Source: Plicaturopsis crispa FD-325 SS-3 (lineage: Eukaryota > Basidiomycota > Agaricomycetes > Amylocorticiales > Amylocorticiaceae). Taken from it: 64,000 nucleotides of DNA. The DNA is taken from NCBI GenBank assembly GCA_000827205.1, contig KN832574.1, forward strand, positions 267,840 to 331,839, written 5' to 3'. The position numbers and the translations under genes are program-made. The notes under the pieces are model-generated. The model was not told the DNA's origin. It worked only from the letters and a program-made list of their open reading frames with translations, and made no database searches. Shown piece by piece: positions 1-64,000 of this stretch. The number at the start of each line of letters is the position of its first letter. The first letter of the stretch is position 1.

Positions 1-10
1 ACTCTTTCCG

Positions 11-393
11 ATGCATCCTTCGCTCGTCGTGCGCGGTGGTCGGTCGGCCTGGAAAGGTCGGTGCCGCTCGCAGTGCTTGACGTTTGTGAACCTGCTGAGC
101 TTCCTTGACGTTTACAGGGCCATTTTTCGTACAGTTTCCTAACCTCCGGCAGGCGCTCGAGGATGGTGTCGCCATTACCACCCAGGCGCGAGACTGCACC
201 ATCCTTCCCAACTACGTCGGGTTCGCCGCGCTCTATCTTTACGTGTGCTCTCGTATACTCACAGGACGATGACAGGCTGCGGTTCAATGTCCATGATGGA
301 AAGAGCTATGTGCCCGTGACAGTGTCGCAGGATATGGTGGGCCATAAATTGGGCGAGTTTGCGCATACGAAGAAACGGTTTACTTACAAGTGA
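11..393 (+). CDS. RSM19: mitochondrial small-subunit ribosomal protein uS19m
   Basis: This gene encodes an 88-residue uS19-family protein of the mitochondrial ribosome small subunit, which helps form the head of the subunit near the decoding-site tRNA. Spliced exons are 11-56, 118-220 and 276-393, all with GT-AG introns. The family signatures are clear: WKGPFF near the N-terminus, ILPNYVGLRF around the second splice junction, and [15 protein letters not shown] at the C-terminus. The length fits the mitochondrial form (about 90 residues). The ATG at 11 is the only in-frame start before the WKGPFF motif. The first 10 bases leave no room to judge its promoter. Identity is secure; the symbol follows the yeast orthologue. 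Confidence 0.93.
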
Positions 394-1951
394 GTGGCCT
401 GCAGCTCCCGTGTAAGGCAACTGATTGACGACTGTTGTGCAGAATGTCTAAAAACAAGTAATAATGGATGGCTATACATATACCGCATATATTTTCTGCC
501 TTGCATGTGCCAACAAGAGGCTGTCCTCGATGCATTTTGAGGCAGTCGTCCTCTACCTATGGGCTTGAAGCTCAACCATGTTCCGGTACGCACATCATGA
601 CGACGCTGAAGCTATCAGCCCACCGCAGCCCACCTCTACCTCGACACTTTGCGAGCTACTGAACGCTACTCCTGGCCGAAGGGCGAGGCGCTGACGCTCA
701 GGTACCTGTCTGTTGCGGAAGAAGTTACTCCCTTCAACTCAATCTCCTTGTTCCTGACATGTCCCTGTGAATTTCACCTCTATGAAGATTCCTCTTCTCT
801 CGCGAAGTCTAGCTTTCGATGCTGAACCATTTCAATTTGCAGGTTTTCATTGCACTGTTTGTCGTATGCTACCCTTGTGCCATCCACCAACGAAAATTTG
901 AGCAGCACAATGATTCTTCGGCGACCAGTCACTACTGTGCTTGGATCACGCGAGTGGCGGCGTCCGTCCGCTAATGTTCACCATCGAAGGACATGCATTG
1001 TTCAGCGGTGTGAAAAATCGCAGTGAACACGGCGCCTGTCGGCACTAAGGTGAGTCTTGGGTCTCCATTTTACGTGCACTGGAGCTGCCTTCTTCACACC
1101 AAGACAGGTCTCGCACAGTGACATTGCGTGGAAGGTCGGTTGCCACGTATGTCCGGTATACGGCGTTTTCGCGGTCAAGTGCTCGTTACAGAGCCTTCGC
1201 CTCAAGCTATGCGGCGCCAATGTGCCTTAGTCCTAAAAGCCTGTATGGTGCGTGCGCCTTGTCTGTTCATTGAATTGATTAGGTTGACGAGCTACTTTCT
1301 GGGGTAAGTGCGTGTGGCACAGTACTGATCGCCTCGAGCTCTTCACATACCCCATGTACAACGGGTTTTCTTCAGGTCCCCCGCTTCGAGACTCCCCATC
1401 GGAAACACTGTGGTACTTCCGAGGTTCATTCAAGCCGAGGTTTATCGATATCGACGGATCGATATTTTGCATGGCGCAGGCGAATGCAACTTGAGCCGCC
1501 GATTGAAACGTGTGTGTACCGATAGTGGCAGTGAAACTAGTACTCTGCTACCCTGTTTTACCTGTATGCGATGTCTCCTGGATGTCAAAGAAATTGCTCT
1601 GTCCCATGGCGAGGCTGTTACCAGCTGTTACCGTGGCGATGAGAGAGCTGATCGAGGATCCGAAGAGCGATAGTTGAGCCGGTGGCGTGCCAGACAAAGC
1701 CCACCCACATCAGACCGTTCAATCTACTCACCGTGTCTGTCCCCGCTGTGCTCGCCGTCGTCGCTGTCGGTCTCGCCGTTCGCTCCTTGGACACGACCAC
1801 GACCACGCACGAAACGACCTCGACGCCCCGCTGGTCGCTGTAATTTGTCCTCGCTGCTCTTCGCGTCCTGCGATTCTGGTTCCGTCCGACACCGCTTCTG
1901 CCATCTGCTTACTATTAGTCGTGCTTAGGGCCCAACGTTTCCGTCTACTTT
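394..1951. other. intergenic stretch and 5' leader of the PAK kinase gene
   Basis: No convincing gene was found between the uS19m stop and the kinase start. Short open frames occur on both strands but none shows family motifs or a sensible splice series. The last 250 bp are pyrimidine-rich, as is common in basidiomycete core promoters and leaders. Confidence 0.5.
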
Positions 1952-4857
1952 ATGTCTTACCAGGTCACTGCGTCGTCCTTGACTCCTTCTCGTCCTGCAC
2001 CACAAGCACCGCAGAGACGGGCTACGGACAGCCCCATGTACGCCAATAATAACGCACTCGCCTCATCGGGCTACAACACCTCTTTTACGCCTGCGTCCCC
2101 TGCGGGATCCTCATATGCCGCATCGTACACCGGCATCGGAGGCTCCCCGAATCGTACGTCGGAGGCGGCGTTCAACAGCCAGGTCGTCCGCGCGGGAACA
2201 GTCAACGTCAAGGAGGACGGGTTCGCTAGCTGGCTCTGGAGGCCGAAATGGCTCGTGCTGAAGGAGCAGACTCTCTCGATACACAAAAACGAGGTGAGTA
2301 TCTAGTCTCAAGATCACTGCGCTTATAGTGTGGCGTACTGGCTTCGAGTCCGCGCTTCAAGGAGGATGCATGTGTCGATGAACAACTGATCGTGCAGATG
2401 CATCGACATGATTGTCTCCACGCTGGTCGTATATGGGATACGCAGATACTAATCCGTTTCTCTCCAGAGCGCCCCGCAACAGAGCGTGATTTACTTGCGC
2501 GATATTGCGAATATCGAACGAATAGACCTGAAGCCGTACTGCCTTTTGCTGGAGACGAAGGACAAGCGGTATCACCTTGCACTGAAGAGCGACGAAGAGC
2601 TTTACGGATGGCAAGACGACGTCTACTCGCGTAGCCCACTTATGGGCGTCAGCAACCCCACGAATTTCGTCCACAAAGTCCATGTTGGCTTTGACCCTCA
2701 ATCTGGCGCCTTCACTGTAAGAGCCCCGTGCTCCTCATCGAGAATGATTTGATTGACAACCTTTCAACGCGTAGGGAATGCCCGACCAATGGAGCAAACT
2801 GCTCACAAAGTCAGCGATCACCCGTGAAGATTACGCCAAAGACCCTCAAGCCGTCCTGGATGTTCTCGAGTTCTACACCGACCATCAAAAGCGGGAAATG
2901 GAGGAGATGATGGCTATGTCTGGCCGCTCCGGAGGCTCCTCTAGCGGTGGCCAGTCTACTCTGTCTCCGTACTCGAGTGATTCCACGGGCGCCCCCGCCC
3001 GGTTCAACGCAGGTACCGGCCTTGCAGGCATGAGCAAAGTATCTCCCCTCGGCGGCGCCGATTCCCGTCCGAGCGGCGAGAACGGCAACATGTCATCTAC
3101 TGCTATGGCCGCTGCTCGTGCAGCAGAGCTTGTCAACTCCCAAGTACGTGCTGCATCTCGCCTACCTGCCTTGTGCTGACCCAATTCGTCTACAGTCCTT
3201 ACAGGCTACCAGACCTGCCCCTCCTCGGCCTCTCCTCACCGCTAACCGTCCTGCCCCTGCTGCTCCCCGCAGCGACCCGTCGAAACCGGCTCTGCCGGAC
3301 CATACCCCCTCTTCGGCCGATCTCCGCGCCCGAGCGAAGGCGCACGGTCCGCCCGAACAGCCCGGAAGACCCTCTGGCGAGAAGGCGCTTCCCCCGCGGA
3401 AGGACTCGCTCGCCACCGACCGAGAGCAGGAGCGCGACCGTTCCCGGGACCGGGATCGCGACCGCGAACGTGAGCGTGAAAGGGAGCGCGAACGTGATCG
3501 GGAGCGGGACAGGCAGCAGCAGCAACGGCCCAACCTGCCTCCGGCGAAATCGTCGCCCGCGACGTCGCAGCCTGCGACCCACCCCGCGCCCGGGCCCGCT
3601 GGCGCCACTGCCGGCCCGCCGCCTGTGAAGCCCCTGCAGCCGAACAAGAAAACCGCGCCCGCCGTTACGATCCAGGCGCCCCATGATAATGAGGAAAAGG
3701 GCAGCGTGGCTGCGGCCGCGGCCGCGCTGGAGAAGCCGAAGGAGAAGGAGAAGCGGATCAGCACGATGACGGAGGTGCAGATTATGGAGAAGCTGCGGAA
3801 TATCGTCAGCGACGATGACCCCAAGACGTTGTACAGCAAGATTAAGAAGGTCGGGCAGGGGTGAGTGCCTATGGAGGTTGTGTATGCCGCTTTGCTGATG
3901 GCTGCCGACAGTGCCTCGGGACATGTCTATGTTGCGAAGACGCTCGCGACTGGCAAGAAAGTCGCCATCAAGGAGATGGACCTTTCGCACCAGCCGCGGA
4001 AGGAGCTCATCGTTAACGAAATTATAGTTATGAAGGAGTCCCAGCACCCTAACATCGTCAACTTCTTGGAGTCGTATCTCGTCAAGAACAACGAGCTCTG
4101 GGTCGTCATGGAGTACATGGAGGGTGGTGCCCTGACCGATGTCATTGAAAATAACACATTAGAGGAGGATCAAATCTCCAGTATATGCTTTGAGGTGCGT
4201 AATTTGTTTTCTCTACACTTTCATAGCTTACGCCAATCGTGGCATAGACTTGCAAGGGCTTGGGACATCTGCACAGCCAGAGTATCATCCACCGAGACAT
4301 CAAGTCCGACAACGTCTTACTGGACGCGCAAGGCAGGGTGAAAATCAGTGCGTTCATTCCACCGCGCACTTGCTTTCTTCGATACTCACACCCCGATAGC
4401 CGATTTCGGTTTCTGCGCCAAGTTGACTGACCAGAAATCCAAACGCGCGACCATGGTTGGCACGCCGTACTGGATGGCGCCCGAAGTCGTGAAGCAGAAG
4501 GAATACGGCGCGAAGGTCGACATCTGGTCGCTCGGCATCATGGCCATCGAGATGATCGAGAACGAGCCCCCATATCTGGACGAAGAGCCGCTAAAGGCGC
4601 TGTACCTCATCGCGACGAACGGCACCCCCACGCTGAAGAAGCCGGAGGCGCTTAGCAAGGAGCTGAAGAACTTCCTCAGCGTGTGCTTGTGTGTCGACGT
4701 GCGGAGCCGGGCGACTGCGAATGAGCTGTTGGAGGTGCGTTTTTAATCTAGTACGGTGGGGCATGTACTGACTGTGCTACAGCACGAGTTCTTGAAGAAG
4801 GCGTGCGCATCGTCTGGGCTTGCACCCCTCCTCCGGTTCAAGAACAAGCCCTCGTAA
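1952..4857 (+). CDS. CLA4: Cla4-type p21-activated serine/threonine kinase (PH + PBD/CRIB + kinase)
   Basis: The predicted protein has 805 residues from eight exons: 1952-2293, 2468-2716, 2775-3143, 3196-3860, 3912-4194, 4248-4347, 4400-4734, 4783-4857. Domains in order: a PH domain (about 80-180), a Cdc42/Rac-binding PBD (about 180-235, beginning [14 protein letters not shown]), a long Ser/Pro/Ala-rich linker with an Arg/Asp/Glu-Arg dipeptide run (about 395-430), and a Ste20-group kinase domain (about 530-795). Visible catalytic motifs are the glycine loop [21 protein letters not shown] and the activation-loop [12 protein letters not shown] domain in front of the PBD separates Cla4 from Ste20. 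These kinases act downstream of Cdc42/Rac in polarity, septation and morphogenesis. The gene lies about 23 kb from the pheromone/receptor cluster, a linkage known from other basidiomycetes. All catalytic residues are present. Confidence 0.95.
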
Positions 4858-5455
4858 ACTCGCTCACCCGAATCCTCGCGCCAAGATGTTATTGGACTCC
4901 AGTTTGCATCCACGTTCTTTCCTGCTTCTGTTCTGTAACTATCGCATTCCTCCCTCCTTCCTTCCGGCCTCAACGTTTTGTTCGGTCCATCTATCTTGTA
5001 TCACCTCTCCAGTACCCGCTACACTTCCCTTATCTCGGTCTCTTCTTCTTTATTGATCCCCCCGTCCACCGTTCCTTGATGATGAGTGCTTGCAATTTTC
5101 CGGGAACGCGGGCTACGGGCATGTTTATAACTCGATTTGCTAAAAGCGTTTTGGATAGTCTACACATCCGAATTTAATGCAAAGCATGTGGAATTGAAGA
5201 ACGTCGACGTTGTTCACCGTGCTCGAATATTTGTGGAAAGTATCTAAGTATAACGTACTGTCCGCCGTGGGTGTAGGTAGGATGGAGTGGAAATGTAACA
5301 GTGAGGATCCGGGTGAGAGAGATACAAGATATAAGTTTTACAGCATACGCGATTTTTCTGTGTTAGCATAGTGAATGAGCGTGAAAGGCAAAGGCATGGA
5401 TCATATGAGGAGGGAGCGCTGGCGAGTGCGGATGTGGGCACCTTGGGTACGCGTG

Positions 5456-6977
5456 TCAGAATTTCCCTTGAGCGAATATCCGGTAGAGCGCGTTGGCCTC
5501 TTCGAACCGAGCGTTCCGAAGACTGAAGTGGGCCATCTCGGCGGAGTCCGCATCGGAGGTAGGGTCGACGATGGACAGCTTGATCAGCGACGTGTAGAAG
5601 CGGCACAGCTGCAAGTTGTCCGTCGTCAGGATCGACTTGAAGAGAAATGAAAGGAGAACTACACACGTTCTGCACACCCTTGGGGAACCGATCGTCGCTG
5701 ATCAGGCCCTCCATCTCCTCCCGCTCAGCGTTGTCGAGCCAGTTGATTGCTTCGTGTATAAAGCGTCCGAGTACTTCGATGCGGATGAGATCGGCAACAG
5801 TGGTCCGCCCACCTGTGGCGAAGTCGTTGACGGGGGTGGGGTCGCGGAGCATACGCCCGAGGAGATCGAACGAAGAGAGCGTCGGCGGGAGGTGCTTCAG
5901 GACCTCGAGGCAGGTGGAGAGGCCTTGAGCGTTATTCTTAAAATGCGGGGACTTCAGTATGGAGATAAATAGCGGTTGGACCAGGGCTGGATTATTTGAA
6001 ATTAGAGGTAAAAGGTCGAGAGACGTGATCATCGGAGGAGAGGTCAGCTGCGGGATCATTGGTGCCAGGGTCTGAGACCACACATCAGACACATTGTACA
6101 CGGAAGACAATAAGAGCGTGCGTACTCGTTGCTCGGAAAGGGTGAGGACTCGTTCGCGCGCAGCGAGAAGAAGCTTCATGGCCTGTGCGATGTTTTCGTT
6201 CCTTTCATCTTCCTCCGATATGGTGCTGGTGTCCGGAGTGCTATGAGAAATTGGAGACGGATGGAACTCGCCGGATGAATCGCTTGTGTCCGATGTTGAT
6301 TCGTAAGGGCTGCAGGATAAATGAGTACCAATTCGCAATTCGCACAATCCAACTTACGAAGTGATGGTCCTTTCATCGTCCAGGGTGAGATTCGCCGCCC
6401 TAAGCTTCGTTGGAAGCGGCGAGCGGGTCAAAGTGTTGGGCGAATATGGGCCAATCTAGTCATCGGTCGGTAACAATACTTAAAGCTTGAGGAGAACAAT
6501 AAGCTCACGTCGTTGCCGTCTCCCCTCAGAATCTTCCATAGCACCCAGACCAACTGTTCATTCTCGCTCACGCCGCCACTGCCACCGAAACGGATGGCAT
6601 GGTCTCTTTCTCTAACAAATGCAGCGTGGAGGACGGATCTGAACGGATTGATGGCTATCGGATGGCCTGCGTATAATGAGTACAGTATAAATGAAACAAG
6701 GATGCGCGGTGCAAACTGTGCGGGTCCGTGCGTCAGCGGCGTACAACCCTAAGCGATCGGAACGACGTACTTCTTGACTGTCCAGAAGGGGCAACAGCGC
6801 GTCGAGAGCCAGCTGAAAGCGCGAAGTCGGCGGGACAAGCTGCGAGAATGCTTGCGCTGCGGTCAAGCAGGGCAAATCATACGCCCGAGAAAAGAGATGC
6901 CCGACAGAGGCGCGCAGAGGCTCGATCGACATCGGCTGCTGCACGAAACTCTTGGGCAGGAACGAAGCGGTTTGCAT
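5456..6977 (-). CDS. CNOT11: CCR4-NOT complex subunit 11-like protein
   Basis: The model has 435 residues from exons (minus strand, 5' to 3') 6977-6771, 6715-6509, 6455-6358, 6309-5667 and 5608-5456. The N-terminal half carries LYSLYAGHPIAINPF and NEQLVWVLWKILRG. The C-terminal half (LDLLPLISNNPALVQPL, then RFYTSLIKLSIV and FEEANALYRIF) resembles the C-terminal CNOT11 (DUF2363) domain. In animals that domain recruits partners such as GGNBP2 to the CCR4-NOT mRNA deadenylase. A Ser/Thr/Asp-rich linker joins the halves. Assignment rests on remembered similarity of this helical domain and was not checked by search. It is convergent with the kinase gene, about 600 bp between stops. Confidence 0.75.
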
Positions 6978-7937
6978 GGTTAGTGCGAAGGTATAATGAG
7001 CCAGCAGAAGTTAGAATAGAGCTGGCTCTTGAAGTGCAAAACAACGGCGCTCGTCGTCGTCGTCGTCGTGGTCGTCGTGGTCAACGATTGAGCCGCAACT
7101 TTGTCCATCGCATGAGTCCAAACGCCCAACGTGCGCCACTGCCGGCTCGGAAATCGGAATCTTTACCAAGCGATCTGAAGCGACCTCGCACACTGAACGT
7201 TCGCCTACAAATCGCACTTGAAGTCATAAACGACCCTTCGTCCTGCCAAAGCGCGATGCATGCGCTATGTTCTCTGCAATAAAAACATATGTGCGTGGGC
7301 ATGTATAACAAAGCGGGTGACGATGGCTTGAGGCGACACCCGACTCCGAGGTTTATGCAGATTCTCTCGTTATTCTGATGCGATAAGTTTATGGCATTCT
7401 GTCACAATCGCACACCTTTCACGATGTCCAGAGCAACAGGTATATTGGGTATGGTATCCGATTCACTCAGCACCCATGGGCAGCCGCAGTTGTCCGCACG
7501 GTGACTTGCGCCCACCTTTTTGTCTTTGCTATTATAGGGACCGACCTGGCTGTGATGCTACTGGACCTTCGCTAGGGCGGATCTATCCTTGAAGGCCGAA
7601 CTCGACTTTGCAGTCCAAACTGGGTGCGCACACAATAAACTATGCAATCTTGTCCCGCCCGCGGGTGACTCCGGACAATGATAAATGACACTACGCGCAG
7701 TTACGGCGCTTACAATTGTCCTGCCAAAGCACACGCATCCGATGCGCGGGCCAGTAATTGTGTGCGCTTTGGTGTTCAGAACTGGATAAATAGCGGGCAT
7801 CGCAGGAGGAGTCTGCTTCACCCAACAGCTATACTTCGAAGTCGCCCTTCAGCATTCAACGCATTTTCAGACGCATCTTTTCGCTTTCAGCTCAACCAGC
7901 TCCCACTTCACGCTATCCCAAATACCCGATCGCAGAG
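6978..7937. other. intergenic region upstream of the isolated pheromone gene
   Basis: No gene was found. Positions 7046-7083 hold a short GTC/GTG trinucleotide run. A GGACAATGA site at 7673-7681 and an A/T-rich ATAAAT stretch lie in the 270 bp before the pheromone ATG. Confidence 0.45.
7673..7681 (+). promoter_or_regulatory. HMG-box-like site upstream of isolated pheromone gene
   Basis: GGACAATGA lies about 260 bp upstream of the 7938 ATG. It matches the element repeated in front of the pheromone and receptor genes of the 27.5-43.6 kb cluster. Binding by an HMG-box regulator is inferred, not shown. Confidence 0.4.
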
Positions 7938-8060
7938 ATGGATGCATTCAACACGATAGCTACGCTCATCGCACAGGCCGCCTCTGAGGAGGTACCCCCT
8001 CCGTCGGACGAGGAGCATAACTCATTTGCCACCGGCAATTCATTTTGCGTCGTTGCATAA
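7938..8060 (+). CDS. lipopeptide mating pheromone precursor (CaaX), isolated copy
   Basis: This intronless 40-codon gene begins MDAFNTIATLI and ends SFCVVA-stop, a CaaX box for farnesylation, C-terminal proteolysis and carboxymethylation. An acidic stretch (PSDEEH) lies just before the presumed mature segment HNSFATGNSFC, the usual place for N-terminal trimming in basidiomycete precursors. N-terminus, length and tail match the seven precursors at 27.5-41 kb. It is about 19 kb from the nearest of those, between housekeeping genes. It could be a translocated member of the locus, a non-mating precursor, or a second sublocus. Confidence 0.85.
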   Translation: MDAFNTIATLIAQAASEEVPPPSDEEHNSFATGNSFCVVA

Positions 8061-8910
8061 CGCGACTGCGTCGTAGCACAACGTGCATGCATAACCTGTA
8101 TGTCGTTCTGTCGCTTTGATAGCTGAATGTCTCTGACCGTGGTGATTTTGACCCCCCTAGCATTACCCTAAGCCACCCTTATTGTGCCAAACTGTATCCA
8201 TATACATCTCCATCTGTTCTGCCCATCCATACTGGATATGCACCTTCATTGCATTGCATCCACCATCCAATCACCAGCATGCATTTGGGCCCCTGTATTG
8301 CGTGCGTAGTCCGACTCTAGCTTCAAAACGAACCGGCTGACAGTACGGTTACCTTTAGCCCCGTCATCGTGTATCAGTAAAGTCGCCAGTTCGACATATC
8401 TGTATCCATAAATCTTCTGCCCACACTCAATTCGCACTTGCTGAATATCCACCTTCATTTCTCATTCTCTGCCTACATTTCACCGATACCCAGCTATCAT
8501 TATTTACCACTGGATGGACTACAGACATTATATTTGGACACTTTCATGACTTGATACCTAGTAGATTATTTAGATTAGGACTGGGGGATGGACATTGATA
8601 ATACACGATTCTCCTAAACACGGTTCTGCCATAAGTGCACGCGGATAGATCCACACCATGCGAATTAGGGAACCGCGGATAGGACGTCGATGATGCTGCA
8701 CAAACGTTTAAACAGGGGCGTCATCTGAGCCTCAGCGGATAGATGAGCGGATACTAAATCCTCGCGTTAGGGGTCTCCGCACCCATGGTACTTAAGCCTT
8801 ACGGTGGTTTCGGTGGAGCGTCCCCCGCATCCTCCTCAGACATAACCTCGCGTGCTTGTCAAGACGTGTCGACGTCAGGAAAACACCAGGGTTCATAAAG
8901 GAGCAACGAC
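8061..8910. other. intergenic stretch
   Basis: No supported gene. Short frames on both strands lack motifs or splice support. Confidence 0.5.
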
Positions 8911-9620
8911 ATGCACAGCTCACCCCGCGCCGCTGCACCGTTCGCGCCTGGCGCCACTGCCGGGTCGACGAGCACTCAGAACGAAGCTGCTCCAGAGGTG
9001 AGCCCCTCTCCATTTCAACTGCATAACGTGAATAACAACCGTATATCATCGACGGGGTACAGGGTTCAATGTGGCCCTTCTTTCTCCTCCTCCTCGTCGC
9101 GGTCACTATAATTCTGTATTTGAGGTGAGCCTGTTTCGAAATCATTACAGAATGCAGCCACTGACCCCTGTGGATAAGATATAACAGACTGGTCGACAAA
9201 CGGGGCCGTTTTGCCCGGCCAGGCCTTTTAAGGAGGCGCAGCTCCAACAAGACACCCTCCCTATCTACCGAGAGCCGGGGATACTCTCAAAGGTCCCACC
9301 GCCCGCCTACTCTGCCCACAAACACATCACCACGCCGCCACCTGTTCGCATCCTCGTACATGTATCCATTCCTGCTAAACGTGTTCCCGTCGATGATTCC
9401 CGCGTCCCTGCGCCGGGAAAGCGAAGCCAGATGGGGATCTGCATCTCAGTACGGTGGTACCTCTGCGCAATACCCTGTGGAGGATGATATGTCTGTAGCA
9501 GGGTTGCGTCCGCCCGCTGCGCGCCCGCGGGCTATGACGGTCGAGGAGAACACCATGGGGCAATACGAGCTTCGGTTGGGTAGTGGTCTGTCCACCCACC
9601 GTGGACGGAGAGTCGACTAG
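8911..9620 (+). CDS. small single-pass membrane protein, unrecognised
   Basis: The model has 193 residues from exons 8911-8997, 9063-9124 and 9188-9620, all with GT-AG introns and frame kept through each junction. A 29-residue Ala/Thr-rich N-terminus precedes a hydrophobic helix encoded by the whole 62-nt second exon (MWPFFLLLLVAVTIILYL). An Arg-rich stretch follows directly (RPGLLRRRSS), which by the positive-inside rule suggests a cytosolic C-terminus. The remainder is Ser/Arg/Pro-rich and probably disordered. I do not recognise a family. Exon structure supports a real gene, but expression is unproven. Confidence 0.6.
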
Positions 9621-9919
9621 GCGGACCTGCGTTCAGCGCATAGCAGATATATAGAGCCTCGGGATGAGACACAGTCGTTTAATTGGGACCATCTTTCTAG
9701 GACTCCGGAGGGCTGCTTCGGAACGATACTGGTTTTTGTAACGTAATCACCCGAATAGGCAGGCTGTATTTAAGCATGCAACCCACCCTATCTTTCAACC
9801 TCTTTCATTAGATTCTCAACGGTTGTAGAAGGGCTTCGCATTTTCAATGTTACCCGTAGTCATTGCTTTAAATGATCGCTTTTTGTATCTCGAGATGAAC
9901 CTTACCAGCCAGATTCCCA

Positions 9920-11437
9920 CTAGACCTTCAACGCCATCACCTGAATGTTCATATCTTTGTCGATCATGATGATATCGTTCTTGTCGAGCAATTTCCATGA
10001 GTCGACGTCGAACGCTTACCGCGATGCGTATTGTCAGAATCACCACAAACCACCATCGAAGGTGAGAGACTCACTTGTCGGCTCCGAAGCCACGATGACA
10101 TGTAGACCGTGATCGTTCGGCTCATGCTCGAGCTCTCGCGCCGAACCAACGTTGTCCGTGAACTGCTGCGGGGTCACATTGTTGTCGTTTTCCACATTGA
10201 CGAACTTGCGGTTGAGCACGACGCCGGCGCGGGTTGACACGTATAGGCTTGGCGGCTGCTCTGTCGCGTGGTTGCGGTAGCGTACTGCGACCATCTGTTC
10301 GCCATCGGCTATGCGGTACGCGTTAGCAATTATCTAGTTCTAGAATTTTGGACACGCACTAGTGCACAAGTTCAAGGAGTTTGCAGACTTCTGCAGCTCT
10401 TCGGGAGAGAGAATCTCCGCCTGGGCATCTGCGACGTCCTTGATAGCGCTGGCTAGCGCATCACGCATTTCCTCCACCGTGTATGTCTTGTTCGTATCCC
10501 CCAGGTGAGTGAAGTACAGTGCAGCGACATGCTCAGTGTCGCTGTTCCCTTTGATGAGGGCGAAATTTTCCGCGCTGATTTTGCGACTGATCGCTAAACG
10601 CTATAACACGGCAGTTAGTGCGTAGAAAGACACAGGCTCTAGCGCGGTAGGAGTCATTGACCACCAACACGTACTATCTTTCCGAAATTGGCTACCGAGC
10701 CGTTGTGCATGAAGCTGTGGCGGCCCCATATGAACGGGTGATTGTTGGTCTCCACGATCGGGGGAGCACTCGCAGCGCGGACGTGTGCCAAGATGGTGCG
10801 CGAGTCGGTGTTTCCGCAGATGTAGGTGAACGTCGGGTCAGTAAGTCTAGCATCGTGTCGAGTCAAGTCAGCGATCCTGAAGCCATCGCATCCACCCGTT
10901 CTGGGTCATGCTCACGCTGGTACAACACTCTTGTACATCGCCGGGCGTGGGCCGGATGTGAAGTCCGGCTCGTACTTGGCGCGCGTGTCCGTGTACCACG
11001 CTACGCCGAATCCATCGATGTTAAGAAGTCTGTTCCCTTGATGAATCGGATTAGCAGGGATCCGATACACTACGATGGTAGACTCCATACGAAGTGCTAC
11101 TTCTGCCTCCTCAGCCTCGACTTTGTCGCGTGGCTGCGTGGGGTCGTGATGCACGAGGCCAGGCAGATAATGGTCATGAACCCTGCCACAAGAGGGTTGT
11201 TAAAAACGCGAAAAAGCCTTTATGGCTATGCGTACTGTCTGTATCGAAAGAAAAGATAAGTCAGAATGGTATCGATCGTGAATGCGTGATGGAGTACTTG
11301 CTTTGTTATAGCATGCTTAGGATCTATCAGGACATCCTCGAGGAGGACGGGCTCGCTGAAAGCCAGTATATCAGACTTTCTGCAAGATCAGGCAAAACGA
11401 AGGCTTACTGCGAGATAAATGCAAACCAGCGACACAT
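9920..11437 (-). CDS. DUG3: class II glutamine amidotransferase, DUG3-like
   Basis: The model has 363 residues (yeast Dug3 is of similar length) from exons 11437-11409, 11355-11302, 11182-10916, 10846-10675, 10600-10360, 10308-10075 and 10014-9920. It starts MCRWFAFIS, placing a catalytic cysteine at position 2, as in Ntn-type amidotransferases. Further motifs are NIDGFGVAWY, SRTILAHVRAAS, NNHPF, FMHNGSVANF and GNSDTEHVAALY, and it ends IMIDKDMNIQVMALKV. Dug3 pairs with Dug2 to cleave glutathione in a gamma-glutamyl-transpeptidase-independent route in the cytosol. Intron 2 needs a GC donor (GCAAGT on the minus strand, first base 11301) to keep frame; no GT donor works there. Confidence 0.88.
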
Positions 11438-13244
11438 GTTAAATCGATGAGCGCGTATACCGGAGGGTGTGTACAGACTCGGTGAGTTGCTAAACCCTCT
11501 TTATATATGCTTTACAGGTGGAAGAGCCTGCCTGTTAGCGCCCATACGTCAGTCGACGATCTGTGGGGCTTCGGCTATTTTGAGCGTACCTCGATTTGAA
11601 GGCTGGCCTAGAGTGGGCTATATTGGTTTTGGCGCTCACGTTGAAGTCAAAATCGTGGTAGGGGCGTGGCTGACTCGAGGCACAAACGCATAATTCACGC
11701 CTTCGATACCCTGCTCACGAAATACTGAGGAATTTGCCGTAGGATCCTGGACTTGAGAGAATGGTCCAGGTCAAGTCCAGGTGACCTACTAGGTCCATAT
11801 CAAACCGACTTGAGGCTAGTAAAATCGACTTTACAGCTGGGTTTCGAGATGGGGCAGACAGGTCTTCTTCGGGCAGTAGTGAGAATGCGGTTGCATACCA
11901 CAAAACATTGTCGAGACTGCTAAAATTGCCAGCGACATGCGAATAATGAGAGAAGGTGAAAGCTTGAGACAGACGAGGCGGCCCGACTCGGCTCATTCCG
12001 CCGAAGCAAAGGGCGCCCGGGTCCGGGTCGGGAGCCGGAAGAAGGTTTGCTACCGCTCCTCATGGCGAACACGAGGCTCGCATACCATCAACTGTGCTTT
12101 TTCATGTCTTGCCAAAACCTGCTTTGACGAAATCCGAGACGGACACGAAAGGCGCTTTGCTCTTGTTCTACAGGCAAGGAAATGATACCGTAAGTTCAAA
12201 GGGCTGGGTTTGGCATGGATCATTCTTTCGTGATCCCAAACCTCCCACCATCCAAAAAGTTCAACGATTCACAAAGTGCTTGATTTTCCTTTATGATGGG
12301 GCGCGCTAGCACGAGCTAGCTAACCAATGGTCAAGACGGAGCCAATGAGAACACCGAGCGTTGCAAAGCGGTCGAATAGTCCGGTTTTGTCGCTTAACAT
12401 ACTTTATGTGAGAGAGGCAACATCATCCGTAGCATGCACTACTGACTATGCAACAATATTTTATACGAGCTCAGCACCTGTTATTCAGTAATGGTTCTAC
12501 TTATCTACACGCGGAAATCATTCCTACCCTCTAGTATCGCGGCACCACATGTACAGGTTTGCCACTTCCTCTCTGCCTTTCCAGCACCTTCTCACTCTTT
12601 AATACGAGTTAGGCCCTTTGCTTTATCGCCGGTCCAGCGTGCCCTTGTAACTCTTACAAATGAGGAAATAAGACATAAAGCCTGCATGGGAAATGGGGGA
12701 ATGCCCGCTTGATGGCAATCTACCCCCTCATCACCGTGGGCACCATCCGTTCCCCGTATGCATGTAAGTGTAAGAGCATTATACAATCTTATGCGAGAAT
12801 ATGCAACTCAAATATACGCTTACAGGTCGTCAGGGTCGGAGCTCGGGCCAGTTGGAAAAAATGTGGACAAATCAGGGTCCACATTCCAAAGCGGGGATCT
12901 CATCCGTCCATTGTTCGACAATGCACAGTGGTCTGGCATCTAAGCGAGCAAGCGAACCGTGGGTCACTATAAAGGCTGGTGGACGATTCTATTCCAGCTC
13001 CCCTCCTCCGACCTCGCACATTGAATCCTGACATCGTCCGTTCAGTGTTCTGTCTGCTTTTCCCCAGCCCTCAAAGGCTAAAGTAAGTCCAGTCCCCTTC
13101 CTCCCATAATATACTACAAATTGTGTACTGATCTACCGCGCCCGCTATGCAGTTATTGGATTATCTCTGCTGTCTCTCAGCCGCTCACCCTCGTAACTAC
13201 CACTCCCTTGCTCAAATCGCGACACCTCACCCGTACCCGCCGAC
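11438..13244. other. long intergenic stretch
   Basis: About 1.8 kb with no supported gene. A palindrome-like CCATTGTTCGACAATG occurs at about 12908-12923. The last 250 bp are pyrimidine-rich and probably hold the promoter and leader of the next gene. Confidence 0.45.
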
Positions 13245-14700
13245 ATGCCGTCTTCCTCCTCTACCTGCGACACCCCACCCCGCCCTCGGATCAGCGAGTA
13301 CACGGGGAAGATGACGATCGAGAAATTCCTCGAGTTTGCGCAGCTGCCGGAGGACCGCCGCCGTACGGTCGTGAAAGGCCCGCCCCCGAAGGACTACACG
13401 TTGAGGCGCGCGAAGCATGACCCTGCAGTCAGTGAGTACATCTCTATCCATCCTCCGTCGGCGCTGCAGGACCGTGCTGATTTGATTCTACGAAACAGAT
13501 AGGATTGACTATCTTCACTCCCCGGCTTCCCGCGCCAGTCACCGCGCTCTATTCGGGGACCTGCAGCAGCTCGCGGAGGCGTATACGCGCGCGCAGGTAG
13601 TATGGGCGGCGAACCCGGTGCGTCTTTTGTATCTCCCCCACCTTGCGGTCCCGCAATACTGACTACCCTTACGGACTCCAGACGCTCAAGCCCAATGCCG
13701 CGCAGAAGGGTGTGAGAGGGCATTTGCTCGGGGTCAGGCATCACCCCGCCCTGCCTGTCGAGGCAAAAGTGCGTTCACTATCTACTCTATATCCGTCTCT
13801 GGCACTAACGCCCGTCGCAGCCCGCGCCCGAGGCAGAACCGATGCCGCGCAAGAAACCCTGGCTCCGCTACATTCCCAAAATCCCCCGCCCCATCAAAAT
13901 CTACACCCTCCACTCCCTCGCCAAATTCATCTACAGCCAGAAGAAACTCGCGATGCCGAAATTCGCTTCGAAAGCGCTGCGCCGGTCTTCCACGGTTAGC
14001 AGCTCCAAGACGGCCGTCTCGGTGAAGAGCAAAGACACCGATGCGACGGCAGTCGAGCCTCCTGGGCGTCGGCCTAGCATCACCCGGAGTGCGCGCGCGA
14101 GACTGGAGACGGTCGCGGAGGAAGCTGAACCCGCTGCTGTACGTGCACATCGTCTCGTCTCCCCTTGCCTCCAACAAAACTGACGCACATCCTCCCTAGC
14201 CCTCCATCGGCTGGGTCCCCTCGCAGATGCGCCCGCGCCGCCACTCCGACGGCAGCGTGAAGCCGCGCAAGACATTCAACACTCTGCCGTTCAAACTCGA
14301 CGGGCACTTGGAACGCGTCCCGCCTCTGCGGAAATACGATACTCCGTACGACCGGTACAGGGCGTCTGCCGCGTGTCGCGCCTTCATGCTTTCGCCGCAA
14401 CGCGCTCTCCTCCTGGAACCAGTGCCCTCGTATAGACGGGGGCCTCTCATCTTCGACGTCGACACTGCCGAGGACGACGACAGTGTCTCCGCCGACCCTC
14501 CCAAAATCGAAGACGACGAATCTGACTACGAACGGCAAGGTTTTGTTGGAAGGTTGTGTTCCCGAATCAAATCAGATCTTATTGTGCTCACTCTTTTTCT
14601 TGGTATCTGCTTCTTAGGAGCGACCATCATGGCCGCTCTGCTCGTTTTCATCATTCTCGCCGCCGTTGCGAATTTATTCTTGGGCAAGTCGGAACGTTAG
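13245..14700 (+). CDS. unrecognised 403-residue protein with C-terminal transmembrane helix
   Basis: Exons are 13245-13431, 13499-13617, 13682-13768, 13821-14138 and 14200-14700, all GT-AG with frame maintained. The N-terminal part (TGKMTIEKFLEFAQLPEDRR and the following exons) is mixed and probably folded. The middle is basic and Ser-rich (KALRRSSTVSSSKTAVS). Near the end an acidic segment (DTAEDDDSVSADPPK) precedes two adjoining hydrophobic stretches in the last 45 residues, so it may be tail-anchored. I cannot name a family. Conserved-looking splicing and good codon composition support a real gene. Confidence 0.7.
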
Positions 14701-15062
14701 GTGCCCGTCTTTCTTCTTCCAGTACTTTGTTCGACGTTAGGTCGACCTTGGTGCATTTTGATTATTTACATGTAACGTCGAAAATATCAAAAAATCAAGG
14801 AAAAAATGATTATTCTTCATTATGATCGCGTTGCGATTTTGTTATGACTCGGGCCCTCATCCTGTCAGATTTTCGTGTCTTCCTCGGCTGAGGCGACGCG
14901 TCGTCATCACGTGAACATTTTCTGTGAGAGTGTGACCGGCTGAGGTCTCGCAAGTCGCAACGGCGCCGCGGCATCCGACTCAAACTAATTTCTCTCCTGG
15001 TTATATCTCTCGAGGACGCCGTGGCATTACTATCTACATACCATCGCTCGCATAACTAGACT

Positions 15063-15949
15063 ATGTCAAGCGAGCCGTCTGAAACCGCCGCAAGTACTTC
15101 TCGTGGGAGGGGTCGCGGCCGTGGCAAATCCCGTGGTGGTCTCGGGAAATATCTGCGTGCCAGAGGACGCGGACGCGGTCTTGGTCGTCCTGCAGAGTTT
15201 GGGAAGCGCCTTGTACTCGAAGACGAGGAAGAGGACGAACTAGACCCAGAATCCGAGGAAGCCAAAGAATTTGGGGCGAAATATTCGAGGAGGCAGCTGG
15301 GAACGAATGCAGATCGATACAAGGAGCCAGAGCCAGAGCTGAACTCGGACGGTACGAGCGCCTGCATTATTCCTTGGTAAACGAAACTGAACGCATAGCA
15401 ACTGCAGGTGAAGTGGAACAGGAACCCGAGGTTGATCTGTCGTCTTTCCTCGAACGACAGCGATTGTCACCCGGACCGTCTACCAGCCCACCACCGCTAG
15501 ATGACGACGACATCGATACTAGTCTTGCACATTTGGCAACCCGTACAAATCCTGCATTCAAATCCGAGAGTCGGAAGGGTCGGGTTACGCAGATCGAATG
15601 GGACGAGGAGCTGGAGAAGCTCAGTCGTGAAAAGGCAGCGGCAGATGCCACGCGAGGTAATCATGATCCCTTCGCACTGTGGATTTTCTTCATCTGATAT
15701 CTATGGCATGACTAGATTTGAAAACGCGATTTCGCGCAAAGAGCGAGAAAATTCGCAACAAACCGCTCGTCCAAGGCCAAGGAAGCGACCGCGATCGAAA
15801 AACTGGCAAGTACTTGATGAACAAATGAAGCTTAGACAGTTTTAACGTTCTCTGCAGGGTGTGTGGAGGCACCTCCATTACCAAACTCGGCGCCCCAGAA
15901 AGAACCGAAGGACGAGCTGCAAGATTTTCTCGACGATTTGCTCAATTAA
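15063..15949 (+). CDS. unrecognised RG-rich nuclear-type protein
   Basis: The model has about 239 residues: exons 15063-15351, 15408-15656 (an in-frame alternative acceptor gives 15399), 15716-15805 and 15858-15949. The N-terminus is an Arg/Gly-rich tract (RGRGRGRGKSRGG), then an acidic segment, then WDEELEKLSREKAA, RDLKTRFRAKSEKIRNKP and a conserved-looking acidic end DELQDFLDDLLN. RG tracts often bind RNA or are methylated; that is a general property, not evidence of function here. The third intron requires a GCAAGT donor at 15806 to join the last two exons in frame. Family not identified. Confidence 0.65.
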
Positions 15950-16226
15950 TCCGTGTTGCGACACAGCTCGCGCCGCCACCAACTACTGGGAGAATCATCG
16001 CCGAAAAACCCTCTGCTCGAGGTCACCCGCTGTCAACTTTGGCCAAAACAGTTTCATGCGTTTCCGTCCTCGATGTCTCTTACCTGGCTCCCACCGACGA
16101 CCGGACGTCTCGCACGAGCTATCTCCAGTAAGGTACATTCTCATAAATAACAATGCGCACACGGATATACAACAACATGAAAAAGGCCATACAACAACAT
16201 GAAAAAGGCCATACAACAACAGCAAC

Positions 16227-17544
16227 TTACAGCGTTTTCGCCCACTCGCCCACTTTCTTCCACGCCCGCGTCCTCTCCGGCTCGAACGGCAGACCCACGA
16301 AATCATGCGTTCCCCCAAACTCCTCAATCCAGGTCACATTACCCTCCCCGATATCCGCCACAATACGCTCGCGCAGCGTCTGAAACGCATCCATCATAAT
16401 CTCCCCCTCGCCCACCACAACGCACGTCCTCGGGAACTTCTCGTATATCCCGTCCGGCTTGCTGATCCGCAGCGACGACGGCGATATCCACGCGTTCGTA
16501 TACACATCGTCCGGCGGGAGCTTCCCAAGCAGCCCCCGCGCCGAATACCCCCTGAAGAACGGCTCCACGTAGTCGCTCTTCTGATTCCGCACCCACGACG
16601 AGTCCGGGCCGTCGCCGTGCGTCAGCAGCCACTCGCCCGCGGGGGACACGAGCAGGGCCGCGCCCGGCGTGGGCAGCGCGGGAGAGGTGGACGCGACGAG
16701 GTACCGCGTGAGCGCGATGGTGAGGTTGGCGCCGGCGGAGTCGCCGCCGATGATGATGTTGGCGGGCTCGAAGCCGAGCGTGTTGAGGAGGTAGCGGTAC
16801 CCGGCGAGCGCGTCGATGAGCTGCGCGGGGAAGGCGTTGGCGGGCTGGAAGGGCTCGGCGGACGTCAGGCGGTAGTCGACCGCGAAGACGCGCTTGATGA
16901 GGGAGTCTGAATTGTCTATGATCCCGTTACACATGAGCGGGCACATCTTGTCTGTGGGTCTCGCGGAAAGCAGCTGCGGACACGTTGTTAGTGGTAATGT
17001 TCCCCCATTTCTGGACTGCAGAACGTAGAACTTACGACGTATCCCCCGCCTGTGTACGTTACATTTACGATTAGCAGGACAAATGCGGGTGCACGGACGA
17101 CATACCGTGGAGCCACAGCACGACCTTCTCACCAGGGTTCGCCTTCTGGCCGACCGCACCCTTCTCGCCTCGCGCACCATACCAATACCCAGATATCCTT
17201 GCGGGCACGACCTCGTTCAGTTTCGCGATATCGCGCACCTCGCCCCAGAGAAGCTCGTCCGGGATGGGCTCGAGCCACACGAACCCCGTCTTGTCCGCCG
17301 TGGCTGCGGCTTTTTCATTGTCCTCGGGCACGGGCAGCGCCGTCTGGTGCAGCGCGTCGATGACCGTGTATATGATGCGCACGCGGATGTGGCGGACGAT
17401 CCCCCACGTGGGGCGCGGCCGCCACGAGGGGCGCAGTGCTGTAATCGCCCAATACGGGATACGCACGACGAGAGAAAGCCCGGTGTAGAGGAGGAATATG
17501 ACACGCAGGGGCCAGGGGCGGTAGGTGAATGTCGTCGCCGTCAT
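16227..17544 (-). CDS. alpha/beta hydrolase of the hormone-sensitive-lipase type
   Basis: The protein has 399 residues from exons 17544-17106, 17049-17036 and 16973-16227. The second exon is only 14 nt long and completes the oxyanion motif HGGGYV (146-151). Other landmarks are the nucleophile elbow GDSAG with Ser230, Asp346 in GEGEIMMD, and His374 in GGTHDF, so the catalytic triad is complete. A hydrophobic N-terminal segment (about 12-30) may anchor it to a membrane. Relatives hydrolyse carboxyl esters, lactones or sterol esters; the substrate here is unknown. Confidence 0.88.
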
Positions 17545-19130
17545 TTTTTGGGGGTGGGGGGTATAATACAAGCGGCGGCGGGGTGTGCTGCTAGCTATGG
17601 AAAGGTGTGTATCATATACTCTTGCGGGCGTTACTCAGACTCATGGTTCGATCCTCCGTCTAGAAGACATCCGTGGGATGTGATCTTTGGGGTGAGATGG
17701 GCACCACGAGAAGCACCCTGCTATTTTGTGGCACCGGGCGCTACACTCGTACCACATCTGTTCGACAGGCAGAAGTCCTGCCCATGGGAAGAAGTTGGTT
17801 GGTGCTGTTTGAAGGGTATGATCATTTGTTTGGATGCCTGAGCAGAAATCGATGGATTGAGCAAGGCGGTTCCGAGGTCGCGTTAATCGGGGCGAGGCAC
17901 TTGATTTGTCTTCCGATAAGAAGGTGGGCGTTCAAGTACTCGCTTATGCCCACTCGCAGGCGTTTGTTTACGCGCTCGTAAGACTTACACTGAGAGTAGG
18001 GGCATCTGGACGGATGCCCATCCTCCGCTGATGTGATGTGATGCCGGGAAGATTTCATTATGATTTGTATGGGGCATAACCGTCGACAGACAGCTCACAT
18101 CCCGCGGGCCATAGTGAAGCTAGTGGACGCTAGCCAACCATTCAATATATAACATGCTCGTAAGATACACGTAGCGCACCATGAGGCAAATGCCTCGCTG
18201 CGAAGCTCCCTTGCACCTCATAAGTACATCTTCGGTATAGCTCATAGTCAGACGACCCACGTAGTCCCCCGCTCACAGCGGGCCGTGAGAAGGATGCACC
18301 AATAATACGACTGCGTGTTTGTCGAGGCCAGCGAGAGAATGATTGATGATTCCCTCCATCTGAATCTGACGCAAAGCGAACAGAATCTGGAACGATGCCG
18401 ACTTACAGGAGGCCGAGTGTACCCGAGGGTGGGTAGATTGGCAGCCTGAGTACCCCCCGCCCTCGATCAATGTTCGGAATGGTCTGGATTCCCGACGTTA
18501 CTCCCGGTCCCTCGGCGAGCGTGTCAGAGGCCGACCATGTGTGAGTCCTCAGTCAGCGCGCTGAACGATCGGCTTGTGGGATATTGCCGGTTGAGCATAG
18601 CAGATGGGAGTGAATGAAGACAGAGGAGACACTCACAGCGAGTGGGATGCGCCCCTGCTGAACATGCACAAGCGCACATGGCTGAAACAGAGTGGCTTTT
18701 GGGAAAAGGGCCCCAATTTTCTGTTTTATCTGAAAAAACAACGACGAGCGTGTATCCTGTATCCTGGACACTGGATAACGAAATAGATATTGAGCACGCC
18801 GCCGGCACGTTCGAATGCTACATAGTATGATTGCAAAGACTCACCGAACAATCCGAGTAGTGATTATGTTGAGCTTGAAGAGTGGCACCGGGAGCCAAAT
18901 AGATGGCAGAGACGGTAGCTGGTGGTCAATATGTTCGGGCTCCGAGGGGCAGTACCGGCGTCAGAGTGGCAAGCGTGCACACGGTTGTAAGCGCACTCAG
19001 TACAGTATATCGGGGCGCTAAGGCGTCATCCAATATGATAGCTCGTGGGTAGGCGCGTCGAATCTCGCAGTGTAGGCTTCACCCGCAATCCAAGGGCGCT
19101 CACTGTTGGATATGCTGGTGCAAGCCAGAA
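17545..19130. other. gene-poor stretch
   Basis: No supported gene. A TTCGATCC heptamer near 17646 resembles a tRNA T-loop, but no matching stems were found. Confidence 0.5.
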
Positions 19131-19801
19131 TAAAGTTGCCGTTGTTCGGTTCTGAACCCAGTGAACCGGGTTCGGACCCCGAACTGGACTTGGGTCCGGT
19201 CCACCGTGGTTAGGTCCGCGCAAGGTTCAGTGGCGGTTAGGTTCGAGTTCAGCAGCCTGAAGCCATATCCGAACCGCCGTTGAACCTGTTCGGACCTGGA
19301 CCGAACCGTGAACCGTAGAGGGATATATGTGTAATACCCAGGCAAAAAATCTGACCAGTTGAGGACTGCCTTGTATATTTTTCGTAGTGGTGAACTTATG
19401 TTATCAGAAAAAGCATTGTTTGGGCAAACTTTCGAGCTGAAATTGTTGGTGGCGCCAGATGTGGCGCACATCTCGCACATTCGGACCTTTTATAGTCGCT
19501 TTTCCTGCCTATTCTGTGGCCTAAATGCAAGAACAATATTTTCAACATGATTTCAGCAAACATTTAGTGCCTTGGGTGCTCTACAATCTTCGTCGTGAAA
19601 GTAGGTGCAATAATCAGATTTTTGGGCCCATTTCCGGTTCGAACCCAGTCCGGACCTGGACCGGACCACTTTGGACCGGACCACCACCGAACCTTGGGTC
19701 AGGTTCGGGTCCACACCAAAGGCGAAATTTTTCATCGGTTCGGGTCCGAGTTCACTGGAAAAGTGCCCGAACCGGACCTGAACCGGACAACGGCAACTTT
19801 A
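19131..19801. mobile_element. non-autonomous hAT-like DNA transposon, 671 bp
   Basis: The ends form imperfect terminal inverted repeats starting TAAAGTTGCCGTTGT, with one mismatch in the first 18 bases. The element is flanked by a perfect 8-bp direct repeat AGCCAGAA (19123-19130 and 19802-19809). Eight-base target duplications and a TAAAG-type terminus fit the hAT superfamily. Both subterminal regions are packed with GGTTCGG/GGTCCGG motifs in both orientations. No transposase is encoded, so it would depend on an autonomous relative elsewhere. Confidence 0.75.
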
Positions 19802-19809
19802 AGCCAGAA

Positions 19810-20518
19810 TATTCTGGTGTACGCTCGGTATTACCGTATTAGGAAGGTGCTGAGTAAGCAGGAGCGCCGGACTATTGGAGAGGATTCTAGATAATTTTCG
19901 TTGTAGTATATATACAGCTTGTACAGTACGAGAGCGCCTTATGCGCTTGCCCTCCGAAGGCCTAACAGCCAATATACAACAACTTAATTCCCATACTCAC
20001 GTCACTGCGGAAAGAGCTACACGGGGATAATGGCCCTTTCATGGTAAACACCGTCTTGAAGAGGACAAATGACACGGTGTATCTGTAGGACGTTATTTAG
20101 ACAAAATCGAGGGATAGCCGAAGAGAGTACATAACGCACGCTCAAGGACCAGGCTCGAATATCCTCGCCTGACATGTCGAAGGAGTTGTTTCGCAGGCTG
20201 CTAAACAAGGCTAGCTCAACGAGGGAATCACAGCAGTGGATTCGAGATACTATCGCCTCTCATGTAGCCCGGTATATCTTGGGGGAAGCCTCGGTATTGA
20301 TTTCAAACATAGAAGACTGAGTACATGCATTAGAGTTTGATACTGGGCAAACGCATGTAGATCAGTGGGGGTGTTTCAGCCTGAGCTCTGGGACTTGATA
20401 GACGTACCACGGTACATTAATGCTGACCAGCGATGTTATGATAGAACGAACAGCAAAACATGGGGGGAGGTCGAAGGTGTTATATTCTTACAGAAACTGT
20501 AAGAGCGAGAAACAATAA
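19810..20518. other. gene-poor stretch between two transposable elements
   Basis: Nothing beyond short unsupported frames was found. Confidence 0.45.
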
Positions 20519-20688
20519 GGCCCCTTTCGGATGCATGGTTAGATTGGCCGGGTTTGTCAAAAAGTCGGGTTTGCCTGCCAAAAAAGTGGCATATTTTAAA
20601 CCCGGGCTCCGGATTCCTCATATTTCTGGCGGGGCAAACCCGACTTTTACGCAAACCAGGGCATCGCCCCATGCATCCGAAAGGGGCC
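20519..20688. mobile_element. Harbinger-like MITE, 170 bp
   Basis: The ends are a perfect 20-bp inverted repeat (GGCCCCTTTCGGATGCATGG) and the element is flanked by TAA on both sides (20516-20518 and 20689-20691). A 3-bp TWA/TAA duplication and G/C-rich termini are characteristic of PIF/Harbinger elements. No coding capacity. It sits just past the stop of the 20.7 kb membrane protein gene. Confidence 0.75.
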
Positions 20689-20723
20689 TAAATATAACGC
20701 AACGCGAAGATTCTAGCCGCGAT

Positions 20724-22201
20724 TCAGACGTCCGAGTGGCTGGACATCTTGCGGCCGGGCTTGAGGTCGTTAAGAGAATAGCCATCCTCCCCGCCGTCTG
20801 TGACGATGTCGTGTATGACGTTCACCTCGACGCCGCGAGAGGACGCTACATTGATCGCCGGGCGGTAGTCGCTGTTATCCATGCGTGCGGTCTTTCCACC
20901 CCCCGCCTGCCTAGGCAGCCCATGCGTGAGCCCGAGTCCCACTCGGACGACGATCAGCAGCGGCGTCGTTGCCTAAGTATCACACTATCAGCCTCGAGTC
21001 CAAGCACAAGCACACAAGGAAAACATCGCGCACCGCCAACTGAGTCGCGACGTCGATGAACGACAACGCCACAGCCGTGTCGCTGCAATACAGCACCAGT
21101 ATCACGATCGTCGCCGTCGTGAACAGCGCGCCCGACTCGATGACGGTGAATATCGCTGAATCGTACTTATTCGGCGGTCGAGGCAGGTGCGAGGACATGG
21201 CGCGCGCGACGCTGCGGCCCATGTACCACAGCCGCCCGGCGATGGCGAGGGTGATGCCGACGTTGATGGCGAGGTCGAGGCTCCAGCCCGCGAAGGCGGA
21301 GCTGCGCACGGCGGTGGAGGTGATGTCCGCGCCGGGCCGGGAGAGCTGGAAGGCGGAGAAGAGGGCGGATCCTAGATGGGTGTGTGTGAGATGTGGGTGG
21401 GGGAGGGAAGAGGGGGGCGGTACCTATTTGGGCGTTTACGATGACTAGCTGGATGTTGTTCTGTTCAGTGTTGCGGACAGTTTTGAGCTAGTCATGGCAC
21501 GAACCGGTAGAAGACACAGTTTCCAGTTCCTCCCATATACCACGTACATACGCCAGGTCTATATACCGACTCGTGTAAGGAACGTCGCTTCAAAGCGGAA
21601 GAAGACGCACAAGAATACAATCTTGGATCCAGCCCTTTTAGACGCGGGATCAGGCATTGCCAGTCAACATAAAAGCAAGACGTTCAACTCACAATGATCA
21701 CGTATATATATGTTTTCGTCACTTCCGCAGGATTGGTGTTAACCGTCCAGTACAAGATGGATCCTTGCGGCTCGCCAAGCTTGGGGATATCGACGAAGGC
21801 TTCGACTAGTTGTTTTAGGGAGATGCTGATATGGGCTGTGGCGAGGACCAGCAGGAGGGTGGATGTTGCGCCGAGTACCCTGTGTATATAATGTTTGTTG
21901 AGAAATGTAGGTGTATGATTATAGCGATCGAGAATGTACCATGAAGAGCGATGAGCTCTGCCTCGCTTCAAGACGAATAGACATACACTGTATAGTACAA
22001 GGCTGGATATCAAACAGGTCTCAGCGGTGAGTGCATGGACCAGGTCATAGTAGCCCATACTTTATTCCTGTGGAGAGTCCACTTATCAACATCCATGGCG
22101 GTGAAGTTTTAGGACGACTTACCGAACAACACGGTTCCCGTCCAAATAGAAATAATATTTATCTTGTCCAACGGCGGCAAGGTAGCGGGACTCGACGCCA
22201 T
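20724..22201 (-). CDS. multi-pass membrane protein, basidiomycete family (intact copy A)
   Basis: The protein has 341 residues from nine exons: 22201-22123, 22067-22061, 22002-21940, 21879-21693, 21634-21611, 21558-21505, 21448-21424, 21371-21034 and 20972-20724. The second exon is 7 nt (GAATAAA) and restores the motif FGINLVLYSVCLFVL. Hydrophobic segments suggest about seven membrane spans, followed by a hydrophilic tail. Landmarks include GATSTLLLVLATAHI, TWRMYVVYGRNWK and GWSLDLAINVGITLAI. This resembles mushroom-expanded seven-span proteins of unknown function. The paralogue at 23.7-25.2 kb has identical exon lengths except in exons 4, 8 and 9, which supports the model. No known ligand or enzyme motif was seen. 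Confidence 0.78.
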
Positions 22202-23690
22202 CGAGGGATATGCAGGCCTACGAGCGGAAGGATGGATCGGCTAAGTATCCGGATTCTAATCGATCCCTGTAGCACCATAAGTATGTCACAGCACACGAGC
22301 GTCAAAAAAAACTATCGCACCTACATTGAGGAGGAGCAGGCCAGTACAGGGGACCGCGTATGAATCAGGGTTCTCAGACTCCGACTTCTGCGGCAGGGCA
22401 TGAAAGGGCGTGGGGTGTGAGATTTCGGAAGTGGGCGTAAGAGGGTGGGTGAACTCTATTTCTGAGCTGCTCCTGGACAGCAGAAGAAGAAGAAGGGTGA
22501 CATGTGTTGGCAGAATGAGATGGGGTACGCTCTTCTTTGCGCCACATAACACGGATATGATTGACAGAGGCGAAGGAGACTGGAGATATCGATCATTCAT
22601 TAGTGCAGTTTCGGACATAGGAGTCCACGCTTGGGCGTTAGAGCGATGAGGGGCTACTCACTACCGTTCCTCGTGTAAGTATCGGGTCCCGAAATGTAAA
22701 AAGGCAACAGGAATTGGAGAAGCCACGTACTCAGATGTGAGAGAGTGAGGGGTCTATAGCTGCAGACTTGGAGCTTGGCAGTCTGGGGTACACCGATTGA
22801 AGGTTGGTGCGTCTTATGTGCGATGCACGACATTTAGTAGCGCCTTCAGCCATCTCAGTTCGTCGTATCGCGGCGATTGGTGGCACGCAGTGTACGGCAA
22901 GTCTAGTATTGAATGATTCAGCGATCAGTAGTCATTTTAATCCAGAGAACCCAGGAGCTGTACCAATATCTCAGTGAGCCAGTCACCGTCCAAACTTCCA
23001 GTAATAAAACGAGGACGTCTCAGGAGTCGGGCGCGGTGACCGGTGACCGGTGACCCGCGTTTCTTTCCATTCGTGAGATAAATCGTGAAGTGCACGACCA
23101 ACTTAGGACCAACTGGTCTGCTGACCACTGTGTATCCGCCATTCTTCGATACATGCCTAGGTGTAAAATTACATGCTATATCTGGCCATGCTGCTACCGT
23201 GCTGACCTTCAGAACATGCGCTGTGACAAAAGTGGGACGAGCGTACCGTTCTTCTCTGCGCGCTTTTGATCAAGCACCTCCCGACATATTCACCGATATT
23301 CTGAAGCCACAGTATGCTTGGGTACTAGGTATAGTGGTAGTAGTACTACTAGGAGTATTAGGGGAAACGGCGGCAACACGAAAGCAAACGAGACGGCACC
23401 ACGTGAATACTATAGAAAGGCGCGTGCACCGAGACGCGTACATATAATTGAACGATTCACGCGCACCTTGGTTCCAGACCTGAGTATACGTAGGAAGTTG
23501 TGATTGAGCAAACCAAATGCACCGCCTTGCGTGCACCATGAAATGCTGGCCCGGTATGGCAGGGTTCTCATAACAATAAATATATGCGAAAAACGATACA
23601 TGCACCTCCCTCCTCCCCTCGCACTGTAAACCGTACATGATTACCAATACAGGCCACTACATCGAGTCATCCGATGTCTAGAACGCCTCC
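22202..23690. other. intergenic stretch
   Basis: No supported gene. A triplicated GGTGACC-type motif occurs at about 23034-23055. Confidence 0.45.
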
Positions 23691-25237
23691 TCAGACAGCC
23701 GAAGGATGTGCCTTTAGATCGTTCAGAGAGTAAGTCTCTTCTCCGGAGATCATGGTGTCGGGCATGGTATCAATCTTGACACTGTGCGACGGCCTCGCGG
23801 CATACTTGCCAAACGACTGAGGAAGCGGACCTGCACTCATCCTGGGCCCGTACTCGCAATCATCCGATCGAGCGCTCTTCCCGGCCACGCGATGCGGCAG
23901 ACCGTGCGTGAGCCCCAATCCGACGCGGAAGACGATTAGCAAGGGCGTAGTTGCCTGTCGAAACGTACACACGTCGGTAAGTAATGGTCAGACGCGAAGT
24001 ATGGTGGGACGTACGGCCAATTGCGTCGCGACGTCAATCCACGCCAGCGCGACGATGCTCCCGCTGAGATACAGCACCACCATCACAATCGTCGCAGAAG
24101 TGAACAGCGCACCGGACTCCACAACCGTGAAGATCGTCGACAGGTACCTATTCGGCGATGTCAACCCGTGCACCGGCCCCGCCGTAGTGTACATCGACCC
24201 CGGCGTAGTGTGCATCGCCCCCGCCGTGGTGTGCATTGACCCCGCCGTGGTGTGAGACCCCGACGCGGTATAAGACACTTTGCGGCACATGTACCACAGC
24301 CTGCCCGCGATGGCGAGCGTCACGCCTACGTTTATGATCAAGTCGAGGCTCCACCCTGCCATCGACCAGTTCCGCACGGTGTGCCCGGTGCGCAGGGCTC
24401 CCGGCTGTGAGAGCATGTAGGCGGCTACGATGGCGCAGCCTGTCGTCGTGCACCTTGTCAGCATTTCGGTGAGGGGGTATGGGATGTTGATGGGGGACGC
24501 ACTGATTTGGGCGTGTTCGATGAGGAGCTGTGTGATGCGTTGTTAGTTTGCGTTGGATGTTAGATTGGAGGGAGGGGTGTACCGGGACGATGATGATTTT
24601 CCAGTTTCGGTCGTATATGATGTACATACGCCAGGTCTGCGGATTCGTTTTAGCGGGAAGCGTTTGTGGGCCTCTGAGAGGTACACGTACGAGTACAAGG
24701 TCTTGGATCCAGCCCTGTAATCATACGGTCAGACAAATAAAACGCGGGAAATAATTTTGGGAGCTCGCTGACAATGATAACATATACGTAGGTCTTCGTG
24801 ACGTGGTATATCAAGCTTGGGGGTGTCGACGAATGCTTCAATGAGCTGCCGCAAAGAAATGCCGATGTGCACAGTTGCAAGAAGCAGCAGAAGTGTCGAC
24901 GCGGCGGCGAGCGGCCTGTCGTGGATGTGTGTAAGTGTGCCCGCCGGATGGTGAGCGATAGGGTTGGGGGGCGTACCAGGGAAAGCGATGGCCGCGGCCT
25001 CGTTTCAAGACGAACAAGCATACGACATAGAGAATGATACTGGACCGCGGACGCGTGCCGTTGAGAAATTGCAGCATACGACGAGTGGTGGAACATACTT
25101 TATTCCTGTGTACCAAAACGATCAGGAATGGGGCGAATGCTAGCGGGAAATGACCTACCGAATAAAACAGTCCCCGTCCAGATAGATATAAGATTAATCT
25201 TGTCTAGCGGCGGCAGCGTAGGGGAGGAAGAGGACAT
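23691..25237 (-). pseudogene. paralogue B of the 20.7-22.2 kb membrane protein, frameshifted in exon 4
   Basis: Exons align one-to-one with copy A: 25237-25159, 25105-25099 (the same 7-nt microexon), 25039-24977, 24915-24773, 24714-24691, 24636-24583, 24527-24503, 24439-24015 and 23954-23691. Exon 4 is 143 nt against 187 nt in copy A. The net 44-nt loss removes the segment around LYWTVNTN and shifts the frame. All other exons stay open and well preserved, including GWIQDLVL, TWRMYIIYDRNWK, GWSLDLIINVGVTLAI and a tail like that of copy A. Exon 8 contains a four-unit 21-bp tandem repeat. It may be a recent pseudogene, or a weak 40-nt intron within exon 4 might rescue it. I favour the pseudogene. 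Confidence 0.65.
24178..24261 (-). repeat. 21-bp coding minisatellite, four units
   Basis: Four imperfect 21-bp units encode a heptapeptide series of the type HTTAGSM on the minus strand. They sit in the loop of copy B that copy A fills with unrelated sequence (HLPRPPNKYDS). The unit length keeps the frame. Confidence 0.75.
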
Positions 25238-27523
25238 TATGTACGACCACAAGTAGGTTTCCGATATTACCTGAGGAGGATTCGACCGAGTACATACAGT
25301 CGTGATTATAAGTTTGCGGCACGAGCGTCAAACGGAATGAACTTCGCGTTCAAACGGAATGAGCTTCGCGTTCGCGATGAAACACCTCGGTACCGCCATC
25401 CATGTCTGACAACTGAGGATATCGTCTGAACTTGGCGTCAGGCAATTGCTGAACTGAGAGGAAGAAGAATAGAAGAAGGTATAGCTTTTCGGTATGTTAC
25501 TTAGCGGAGGCGTTTCAGTTTCATTATGCACGGGATCACAGTCCGAGGAACCACGTCCGAATAGGCCTAGTTTTATGGAAGCTGCGTCTTCAGCTGTCTT
25601 GAGTGATCTCAAGCCGTACGAAGGAAGAGGGGTTGCGGAGCCGGCGAGCGATGGAACACGAATGCGTACAGCCTGCGTCAGTTCCATCGAAGAAGCGAAA
25701 GAATACGCACGCATGGTATGGTGTCTTTCGTGCCACCACGGAGCCCGCACCTCAGGGATCAGGAGGCGTAGAAGTCCGAGTTATCGATGAAGGTTTGATA
25801 GTGTGCGACTGCTGGGCGTCAAAACGCAGAAAGACTCACGGGTCCCCGTGAGGGCCCTTCCTGGCCCTTCTTGTGATATCTATGATAACGGGACGGGAGT
25901 GGCCAAATGAAGCAACGGCCATACCACGCGTCGGAAGAAGGCAAGTCGTATGCATGCCCTATACGAAGAATCATTGGAATTGGGGTGGCGTCGAGGGGCG
26001 TATCCCTGATAGCCTGAGCAATAACACTGCCTGGATCTATTGTGTTAGATGGGTTAATAGATGGAATAACAAAAGAGGAGACATGGGCTCACTTCATATA
26101 GTGATCCTCCAGATGTGCGGATATAGAGTTTTCAGCGAGCACTATCACTGAGGTGGACAGGCCAAGCTGAGTCCGGTCAGTGCTCCAGTACTCCCTGTTC
26201 ATGCACTGGACGCGCTTAATCCATGAAACGGCACTGCGAGGTGGGGTTTGCAAAACGAGTTCCCTTCGTATTTCCGAGTCATCCGAAGCTTCGAGTGCCT
26301 CCAGCATATAGTGTAAGGGTGCGAGAACGCTGCGAGGTGCAAATCGAAGTGCAAGAGTCGCGTCGGAGGCCCGGGAGTGTTCCATCGGATATCGGATGTC
26401 AACGCGCCGCGCGCGCCATACCCTCTCCGCTACCCAAACAAAATACAAAAATCCGTTGATGTCCCTCCTGGCGATCGACCGCAAGATCTTCCCCTCGGGG
26501 TGACATACGAAAAACATTTGGAACGATACAGAGAAGTATATATCTCTACGTTCATGAATTTTTTGGTATGTCAGCCCCCTGAAGGGCCAAGGCGCGACTA
26601 CTACTTACCCTTTTGGGAAATTTACCCCTGAATTGCCGCCGTTCACCTCGTCACGGTCGCGATAAATCATTTCATCCACCGAATCCGTGGATGAATTTTG
26701 TTAAGTGGATGTGCAATGTGCATGGCCCCTGCACAAGGATGACACGCTTTCCCGGAGTGGTATCTCTACGGAGATCAATATTTATTTTGCCATTTTCCAG
26801 CGAGTAGGCACGACGCCCACAGTAATCAGTTCATTGAGCAACGTTACTGTGGTCTGCGTAGTATAATTTTGGTACAGCTCGGTGCAATTCAGTGTACAGT
26901 ATCGTTGAGCCGGTGGAGGGCAGTGTTGGAGTTAACATCATTGTTCTCAATATCGCGCGGCCGACGTTAACTCTGCATAGTACACTCAAGATCTTGAAGA
27001 GTCGCGCCTTCAGAGACAATTCAAAGGGCATCGTTATAGTCACTATTATGTGGAGAGAAAGAAGTCTAGCATAATAATCGCGGAGGGTAATAATGATAAC
27101 ACGACGAGGAAGGAACGAGGGAGGCAGCTACGGCCATGAGAGACAGATACTGGGACAGTGATACAAACGATGAGGATACGGAGAGGAGCTAGGGATATAG
27201 GTGAAGTAGCAGGACTGGTTCCAAGAGAAAGAAGACGGCGTCCACAGACGGGGATAATCCAGGTGTACACCGCCGCGAGTCTATGCGGTAGCGGACCTGC
27301 TGCGAGGGTGTTGCAGTGAAGTCGCTCAGGCCTAAGCACATGGTAATCCATGTACCAGGAAGTGTGTATGAGTGTGTCGAAGGCGATGGGTGGGGTCGAT
27401 GGCTAGGAACGGGCCAGCCGTTGCATAGCGTGCGGGTAGATATGAGTGCCTGCATGTCCTGGAAATTGAGCGACCAAGAGAAGATAGGATGCAGATACAG
27501 AACATACGATGGTTCCGATACGT
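25238..27523. other. 2.3-kb region without a recognised gene
   Basis: Several medium frames occur (for example 26089-26517 minus and 25328-25750 minus), but I recognise no motif and could not build a convincing spliced model. A 9-bp perfect hairpin stem (TTCATCCAC / GTGGATGAA) lies at 26671-26695. This stretch marks the left edge of the mating-type cluster. Confidence 0.45.
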
Positions 27524-27646
27524 TTATGCGACGACGCAGTACGTTCCAAGGCGCCATTGGCTGTCCTCGTCGACTAGAAGAGAGGCATCGCCGTCATCTT
27601 CGTGTGCGCCGGACGAGATGTCGAGGATGGAGGTAAATTCGTCCAT
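27524..27646 (-). CDS. lipopeptide mating pheromone precursor (CaaX: CVVA)
   Basis: This 40-residue intronless precursor starts MDEFTSILDI and ends GTYCVVA-stop. The motif LLVDEDS lies 12-14 residues before the CaaX cysteine; the shared VDxD motif suggests a mature peptide of roughly 9-12 residues ending in farnesyl-cysteine (region QWRLGTYC). A TATA-like CCCTATAAAA (minus strand, about 27811-27820) and four ACAATG/CATTGT sites (27832-27978) lie upstream. It is the first pheromone gene of the main cluster. Confidence 0.88.
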   Translation of the reverse strand: MDEFTSILDISSGAHEDDGDASLLVDEDSQWRLGTYCVVA

Positions 27647-27831
27647 GGGAGATGATACGGTGATGATTGGGTCGCAAAGAACGACGGTGCTAGAGTATAT
27701 GGTAGCGCGATGGGTGCAGCGAGGACGTCTATGCTGTTCGAGTCTCTACAGACTGTACAGATGCTCTAAGTGGGTCAATTGGGGGAATTTGAGGAGAATG
27801 TGGAGCCTGGTTTTATAGGGAACCGCAATCG

Positions 27832-27978
27832 CATTGTCCGCATTTCGTAAGTACTTTTTCCGGGCGCCATTGTCGTGCCTCGAGCCATCACGGTGTAGAA
27901 ATTGCAGTAGGCGAGTTTGGTAACGAGCGTCGAGAGCAAAAGGCAGAAAGGGCATTGTTCGCTAGAAATGGACAATAG
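27832..27978 (-). promoter_or_regulatory. cluster of four HMG-box-like sites
   Basis: CATTGTCC at 27832-27839, CCATTGTC at 27867-27874, CATTGTTC at 27953-27960 and GGACAAT at 27970-27976 lie 186-330 bp upstream of the 27646 pheromone start. Their density is well above chance for a 6-7 bp core. Confidence 0.5.
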
Positions 27979-28541
27979 TCACAAGTCGCGTGACGTGACA
28001 CCTCGCGACTCCTTGGCGCGAGTTTCCACTGCGCTCGAAATTCGCACTCAAGGGAACGAGCAAAGTCGTCGTAGAAAATAATTCGAGACAAGGCGCTCCG
28101 ATACAAAAAAAGTAGGTATAAGACTACATACTGATACAGCGATGATTCTATATCGTGCGGGCAAGCACATTGGAAACCCCCGATAATGAGCCTGAGATAG
28201 AAACTGAGAAACGGCACTACTGCGCGAATCAAAGCCCCCCAACTCCGAAATGGAACCCCTTTGGGCCCACCCCCCACGGGTATAATGCGCCCCCCGTGTG
28301 CCTTGTGTTGCGAGGGAATGAATAATCGGTGCAGGGCGATGTCGGATGTCGAGCGAGGAGAAATAATGGGACTGATGGAGAGATGCGAAGGCGAATTGAT
28401 AATGATAAATATGCTCGTAGCAATGCTGGACGCTGTGTGGAGAGGGATTAGCTCGCAGGACTGAGATGGGACAGAAAGCGCAATGACACGAACCTGGTTA
28501 GACGACCGCACACGAATAATAATGCAGACACGGGTCTGGAA

Positions 28542-28709
28542 TCATGCGATGACGCAGTACGTCCCGCTGTGCGATGGGCTGTCGGAATCGACAAGAGGAC
28601 GGCTGGGATCTAGATCGAGCTCGTCGTCGAAGGCAGCGTCGGCGGGCGCTGAGGGTGGTGGTGCGGTGAGAGCCGCGGACGCGAGGTCCAGGATAGCGTA
28701 TGCGTCCAT
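28542..28709 (-). CDS. lipopeptide mating pheromone precursor (CaaX: CVIA)
   Basis: This 55-residue intronless precursor starts MDAYAILDLASAA and ends GTYCVIA-stop. The motif PLVDSDS precedes the putative mature region SPSHSGTYC. It shares the GTYC ending with the 27.5 kb gene, so the two may be recent duplicates or signal to related receptors. Two HMG-box-like sites lie 235-275 bp upstream. Confidence 0.88.
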   Translation of the reverse strand: MDAYAILDLASAALTAPPPSAPADAAFDDELDLDPSRPLVDSDSPSHSGTYCVIA

Positions 28710-28944
28710 TGCGTGTGAGTGTGTGTGACGAGAGACGATGCGAGTGTAGTTGTAATTGCGCGGCTATGTGATATCGCACGAAGGGGGGCCTTTTGCGTAG
28801 AGAAATAATTGGCGTACGCACTTGCGCAGCTGCTCAGCTTATAATGGCCCTCGCTACGCGGACGCGTGGGAGGCGACATTGTTCTTGAATATTGGATATT
28901 CGGTCCGGTGGATCAGTCGGGTAGCCCTTTGTCGAAATTTTCGC

Positions 28945-28981
28945 CCATTGTTCGACCTCCGGGTGAGACAGAGGACAATGG
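28945..28981 (-). promoter_or_regulatory. paired HMG-box-like sites
   Basis: CCATTGTTC (28945-28953) and GGACAATGG (28973-28981) form an inverted pair upstream of the 28709 pheromone start. Confidence 0.5.
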
Positions 28982-29633
28982 CGGGCGGAGCGCTCCGGGG
29001 GTAATGGCAGGGGCGCTCAAATATATCGCTTGACCTCGTGGACTGCGTCTATATCGATGGCGCGGTGGGCGCGATCATGGCGCAGTCCAGCGGTCGATCG
29101 TGCGCCCTGCAGCTCGTCACGGTGGAAGGAAAATACTGTAAACATCATGAGTTTCTCGCCGAAGTAGCATGAGATTTCATACCGAACTTTTGTCGAGGAG
29201 GGCGCCTCTCGATATGTTCCGCTTCCTCAATCGAGGGATGGTGGAAGGCGGCGGGCAGCGTGAGCGCATCCGACCAGCGTCCGACGCGAACCTCGAGGCG
29301 CGACCACGTGCAATTTCGGCAGGCTCAGGCTCAGCGCTCAGTTTCAGAGAGAAATTCATTCATTCGCGCATTCGTGGGCCATTTTTCTACAGCAAAAATA
29401 CAAGTAGAGTTGAAATATAGGATAGAGAACGCGTAGAGTAATAACGTCGAGGAAAGCAATGAAGGGAGCGTGGGCCGAGCGGCATATTCGTAGTGCTACA
29501 GTTCTAAACGCAAGAGACACAGTGAAAGCAGAGGAATACATAAGTACGGGACATAACCGGTGAATCGTCCGTCTTGCGGCGACAAGCCCGCGTGTTTTTT
29601 CGGTGATAAATAGGTAGTGGGCGTGCGTTCAGT

Positions 29634-31401
29634 TCAGACCACGTCGAGTGGCTGGGTGTACGTCTCGGTGTGGATCATGACTTGGATGGAATTGTTGAGA
29701 CTGTGCGACGAGGGGTGGGGCGTTGGTATAGGGTATACGCTCGGGGGCGTGAACGGGCGGCTGTACGGCTCGAACGTCGGCATTGGCGTAGGAGCACGGG
29801 AGCAGGGGTGTGCGTCGGAGATCACGATGTCGTGATGCTGCGGAGTGTCCCGACCGTCCATCGAGTTCGCGGCGGAGATGTCGATGACAGAGGAGAACGC
29901 GGAATGGGGTCGGGTGGGAGTGTCGTCCGTTGTGTAGTCCGAAGGGGAGGGGGAGGGGAAGCCGTGCCCTTTCTCGAGATCAACGTCCATTGCGCTATCT
30001 GCCAGAGACGAGGTCAGCGACTCGGGGCGGCGCTTCTTGTTGGCGGCGCTGCTGGGGCTGGGAGGTGTGTAGGCAGGAAGTGAGTTGTCAGAGTGTAGAT
30101 AATCTCCTTTTGGAGTCGCTTTCCAACTGCAGAGGAAGATCAGCATGTGACACAAGATGCGGATACTCGTAAGGAACGCACCTCTGTTTTCCCGATGACG
30201 CGATGCCTTTGCTAGCGGGAGGATTGAATCCAAAGCGCTTCGCAACAGCCCAGAACGCTATGCTATAGTTCTTCTGGGCTTCCCCGGCAAATCCGAAGAG
30301 CGCGAAGAAAAGCAACGCGCAGAAGGGATACAGCCAGCGGGTCAGCTCCGCCGAAATCTGGAAGGACGGGTCGCTTCGCCAAACCAGCGCTGGGAAGAGC
30401 CCAATGCGGCCGAAATCGAAGTGGACATTGGCCCAGGAAATATATGGCGAGAGTTCTACATCCTGGTTGGCGATGTACATGCTGTAGATGCCGAGGGGAA
30501 TGGTGCAAAGCATTTCAATGCAAGCGAGTAGGATGAGTCGGAGGTACCGGCTGATGTTCATGGACGTGTTTGAGGATATGAATTGGGTAAATTGCAGGCG
30601 TCTCTTCCAGAAGGCACGCAATGTCATCGCTAAGTACGACAACCACTACAATTAGTGCTGTTACCTGAGCAAAAGTAGAGGGCAGACTGACCAGAATAAA
30701 CAAACGAAACGCAGCCCAAGGCAACAGGCCACATAAATACGAGGAAATACGCTGGAAGAGTGTTGTAAATAGTTGGATAGCAACCAATGTTTTCCATGAT
30801 GTCGAATCGGTGACCTTGCACGACAATGTCTGTGGGTGGCGCGGCATGAAGTCAACTACCCGCGTTGCAGACTGTGATGAACGCAACTTACGCAGTATCA
30901 TGACGAGTACCGGTACGCCGACGGCAATGCAGACATCACCCACGATAGCGCGTATTTTCTGTGTTCCGCAACGTAAGTAAATTGCAAGGTAAGAGTGACA
31001 AAAAAACACACGTCTTGTCTACTGACGGACACGGTTTGAATGGCAGTGATCTTATAGAGACGACGACTAATGCACAGAGACGACGCGGGAATTCCAATGC
31101 CCACACCAAGCAGCAGTTTGGACGCTGTTGACAGACGTAACGTGGTGAGAACCTATTAGCATGATAGCAAGGGAAAGCACGTACATATATCGCACCACAC
31201 GGGCGCGACATTGTTCACGTTATCTTTCCATACAAGCGCGTTCACAAATCCGATGAGGCAGGCCACAGACGCCCAAATCATGTACGCGCACGTCCCGGCA
31301 TTCCACGCCTGGAGATGCCATGGCAGAGGGACGAGACTGAGGATGAAGCCCAGGAAGGCGAAGATGGGGTAGAGAGGATACGTCGGGTCCGTCGAGAACA
31401 T
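29634..31401 (-). CDS. STE3: STE3-type pheromone receptor 1 (GPCR)
   Basis: The receptor has 491 residues from exons 31401-31185, 31124-31012, 30958-30892, 30829-30692, 30629-30182 and 30126-29634. It is a seven-span, class D GPCR of the STE3 family. Landmarks are PLPWHLQAWNAGTCAYM in helices 1-2, VWCDI at the first splice site, SLCISRRLYKI, QGHRFDIMENIGCYPT, LRAFWKRRLQF and FGFAGEAQKNYSIAFW after helix 7. A long Ser/Pro-rich cytoplasmic tail (over 160 residues) is encoded by the last exon and probably mediates desensitisation. It is divergent from the 31772 pheromone gene across a 370-bp shared promoter. The initiating ATG is the one preceding the extracellular FSTDPTYPLYP. Confidence 0.93.
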
Positions 31402-31494
31402 GGCGAGAGGTATTCTAGCGAACACGAGAGAGGGAGGTAAGGACGCATCTCTGCGCAGCAGCAAGGCATTTTATCGATGTCGCCAAGGGCGCGA

Positions 31495-31649
31495 GGACAA
31501 AGGACAAGGCGCACAATGGGAAACGCGCTCAATGCGCAAACAGACCGTGGGACCATCCGCTAAACTCCGCGATCCTGCGTGTTTACCCAATAAGGTAACG
31601 TCATTCAGCCGAGTCCTCTGTCTCAAAGTCCACTTCCGACAGACAATGG
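31495..31649. promoter_or_regulatory. shared divergent promoter with HMG-box-like sites
   Basis: GGACAAAGG (31495-31503), ACAATGG (31513-31519) and ACAATGG (31643-31649) lie between receptor 1 and the pheromone gene at 31772. A TATAAAAG box at about 31679 serves the plus-strand gene. Confidence 0.5.
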
Positions 31650-31771
31650 ACGCTCTAACCGATGCATGTGGGTGGTGCATATAAAAGCAAGCCCCGGCTT
31701 GGTGTGCGCAAACAATTTTTTGCGCCCCACCGAACGACCCAAAGTTTTCTCGTCACCACACTCGCTGCTCA

Positions 31772-31989
31772 ATGGACACTTTCACATCGCTCGCCGCTCT
31801 TTTCGCTGCTCCGGCCAGCAGCGCCCTACCCACTGCGTCCCTTGCGACGACCGATCCCGACTTCGTAGAGGAGTTCCCCCCCGTCGACGCCGAACATGAT
31901 GGAACTGGTATATCTCGTTCGTTCTGCGTCATAGCATGTGAGACTCTTTCCGATTTGCTATTTACTTTCTCTCTAACGACTCTCTAGAA
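31772..31989 (+). CDS. lipopeptide mating pheromone precursor (CaaX: CVIA) with stop codon made by splicing
   Basis: Exon 1 (31772-31937) encodes 55 residues, MDTFTSLAALFAA to RSFCVIA, plus the single base T. A 50-bp intron (31938-31987) with GTGAGA donor, CTAAC branch-like site and CTCTAG acceptor follows. The two bases AA at 31988-31989 complete TAA. Without splicing the frame reads on for 16 residues past CVIA, destroying the CaaX box. Acidic motif PPVDAEHD precedes the likely mature region DGTGISRSFC. The other cluster precursors lack an intron here. It is divergent from receptor 1. Confidence 0.82.
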
Positions 31990-32947
31990 ACATCATGATC
32001 TCTACTCCTACTCCTTGCACGGACAAGCCCATCGTATCACTTTCTGTAGCCTTGATGTATCACTATCGGTGAGATATTTTTCCTCCATCGCCATATTCAA
32101 GCGCTTACCACTGTCCAATAGCACAGTACATGAACACTCTATATCGGATAGAGCGGTCAGGGGAAGGGCACGGATGCCTCGTTTCTTAATTTATGTTATT
32201 CGATTATCGTTTCCTTACACGCCTCATTATACTCTACCTACGAGTTTTCTTTCGATTATTAACCATGATTCTCTCCTACGCACTCAAGTCGAAAGCTCTC
32301 CCGATATGTTTGGTTATCATCAGACTTTGACGCGACTCGGAGGCTGAAATCGCACCATGAACTTCGGCCGATTATTCAGCGCGCAAGCATCAAGGCCTTA
32401 GGTCTCCACTAACACAAACTTTACATAGAAAATGGGCGTGCACAACCGACACGCCATGGTGCAGGGGGAGTTTTGCGAAGTGGGGATATATGCTACTATT
32501 CACGTCGACCGACGACTGAGTCGACTGAGGGGATCTTGGACGAGGAACTCTGGAGGAGCTCACAAACGTTCACGTAGACTCAATGCACACAAAAGAGGTG
32601 GCAGCGGCCAAGCAACGACACGTATAATTCGTATAATCGGGACAGATAGTGATGTGTCAATGGGAATAGCGATACATAATCATCGGAAAGTAAGGAGAGA
32701 CGGGTAGGTGTAAAATAACCAGAGGATACAGAAACGGACGAAAGGATAAGATAATCGGTCTAAAATAATCGTGTGTGCGTCAATGCTGGGAGTGAAGGGG
32801 AAACACTGTGGGCCCAAAGGCGATTGGGCGACGCTTTAGGTCTGCGGCACGCCAGGTGCGACGAGACATGCTACAGGAAGAACAGGTGTTAGCGGGGAAC
32901 GCATGGGATGGTGAGCGCGGTGCGTACCTTGGGTGCAAAATGCACGC
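31990..32947. other. intergenic stretch within the mating locus
   Basis: No supported gene and no CaaX-ending frame was found. Confidence 0.45.
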
Positions 32948-33091
32948 CTATGCAATGGTGCAGAAGCTACCATAGCCTTGGATGACGTCGGAATCAACGA
33001 GGAGCTCCTCGTCGTCCTCCGTGGGGCGGCTTTCGCGCGCCTGGGAGATATCATCGGATTGCTCCGGGAAGATGGTGGTGAAAGCGTCCAT
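32948..33091 (-). CDS. lipopeptide mating pheromone precursor (CaaX: CTIA)
   Basis: This 47-residue intronless precursor starts MDAFTTIFPEQ and ends GSFCTIA-stop. ELLVDSDV precedes the presumed mature region IQGYGSFC. It is the only precursor here with Thr at the first aliphatic position; Thr is tolerated in fungal CaaX boxes. It is divergent from receptor 2 across 516 bp. A TATA-like GGTATAAAA (minus strand, about 33270-33279) lies upstream. Confidence 0.87.
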   Translation of the reverse strand: MDAFTTIFPEQSDDISQARESRPTEDDEELLVDSDVIQGYGSFCTIA

Positions 33092-33455
33092 GAGGGCGAT
33101 GGGATATCGGAGGTGCGCTGTCGTTGGTGGTTATGAGTGTGGGGGTGAGGAGTGCGCGAGCCAAGCAGTGGTAGGAGCGGTGCTGGAAAGCAGATAGTGT
33201 GCGCGCCTATGCAGACTTGGGGGATACTGGACAACTTTTTTTTGTTCGCCCCTAGAGTTGCGGCTACGGTTTTATACCAGCCTATTATTCCCGGCCCGCC
33301 GATAATGTGTGGTCATATTAGCGTCGGGAAAGCGAGACAAGGGTACATGCGGTGCGTTAGGGTCATTGGGCGAGAAAGCGCATTATTCGTTCCTATTCGT
33401 CCAAAAATGGGAGCTTACATAATGAGGTTTGAACTCCGATCCTCTTTGTCCTCGC

Positions 33456-33507
33456 ACAATGCGCACCGCGACGCGCCTTGCCGACGACCTCAAAGGGAGG
33501 ACAATGG
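33456..33507. promoter_or_regulatory. HMG-box-like sites in the pheromone/receptor 2 divergent promoter
   Basis: ACAATG (33456-33461) and GGACAATGG (33499-33507) lie about 100-150 bp upstream of receptor 2 and 365-415 bp upstream of the divergent pheromone gene. Confidence 0.5.
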
Positions 33508-33607
33508 TCTCAAAGCACTATGCAAACAATAAGTATATATCGATGGGTCCACAGAACTTGGCCGCCTCCTCACCGACTCTTGATACCTCCTGAGCCACTC
33601 CGCTACG

Positions 33608-35318
33608 ATGGACCCAACTTATCCCCTCTTCCCCATCTTTGCTTTCCTTGGATTCTTCCTCTCGCTCGTGCCCTTGTCGTGGCACCTCCAAGCATGGAAT
33701 TCAGGGACTTGTTTCTACATGATCTGGACGGCGCTTGCGTGTCTGAATCAATTTGTGAACTCCGTTGTGTGGGCTGGAAACGCGCTGAATCCGGCGCCGA
33801 TATGGTGTGATATATGTACGTCTTGCAATTCTGCCAGTGCTATGCGGTGTGCTCACCGCGTATGCTTAGCGATTCGAATTACTCTTGGTGCCTCCGTTGG
33901 CATACCAGCTGCCTCACTCTGCATAAATCGTCGCCTATACCAAATCGCACGCGTTCATGCTGTCACCATCACTCATGCCGAGGTAAGTCGAAGGACTATA
34001 TCACATCGGCGCGTTGCTAACATCCACCATTATAGAAACGACGAGCTATCCTCATCGACAGCCTAATTTGTGTGCTGTTCCCTGTTATATTTATTGCCCT
34101 CCGTGAGTTCAAAAGAATTTTTGGGGTTGTGCATGCGACTAACTGCCAGACCAGAATACATTGTCCAAGGCCATCGCTTTGACATATTCGAGGACATCGG
34201 GTGCTACCCCTCTATCTTCAACACACCTGTCAGCTTCGTCATCAACAGCATGTGGCCCATTGTTTTGGGCCTGATCTCTGCCGTCTACTGTGGTATGTTT
34301 GGCCCCATACGATTTTGAACTCTCGCTCATATTCCTCTTCAGTCCTTTCTCTCCGTGCCTTTATGCACCGGCGCTCTCAGTTCAACCAATTTCTCACTTC
34401 GAACGCGTCGTTGACCGTCAGCCGCTACTTCCGCTTGATGGCACTCGCGATGACGGAGATTGCCTGCACCACTCCGCTCGCGATATTCGCCATCTATCTG
34501 AATGCCAATGCGCAGACGATGCAGCCCTATGGAAGCTGGGAGAACGTGCACTTCAATTTCTCGCGCGTCGAACAAGTGCCCGCAGTTCTCTGGCGGATGA
34601 ACCACCTGTTTGTGATCTCCGTTGAGATGAGCCGCTGGGTCGCGCCGCTATGCGCGTTCATCTTCTTTGGCTTCTTTGGCTTTGCTGAGGAAGCGAGACG
34701 GCACTATGCCATGGCTTTCTGGGCTGTACTCAAGCGCGTGGGCTTCCGACCACGCGTAACCGTGCACGCCTTGCCAGGGTGAGTTGCTTATTTTCTCACT
34801 GTGTCGACAATATGCTAACTTGCTGCTGTAGCTACACCGGGGCAATGAAAAAGGAAGCAATGCTTTCGAGCCATAACGCTTCCGCATGCCCACCTTACGA
34901 TTACTCCCCTGACCATCCCGGATCTTTCTCCTCGATATCTACCGACCAGTCGCTTCGCAGTGACTGGAAACCCACAAGAAGTTTCCCCCATATGTTCTCT
35001 CTTCCCATTGGACCGCCAGCCGTTCCCCAATATGCCGACGAATCGCTCTCACGCTACATTGAGTCCCTACCAACCCCCACGACAGCTACGTCTTCCTCTT
35101 TCAGCGACGATCGTTCACATGGGCGCGCATCGATGTCGGCGGTGGCCTCTCCGCCAAATTCCGCTGCACACTCGGCGTTCAGTCCATCACGACCGCAATC
35201 ATTACCATGCGTATTGGACCGGGCGGTGGAGCCCGGCCTACGCTCGAGCTTTTCGAGCAGCTCTACTCTCGATGCCTCACAGCCGACCCCAAGCTCGAAC
35301 CACGTCGACCGCCGATAG
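33608..35318 (+). CDS. STE3: STE3-type pheromone receptor 2 (GPCR)
   Basis: The receptor has 482 residues from exons 33608-33815, 33870-33982, 34036-34102, 34155-34292, 34343-34778 and 34832-35318. Exons 2-4 have exactly the lengths of receptor 1 (113, 67 and 138 nt). Landmarks are PLSWHLQAWNSGTCFYM, IWCDI, SLCINRRLYQI, KRRAIL, QGHRFDIFEDIGCYPS, LRAFMHRRSQF and FGFAEEARRHYAMAFW. The C-terminal tail (about 160 residues) is Ser/Pro-rich and unlike that of receptor 1. Exon 4 uses the second AG (34153-34154); the upstream AG would break the QYIVQGHRF motif. Confidence 0.92.
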
Positions 35319-36366
35319 CTGATCCATCTGGTATTGATCACCGCGCGCGCCCCAGTTGCTACACGACATTCTCTCCCATTTCCTTACCTCGGGACGCACA
35401 GTCGCCAGGAATGTGTCCGTTCTTTTGATCTCACCTCGCCATCCGATACCTGTCCTTGTAGTCGTTCCGATTTCTCACTGTAGCCTTACTTGCCACGCAA
35501 TTGCGCACCACTTTAGATTCATGTAGTAGTAGTTCAATATTTATGCGACGTTTTTCCCGCAATCAAGAATGTCGACCCTCTCCTTATGGTCTCTGCTCTA
35601 CTCGGGCTCTAAGTATTGTTTCGTTAGATGGCGAGGGCGATGTAACAGTGTACGAAGTAGAATTTTCGTGGCGCCTTGCTCAACGCCCAGAGACCCCCAG
35701 CGGCTGCAACGTAAGCCTCATAAGTGGGACCTGTCTCACCGCAGTCGATCATTTGACCTGCCGGGGCACATCTACAACGCGAGGCGACGCACTGTACTCC
35801 TCGGTCACGGACATGCTAAGACAAGATCGACTCACGGCGAAAATTGTGACTTAAAACTCGAGCCAAAAGACGAAGAGGCAGGCGAAGAGATTAATTCATG
35901 CGTCTACAAGTCGGGTAGCAAATTGGTACTGCCAGCGCATAAGCTACATATATGTGAAGATACGAAGGAGGCGATAATGAAGCGGGACGAATAATCTTTC
36001 TCTAACAGCGGATAGAATAAGCGGAAAAAATAATGGGTATCGCGGAGACCATGGTGGAAGATAATGCCCGAGAAGGAGTGTGAACGCAAGCATGCGGGGA
36101 GCGATAAAAACGTTAAATATGGCAAGACAACGTCTGAAGACGTGGCGCTTCTTGAGCTACACCTGCAGCATGAAACGTGAGCGCGAACCCTTACTTTGAA
36201 AGAGCGGACGAGTAGGCTTACCGATACGGATACAGCAGTCAAAGAGATTACAGGGAGCGCGGCGGTCATGTCGTGAGGTTCGATACAGACGGCGGACGCT
36301 ATGGCAAACACGAATTAAATCGTGCAGGCAAAGTAGAAAGGGAGGCACAGCGTACCAAATGATGTT
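35319..36366. other. intergenic stretch within the mating locus
   Basis: Only unsupported short frames were found. Confidence 0.45.
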
Positions 36367-36519
36367 TCAAGCTATGAGGCAGAACGACGTTGAGGTGCTT
36401 GAGCCCCAGTGGTCGGAATCGACGAGGATCTCCTCGTCCAACTCGCCTGCTGCGACGTTGTCCGATGTGGAGGGAGAGGGAGCAGCTAGTGCATCCAGTA
36501 GCGATAGAAAGTCGTCCAT
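36367..36519 (-). CDS. lipopeptide mating pheromone precursor (CaaX: CLIA)
   Basis: This 50-residue intronless precursor starts MDDFLSLLDALAA and ends SFCLIA-stop. EEILVDSDHW precedes the presumed mature region (G/S-rich, ending STSTSFC). An upstream in-frame ATG (36639) would add 40 residues. The shorter form is preferred because every precursor here starts with MD and a hydrophobic/Ser pattern, and because a TATAAAAG box (minus strand, about 36609-36617) lies between the two ATGs. It is divergent from the 37323 gene. Confidence 0.88.
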   Translation of the reverse strand: MDDFLSLLDALAAPSPSTSDNVAAGELDEEILVDSDHWGSSTSTSFCLIA

Positions 36520-36636
36520 TGGTTGGGTTACTGGGTAGTAAGACGAAAATTCTCTACTGTGCGAGATTGCGTGGGGCGTAGTGATAGCGTCAGAATATTC
36601 GAGGATGGCTTTTATAGAGGACTTATTTGACGATGT

Positions 36637-37191
36637 CATTGTTTGGAGGACAATGGCCCTTCCTCGTTATTTGCTTGGGTTTGCACCATTGTCCACTGGC
36701 AGTACGGAGTCACGGACTCTGGTTCCGGGATCCTGTCGAGGTACGCGGCGATGACAAGATACCAGGGCCATAAGCGGTTACGCGTGCCAAAAGATATTGG
36801 CTGCAACTGCAAGGGCCGTGAACATATCGGAAGACACGCCTCGAACTGCAGTGTGTAGTTTGCAGCAATAGTCCATGACATTGACATTGGACAATGGGGA
36901 AAGGTGTGTCTCACGTGTCGGAAGCAACAATGAGAAATTTTAAACTCCGCGGCTTTCCTTTTCTCTTGCTCGCCGCGGCCGAGTTCAACAGGCGCTGTGA
37001 AACTAGTACGAAGACTTGTCCTTGGAGTCCTCCTCTTGGCTTTGACGACAATGGTGGAAAAGTCACGGACATCTATCCAGAGCAGCAATGAGACCCAAAG
37101 GCAAATGGGGATAGGGACACAGGGACGCATATTGCTCCGTGGACGCCTCGCGTAGCGGCGCTTCGGAAATGCATTGTCCGCTGAACAATGG
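36637..37191. promoter_or_regulatory. divergent pheromone-pheromone promoter with seven HMG-box-like sites
   Basis: Sites are at 36637-36644, 36648-36656, 36686-36694, 36889-36897, 37048-37054, 37172-37179 and 37185-37191, several as inverted pairs. This is the densest set in the window and lies entirely between two divergent precursor genes. Confidence 0.55.
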
Positions 37192-37322
37192 CTCGCGTAT
37201 TTGGATTATTCTACATTTCGGGTACGGGGTATAAAGTCTGAGCTCTGTGTGTCGAGGTGAGCAATTTTGAACCCCAACTCAACGTCGCCCTCCTGTACTA
37301 CGCATCAGTGCTAGACATACCA

Positions 37323-37496
37323 ATGGACCACTTTCTTACTTTCGACGACGTGCTCGCTGCAACCAACACCCCCACAACCAACACTCCTCTCTCTGATTCC
37401 TCCTCGGAAGTATGCGAGCTCTCCGGCGAGACACCGCCCAGTGACTTTGATCACTCGGGAAGCTATTCAATCGGTGGTTTCTGTGTTGTAGCATAA
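37323..37496 (+). CDS. lipopeptide mating pheromone precursor (CaaX: CVVA)
   Basis: This 57-residue intronless precursor starts MDHFLTFDDVLAATN and ends GGFCVVA-stop. PSDFDHSG precedes the presumed mature region SGSYSIGGFC. A longer in-frame start at 37257 exists, but the MD start at 37323 matches its relatives. A GGTATAAAG box at about 37227-37235 lies about 90 bp upstream of 37323, also consistent with the later start. Confidence 0.87.
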   Translation: MDHFLTFDDVLAATNTPTTNTPLSDSSSEVCELSGETPPSDFDHSGSYSIGGFCVVA

Positions 37497-38550
37497 CCTC
37501 TCCCTCGGTGTGTACCTTCGCTTCTACATCTCAGGGCGCCTTCGCTGATCAAAAATCCTCAAAGACCTCGCGTTTCAAGATGTCGCACGACGATCATCAT
37601 CTAACCCTATGTATCGATTATCTGGGTCAGTCTGTCACTCGCGTGCGATGTCTTGCAATGCTCACAATCCTCCAGGTGTATTCTGAAGGGTTCTGCCTGA
37701 ACGGGGCGACATATATCTTTCTGGATTATAAGCCACATGCTGGCGCGCACGCTCTTTCTATAATCTGTCTCCTTATCACTCTGCGATTATTTCTACTTTT
37801 ACCTGCGATTATTTTTCGGTCTGTGATTTCAGGCGTCGTCTTGCTATTCTATGTATTGTTTCGCGTTCAATATACATATTGCCGGCAGGCCCAGCTAGAC
37901 TTGTCCTCGTGTACGATGCCTCGATATTTCACGCTCGCACTGTGCGACTTGAGGGAGGTTCAAACACCAGCCAATACGGACGCCCTCGCGGGCGCACACG
38001 TAGAGTGCTAGTGGTAGACGTAAGATACTGAGATAGGGCAGGGCGTCAATCTCTCAAATGTATAGTCTTAAAGCACGCTCATCTCGATTGACATACAGAT
38101 AAACAGTCCTACTTACAGGTAGCTGCTATGAGTACCTCGTCATGACGCACCTAGTAACTGAAGAAAAAGATGTCCGCGAGATAAAAAATATTACGAGCAG
38201 TGTTATGGTAGAACTACAGTGATTCTGCGTGATAGTTGAGCCCAGAGGCCTAGAAATGAAAAGGTCCTTCCAGGCAGACCACTTTCAGAGCGCGCGCCGA
38301 CTCGAATCGGGGCGTCGCGTCGCGTGCACGTGCATGAACCCTGTTACGTAACGTCACCCAAAAGGAAATCGAGAACAAAGAGTCGGCAAATCCGCCTGTT
38401 CACTCCGCCCATTGTTACCCACCGCACGCAGCCAACAATGTGCACAAATGGACCCAAAGAAAGAAGATATATGTGCAGGACGCATCCTTTGTCGAGAGGT
38501 ATCTCTGTCTCTGACACTTACCTCCCGTCGCCACCGTCGTCGAAACTGCC
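37497..38550. other. intergenic stretch and promoter of receptor 3
   Basis: An open frame at 37508-38011 is hydrophobic in part but has no family signature; it may be chance. Two HMG-box-like sites, CCATTGTT (38409-38416) and AACAATG (38434-38440), lie 110-145 bp before receptor 3. Confidence 0.45.
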
Positions 38551-40024
38551 ATGTTCGATCCATCCTACCCCGCCTTCCCTGTGCTCTCCTTCCTCGGATT
38601 CGTCCTCGTCCTCATACCGCTGCCATGGCATCTCCAGGCGTGGAATGCTGGAACCTGCCTTTACATGATCTGGACTGCGGTTGGGTGTCTTAACCTTTTT
38701 ATCAACTCCATTGTATGGAGTAACGATGCAATCAACCGCGCGCCTGTTTGGTGCGATATATGTGCGTATCCGTCCTTACCGTGGTGTGATACTACATCTA
38801 ACATATATATCTTTCAGCCACACGAATCATTGTTGGAATTGCTGTCGCCATTCCCGCCGCATCATTGTGCATCAATAGACGTCTCTACAAGATCGCTACT
38901 GTCCAGTCGGTGTCCGTCTCGAGAGGCCATGTAAGCGTTTTCGTCGTCCTTGGAAAGTATTACGCTGACGTTTTATGACAGAAACGCAGGGCGGTTATGG
39001 TTGATTTAGCGATCGGCCTAGGTATCCCCATCGCTCAGATGGTACTTCGTTAGTACTCTTCTCCCTCCTTGATTGGCGTTGGACACTGACGCCTCATCAG
39101 AATATGTCGTCGAGGGACACCGCTTCAATCTCTGGGAGCAGGTCGGATGCTACCCTGCAACTTACAACACGCCACTCGCATACCCTTTGTCGATTGTGTG
39201 GCCCTGTGTCATTGGTCTTATATCTGCTGTGTACTGTGGTACGTCCATTCTCGCTTAACGCTCCCGGTTTGTCCTCTTTATTGACAGTATTCCGCACAGT
39301 TTTGACTCTACGTGCCTTCATGAAGCGCAGAGCGCAATTCAGTGACTTCGTCAATAAGAATTCGTCCCTCACGGTCAACCGTTATTTCCGCCTTATGGCT
39401 CTCGCCACCACGGACCTCCTCTTCACAGTACCGCTCTCTGCCTACAGTATCTATCTCAACGTCGCCAAGAGCCCGATATACCCATGGATCAGCTTCGCAG
39501 ACACGCACGGCAACTACTCGCACGTCGACCAGTTCCCTGCCGTTCTATGGCGCTCCAGCCACGAGACGGTCGTCAGCCTCGAGCTGAGCAGATGGCTTAT
39601 GGTCGTCTGCGCATTTGTTTTCTTCTTTTTCTTTGGTTTTGCCGACGAGGCGCGCAGAAACTACAAGGCTGCGTACTGGGCCATCGCTAAGCGCCTCGGT
39701 ATGTCGCCGCCTTCCAAATTGCAGTCGAGCATCTCGCATAGGTACGTCCATATCTCTACATTCCTCCCAATCACCAGTGTGCTGACAGTGTCACCTAGCT
39801 ACAACATCAAAGCGCCAGTCCGCTCGAAGCCGACTATGGATTCTATCTCGACGCTACCCGTGTATATGCCTCGCGCTATTACGACACCTACCCGGAGCTC
39901 CTTCTCCACCAGAAACGACGACACGTTCAGTTCCACATTCTCAGAGGATTTCAAATTCCCCGCCACTCCTTCTTCGTCTTCATCTTCCAATGACTCGCAC
40001 GGACACCTTCCACGAGCACTTTAA
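38551..40024 (+). CDS. STE3: STE3-type pheromone receptor 3 (GPCR)
   Basis: The receptor has 398 residues from exons 38551-38761, 38818-38930, 38982-39048, 39101-39238, 39300-39741 and 39799-40024. The 113/67/138-nt exon core is again conserved. Landmarks are PLPWHLQAWNAGTCLYM, VWCDI, SLCINRRLYKI, EGHRFNLWEQVGCYPA, LRAFMKRRAQF and FGFADEARRNYKAAYW. The cytoplasmic tail is much shorter than in receptors 1 and 2 (last exon about 75 codons) but still Ser/Thr-rich, ending with a Ser run. The acceptor at 39298-39299 was chosen over 39286-39287 because it aligns the LTLRAF motif. Confidence 0.92.
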
Positions 40025-40866
40025 CGCGCACACACGCCCCTCACGCACATATTTATTGGTTACGAAAGTTTGTACACGAGGGCCTTTAGGGGCGCCCTCG
40101 CTCGATCTCTGTTTTTCTAGTTCTTCTCGCCGCGCGCGCGCACTACCTTAGACTACTTACCCACCAACTGTATCCATAGTCTCCGTTAATCACAATGCCC
40201 TTTTTGCGTATGCCTTGTCTACGATGCAAAAGCTTATGGGTTAGCTCCTGGATTCCTTGATCGCTCATATCCTTCTTTAAACTTGAGCTGGAGGACATTC
40301 ATTAGGACAAAGAGTCTGATGAGCATCTCGTCGGGGAAAGGGAAACCCTAACCCTAAAAGAGGTGTTCCCAAAAATGGAGAACAATGTCAACGTCGCCCT
40401 TTGCTTTCGATTCAAGCTCCGCGGCGTCCGTCAATATTCTCTTCCCCCTTCCTGAACATCAGCGTAAATGTCACCATGGTCTGCATGTCTATGGCTCTCT
40501 GCAATTGCGAGGCGTGCCTCAACTGGACCATTAGTGTCTTAGGTAGTTTCACACAAGAGCAGACCTCGCGCAAGCGAGCGAGGATAACGCCGGATCCGAA
40601 AATACAGACAATGCGCTTCCACCGCCATTGTCCGTGACGGCGCCCAGTTACACATGTCGGACCTGAACGCTTCGCTTCACTCCTCCCATTGTTCCAACAT
40701 CAAAAATCGGCAGCCATTAGCCGACCGACAATAGGCCCAATAAATACCAAGCTTGCGCTCTCGCACTCGTTCACCTATTTGCCCACTCACCCATACGCTC
40801 TCGCGCACACCGCACCAGCATACTCTCGAAGCCCTTGCTCCGCGAAACATCATTCAAAGCTTCACA
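40025..40866. other. intergenic stretch with pheromone promoter
   Basis: A short telomere-type run AACCCTAACCCTAAA occurs at 40344-40358. HMG-box-like sites lie at 40608-40613, 40625-40633 and 40686-40694, 170-260 bp before the next pheromone gene. Confidence 0.5.
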
Positions 40867-41040
40867 ATGGACTCCTTCGCATCCCTTGAGTCGTTCATCG
40901 CATCGAACGCATCGCCCGAGTCGATCCCAACGACAGCGCAGGCAACCTCTACCCCCGACGACTTCGAGGAGTCCAGCCTGGCTGACCAGGAGTATGGCAG
41001 CGGCAATGGCGGCTCTGGGTGGTTCTGTGTCGTTGCGTGA
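40867..41040 (+). CDS. lipopeptide mating pheromone precursor (CaaX: CVVA)
   Basis: This 57-residue precursor starts MDSFASLESFIAS and ends GWFCVVA-stop. SSLADQEYG precedes a Gly/Ser-rich presumed mature region. The TGA stop overlaps a donor-like GTGAGC, the position at which the 31.8 kb gene has its real intron. Here the unspliced reading already gives a CaaX end. An in-frame upstream ATG at 40753 is judged untranslated because of the conserved MD start. Confidence 0.87.
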   Translation: MDSFASLESFIASNASPESIPTTAQATSTPDDFEESSLADQEYGSGNGGSGWFCVVA

Positions 41041-41980
41041 GCTGCCGCCGCACCCACACATTAGCATCTGTCTCTCGACTGTAGCCAGTGAGTTCGCTAA
41101 ACTAACCCGAGCGTTTCATCTACTGACATAGTTTGTGCTTCAGCTAGCAACCACTGTCTTCATTATGCGTCCGCAGACGCCTATTTATCATCCTTCATCT
41201 CAGTATGTGCTTCTCGGTGTATCCTGTCCAAGGTGATGCTCACCCGCGCCTTCACAGCTATCTCATCCCATCCTGGCGCGCTCCGCTAGCGGACGTCGGT
41301 TATCCATTATCGATTATCTCCCGCATTATATTCCATCTCTACACTCTCGGCATACCTTCGATTCACTTGGGGACAAGGCCTACTCGCCTGGCAGACACAC
41401 TCTTTATTGCGCTCTCATGATTGTATATACGGTTATTTCGACGATGCACGTCTCGTCCAATCTATCAGTCTCGTTATCCTACCATCTTTTGGTCGTGAAT
41501 GACTTGGCAAAACTTTTGATCCATGAGCACGCACACCAGTGCTCGCTAAGTGTCTTTGTGACATACTTAGTAGTACGCCTTTGCGCGTGTAGAGACAAGC
41601 CAAAGTCCCTCGACCTCGTTACGCACTTGTCAGCCAAGCTCAAGAGAGCCGCCACCTTTTGTCTGGCCTTCGTAATGCAATCAAGGGCAAGTCACTCAAG
41701 CCGCAAAGGCCGAAAGCCTTAGGGAGTACTCCTTGAACATGTGGTCAAACAAATGTATTGTGCGAAACCCAAAAATCAACAGCCGTCTGTTGTACAAGGA
41801 ACGTATCGTAAGTAAAGTACATAAATGAAAGGGCTACAGTGTCGGAACGTTCGTGATGAAAGTGAGATGGAAACAGATCTGGGTATGACAGAGCAATGAG
41901 CGGAAGCCTTCGCGTGTTGGAGGGAAGGCCGAGAAGAGAGGCAATGCAAAGAGACGAAAAAGATCTAGAGGGCATGCGCA
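41041..41980. other. intergenic stretch
   Basis: No supported gene. Confidence 0.45.
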
Positions 41981-43538
41981 TTAGACGTGGTTGGCGGGAT
42001 CGTTTTGTGTGTGCTCTATATGAGACGGATAGTCGTGGTGAGAATCAGAGTATGCGGATAGTGAGCTTCGGTGTGGAGACGGCTCGCGGTGGCCTGCACG
42101 CGGCATCGTCGAGGAAGAAGCGGAAGTCGACGGGGAGGAAGGCTGGAGGTCATCGAAGGAGCCAAGCACCCGCGGGCCTTGGTAGGACAGGGACGGCGCG
42201 CCGAACGACGTGCGGTCGCCGAACGACGTACGATCGGGCGAGGACGCGCCGAAAGACGAGGTGTCGTAGAAGTCGTAGTCGTCGAGCGTGCCCTTGGACT
42301 TGTACGGCGGCGGCGGGCTCGGCTGCACGAACGACGGCGAGATGTCGAGCACAGGCAGCTTCGGAACCCCTGCAGACTTCGTCGTCGGGAGCGACGACCC
42401 GAAGCCGCTGTTGTTGACCTTGTACCCCTTCTCCCCCGCAACGCTCTTGCGCCGGAAGACGCTCGTACGCACCCACGCCCAGCACTTCCCGTACTCCCTC
42501 ACCGCCTCCTCTCCAAACGCAAAGAACGCAGCAAAGAGGATGCTCGAGACGGGCACGAGCCACCAGAGGACGTAGTAGTTCACGAGCACGACCTCCGGCG
42601 TGAAGAGGCTCGGGTAGAGGTCGACGCGGGAGAAGTCGGAGTGCACGGCGGCCCAGGAGGTGTAGGGGCGGAAGGAGAGGGAGGAGAAGTAGAGCGTGTA
42701 GGAGGTGAGGGCGAGGGACCAGACCATCTCGATGGAGGCCATGAGCATGAGGCGCAGGTAGCGCGAGGTCGTGAGCCCGGAGGAGGAGTTCTGCAGGTGC
42801 CGGGAGAAGTTGAGGCGCTGGCGCAGGAAGTGGCGGAATGCGAGGGCTTGGGAGCAGATGAGCACGAGCAGGTGTCGAGTAGGGTAGGGAGACGTACCAG
42901 AGAAAATAAGAGAGCCTATCGCGAGGATCATCGGCGGCACCCAGATGACAAATATTGCGGGGATGGATACATATGTCGTCGGACGGCATCCGTACTCCTC
43001 GATGATATCGAATCGGTGTCCTTGGACAGTATAATCTGCGCCATAAAGTGTGAGAAGTCGCACAAAGAGAAATGAGCCACCGACAAAGGACTTACGAAGA
43101 CCCATAAATACGATAGGTAAACCCCAGCACATGAAGCCCTCGAAGAGTTGACGCCTCCGTTTATCGGCATGCGTCGTACGCGCTTGGCGCACCGATGAGA
43201 CTTGCTCGAGATGTATGCAGACGCACAAGCACGCTGCCGGGAGCGCAAAGTTGGCGCCAATAATAATCTTGGCGGCTGAGCACAATGTCATTCAGTCAGT
43301 GCACACGCTAGGCGCACCATGAAAGGAAGTGAGACGCACTGATATCACACCACACGGGTATGACATTGTTCACATTGTTCCCCCAGACGATGGCGTCGAC
43401 GCCGTATATGACGTTCGCAATGAAGAGCCAGGCGATCATGGAGAGGGTGGCTACGTTGCCTGCACGCCAGTGCCAGGGCAATGGCACGAGCAGGATGAGG
43501 GCGGCGAGGAAAGCGACGACGGGGAATTCGCGGTGCAT
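41981..43538 (-). CDS. STE3: STE3-type pheromone receptor 4 (GPCR), divergent, fewer introns
   Basis: The receptor has 460 residues from four exons: 43538-43340, 43275-43096, 43035-42898 and 42846-41981. It keeps the intron after VWCDI and those flanking the 138-nt exon. The 113- and 67-nt exons of receptors 1-3 are fused into a 180-nt exon, and the intron before the tail is absent. Landmarks are PLPWHWRAGNVATLSMI, QGHRFDIIEEYGCRPT and FAFGEEAVREYGKCW. The tail is about 170 residues, Ser/Pro-rich, with a duplicated DRTSFG motif. The 51-bp third intron has an AAG acceptor and is a multiple of three, so retention would stay in frame. It belongs to a different receptor clade from 1-3 and may or may not be mating-type-specific. 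Confidence 0.9.
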
Positions 43539-43637
43539 GGCGCCTGAATATGTGGAGGGCGGGGGAGAAAGATGGGGACGAGAGGTAAGCTGGGCATATT
43601 TAACGAGAAGTAAGCGTGCGGTATGTGATGGGAGGAA

Positions 43638-43678
43638 ACAAAGGAATTTGGAGGTCAATGGGGCGAAGAGGACAATGG
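43638..43678 (-). promoter_or_regulatory. HMG-box-like sites upstream of receptor 4
   Basis: ACAAAGG (43638-43644) and GGACAATGG (43670-43678) lie 100-140 bp upstream of the receptor 4 start, the same spacing as in receptors 1-3. Confidence 0.5.
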
Positions 43679-46600
43679 CAAAGATGAGGTGTTGCCATAT
43701 TTGGACATGCCACGTGATGACGCTTTGCCGGCCGGTGTTTGCCGCCTCCCGCAATCCAAACGACCCACTCAACTTGACGGTCGACAACGACGACGATGTT
43801 GACGAACGAGAGCGCTCGCCAGTCTATCCAAGGTGCATACTATCTGGCCATACTATTCTCTTGTTCAGAGCCCGCGCAGAAGCGCATCAATATTGCGCGG
43901 CCTTCCTTTGCCAGGTAGGTACTTACATTGCTCGTCACTTCAAGTTCGACCTGCCATGGCAGTTGAGATGCGAGGTATTTACGCCCTTTCCCAGGTGTAA
44001 GCACAGCGCACACTTTCGCAGTGTCCAGCAGCCCCGTACGGGCTGAGAGCTCATCTAAGTGCACACTCTCGTCTTCCGAGAACATTCAGGGCACTGGCGG
44101 TGTAAAAGGTCAGTCAAACCCCGTATTAATCCGCGACGTGGTTAACATACCAATGATACCCTTCAGATTCTCCATGAGCATGGTGACGATAACTGGAGCG
44201 GTCTTGTCTGCACCACGAAGATAGACTCAGAGCTAGCAGAGACTGGACCCGCACATGCACGGCACGCTTTTTTAGGCAACGGACGCCTGCGCCCTGCTGA
44301 CGCGCTTCTCCTTCGCCATTTCGGTTACTCTTTCTGCAGAACGTCCGTGCGATCTATGCCAAACCTCCAGTTGCGGAATCACAGATAGCACAAGACAAAG
44401 CAAAGCGTTCGAAACTGTGACAGAGATCAACGTTGCTGGAAGGAAGGCTGCAACAAGCCTCGGTCACTCTGGTGCGCACGGCAGGCAGTCCACTGGCCGA
44501 CAGGTCAGACCCAAGTCAGCGCGGTTCCGCAACGAATCAACCACGGGTCCGCGTCGAGAGCTTGTATCAGAATGGCTCACCTCAAGTCATGGTCCGCGGA
44601 ATGCCCATCACTTGTACCTGACACGCCCGGTCCTGGAACCAATCGCGCAATGGTCGGTATCCCGGCCACTACCCCATATCCATTTACTTATCTTCGTTTC
44701 TTTTCGTGCTCAGGAGTCAGGCTATGGACAAGTTATCAAATCTGGGGTCGATCGCGTGCGGCACGGCAGGACTGTGTCTTACATAGGAAATCTCACATAG
44801 GATATGTCAGCGGTCTTGCGTCGCAATGGAATTCCGTTACAATTGCTCTTGCAAAGTTGTCTTTCGGCCGGCGTTGCGGGACGGGTGTCCGAATAAGGGC
44901 ATGGACGTATTTGTGCATGTTTGGCTGCAGCCTGCAAAGCTGCCGCCTCGCCAGGATTTTAAAAAATTGATGAATGCGAACAGCTGGCAACTCAGAGCAA
45001 GCGAAGCGTCGCAGGGCTCGCACAGACTACCAGCTTCAAGTGTCGTCTGACTGATTGTCGGAACATAGATAGCGTCTCCCGACCCAGAAATCACGAAAGC
45101 AAGTGTTCATATGGTCAATCGACCAGTGCCCCATAATTTGCGGCGGATCGTCTGACTCGGTCTGAGAGCTCAAGTCCGAGTTCAAATATTTACTCGATCT
45201 CATTTTCCGACATCCAGACGTTCACGGCACCTGAGACATGGCGTGTGAGGAGGGTTGGTCTCGAGAAAGACGACGACGTGGCTCAAACTTTTCGACGAAA
45301 TTGGTGCCGACAATGGGAGCGGCTGTACCTGCACCACGAACCATCGGGTCAAGCATCAGCAGTAAATATCAGTGCACAGAGGCACACACCACGTCTCTAC
45401 AGAGACTGGGAAATATACTGATGCCCTTCTTCTTCGCTATTTCCTCCATTCCGCAGGATTCGCGCCCGGTACTTCGAGCGCGTTCGGTAACATGTACGCC
45501 AGTGGGACGATGGCCGTTTGCGGTGAGCATCCTGACGAGACCGGTCGACTTAGCAGTGTCTGGTCGTCTTGTAGAGTGTATGATCCCGCAGCCCCACTGC
45601 GAGCAGGTTCCACCTGACGACGCCGTGCCGTGGGAGGAGTGAGTGGATGCCTCGCAGAGTAAAGATCGATAGACAAGGTTCGGATGGCGCCCTCTTGCCT
45701 TGAGCATCGTGAAAATTTAACGCTCCTCTTCGGCATATCAGGTGGTGGAGGTTTTTCACCGTGATAAACGGCCCGAGGTTCTTGGTCTGAGTGCGCATAC
45801 ACTCAGTGACAATCTATCCAGGAAGAACAGATGGTCGCACCTGACATGACGTGGACTCTATCCAAGCAGTGTGAACACATTCGACGAGGGGTGCATACAC
45901 GCCGACATGCATGGCAGGACGACATTCTGGTGTACCCCGCATAGCCCGCCTTCACGACTTCGTTGAAGGCTTGGATCTACCGTGTAGCTAGGTGAGTGGA
46001 GACGCCATTGGGATCGGATGCTCAGGACTGAAGGGCTCCTCCATGGGACAGTTCTCTTCAAATCGTCGTCGTACATGCGACGTGCGAGTGCCTCAACGGT
46101 GTATTATCCAGGATGTATTTTTCAGAACGTTACCCAAATCCAGGACGAGCCTCCGAAGGTTCTGCTTGACGGGACTGCAGATAGCACAAGACAAAGCGTT
46201 CCAAAGTGTGCGAGGAATCGGCGACGTGGCGGTAAAGCTGAAAGGACAGAAATGCGAGAACGAACCAGCTGTCCTAGTGCGCATAGTAGGGAGTCCACTG
46301 GCCAACAAGTCAGAGCCAAGTCAGCGCGGGTCCGCAACGAATCAACGGGTCCGTGTTGAAAACTTGAATCAGAATGGCTCACCTCAAGTCATGTTCCGCG
46401 GAATGCCCATCACGTGTACCTAACGCACCCGGTCCCGAAACCAGTCGCGCAAGCACTGGCATCCCCACAATTACCCCGCGTTGTCATATGGACGGTGTGA
46501 ATGCCATATACTCCCGTCTGGTTTGAAGTCCGAGGCGAAATGACCGTTGGACGCGCAGGGCAACGTTAATGGTGGTTGGAGATTATTAGGAAAGCCCCGA

Positions 46601-47306
46601 CGTGGGCGGCGACCACTGTGCAATCATACGAGGCAGTCACTCTAGCCAAAGAAAGCAGGCGTTCTGGATAGCTATACGTAGGAAGCCGCGACTTCTTTCG
46701 GTGCTAAGTTAGCTGCCGATTCGCCATGCCGAGGTGATATTGCTGGACAGCGTGAAGAGGGCTGACGGGACCGACCTCGACGGCGACCACGACGGTCCCG
46801 AGGTTGACAGCTCACTGTGGTAGCCACGGTGCGTTAAATAGCGTGCATGTAGTGTAGCAGAATGTACATACCAATCCGCACTTTCTTGAATGCACCTCCC
46901 TCTCCACCTGATTTTCTACCGCTCCTACACCTCGAATTTCCACGTCCCTAAACCTATGCGTAGAGGGGACGCATGATTAATATCTTAACCAAGGTACTTA
47001 CCAGTTTCCCACACGTGTACACACATGATGCTTTGCATATACCGACATCGTCCGACCGGGACTGGATCTCCCAGACATGACGACCACACATATCCCTGAC
47101 GCCTTCACCCCCACCGCACACCCCGCACCGTTCGCACACCCCGCTGACTTGCCTATTTCTTGACAGGTTCTCCGAACAGCCACGCGGCCGAAAATAGAAC
47201 GGCGTATATTATGTATCCATAGAGCATAGCGGATTAGAAGAATTAGCAGAACCGGTAACGTATCCCCCTCCAATAAAAATAGCACACACCCCGCACCCTC
47301 ACCACC
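43679..47306. other. 3.6 kb of decayed, internally duplicated sequence
   Basis: No intact gene was found. A segment at about 44447-44680 recurs at about 46245-46480 with high identity. A second, weaker pair is about 44085-44340 with about 45240-45460. Read on the minus strand each pair keeps the same order, so this looks like two degenerate tandem copies of one unit. Fragments such as DESVHLDELSARTGL (minus, near 44060) vaguely recall the N-terminal part of fungal O-methyltransferases, but frames are broken and the assignment is weak. Confidence 0.45.
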
Positions 47307-48125
47307 TCACGACATGGTGTACGACAGCGCGCCCTGCGAGTGCTTCCGCCGGTGGCGCTCCGCGAGCAGACACGCTGCGCACGCGAGGAACGCGAATATA
47401 CGCCACATGGGGCTGGAGCTGCTCGTGTCTGGGCTCGTGAGCTCGGCGTCGAGGGACATGACCTGGGGGAGGCCGAAGATACACCCAACGGCGCGCTTCT
47501 CGCTGTCGCCGTCCTCTGCGCGACCAGCGTCCGTCTCATTGCCATTTGCCGTGATGCTCTCATTGGTCGCGGCGCGGTCGTAGCGGTGCGCGCCGCAATA
47601 CGCCTTGTATACTAAGTAGACGATAAGTAGACAATCAGTCTCGCGCCACAAATTCCGGGCGGAAGGAGTACTAGTGTGCGTACCATTTATGCGTGCGGAG
47701 AGGAGGGCGACCTGGTCCAGCCGCGGCTCGCCCTCTGGCACGTCAAGGTTGCACTCCGCACAGTGCAGCACGACGGCCGGCGGGGCCTGTGTACACGTGC
47801 ACGCGGCGTTGCCGTCACATTGCTACATTGCGAAATGAGCACGCGCTTGATAAGTATATAAAGGATGGCGACGCGACGCACCGACTGTGCGAGGAACACG
47901 GGCTCGCAAACGGTGGCGCACGCGTCCTGCACTGCTGGAGCGGCGCCTGGGCTGATGCAGGCGTCAAGGTAGACGTTCGACGTCGATGCAGATGTCGGCG
48001 ACGCGCGCGCGGTAGCTAAAGTAGCACAAAGGATTCAGTAAGGACTTGGCCATGCAGATACTATCGTCAGCGCGCTTACCGAGAGCCACGATGACCATAT
48101 CTATGATTACGCTGCGCAGGTGCAT
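47307..48125 (-). CDS. secreted cysteine-rich protein with C-terminal hydrophobic helix
   Basis: The model has 207 residues from exons 48125-48080, 48015-47882, 47822-47684 and 47611-47307. A signal-peptide-like N-terminus (MHLRSVIIDMVIVALATARA) is split by the first intron. A compact region with about ten cysteines follows (YLDACISPGA, DACATVCEP, CDGNAACTCTQAP, LHCAECNLDV). After an acidic spacer, a hydrophobic segment (MWRIFAFLACAACLLA) ends near a basic tail (RHRRKHSQG), so the protein may be membrane-anchored. The family is not recognised; cysteine spacing differs from hydrophobins. Confidence 0.65.
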
Positions 48126-49384
48126 CTCGAATCCTCTGAGTCTAAGTAAAGCTATTCCCACAGACGATGCAGTGGCTTCGACGGTCCTAGACGTAACGGT
48201 GGCTGGGGCGAAGGTGGGTTTCGATGACAGACGACAGACGACAAGCTCGGGAAAGTGCTGCAGCAGCAGAGATATATCGCGGGGCAAAGCAAGGGCGAGC
48301 TGTCGGGGAACGGTGCCTTCAGACAGCTCGCCCTTTTATCTAGATACTCGAGCGCCTGAAAAGTTCACAGCTGCACTCCGCAAGACAATTAGGATCCGTA
48401 CGTAAACGACAAAAGTGCCCACGCGACCCAAATTTCCTGCTCTTCCTCGGAATTCTCTTCCTGTTCGACGCCGTTCCTGCCCTCGGACTTGCCTCCATCA
48501 TGCATCATGTTTCAATTTTGCGCCTCAAGCGAGGGAATGTCCGCAACATAAAGGAAGCCACGACCGAGGAGGCACCGTTTCCGGAAAAACCGCGGGGACA
48601 AGACTGGCAGGCGGAAGGAGCGTGATGCCAGCGCTTTCAACGGTCCTTGCATCGGTGCGATCGATCCCATTGCAGTGCCCTATCGATGGAGTGATGGTGA
48701 ACCGATACAGTGCAGGGCACAGCTAGGGCCGTCATCCTAACGATGCCTAAGGCATTGCACATTCCGGATATATAGTCGCAATGCCACGGTCTGACTCCGT
48801 GCACTCGCTTTCGTTGATCTCGGAAGAACGCTGATTGTTGGTCTTGCTCTTCGTGGCTTACTGTCCATCTTAGGCCTGTGCCGCTGCGCATATGTTGACG
48901 TGAAAATGTTTCAGCCCAGCGTTTGCAGCGACCGAAGAACAAACGTGCGAGTCTTCGAGTGGCGCGGTGGTGAATACCTCACTGGCAGCTAGTCACACAC
49001 GAAAAAAAAATGACTGCATGACCGAGAATCCAGATTGCTATTGCAAGAAAGTCGGTATGTCGCGCTAGTTGATTCTCTATGGATCGCGAATGTCACTCAC
49101 TCCCCGGCCTGCTCAGATCTCGTACGTTGCGTTGAAATGTGCCAGACGCATACTGAGCGTGTACTCGCACCTTCTCTTTCGGCGACAGGTTGACGCTTCA
49201 GGCTTTCTAGTCCAGTGTTTGATGCGGTAGGCGCTGCAACCTTGAAAACAAGATGCCGCAGGATTAGTGCGCTACGCCATGTAATGATGTTTTCTCTCGC
49301 AGCGCTTGTGCAATCTGACCGCGCGGCTTTGTCGTACATGCGGTATAAATTGGCCCTGCTCTAGCTAACTCTACAGTGCCAACC
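48126..49384. other. intergenic stretch and promoter of the first DUF6534 gene
   Basis: No supported gene. The last 300 bp share blocks with the promoter of the 52.15 kb gene (for example GGCTTTCTAGT and GCAGGATTAG), showing that the duplication included upstream sequence. Confidence 0.5.
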
Positions 49385-51232
49385 ATGTCTTCTGCCAAAC
49401 CTGCCCTCGTCTCCGTCGAACTGGACACGACCTTAGGCGCTGTCGAAATCGGCATCATCCTCTCTTTGTGTCTGTTTGGGACGGTGAATGCCCAAGTGTA
49501 CACCTATTTCCGCAAGTTCCCTGAGGACAAGACGTGGCTCAAAATGTGGGCAAGTAGTACTCAGTTTATCTCTCACGTGCATACCTCACTGATATACCTA
49601 CATCAAAGGTCGTTATCCTTTGGTAAGTTCTTCATATCGAGGTTTCCAAGTCCGTCCGGGGGGCTGATCACCTTACAGGATATGTGCCTTGGCGTACACT
49701 AGCGCCTTATCGGTCGTGATATATACCATGACTGTCAAGTCGTTTGGCCAGCCACAGAAGCTCTTGCAAGCTCCGGTGACCTTTCATGTAGCCACACTCT
49801 TGGGTGCCACCATCGCTGCCATCTCACAGGTACGATAACGCGGATCTAAAAAAATTCTCGCAATGATCTGACACCTGTGTGCTGTTATGTGTGACATCGC
49901 AGGCATTCTCTGCTCGCAGGATATGGCTCTTGTCCAAAAAACTGTACATCCCCATCCTCTGCGGGATCTTCTCGACCGCCAATCTTTCCTTGGCTATCTC
50001 CATGACCGTCGATAACATCCAAAAGAGGGGGACGTGGGCGTGGCTAATTCTGGCCAGAACGCCAGACTTCGTCGCCTGGCTCGCTGTTGGCGCTGCCACG
50101 GACCTTATCATTACCGTGTCTCTCTGCTATCTTATATACAACGAGCGTTCCTGCGCAATTTCACGGTAAGTCCTCGCGTGTGCTGTGTACATGTTGAGGT
50201 GAGTAGCTGGCTAACTATCTTGTGTCAGAACCATCGCGGTGGTCGATAGGCTGCTGTTATGGACAGCCCGTAGGTTCAGCTCACTGATCATTCTTCGCAT
50301 GGTGATACTGAACTCAACGCTCGCTTTAGAGGCCGGTGTGATGACAAGGTTGGCTGATCCCGCTAGTTACATTGAAAAGCTGATAAAATATCTCACTGTT
50401 AGTTTCTCCTCAATGACTGCTCTGGTACTTGTTCGTCTACTCCATCTATTGCGACGCTACATGTACCCGCTAATGACTTTGCTTTCAGCTCACGGTACTG
50501 CCAGAGAACTGTCAGTCCCGCTCGTCTACTCACGCGCGATGAACATACATGACCGATTGTTCTTGCATGTACAGATGCATGGCTTGCTGTCCTAGCGTGC
50601 CTCCCGCAGCGTAAGTCCAGACTAAGCGTTCAATAACCACCGCTAAATGCTGCGCAACTCGACAGTTTTCATTGTCTCGGTTCTTGCATTGTGCGTCCCC
50701 TTCAACCTTTGTCTCGCTCTTATCTCTTTTTCAAATCGCGGCGCTTTACAGGCTGAATGCCCGTGCTTCGTTGCGCCGTGATCTCGAAGATGTTGTCCTT
50801 ATGTCTACCTTTCGACTCCCGCAAGCGCACACTTCTGGAGGCGATACACACACTCGTAGCGGTGGTGGGTGCCATACGGACATAAAGCCCAAGACTATGG
50901 ATTCTGGACTTGCTGTGGCGATGGGCAATGCATTGACCATAAATTTAGTTCCCACGATTGTGGCGGGAACTTTCCGCCGCCAAAAAGTGGTCTCAAATGA
51001 ACATGCCCGTGTTGAATCGACGCAGGTCCAGGCTGCGCGTAAATGCACGGGCTCAGTCAGTAAGATAGTTCCGCAAGATGCATGTCAAGGGATTGTTCGT
51101 GAAAAAAATGATAATATTTCTCCTATCAAATATCTGCACCTCTTTTGCACAGTAAATCCTGATTATCATAGATTAAAAACCACGAATCTTCACATTTTTC
51201 ACGAACAATCCCGAGCCATGCCATTTCTGTAG
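49385..51232 (+). CDS. DUF6534-type multi-pass membrane protein 1
   Basis: The model has 414 residues from eleven exons: 49385-49549, 49609-49622, 49679-49829, 49903-50165, 50229-50269, 50330-50348, 50403-50430, 50489-50510, 50575-50610, 50666-50690 and 50752-51232. About seven hydrophobic helices are followed by a cytosolic tail starting LNARASLRRDL. The features LDTTLGAVEIG, YTYFRKFP, TMTVKSFGQPQ and VGAATDLIITVSLCYL are shared by all array members and typical of the mushroom-expanded DUF6534 family, of unknown function. Intron 1 uses a GC donor (49550). The tail is about 100 residues longer than in gene 2 because the last exon runs through a hairpin-forming insertion (51089-51212). Confidence 0.8.
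51089..51212. repeat. MITE-like inverted-repeat insertion inside the last exon of gene 1
   Basis: The ends GGGATTGTTCGTGAAAAA and its complement bracket 124 bp of A/T-rich DNA. No clear target duplication was seen. The reading frame stays open through it to the stop at 51230-51232. Confidence 0.6.
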
Positions 51233-52149
51233 ATATTGCATCGAGTGACCAAGAGGAAAGGAGGCACGGTACGATTGATGCCGAACCAGCACTACAACGT
51301 GGTTTTTGCGAAGTCCGAGTCGAGTCGCGTCAAACTCGCCTCAGTCAGAGCGCTCGTCCGAATGCTTTCAGTCAATTTTCAGTGTCGCGTCCTGCTCCTC
51401 AACTTGTACCACCTGTCTTGCACACATTCCAGGCCACAAAATTATGACACTACACAGGCATATACATCAATACCTCGTGTACATTTTATCTCTTTGAGTA
51501 ACGGCCATATGTTGCCGCGTTCGAGCATAGGAGCCCGAGAGAGGAGAAACCACGGTTTTTGACGTGTTTTCCTACCGCGCAGTCACGTGATCCTCACGGA
51601 TTCGGAACCGGCATTGCCCATCGCCACAAGTTGCTGATGTTTAGACCTGCCCGAGTAGGCGCCGACGTTTTGGGTACCGGGCCGAAATGCAGTGGAAAAT
51701 GCGGGAGGCAGTCTGCACACCAATATTTTGTTTGTACCTCTGATTCACGAATTCACCGGACCTTCGTTGACCTGAACTTCTACCTGCCTGGCACCAAAAT
51801 CGCTTGGAAATGCGACCCTACGGGCTGGCCCGACGGCGAAGTCTTGAGAAGTATCGCCCCTTTTCTTTCGGCCACATATTAACGCTACTGGCTTTCTAGT
51901 GTATGCATCATGACAGGACTGCCTTATTGCTCCTGGTCAGTGTTTAATCCTTTGGGCAATATAGCCTCGAAGCAGGATGTCGCAGGATTAGCGCCCAACT
52001 TGGATTGCGCTACGCCTTATATTGATGTTGTGTCTCACATTGGCTGAGTAATCAGTTTCACAGCGTCTGTAGAATCTGACCGCGCGCCGCCGTTGTTTAT
52101 GGCGGTATAAATGGGATACGCTCTAGCCAACTCGACCCAGGTGCTAACC
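51233..52149. other. intergenic stretch with duplicated promoter
   Basis: No supported gene. The 3' part is the promoter related to that of the 49.4 kb gene. Confidence 0.5.
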
Positions 52150-53670
52150 ATGTCTCCCGCCCCGGCCCCCGTCGAATTGGACACGACCCTGGGCGCTGTA
52201 GAAATCGGCATCATCCTCTCTGTGTGTCTGTTCGGGACGGTGAATGCACAGGTGTACACTTACTTCCGCAGGTTCTCTGAGGACAGGACGCGGCTAAAAA
52301 TATCGGCAAGTAGTTTTCTCTCTAATGTGCGCCCCTCGCTGATGTATCCTTACAGGTTGCGGTTATTTGGTCCGTCCGACTGTTCTCCATTCAGGAGGCC
52401 TCAAAGACTGCGCAGGACTGATGTTTTCTAGGATATGTGATTCAATATACACAGGTGTCATCGCAGTTTTACTGTATACCATGACCGTCAAGTCGTTCGG
52501 CCAGCCGCAGAAACTCTCGCGCACGCCAGGGGCCTACTATGCAGCCATAACACTGGGTATGACTATTTCTACCATGTCGCAGGTAAGCACACCGGTCGAT
52601 ATCGAGCCTCTCGATCTTGATGTTGGTGTGCTATTGCGATCTTCAGGCATTCTTCGCTCATCGGATATGGCTCATGTCGCGCAAACCATATATCGCTATC
52701 CTAAGCTGTACCATGTCTATCGTTAACCTTTGCTTGGGTGTATCTTTCACCCTCAAGGACTTCCAGAAGGCGAGGACGTGGAACAGCTTGATTCTAGGCA
52801 GGATGCCGGAGTTCTTTACTTGGCTCGGTGTTGGTGCGGCGACGGACCTCGTCATTACAGTGTCACTCTGCTATCTCCTCTACAAGGAGCGTTCGTGCTC
52901 AATTACACGGTAAGCGCATGTGTGGACTGTGTGTGCAGATGCTAGCTGGCTGACAGTGTCATGCTAGAACTGTCGCGGTGATCGATCGGTTGCTGATATG
53001 GACAGTTCGTAAGTCTGTTGCAAACATCCCGTGTACGGTGTTCTCAATACGTCACCCGTTTCAGAGACGGGCGTGATAACAAGGCAGGCCTCATCTTTAG
53101 CATGCATCTATATGTAAATTCCAAGCTCACCAAACGTGCCAACAGTTTCTCCTCGATAGCTGTTCTCATCATTGTCAGTCTTTTACAAGTGCTTACACCT
53201 TTCGCATGCCCGCTGACACCTCATGACATTTAGCTCACTGTCGTACCTGAGAACTGTATGTGCTTCTCTCATATGTCCTCCCCAAAAGCCCCACATGTTC
53301 ACCATACATGCAGATGCGTGGCTCGCAATCGTCGCGTGTCTCCCGCAGTGTATGTCCATCAACCCTCACCCGTTCACGACTAAAACTGAAGCAACTTGCT
53401 TGAAATAAACAGTGTTCGTGGCCTCGCTTCTTGCATCGTGCGTCCCACCGTTCGTTCTCTTTTCCGCACCTCATCTTTGGTGCACTTTGCAGACTGAATG
53501 CTCGTGCGGCGTTGCGACGCGATCTCGAAGAGGGCGTGGTTATGTCTACCTTTCGAATTCCGCAGGCGCGTACTTGCGACAGCGATGCACCTCATCCTAC
53601 TACCCGCAGTGATACGCAGGATACGTACCCAAGAGGCAAGGACATCGATTGTACGCCAGTCAATCTATAA
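52150..53670 (+). CDS. DUF6534-type multi-pass membrane protein 2
   Basis: The protein has 310 residues from exons 52150-52305, 52356-52369, 52432-52582, 52647-52909, 52968-53008, 53065-53083, 53146-53173, 53234-53255, 53314-53349, 53413-53437 and 53493-53670. It has the same eleven-exon layout as gene 1, with closely similar helices and promoter, so the two are tandem duplicates. Two introns need GC donors (GCAAGT at 52306 and GCAGGC at 53084); without the second, a stop at once follows TGVITRQ. The tail begins LNARAALRRDLE. Probably a plasma- or endomembrane protein; no ligand known. Confidence 0.8.
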
Positions 53671-53764
53671 GCTCTAGCTTAACAGCCATGATGTTTACAA
53701 TTTATTTATTATCGGAGAACATTCTATCATGTAGCAAGTAGCAGCTCCGCTCTACATATCAGGA

Positions 53765-53790
53765 CGTCCCACAGCTTCAGCTTCAGCTTC
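53765..53790. repeat. CTTCAG microsatellite
   Basis: Three to four tandem CTTCAG hexamers lie between the convergent genes 2 and 3. Confidence 0.6.
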
Positions 53791-53928
53791 AGATGAGGGC
53801 GGGGGCACAGATGAGATCATCTGGGTGCCAGGTATACACTTTTGCAGGCGGCGAGACTCTCGCAACGGGGCGAGCAGCCGCTCTATCCTCCGCTTTCGGA
53901 GCTTCCTAGATATTTGCATTCCATTTTG

Positions 53929-55428
53929 TTAGTATTCTGAGAATGACTTGATGTACTGGCGGACCTTGAGCTCGGTCTCAGCATGGCGTGCACTATCTAC
54001 TGAGGACGGTGCCTCCGCAAGTCGTACGCTGACGCTTTCAAGGACAGTGGTAGTTTCGAGCTTGTGGCGGAACGTCGCCCGGGCATTAAGACTAGATGCG
54101 AATAAGTGATGGTCAATACGCATGCGACAGGGGCAGAAAGGAAGTGCGCGGATATGAACAGGCGACGTACGAGGTCAGGAGGGAGCTCGAAAACACTGAG
54201 AAGTGTCATTGTCAGCTGGGATGATACAGAGGGAAAATCTGACCTACATCGAGGAAGACACATGAGCATGGCAAGCCACGCGACTGCATGCACAGGTAAG
54301 CGGCTGTAAGCTGTGATTGAGGGAAAGGCAAGACATACAATCTCCAGGAGCGACCACAAACTGCAAAGAATGGTGAAATTTTGTGGCGCGGCAAGGAAAG
54401 AGAAAGACTCACGACAATCAGCGTGGCCAGCGAGGCGAAACTGTAAATTCACATATTGTGAGCTCAGAGACAAATTTGCCTAGCACTCCAACATGCCTTG
54501 TCACCATACCCGTCTCTGCGTTGAGCGAGAAGCACTCAATGATATGGAAAACAAATATCAGTGAATACAGTGACACTCACGGATTGCCCACACAATTAAT
54601 CGGTCCAGTACGGCGGCCATCCTGAGCATATATCAGCCTCCTAGCATTACCTAGCTAGTCAAGAGACGGACCGAGAGATAGCCTGTGCGCGCTCTCTGCC
54701 GAAGTAGTAGCAGAGAGATCCAGCAATGATGAGGTCCGTGACCGCACTGATGACGAGCCAGACAACGAGTGGTCGCTTTGCGACGACAAGCAAGTACTCA
54801 TCCCAGCCTTCCACGGACGTGAAACTATGCCCAAGGGCGAGGATGGACAACACGAAGCGAGAAACACCGAGGACCCAGCACAGGACGGCGATGTACAGCG
54901 ATCCCGACAGGATCCAGATCCTGCGAGCGAAGAAAGACTAGCAAACATTAAACGGGTATACGTGGAATAAGGTATGGGCTGCGTACCTGCGTAAGGGTGG
55001 CCGTCGTGTTGCCCAGAAATATGCATATGTATAGGCTTGCTGGTGGCTTCAATAGTACCTGCGGATTGTCGAACCCGGTGACTGAGACCACGTACAACGC
55101 GATCAGTGAGCTGATCGTGTTCGCCAGCTCACATAGCCTAGTAGCCACCAAACGTTCTGTGTCGGCAATGCTCAGTAGTATGAGTGAATGGTCCGCACCA
55201 GACAATGCCAACCTAGAGCATGTACGTATTCTGAGCACTGGACGCACACACGGAATAGCAAAATTTATTAATGCTCACAAATGCTCTTATCCACATCGCG
55301 TCGTTCGTCGATTTGCGGCGGAAATACGTGTAGACCTGAGCACACACGGCTCCGAAGAGACACGAAGAGACGAAGGCGCCGACCTCAGCAGCGCCAAGGG
55401 TCCTGATCATTTCATTTCTGTTAGACAT
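53929..55428 (-). CDS. DUF6534-type multi-pass membrane protein 3
   Basis: The protein has 304 residues from exons 55428-55279, 55212-55199, 55137-54987, 54937-54672, 54621-54581, 54515-54497, 54440-54413, 54360-54339, 54283-54248, 54195-54171 and 54091-53929. Landmarks are VYTYFRR, SFFARRIW, SAVTDLIIAGSLCYYF and the tail SLNARATFRHKLE. The exon lengths 14, 151, 41, 19, 28, 22, 36 and 25 nt are identical to genes 1 and 2. The sixth intron has a GC donor (GCATGT, first base 54496). It is convergent with gene 2. The most diverged of the intact copies. Confidence 0.8.
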
Positions 55429-56395
55429 GTTGGGCAGCAAGGTAGTGGACCGCTGCGACGAGGTGCTGGGGGCAAGATATGTCGATCTCCAGTCCCACGA
55501 ATACTTGAAGGATTCTGCGCCCGGTAAATGCGGCCACTGCGGGGAAAACGGTGAATACATCACGAAGGAAGATGATCTCGATCTTCGGCGCAAAGCATGT
55601 CTCCCACACTGTACAGGAATAGGGAAACCCAGACGACAGTGTTGGGAGCTGTGGCGGTACGTGGAAAACAGCTAGGAGAGACACTGAATTGAGACGATGC
55701 ATCACTGAGGAGAAAGCTGTCACCTGTCTTTGTAACTCTGACTCGGGGTGCCGTTCAATTTTGGTGTCACCTCCGCTTGCTTGTCATACAACAGATGCCA
55801 TATCACTGAGCTAAGACATATTTGCACAGGAGACGGAGAATACGACTTGGAGCGCGCAAGAGTGTGGGATGATGGGGTGTATGGTCTGGCGCAGATAGGA
55901 GCATGCACTCTGCACTTCGCTCTACCCGTTAGCAGAGAAGAAAAACTCATTCAGGGTGCACCTACCTTAAAGCACATGATGCAATGCAACATGCATACAC
56001 TGGCAAGCCGTTGGGCGATGAAGTTCAAGTTATTGACTGTGGCCAAACGACGGTGGCGCTGGTCCCCCGGTGAGCGAGTGACAGGCGAAAGGGTCCCACG
56101 TGCTGTGCTCGCGCGTCTAAGGCGAGAGCGTGTCGCCATTTCTCTCCTACATTTCTCTCCTAGCTTGAACGCGGATACTTACCACTGGACTAGAACATGA
56201 GCTCTTGAGTCTTGTCAGAGCGTCGGTGAGTGATCTGATCGCATGCATTTTGGTTCAACGCACATTCAATAAGTTACAGAACAAAGTCCAGCGTCCATCA
56301 TCTTCCAGCAGTCCACCACGCACGACTCCCAAATCGGCATGTTACAAAATTGACCTCCAACGAGACATAACTCTGAATGCCCTGATTGTGTACCT
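55429..56395. other. intergenic stretch
   Basis: No supported gene. Confidence 0.45.
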
Positions 56396-57880
56396 CTAAA
56401 ACTCGACTGGCAAACGATTGACGGTCTGCGGTTTTGTTTCGACACTATGATCACTGCCACGGGTGTGCGTAGACTGTGGTCCACCCCCAGAGCTGCGTAC
56501 GTCCGGGAAGCAGACTGGCTGCATGACCACCGCACCTTCTAGGCCACGACGGAACGTCGCGCGAGCATTGAGCCTGTGGTCGTTCGACCATGCGTGAGCA
56601 AACCGGCCCGAGCAAGAGGAATAAAGACGGCATACGATGCGAGGAGAGAGCTTAAGAATACTGTTGGATTCATAGAAGGTCAATAGGTCATATAGTATGG
56701 AAGAGGTACGGCGGCTTACATTGCGGAAGACACGTGAGGATAGCAAGCCACGCATCTGTGCAGGTACTGAGTATCAGGCCCTTATCAATCGAGGGCATAC
56801 ACGGAATACGCACAGTTATCCGGTACGGTGACAAGCTAAAGATACAGACTTAGTAGATGCCAGTCACAGCAAGAATCAATGGTCTTACAACGACCAACAC
56901 AGCAATTGAGGAGAGGCTATTGACGCGTATCTCGTAAATGTCGGACTGTAGTGTCTCGTCGCGACCCACCTTGTAATTACTCCGGTTTCTGAAATATGCC
57001 ATAATTTCAGCCTCACAGTAGGTATAAAGTAAGTGCGAAGAAGATGAGTACTCACGGACACACCACACCAGCATCTTGTCGATCACCGCGACCGTTCTGT
57101 GCCGACATGATTAGCCTATCTGCCGCCTCGAAATGAAGGGCTTACCGCTTGGCAGAGCGGGAACGCTCCTTGTAGAGGAGAGAGGAGAGCTTGACGGTAA
57201 TGATCAGGTCCGTTGCAGAGCCAACACTGAGCCAAGTTATGAACCACGGCAGTTTATGCTTGATGTACTCGTTCCACGTTGACATTGCTTGAAAGTCGCC
57301 GACGGTGACGAATATAGACATGGATAAGTTAGCTGCGCTCAAGACACAGCAGACAACGGCAATATCTGGTTTCCCAGACATCTGCCATATCCTGCGCGCA
57401 AAGAATGCCTGAATTCGAGATGAAAAAAGTGTTGCGCATGTGGCTATATGACTTACCTGCGACATGTTGGCAAGACTGCTGCCAAAGACCATACATACGT
57501 ACAGAGTGGCCGGCGGCTGCGTAAACTTCTGGGGTTGGCCAAACGACTTGACGGTCATGAAATATAGTGTGCCTGATACCAGACCAGTATACACCAGTTC
57601 GCATATCCTGGGAAAATGTCAGCCTAGCGCACCCTAAAAGACGTCGCGCGCACCATAGAATTCCGACCTGTGTAACACACGTATCAGCGAGGCGCGCACA
57701 TAAGAAAGGGGACTACATCATCACTGATATTTTCAGCCAAACTTCGTCTTTCGAGAACCTGCGAAAATAAGTGTAGGCTTGGGCGTTCACCGTTCCGGAT
57801 AGGGACAGACAGACCAAAGCGCCGATAACGACAGCGCCGAGGCTTGTGTCCAGATTAGCAGAAGCGGTAGAAGTAGACAT
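56396..57880 (-). CDS. DUF6534-type multi-pass membrane protein 4
   Basis: The protein has 310 residues from exons 57880-57725, 57667-57654, 57607-57457, 57408-57146, 57096-57056, 56988-56970, 56916-56889, 56835-56814, 56756-56721, 56660-56636 and 56573-56396. The total and the core exon lengths equal those of gene 2. Landmarks are TYFRRFSKDEVWLKIS, TVKSFGQPQKF, AFFARRIWQMSGKPD and tail LNARATFRRGLEG. All introns are GT-AG here, including the one that uses GC in genes 2 and 3. It resembles gene 2 more than gene 3 does, so the array has been reshuffled by inversion. Confidence 0.82.
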
Positions 57881-58977
57881 AACAGTGTGTGCAGGGTGGG
57901 TGGAGATGAAGAGGACGGCGCGGTGATACTTATAGCGGCTGGATGAGCTATTAATGACAGGCGCGGGTGGTCGACCAAGACATAACAGCTGTGCGAAACG
58001 GATGGAAAGCGCTTTCCGTCCGTCCAGCTGTGTCCAAGGTGATCTCGACCCAAAGCGTACGGGGAATACATCTGCGCGTCGCGTCAGTATGCGGCTGTTC
58101 CAGGAATATGATGTCCTACTGATGGAATTCGAGAGGGAAGGTAACATACAACATCTCGAACAGTGCGATGAGGTTCATAGAGCATGTTTTGGGCATTGCC
58201 TGTCAGATGCTTCAAGCGCAACCAGTCTACGCTTTCCTCCGAGTCAGGGACTTGAGCCGGGCGCTTGATACGAATTTCACGGAGAATCAGAGTAGCATGG
58301 CCGTATGCAGTATCCTCCAGCTCTGAGTTGATTCTGGGCAGACGTACCTGTGTGAGAATGTTTCGCAATCAATATCGAGCACCCGAGATTCAGAGTCGCA
58401 TACTTGGCTTACTTACTAATGCCCCATTCCAGTGGCATCTTGTCCAAGCCTTGTCATGGCGGCGTTGTCGACTCCTACAGGTAGCGTCTGAAAACGCGCT
58501 AACGCGTTCGGAGGCACGATACGTAGAGGCTCTCGTATTTGGTGTACGCATTTGAAAAATTTGGGTCAATTAAGCGACTTTTTGAAACTCGATGTAGTGG
58601 ACGCCGAGGAAGAGACGAAGAGACGAATTCCGCAACTTGCAAGGGTGGCGCACGGCAAGGAGCATGCGACACTTGCCACGTGAGATCGTGGCTATTTCAG
58701 CTCCGCGCCGTGGTCGTTCGCTCTTTTCCCCGTCCTCGTTCGAACGCCCATGTCTGGGACGTGGAAATGTTTTCCGACTACGTCGCTTGCGCAATGGCAC
58801 ACACGATTCCCAAGAAATCAATTATACGAATTGTATTATAGATCGAGAGAACATGGCACTGTCTGCCTATTCACTCCAGAAGTCAGACGTTGAGATAGTA
58901 TACGCACAGCACCTAGATGCGCACGTACCTGTAAAGCTGCAGGCCGAGCGAGAATAAACACCACCAATCCTCCGTTT
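57881..58977. other. intergenic stretch
   Basis: No supported gene. An open frame at 58084-58368 (minus) has no recognisable motif. Confidence 0.45.
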
Positions 58978-60566
58978 TCAGACATGGGTACCCCCCGATG
59001 TGGTGCCATGCTCCAGGATCCGGACAGTTTTCGTCGTAACCGCCTTCTCCTCTGACGGGCATAGTTGGGCAGAAATATCCTGAGATTGGTTGTGTATCAG
59101 CGTTGGCGGTTTTGGTACGTATATCATTCACTACCTCCTTTCTGGCGGCCACGTCGGCATGAGATGACAAGTTGTCCGGCGAGTCGAGGTTTTCGGTGAC
59201 ATGGACGCGGACGGTGCTCAAGACAGTGGCACTGAGGTCGCGCCGGATGCTCGTTCGCGCATTCAGTCTGAGAGATGGTATGTTCATACAAGAGCGCGCG
59301 AAGGGATCTGGGAGGAAGGACCTACGATTCGAGGAGTGACATCGAGAATACTGCTCTTAATAATACTTATCAGCGCCAGAGCATGAGTTCGGAGGACGCG
59401 CCACTCACACCGCGGAAGAAACATGAGAATCGCCAGCCACGTAACTGCCATCGTGACGATGTGAGGAAAAGCATTCCACGACTGCTAAATAGGTTGCTTA
59501 CAGTTCATTGGGGCAGCAAGAAGCTGAAAAAAAGAGAAGGATGAGACGTAGCCAAAGCACGAAATCCTGGTGAGTACTTACGATGATCGACATGATGAAC
59601 GAGGTTACACTGTACATGGGATTCACTCAGCTTTCTAACGCAATACAAGTTTCATGTGGCATACATACCTCGTGAGCAAGCAGTTTTCTGAGAACAGAAG
59701 TCAATCATGGCATCTGACGGATGTAGAGTTGCAGCGCTCACGTATTGTCCATACAAGCAATTTATCCAGAACCGCAATCGTACTGCTCTCATCTGGTTAG
59801 CCTCGCGAAAAAAATGCAAACAGGTGCACGTACGGTGTTATTGCGCGAGACCTCTCCTGGATGAGATAATAGCAAAGCGATCCAGTGATGAGAAGGTCCG
59901 TGAGGGCACCAGTACTCAGCACTGGAATGTCTAGCGACTTTGAACACGCGATATAGTCGGTCCACGTAGTACAGCTCAAACTCTTGATGGTGGACCAGAT
60001 TATTGTGGCAAAGTAGACAACGCACAACACCCAGCACACAATCGCGATAGAACGCCTGTCAGAAAGTATCCGGATACGCCGCGCGAAGAAGGCCTAGATC
60101 CTAATTAGGGCGCCGCAAAAACAGAGGTTACACCTGAAATTTACCTTGCAGAGGGCAGAAATCACTCCGAGCAGAAGGACACATATATCCGTGCTGGCTC
60201 GTGGTGCCATCAGCAATGAGGGCTGGCTGAGAGCCATCACGGTCGTTGTGTATAGCGTGAATGACACACACACTGAATACGCGAGCTCGCATATCCTGCA
60301 CAAGGATAAGAGCCAAGTTTGCATAGAGAATGCGGCGAACCTGGCACGTACCAGATAAAACCGACCTAACATATACGATGTTAGAGATAAAATGTGTGAA
60401 TGCCTGATGAACTTACCAGTGCCTTTATCCATTTCGCATCGTCGAATCTACGGAAGTACGTGTATGTCTGGGAGCTGACCACACCAAATAGACACAGTGA
60501 GATGAGGACGCCAACTTCCGTTGCGCCTAGCGATTTCTGCAGATCCACTGCACTGCTAGCAGACAT
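58978..60566 (-). CDS. DUF6534-type multi-pass membrane protein 5
   Basis: The protein has 326 residues from twelve exons: 60566-60417, 60365-60352, 60295-60145, 60093-59834, 59782-59742, 59687-59669, 59609-59582, 59523-59502, 59444-59409, 59350-59326, 59267-59135 and 59079-58978. The extra 3' exon (DISAQLCPSEEKAV onward) was recognised by comparison with the truncated copy at 62 kb, where the same peptide is conserved. Landmarks are TYTYFRRFDD, AFFARRIRILSDRRS, STGALTDLLITGSLCYYL and LNARTSIRRDL. Reading through exon 11 instead gives an alternative 366-residue end. Confidence 0.8.
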
Positions 60567-61149
60567 GGTTGACGAAAAATGAAGGTCGAGGGGAGGGTAG
60601 GAAGTGGTGACTCGCCAAGTCTGACGGCATTCTCCCGCTGGAGCATCGAACTCTTGAGGAGAGCGCGTCTTGACGGAAGCGAAGATGCGATGTGAGCCTG
60701 ACAGCTTGGATGCAAGGACTTGGGGGTAGCCGATACTTACAGAGTCGCAGGATAGCGTTTAGCGTTCGGGCGCCTTATAGAGCGAAAAGAACAACTCTGT
60801 TTGACGATACAATCGGCAACTGGGGGGACTCGGGGAGTCGATACCTGTCGATAACAGATCAGTCTTACTCGGTTGGCTCTAAAACCAAAAAAGTGTCAGC
60901 TTACTCGGTGCTTCACGCACTGTCCCGCCGAACTAAACCAATTCGGAATTTGGTGACGCGCATGTGACGGGTGCCAATCGCGCGCCGTTCGGCCAGTACT
61001 TAGGTGGGCCACGGTGAGCATAGGGCACATCACACTGTGTAGCCTGCCTGTGGAACGCATCGTCAACGCATCAGACATATGAGTAGCATCAGACACTTTT
61101 TCTTGGTGACCCACTGCGCATTGAATCGGCGGACATGTTCTTCTCGAGC
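60567..61149. other. spacer between gene 5 and the 5' fragment
   Basis: Degenerate sequence without a supported gene. Confidence 0.4.
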
Positions 61150-61387
61150 GGTGGCTTGGCCAGCGTCGGCGTCTGGCCAAGTCCTTCACAGTCATGATGT
61201 AAACCGCAACCGTCATAGTTATGCAGATACCACTCACGAAAGATTTCAACGATATACAGTCGTTCGTAAACGTGCGGAAGTATGAAAACGCCTGTGCGGT
61301 GAGGATGCCAAACAGGCATAACGTAACGCGGATACCGATCACGAGAACGCCGAGGGTGCCATCCAGCTCGAGGGAAACGTCCATCAT
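61150..61387 (-). pseudogene. decayed 5' fragment of a DUF6534-type gene
   Basis: It starts MMDVSLELDGTLGVLVIG and continues FSYFRTFTNDC, matching exon 1 of the array genes. Exon 2 cannot be found. The exon 3 remnant (YIMTVKDL) loses frame by an apparent 1-nt deletion in the TVKSFGQPQ motif. Nothing corresponding to exons 4-11 follows. It is a relic. Confidence 0.7.
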
Positions 61388-61971
61388 ATATCCGAATAGA
61401 GAGGGCCGAGAGGGAGTTCCAGAGCCAGACTGCGGTCTGGCAAAGTAGATTTGCGTACTTTATGAACATAATGCGCGCTGTGAATTTAATGTCGTCAGCA
61501 AAGGGCAAGAACACCGGCTCTGGGATTCACACACCTTTTGGCGAGGCTCAAAGGGCGTGGTTACAGCAGAAAGTACTTACAATATGACGCGGGCGCTATA
61601 CACAGCGTGGGGACTGGGATGGTCGTCGGCAGGCTCTAGTACGATGGTGCTTCGCGACGTTCGCCGACAGATACCATTGTTGTTCTAGAGAGACGAGTGG
61701 AGCAAGCAGAAATGCCTTGCCAATGCTCGTTGGTGTTCAAGGACGAACGGAAGTACGAAGTCGGTGTAGGTCATATCTCACGCATATGGGAGGAGCAATC
61801 GACTGACGTCCAAGAAGTCACTCCTACATTTTGACTGTTGCACAACACATCAAGAATACATGACAGTGTCTGCCGTATCACTCCAGAAATCAGAACTCGG
61901 AATGAATGCACGGCACCCAAATTCGCACATACCTGTACATCTGCGAGACTTCACACCAAGATCCTCCATTT
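61388..61971. other. spacer containing the start of a segmental duplication
   Basis: From about 61850 the sequence parallels the region near 58.85 kb, downstream of gene 5. No gene before that. Confidence 0.4.
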
Positions 61972-63072
61972 TCAGCCACTCGGGGTGGTGCTATCCCCCA
62001 GGATCCGAACAGTTTTCGGCGTGACGGCCTTCTCCTCCGACGGGCACAGTTCCGCAGAAACATCCTTAGGTTGGTTGCGTATCAGCGCTCGCGGTCTTGG
62101 TGCGCGTATCATGCACATACCTTCCCGGCGGCCACGTCTGCACGATATTCAAAGTCGTCCACCGAGTCGAGGTTTTTGGTGACGTGGACGTGGACGCTGC
62201 TCATCACAGTGGCGTGGAGGTCGCGCCGGATGCTCGTTCGCGCATTCAGTCTGCGCGACGTTATAGTTATACATGAGCACGAGGGCGGACAGGGGAGAAG
62301 AACCTACGATCCGAGGAGTGACATTGAGAATACTGCTCGTAGTACGGATTAGCACAGGGGCGGATGGGTTTGAAGAAGGCGTCCACTCACATCGTGGCAG
62401 GAACATGAATATCCCTAGCCACGTAACTGCGATTGTGACAGTGTGAGAACGAGGGTTCGAGGACTGCTCGATTGTTGCTTACAGCCTCTTGGTGCGGCAA
62501 GAAACTGAAACGAGGACGAAATGAGATGTAGCCACAGTACGAGTTTTTGGTAAGTACTTACGGTTATTAGCATGGTGAGCGAAGTTACGCTGTTGATAGA
62601 ATCTACTTAACCTTCTGGTACAATACAGATTCCATTTGGCATACATGCCTGGTAAGCAAGCCGGTCTCTGCTGACAGATGTCAGGCACGGAAGGAGACGA
62701 ATGTACAGTCGCAGCGCTCACGGATTGTCCACACGAGCAATTTATCCAGCATTGCGATCGTACTGCTCCCATATAGTCAGCCTCGCAATGGAGGCAAAAC
62801 TGATGAACGTACGGTGTTATCGCGTTCGACCTCTCCCGGAGGAGATAGTAGCAAAGCGATGCAGCGATGAGGAGGTCCGTGAATGCACCAGTACTTAGCA
62901 AAGTGACGATGATCGACTTCCCGCCCGTGGTGCAGTCGATCCACCCAGAGCAGCTGAAACTCACGACGGTGGCCCTGATTATCGTGGCGAGGTAGAGAAG
63001 GCATAGCGCCCAGCACACAGTCGCGATAGGAAGCCTGCCGGAAATGACCCAGATACGCCGCGCGAAGAAGGC
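61972..63072 (-). pseudogene. 5'-truncated DUF6534-type copy (exons 4-12 only)
   Basis: Exons recognised are 63072-62813, 62762-62722, 62667-62649, 62589-62562, 62504-62483, 62426-62391, 62332-62308, 62250-62121 and 62064-61972. All are in frame and highly similar to gene 5, including AFFARRIWVISGRLP, GAFTDLLIAASLCYYLL, LNARTSIRRDL and the terminal ELCPSEEKAV exon. One intron has a GC donor (62648). The intron before exon 4 is partly alignable to gene 5, but upstream of it no exon 1-3 homology remains. It is probably a dead copy, unless an unrelated 5' exon supplies a start. Confidence 0.7.
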
Positions 63073-64000
63073 CTGCGTCATGATTATGAGCGCTGCGAAA
63101 CAGGTTAGGTAGGGGAACTTACCTTTGTGACGGAAGATTTTATCCCGGTTTCGTCGCAGGAATTGACCTGCTCGTGGGGTGGAAATGTGAGTCGAAATCC
63201 GGGAGAGTTGCTGTAGCGCTGGGGCACTCGTCGCGTGAGCGGCTGTTTCTAAAGGCGAATCAGGATTTATTTGTTAGTTAATTTGCGCGTGAAAACGCGG
63301 TTCTGTTTTGTGTGAACGGAAGTGCCGGCTGGCAGGCGAGTAGTAAAAGCAGAAGGAGGGACGACTTAGCGTGTAATATCGCAAGTCGAGTCGTCGCCGG
63401 AGGCGTCGGATGGATAACTGGGAACCGGAAAAAGCGAGTCAGTTGAACCTGAGGCGGATGGAACGTCGGAGACGGGCGTTTTCTTTGTGCGAGGTTTTGC
63501 AGAAAGGGGGTAACACGAGCTCCATTCGCAAGGTGGGAGGACACCTATATACATTTGCGGGTGGCCTCGACCGCGCGCGTGCTCTTGCGCCGATCCGGGA
63601 GCGCCGTACAATCAATGTGTGGAGGAACGAGAAAGAAAACGGATGGAAGGTTATTAAGGAAGGTAAAACTCGGTAGGTTATGGAAAACTTGGGCAGTGAT
63701 GAGGACGGGACGGCAGCGTGTATGATTCAAAAGAGACAGGAAAAAGCGGATGGAGTACTCACTTCGGCGGCGCGGCGACGTAGGACTTCGACGGTATGGA
63801 CAGAGGATCATGTCGGCGGCGTGGGGGCTGTTTCTCTATTTGCGATTCGCGACTGCCCCGTCAGTGCGGAGAAGCCGCCCAGCCTTGATCTTGTGAGCCG
63901 CGTTGTCGGTCCGAAGCTCTGCCCTTCTGCGAGATTTTTGGAAGTGGTTGTCGACAAGAAATGGGATGGTGGGGGAAATATGTAGCTGCGAAAGAGTCCG
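63073..64000. other. right-hand end, no recognised gene
   Basis: Frames at 63278-63611 (minus) and 63410-63985 (plus) show no family motif. The minus frame ends STCDITR, which is not a CaaX box. Part of a gene extending beyond the window cannot be excluded. Confidence 0.4.

Follow-up and report, generated by a model that had tools for sequence, protein, structure and literature searches.

A compact cluster of STE3 receptor and CaaX precursor genes, probably one MATB haplotype of an Agaricomycete

What is a 16-kb stretch in which receptor-like genes alternate with reading frames of some 50 codons? The window (the whole stretch of DNA analysed, 64,000 nucleotides) falls on a single contig, C21, of a host assembly of 33.2 Mb in 49 contigs. 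As a side observation, a laccase compared with PDB sequences came closest to 9gly_A, followed by further laccases. Judged from its sequence, the region is very probably (probability about 0.9) one haplotype of the pheromone/receptor locus of an Agaricomycete, variously called MATB, P/R, or 'B'. Such a locus is expected, well known, and ordinary for this group, and this one adds a well-resolved B locus haplotype. Two putative features are mildly new: a stop codon apparently made by splicing in precursor p3, and a two-unit precursor on another contig, C18.

The core of the original prediction, a compact pheromone/receptor mating locus, has good support from STE3 matches and from interleaved precursors. 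Within 16 kb lie four STE3 genes, whose spliced cores are open, interleaved with seven precursor genes:

27524 to 27646, minus strand: p1, CaaX precursor, 40 aa, ending CVVA (PF08015 12.2 bits, below cut-off)
28542 to 28709, minus strand: p2, CaaX precursor, 55 aa, CVIA (23.0 bits, above cut-off)
29634 to 31401, minus strand: receptor A, STE3 (PF02076, spliced alignment)
31772 to 31937, plus strand: p3, CaaX precursor, 55 aa, CVIA, followed by the first nucleotide (T) of a split stop codon (33.5 bits, above cut-off)
32948 to 33091, minus strand: p4, CaaX precursor, 47 aa, CTIA (20.0 bits, below cut-off)
33608 to 35318, plus strand: receptor B, STE3 (PF02076, spliced alignment)
36367 to 36519, minus strand: p5, CaaX precursor, 50 aa, CLIA (24.5 bits, above cut-off)
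37323 to 37496, plus strand: p6, CaaX precursor, 57 aa, CVVA (25.9 bits, above cut-off)
38551 to 40024, plus strand: receptor C, STE3 (PF02076, spliced alignment)
40867 to 41040, plus strand: p7, CaaX precursor, 57 aa, CVVA (36.6 bits, above cut-off)
41981 to 43538, minus strand: receptor D, STE3, divergent (PF02076, spliced alignment, identity, precursor scan)

All four predicted receptors belong to PF02076, with exon matches above the curated cut-off; false receptors are ruled out by these matches. Spliced alignment gives cores with introns of 50-64 nt: A, 31371-30223 (introns of 60, 53, 62, and 62 nt), with a tail exon to 29634 that is an open frame; B, 33629-34755 without its tail exon (54, 53, 52, and 50 nt); C, 38575-39682 without its tail (56, 51, 52, and 61 nt); and D, 43538-42446 (64 and 60 nt), perhaps with another in-frame intron retained in the model. 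STE3 receptors have seven transmembrane helices; a simple hydropathy scan finds seven hydrophobic peaks each in A, B, and C, and eight in D. The expectation of three receptors of one type and a divergent fourth likewise holds: A, B, and C are mutually 51-57% identical, but only 35-39% identical to D. No solved structure of a relative turned up among 177635 PDB sequences (E 0.01 or better).

The seven predicted CaaX precursors are all present; six end at a stop, and the p3 frame (31772-31936) reads on unless spliced. They were also said to be shorter than 60 codons, which is correct (40-57 aa) if p3 is spliced and fails for p3 if it is not. Could such small frames arise by chance? In 27400-43600 there are seven matches to the pattern MD-x-[FYL] ... 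C-aliphatic-aliphatic-[AS], six of them with a stop; 300 dinucleotide shuffles give on average 0.02 (maximum 1), or 0 (maximum 0) when a stop is required. Chance reading frames as the source of the precursors are thereby ruled out. The frame of p5 is open upstream, with a further ATG at 36639. The claim that no other recognised gene lies between them survives: 20 further reading frames in the cluster match no Pfam family at E 0.01. Lineage-specific genes among those 20 would be compatible with this empty result. No direct repeat of at least 25 nt, as a sign of recent duplication, was found within the cluster; its two inverted repeats correspond to the first exons of receptors, A versus B and A versus C.

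The range first proposed, 27524-43538, describes the cluster but not the outer limit of the locus, which reaches at least position 7938 through an eighth, previously overlooked precursor, p0. This gene lies 19 kb outside that range, near a kinase gene:

2775 to 4743, plus strand: PAK/CLA4-type kinase gene (open frames with PBD and kinase domains)
7938 to 8060, plus strand: p0, CaaX precursor, 40 aa, CVVA (PF08015 16.3 bits, below cut-off)

From p0 to receptor D the locus spans 35.6 kb and holds eight precursors; beyond D, a precursor scan of the outer flank within the window found none. Seven of the eight are short frames with an MD start and a C-terminal CaaX directly before a stop, p3 requiring splicing. 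Five (p2, p3, p5, p6, and p7) exceed the curated PF08015 cut-off, and p0, p1, and p4 fall under it. A genome-wide PF08015 scan listed only four of these eight, so whole-genome precursor counts are not exhaustive. Genome searches with p7, p5, and p0 as single proteins returned the query itself and one relative each.

The kinase has its PBD in the open frame 2775-3176 (E 2.4e-8) and its Pkinase domain in the open frame 4342-4743 (E 5.2e-29), with HRDIK at 4290 and DFGF at 4402. In Trichaptum, PAK is named among the MATB neighbours (PMC8970355), and CLA4 has been described as B-locus-linked in other mushrooms. Since Flammulina shows no linkage between CLA4 and matB, the kinase can only hint at MATB.

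How, then, does p3 end? Its frame has no in-frame stop after CVIA and stays open to 71 aa. Just downstream lies an intron signature (GTGAGA ... CTAAC ... CTAG):

31938 to 31987, plus strand: putative p3 intron, 50 nt (sequence signature)

Excising 31938-31987 joins T to AA (31988-31989) and yields a TAA stop (T|AA). Most likely, p3 gains its stop codon, and hence an exposed CaaX end, by this predicted splicing. The frame does truly continue past CVIA, as it would in a decayed precursor that has lost its stop and makes a 71-aa read-through product with no usable CaaX end; Flammulina FvPp1 has one residue beyond its CaaX, which its authors, in the part of the account drawn on here, blame on a mutated stop (PMC3140503). 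Such decay is unlikely, given GTGAGA, CTAAC, and CTAG in the exact phase that yields T|AA, a PF08015 score second best among the eight, and similar signatures downstream of six of the nine other precursors.

An intron signature lies within 50 nt past the stop (for p3, past the CaaX) in 7 of 10 precursors, p3 included, versus 26 of 587 control reading frames, which come from the same loci with the precursors still among them; omitting p3, the count is 6 of 9. The statistic was devised once p3 had been seen, and its binomial P of 8e-9 is naive, treating genes as independent. The donors are scattered, from +1 to +47; p1 and p6 have no signature, and p5 has only a loose one. In Agaricus bisporus, three expressed precursors have 3'UTR introns, according to the relevant section of PMC8305134, and the signatures just past the coding ends here would fit introns of that kind.

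Splice-made termination could, in principle, act as a gate: only spliced p3 mRNA would give a prenylatable CaaX peptide, unspliced mRNA would give the 71-aa product lacking a CaaX end, and regulated intron retention could switch the pheromone on or off. Such a gate would use an intron that most precursor genes of this genome seem to keep just past the stop; as a proposal it is a long shot. A search for stops directly after CaaX misses p3, so introns at or near the stop may hide pheromone genes. In Polyporus umbellatus, which has six receptors, the available portion of the report describes ORF prediction and a motif search that gave no precursors.

By gene position, the cluster likely comprises the units p1-p2-A-p3, p4-B, and p5-p6-C-p7. 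From established biology, each precursor would be cut near an acidic motif (such as DEEH, DAEH, or DSD). Farnesylation of the CaaX cysteine, trimming, and methylation would then leave a peptide of about 9-11 residues. This peptide would be inactive on receptors of its own haplotype; in a mating partner it would activate an allelic STE3 receptor, leading to nuclear migration and clamp fusion.

Do all of these genes serve mating? Contig C19 carries two further STE3 genes, E19a and F19b, and a scan for precursors near them (C19:271001-321000) found none convincing. In a tree of six sequences, D groups with E19a, the diverged C19 gene. C18 carries two precursors, q1 and q2, without receptors, and p0 resembles q2 (44% identical to part of it, E 0.0016). 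Both likenesses favour a cluster that is mating-specific in part: A, B, and C together with the precursors beside them, or only some of these genes, would act in mating, and D (perhaps p0 too) would be non-mating and pheromone-like. Precedents exist: as far as the Trichaptum account was available, two of its four clustered STE3 genes were judged non-mating (PMC8970355), and S. commune retains three receptor-like genes near its locus. Against this stands the nature of the material, a single haplotype, from which function cannot be read. On balance this partial role is somewhat favoured. It refines the best explanation and does not replace the MATB reading. D itself probably has no mating role or acts separately, and the C19 pair may be non-mating receptors. 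F19b, although unlinked, is 61-64% identical to B and C, versus 51-54% for A; because it is closer to B and C than A is, sequence similarity by itself cannot separate mating from non-mating genes.

A more radical possibility is that the P/R genes have been kept but no longer decide mating type, in a bipolar species governed by its HD locus alone, with pheromone signalling serving later sexual development only. Bipolar Agaricomycetes do retain P/R genes with no mating-type role (PMC8305134), and P. chrysosporium is given as a bipolar species that has five receptors, of which three are clustered (PMC4101180), both as stated in the sections consulted. Yet the precursors and receptors here are tightly interleaved and diverse, whereas the A. 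bisporus genes are scattered (PMC8305134); loss of the mating-type role is rated distinctly unlikely. A homeodomain pair lies on C2, with a MIP-like peptidase (Peptidase_M3) gene 5 kb away. In Agaricomycetes MATB is multiallelic and co-segregates with B specificity, and in tetrapolar species it lies apart from the HD/MIP (MATA) locus. Here HD/MIP and P/R are on separate contigs, C2 and C21 (contigs are not chromosomes), and the species is probably tetrapolar.

Known loci, as described in the available parts of their reports, frame the MATB reading. The precursor number, predicted to be high for one haplotype, ranks among the highest of the published counts consulted (2 to 8) without exceeding them. 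MATB of Trichaptum abietinum and T. fuscoviolaceum likewise has four STE3 genes in one region and PAK among its flanking genes, but its 30.3 kb hold two precursors, versus eight over 35.6 kb here (PMC8970355). Locus B of Grifola frondosa has a single PR sublocus, and outlying precursors lie 10.8 and 12.5 kb away from it, comparable to p0; it differs in its extent of 47.8 kb, with six receptors and five precursors (PMC10607315). The PC15 haplotype of Pleurotus ostreatus matB is similar, packing five STE3 genes and six precursors into about 40 kb, but is flanked by MFS and UbiA genes (PMC13108863). In Pycnoporus cinnabarinus the seven precursors are 39-65 aa long, start with MDA/DF, and end in CaaX, and the species has both mating and non-mating receptors; in contrast, four of its seven precursors resemble non-mating pheromone-like peptides, and its receptors come from EST contigs (PMC4101180). 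The pheromone-like precursors of A. bisporus have G-rich mature peptides; they differ in being scattered and without a mating-type role, and the portion of that account drawn on here mentions no split stop codon (PMC8305134).

The remaining mildly new feature is q2 on C18, which shows two pheromone-like units (EEH-GYNGNSYC-VVSK ... EER-GNCGNSYC-VVA). Rhodotorucine-like precursors carry pheromone units in tandem, every one with a prenylatable Cys, a layout that q2 may share. Were q2 processed, it would represent a multi-pheromone precursor of the lipopeptide type in a mushroom; no description of one was found in the literature searched, a search that was not exhaustive. In q1, the other C18 precursor, F replaces the first Cys.

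The pheromone/receptor locus is real and of a known kind, and its value lies in its small anomalies; the original prediction was right in its main point but missed one gene and one feature of gene structure. A search of the whole source genome (33,202,659 bases in 49 contigs, the window lying at C21:267840-331839) with the STE3 family model PF02076 returned exon matches that were over the cut-off in 18 cases of 18. These resolve into six receptor genes: the predicted four in the window (A, B, C, and D) and two on contig C19 (E19a and F19b). All six were read through by custom spliced alignment seeded with receptor D. Receptors A, B, and C have four introns apiece, of 50-62 nt; D has two, of 64 and 60 nt, and one short in-frame intron may remain in its model. 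The six receptor cores span 285-323 aa, with the C-terminal tails outside the models. Hydrophobic peaks number eight in D and E19a and seven in the other four.

Identity among A, B, and C is 51-57%, and D is 35-39% identical to these three and 37% to E19a. F19b is 61% identical to B and 64% to C, closer to both than A is; mating receptors therefore are not identifiable from similarity alone. The C19 genes lie 7-8 kb apart at 291.1-300.4 kb (locus L021), F19b very similar to B and C and E19a strongly diverged. Because no recognisable precursor was found in the 50 kb surrounding them, both probably are non-mating receptors.

An initial precursor scan required a short ORF with a CaaX-like motif directly before the stop, and yielded 11 candidates in the window. 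Seven of these begin with MD and are precursor-like: six of the seven genes originally predicted (p1-p7), and a new one, p0. Absent was p3 (at 31772), because its frame runs on past CVIA. Without the stop requirement, all eight window precursors were recovered and nothing else in the window matched; the predicted seven stand, and an eighth had been overlooked. Across 17 other loci of the genome (170,000 bases, a mostly-N locus excluded), the same stop-free pattern found q1, a precursor on contig C18, and otherwise a single poor match lacking a stop. C18 holds another precursor, q2, which starts MSD. The fungal pheromone precursor model PF08015 places p2, p3, p5, p6, and p7 over its cut-off and p0, p1, and p4 below.

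7938-8060, plus strand: p0, new precursor from the short-ORF CaaX scan
L035 2902-3090, plus strand: q1, layout matching q2
L035 6340-6537, minus strand: q2, reading ...VDEEHGYNGNSYCVVSK...VDEERGNCGNSYCVVA

The stop of p0 is directly followed (window 7938-8100) by TGCGTCGTAGCACAA, a degenerate repeat of TGCGTCGTTGCATAA, which gives the appearance of a tandem duplication of the 3' end about 21 nt further along.

In p3, the GCA of CVIA is followed by T, then by GTGAGA...CTAAC...CTAG (50 nt), and then by AAACATCATG; removal of this putative 50-nt intron leaves CVIA followed by TAA. The corresponding signature (a GTRNG donor, a CTRAY branch, and a YAG acceptor spanning about 43-85 nt) was sought after the other precursors in a test designed once p3 had already been seen. 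It begins no more than 50 nt past the stop, or past the CaaX end in p3, in 7 of 10 precursors (p0, p2, p3, p4, p7, q1, and q2), and occurs in 26 (4.4%) of 587 control ORFs that start with ATG and encode 40-60 aa. A looser form only follows p5, and none was found after p1 or p6. In Agaricus bisporus, ESTs back the presence of introns in the 3' UTR of precursor genes (PMC8305134), an independent support for the general pattern of introns after precursors. The literature searched, a small sample of print, yielded no mention of a splice-made stop codon in a pheromone gene.

The C18 precursor q2 contains two units that share an acidic motif and an NSYC end. Only its C-terminal CaaX is certain to be placed for prenylation; the inner unit is a putative pheromone. 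The first unit of q1 ends SSFFAVA, without cysteine. The whole-genome PF02076 search found no STE3 receptor on C18. Multi-unit lipopeptide precursors (rhodotorucine) occur in Rhodosporidium. Passages of PMC3068285 touch on these, and on the threefold repeat of Trichoderma HPP1. The two C18 genes are about 3.3 kb apart, the first-unit cysteine of q1 being lost. The closer of the two has ORFs with DUF6589 and DEAD-box helicase matches (L036 203-2438, plus strand, and 2880-5246, minus strand) at a distance of up to about 10 kb.

Four receptors per locus is ordinary among the published loci compared, and with seven or eight precursors the window's locus stands at the upper end of their range. The published descriptions give six receptors and five precursors, some outlying, in 47.8 kb of Grifola frondosa (PMC10607315); four and two in 30.3 kb of Trichaptum, flanked by PAK and other genes (PMC8970355); five and six in about 40 kb of P. 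ostreatus PC15 (PMC13108863); four precursors at the P. eryngii B3 locus; and 48 kb of Polyporus umbellatus in which six receptors but no precursor were found. Rhizopogon vinicolor (six and eight) and R. vesiculosus (four and four) may not represent single haplotypes, because the paper mentions dikaryotic assemblies (PMC5473757). The seven precursors of Pycnoporus cinnabarinus are not tied to a single locus (PMC4101180). The window's count exceeds the clearest single-haplotype counts (5 and 6), so that calling it high for one haplotype was fair, but it is not striking. That precursor genes often are missing from automatic gene models was known already, as PMC5473757 states.

Judged by its PBD and kinase domain, the kinase near p0 is of the PAK/CLA4 type. 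Twenty long ORFs of the window flanks were scanned singly against Pfam.

5247-6353, minus strand: CNOT11-like stretch, below cut-off
10651-11256, plus strand: viral-family match, chance-looking, below cut-off
16230-17216, minus strand: alpha/beta hydrolase, over cut-off
62482-63273, minus strand: DUF6534 stretch, below cut-off

Among 56 further flank ORFs of the window, strong Pfam matches came from the kinase ORFs; weak matches to two other families had E-values of 0.0047 and 0.0072. The farther C21 flanks (38 of 39 listed ORFs scanned, a mostly-N locus apart) gave matches to glycosyltransferase family 20, trehalose-phosphatase, and amino-acid permease.

Contig C2 carries a divergent homeobox pair. 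A Peptidase_M3 gene about 5 kb away from it is taken for MIP on grounds of family and position; MIP is linked to HD genes in Agaricomycetes, according to PMC3140503. A third Homeobox_KN gene, apart from this pair, lies on C11 (L009) and has the top score of the three.
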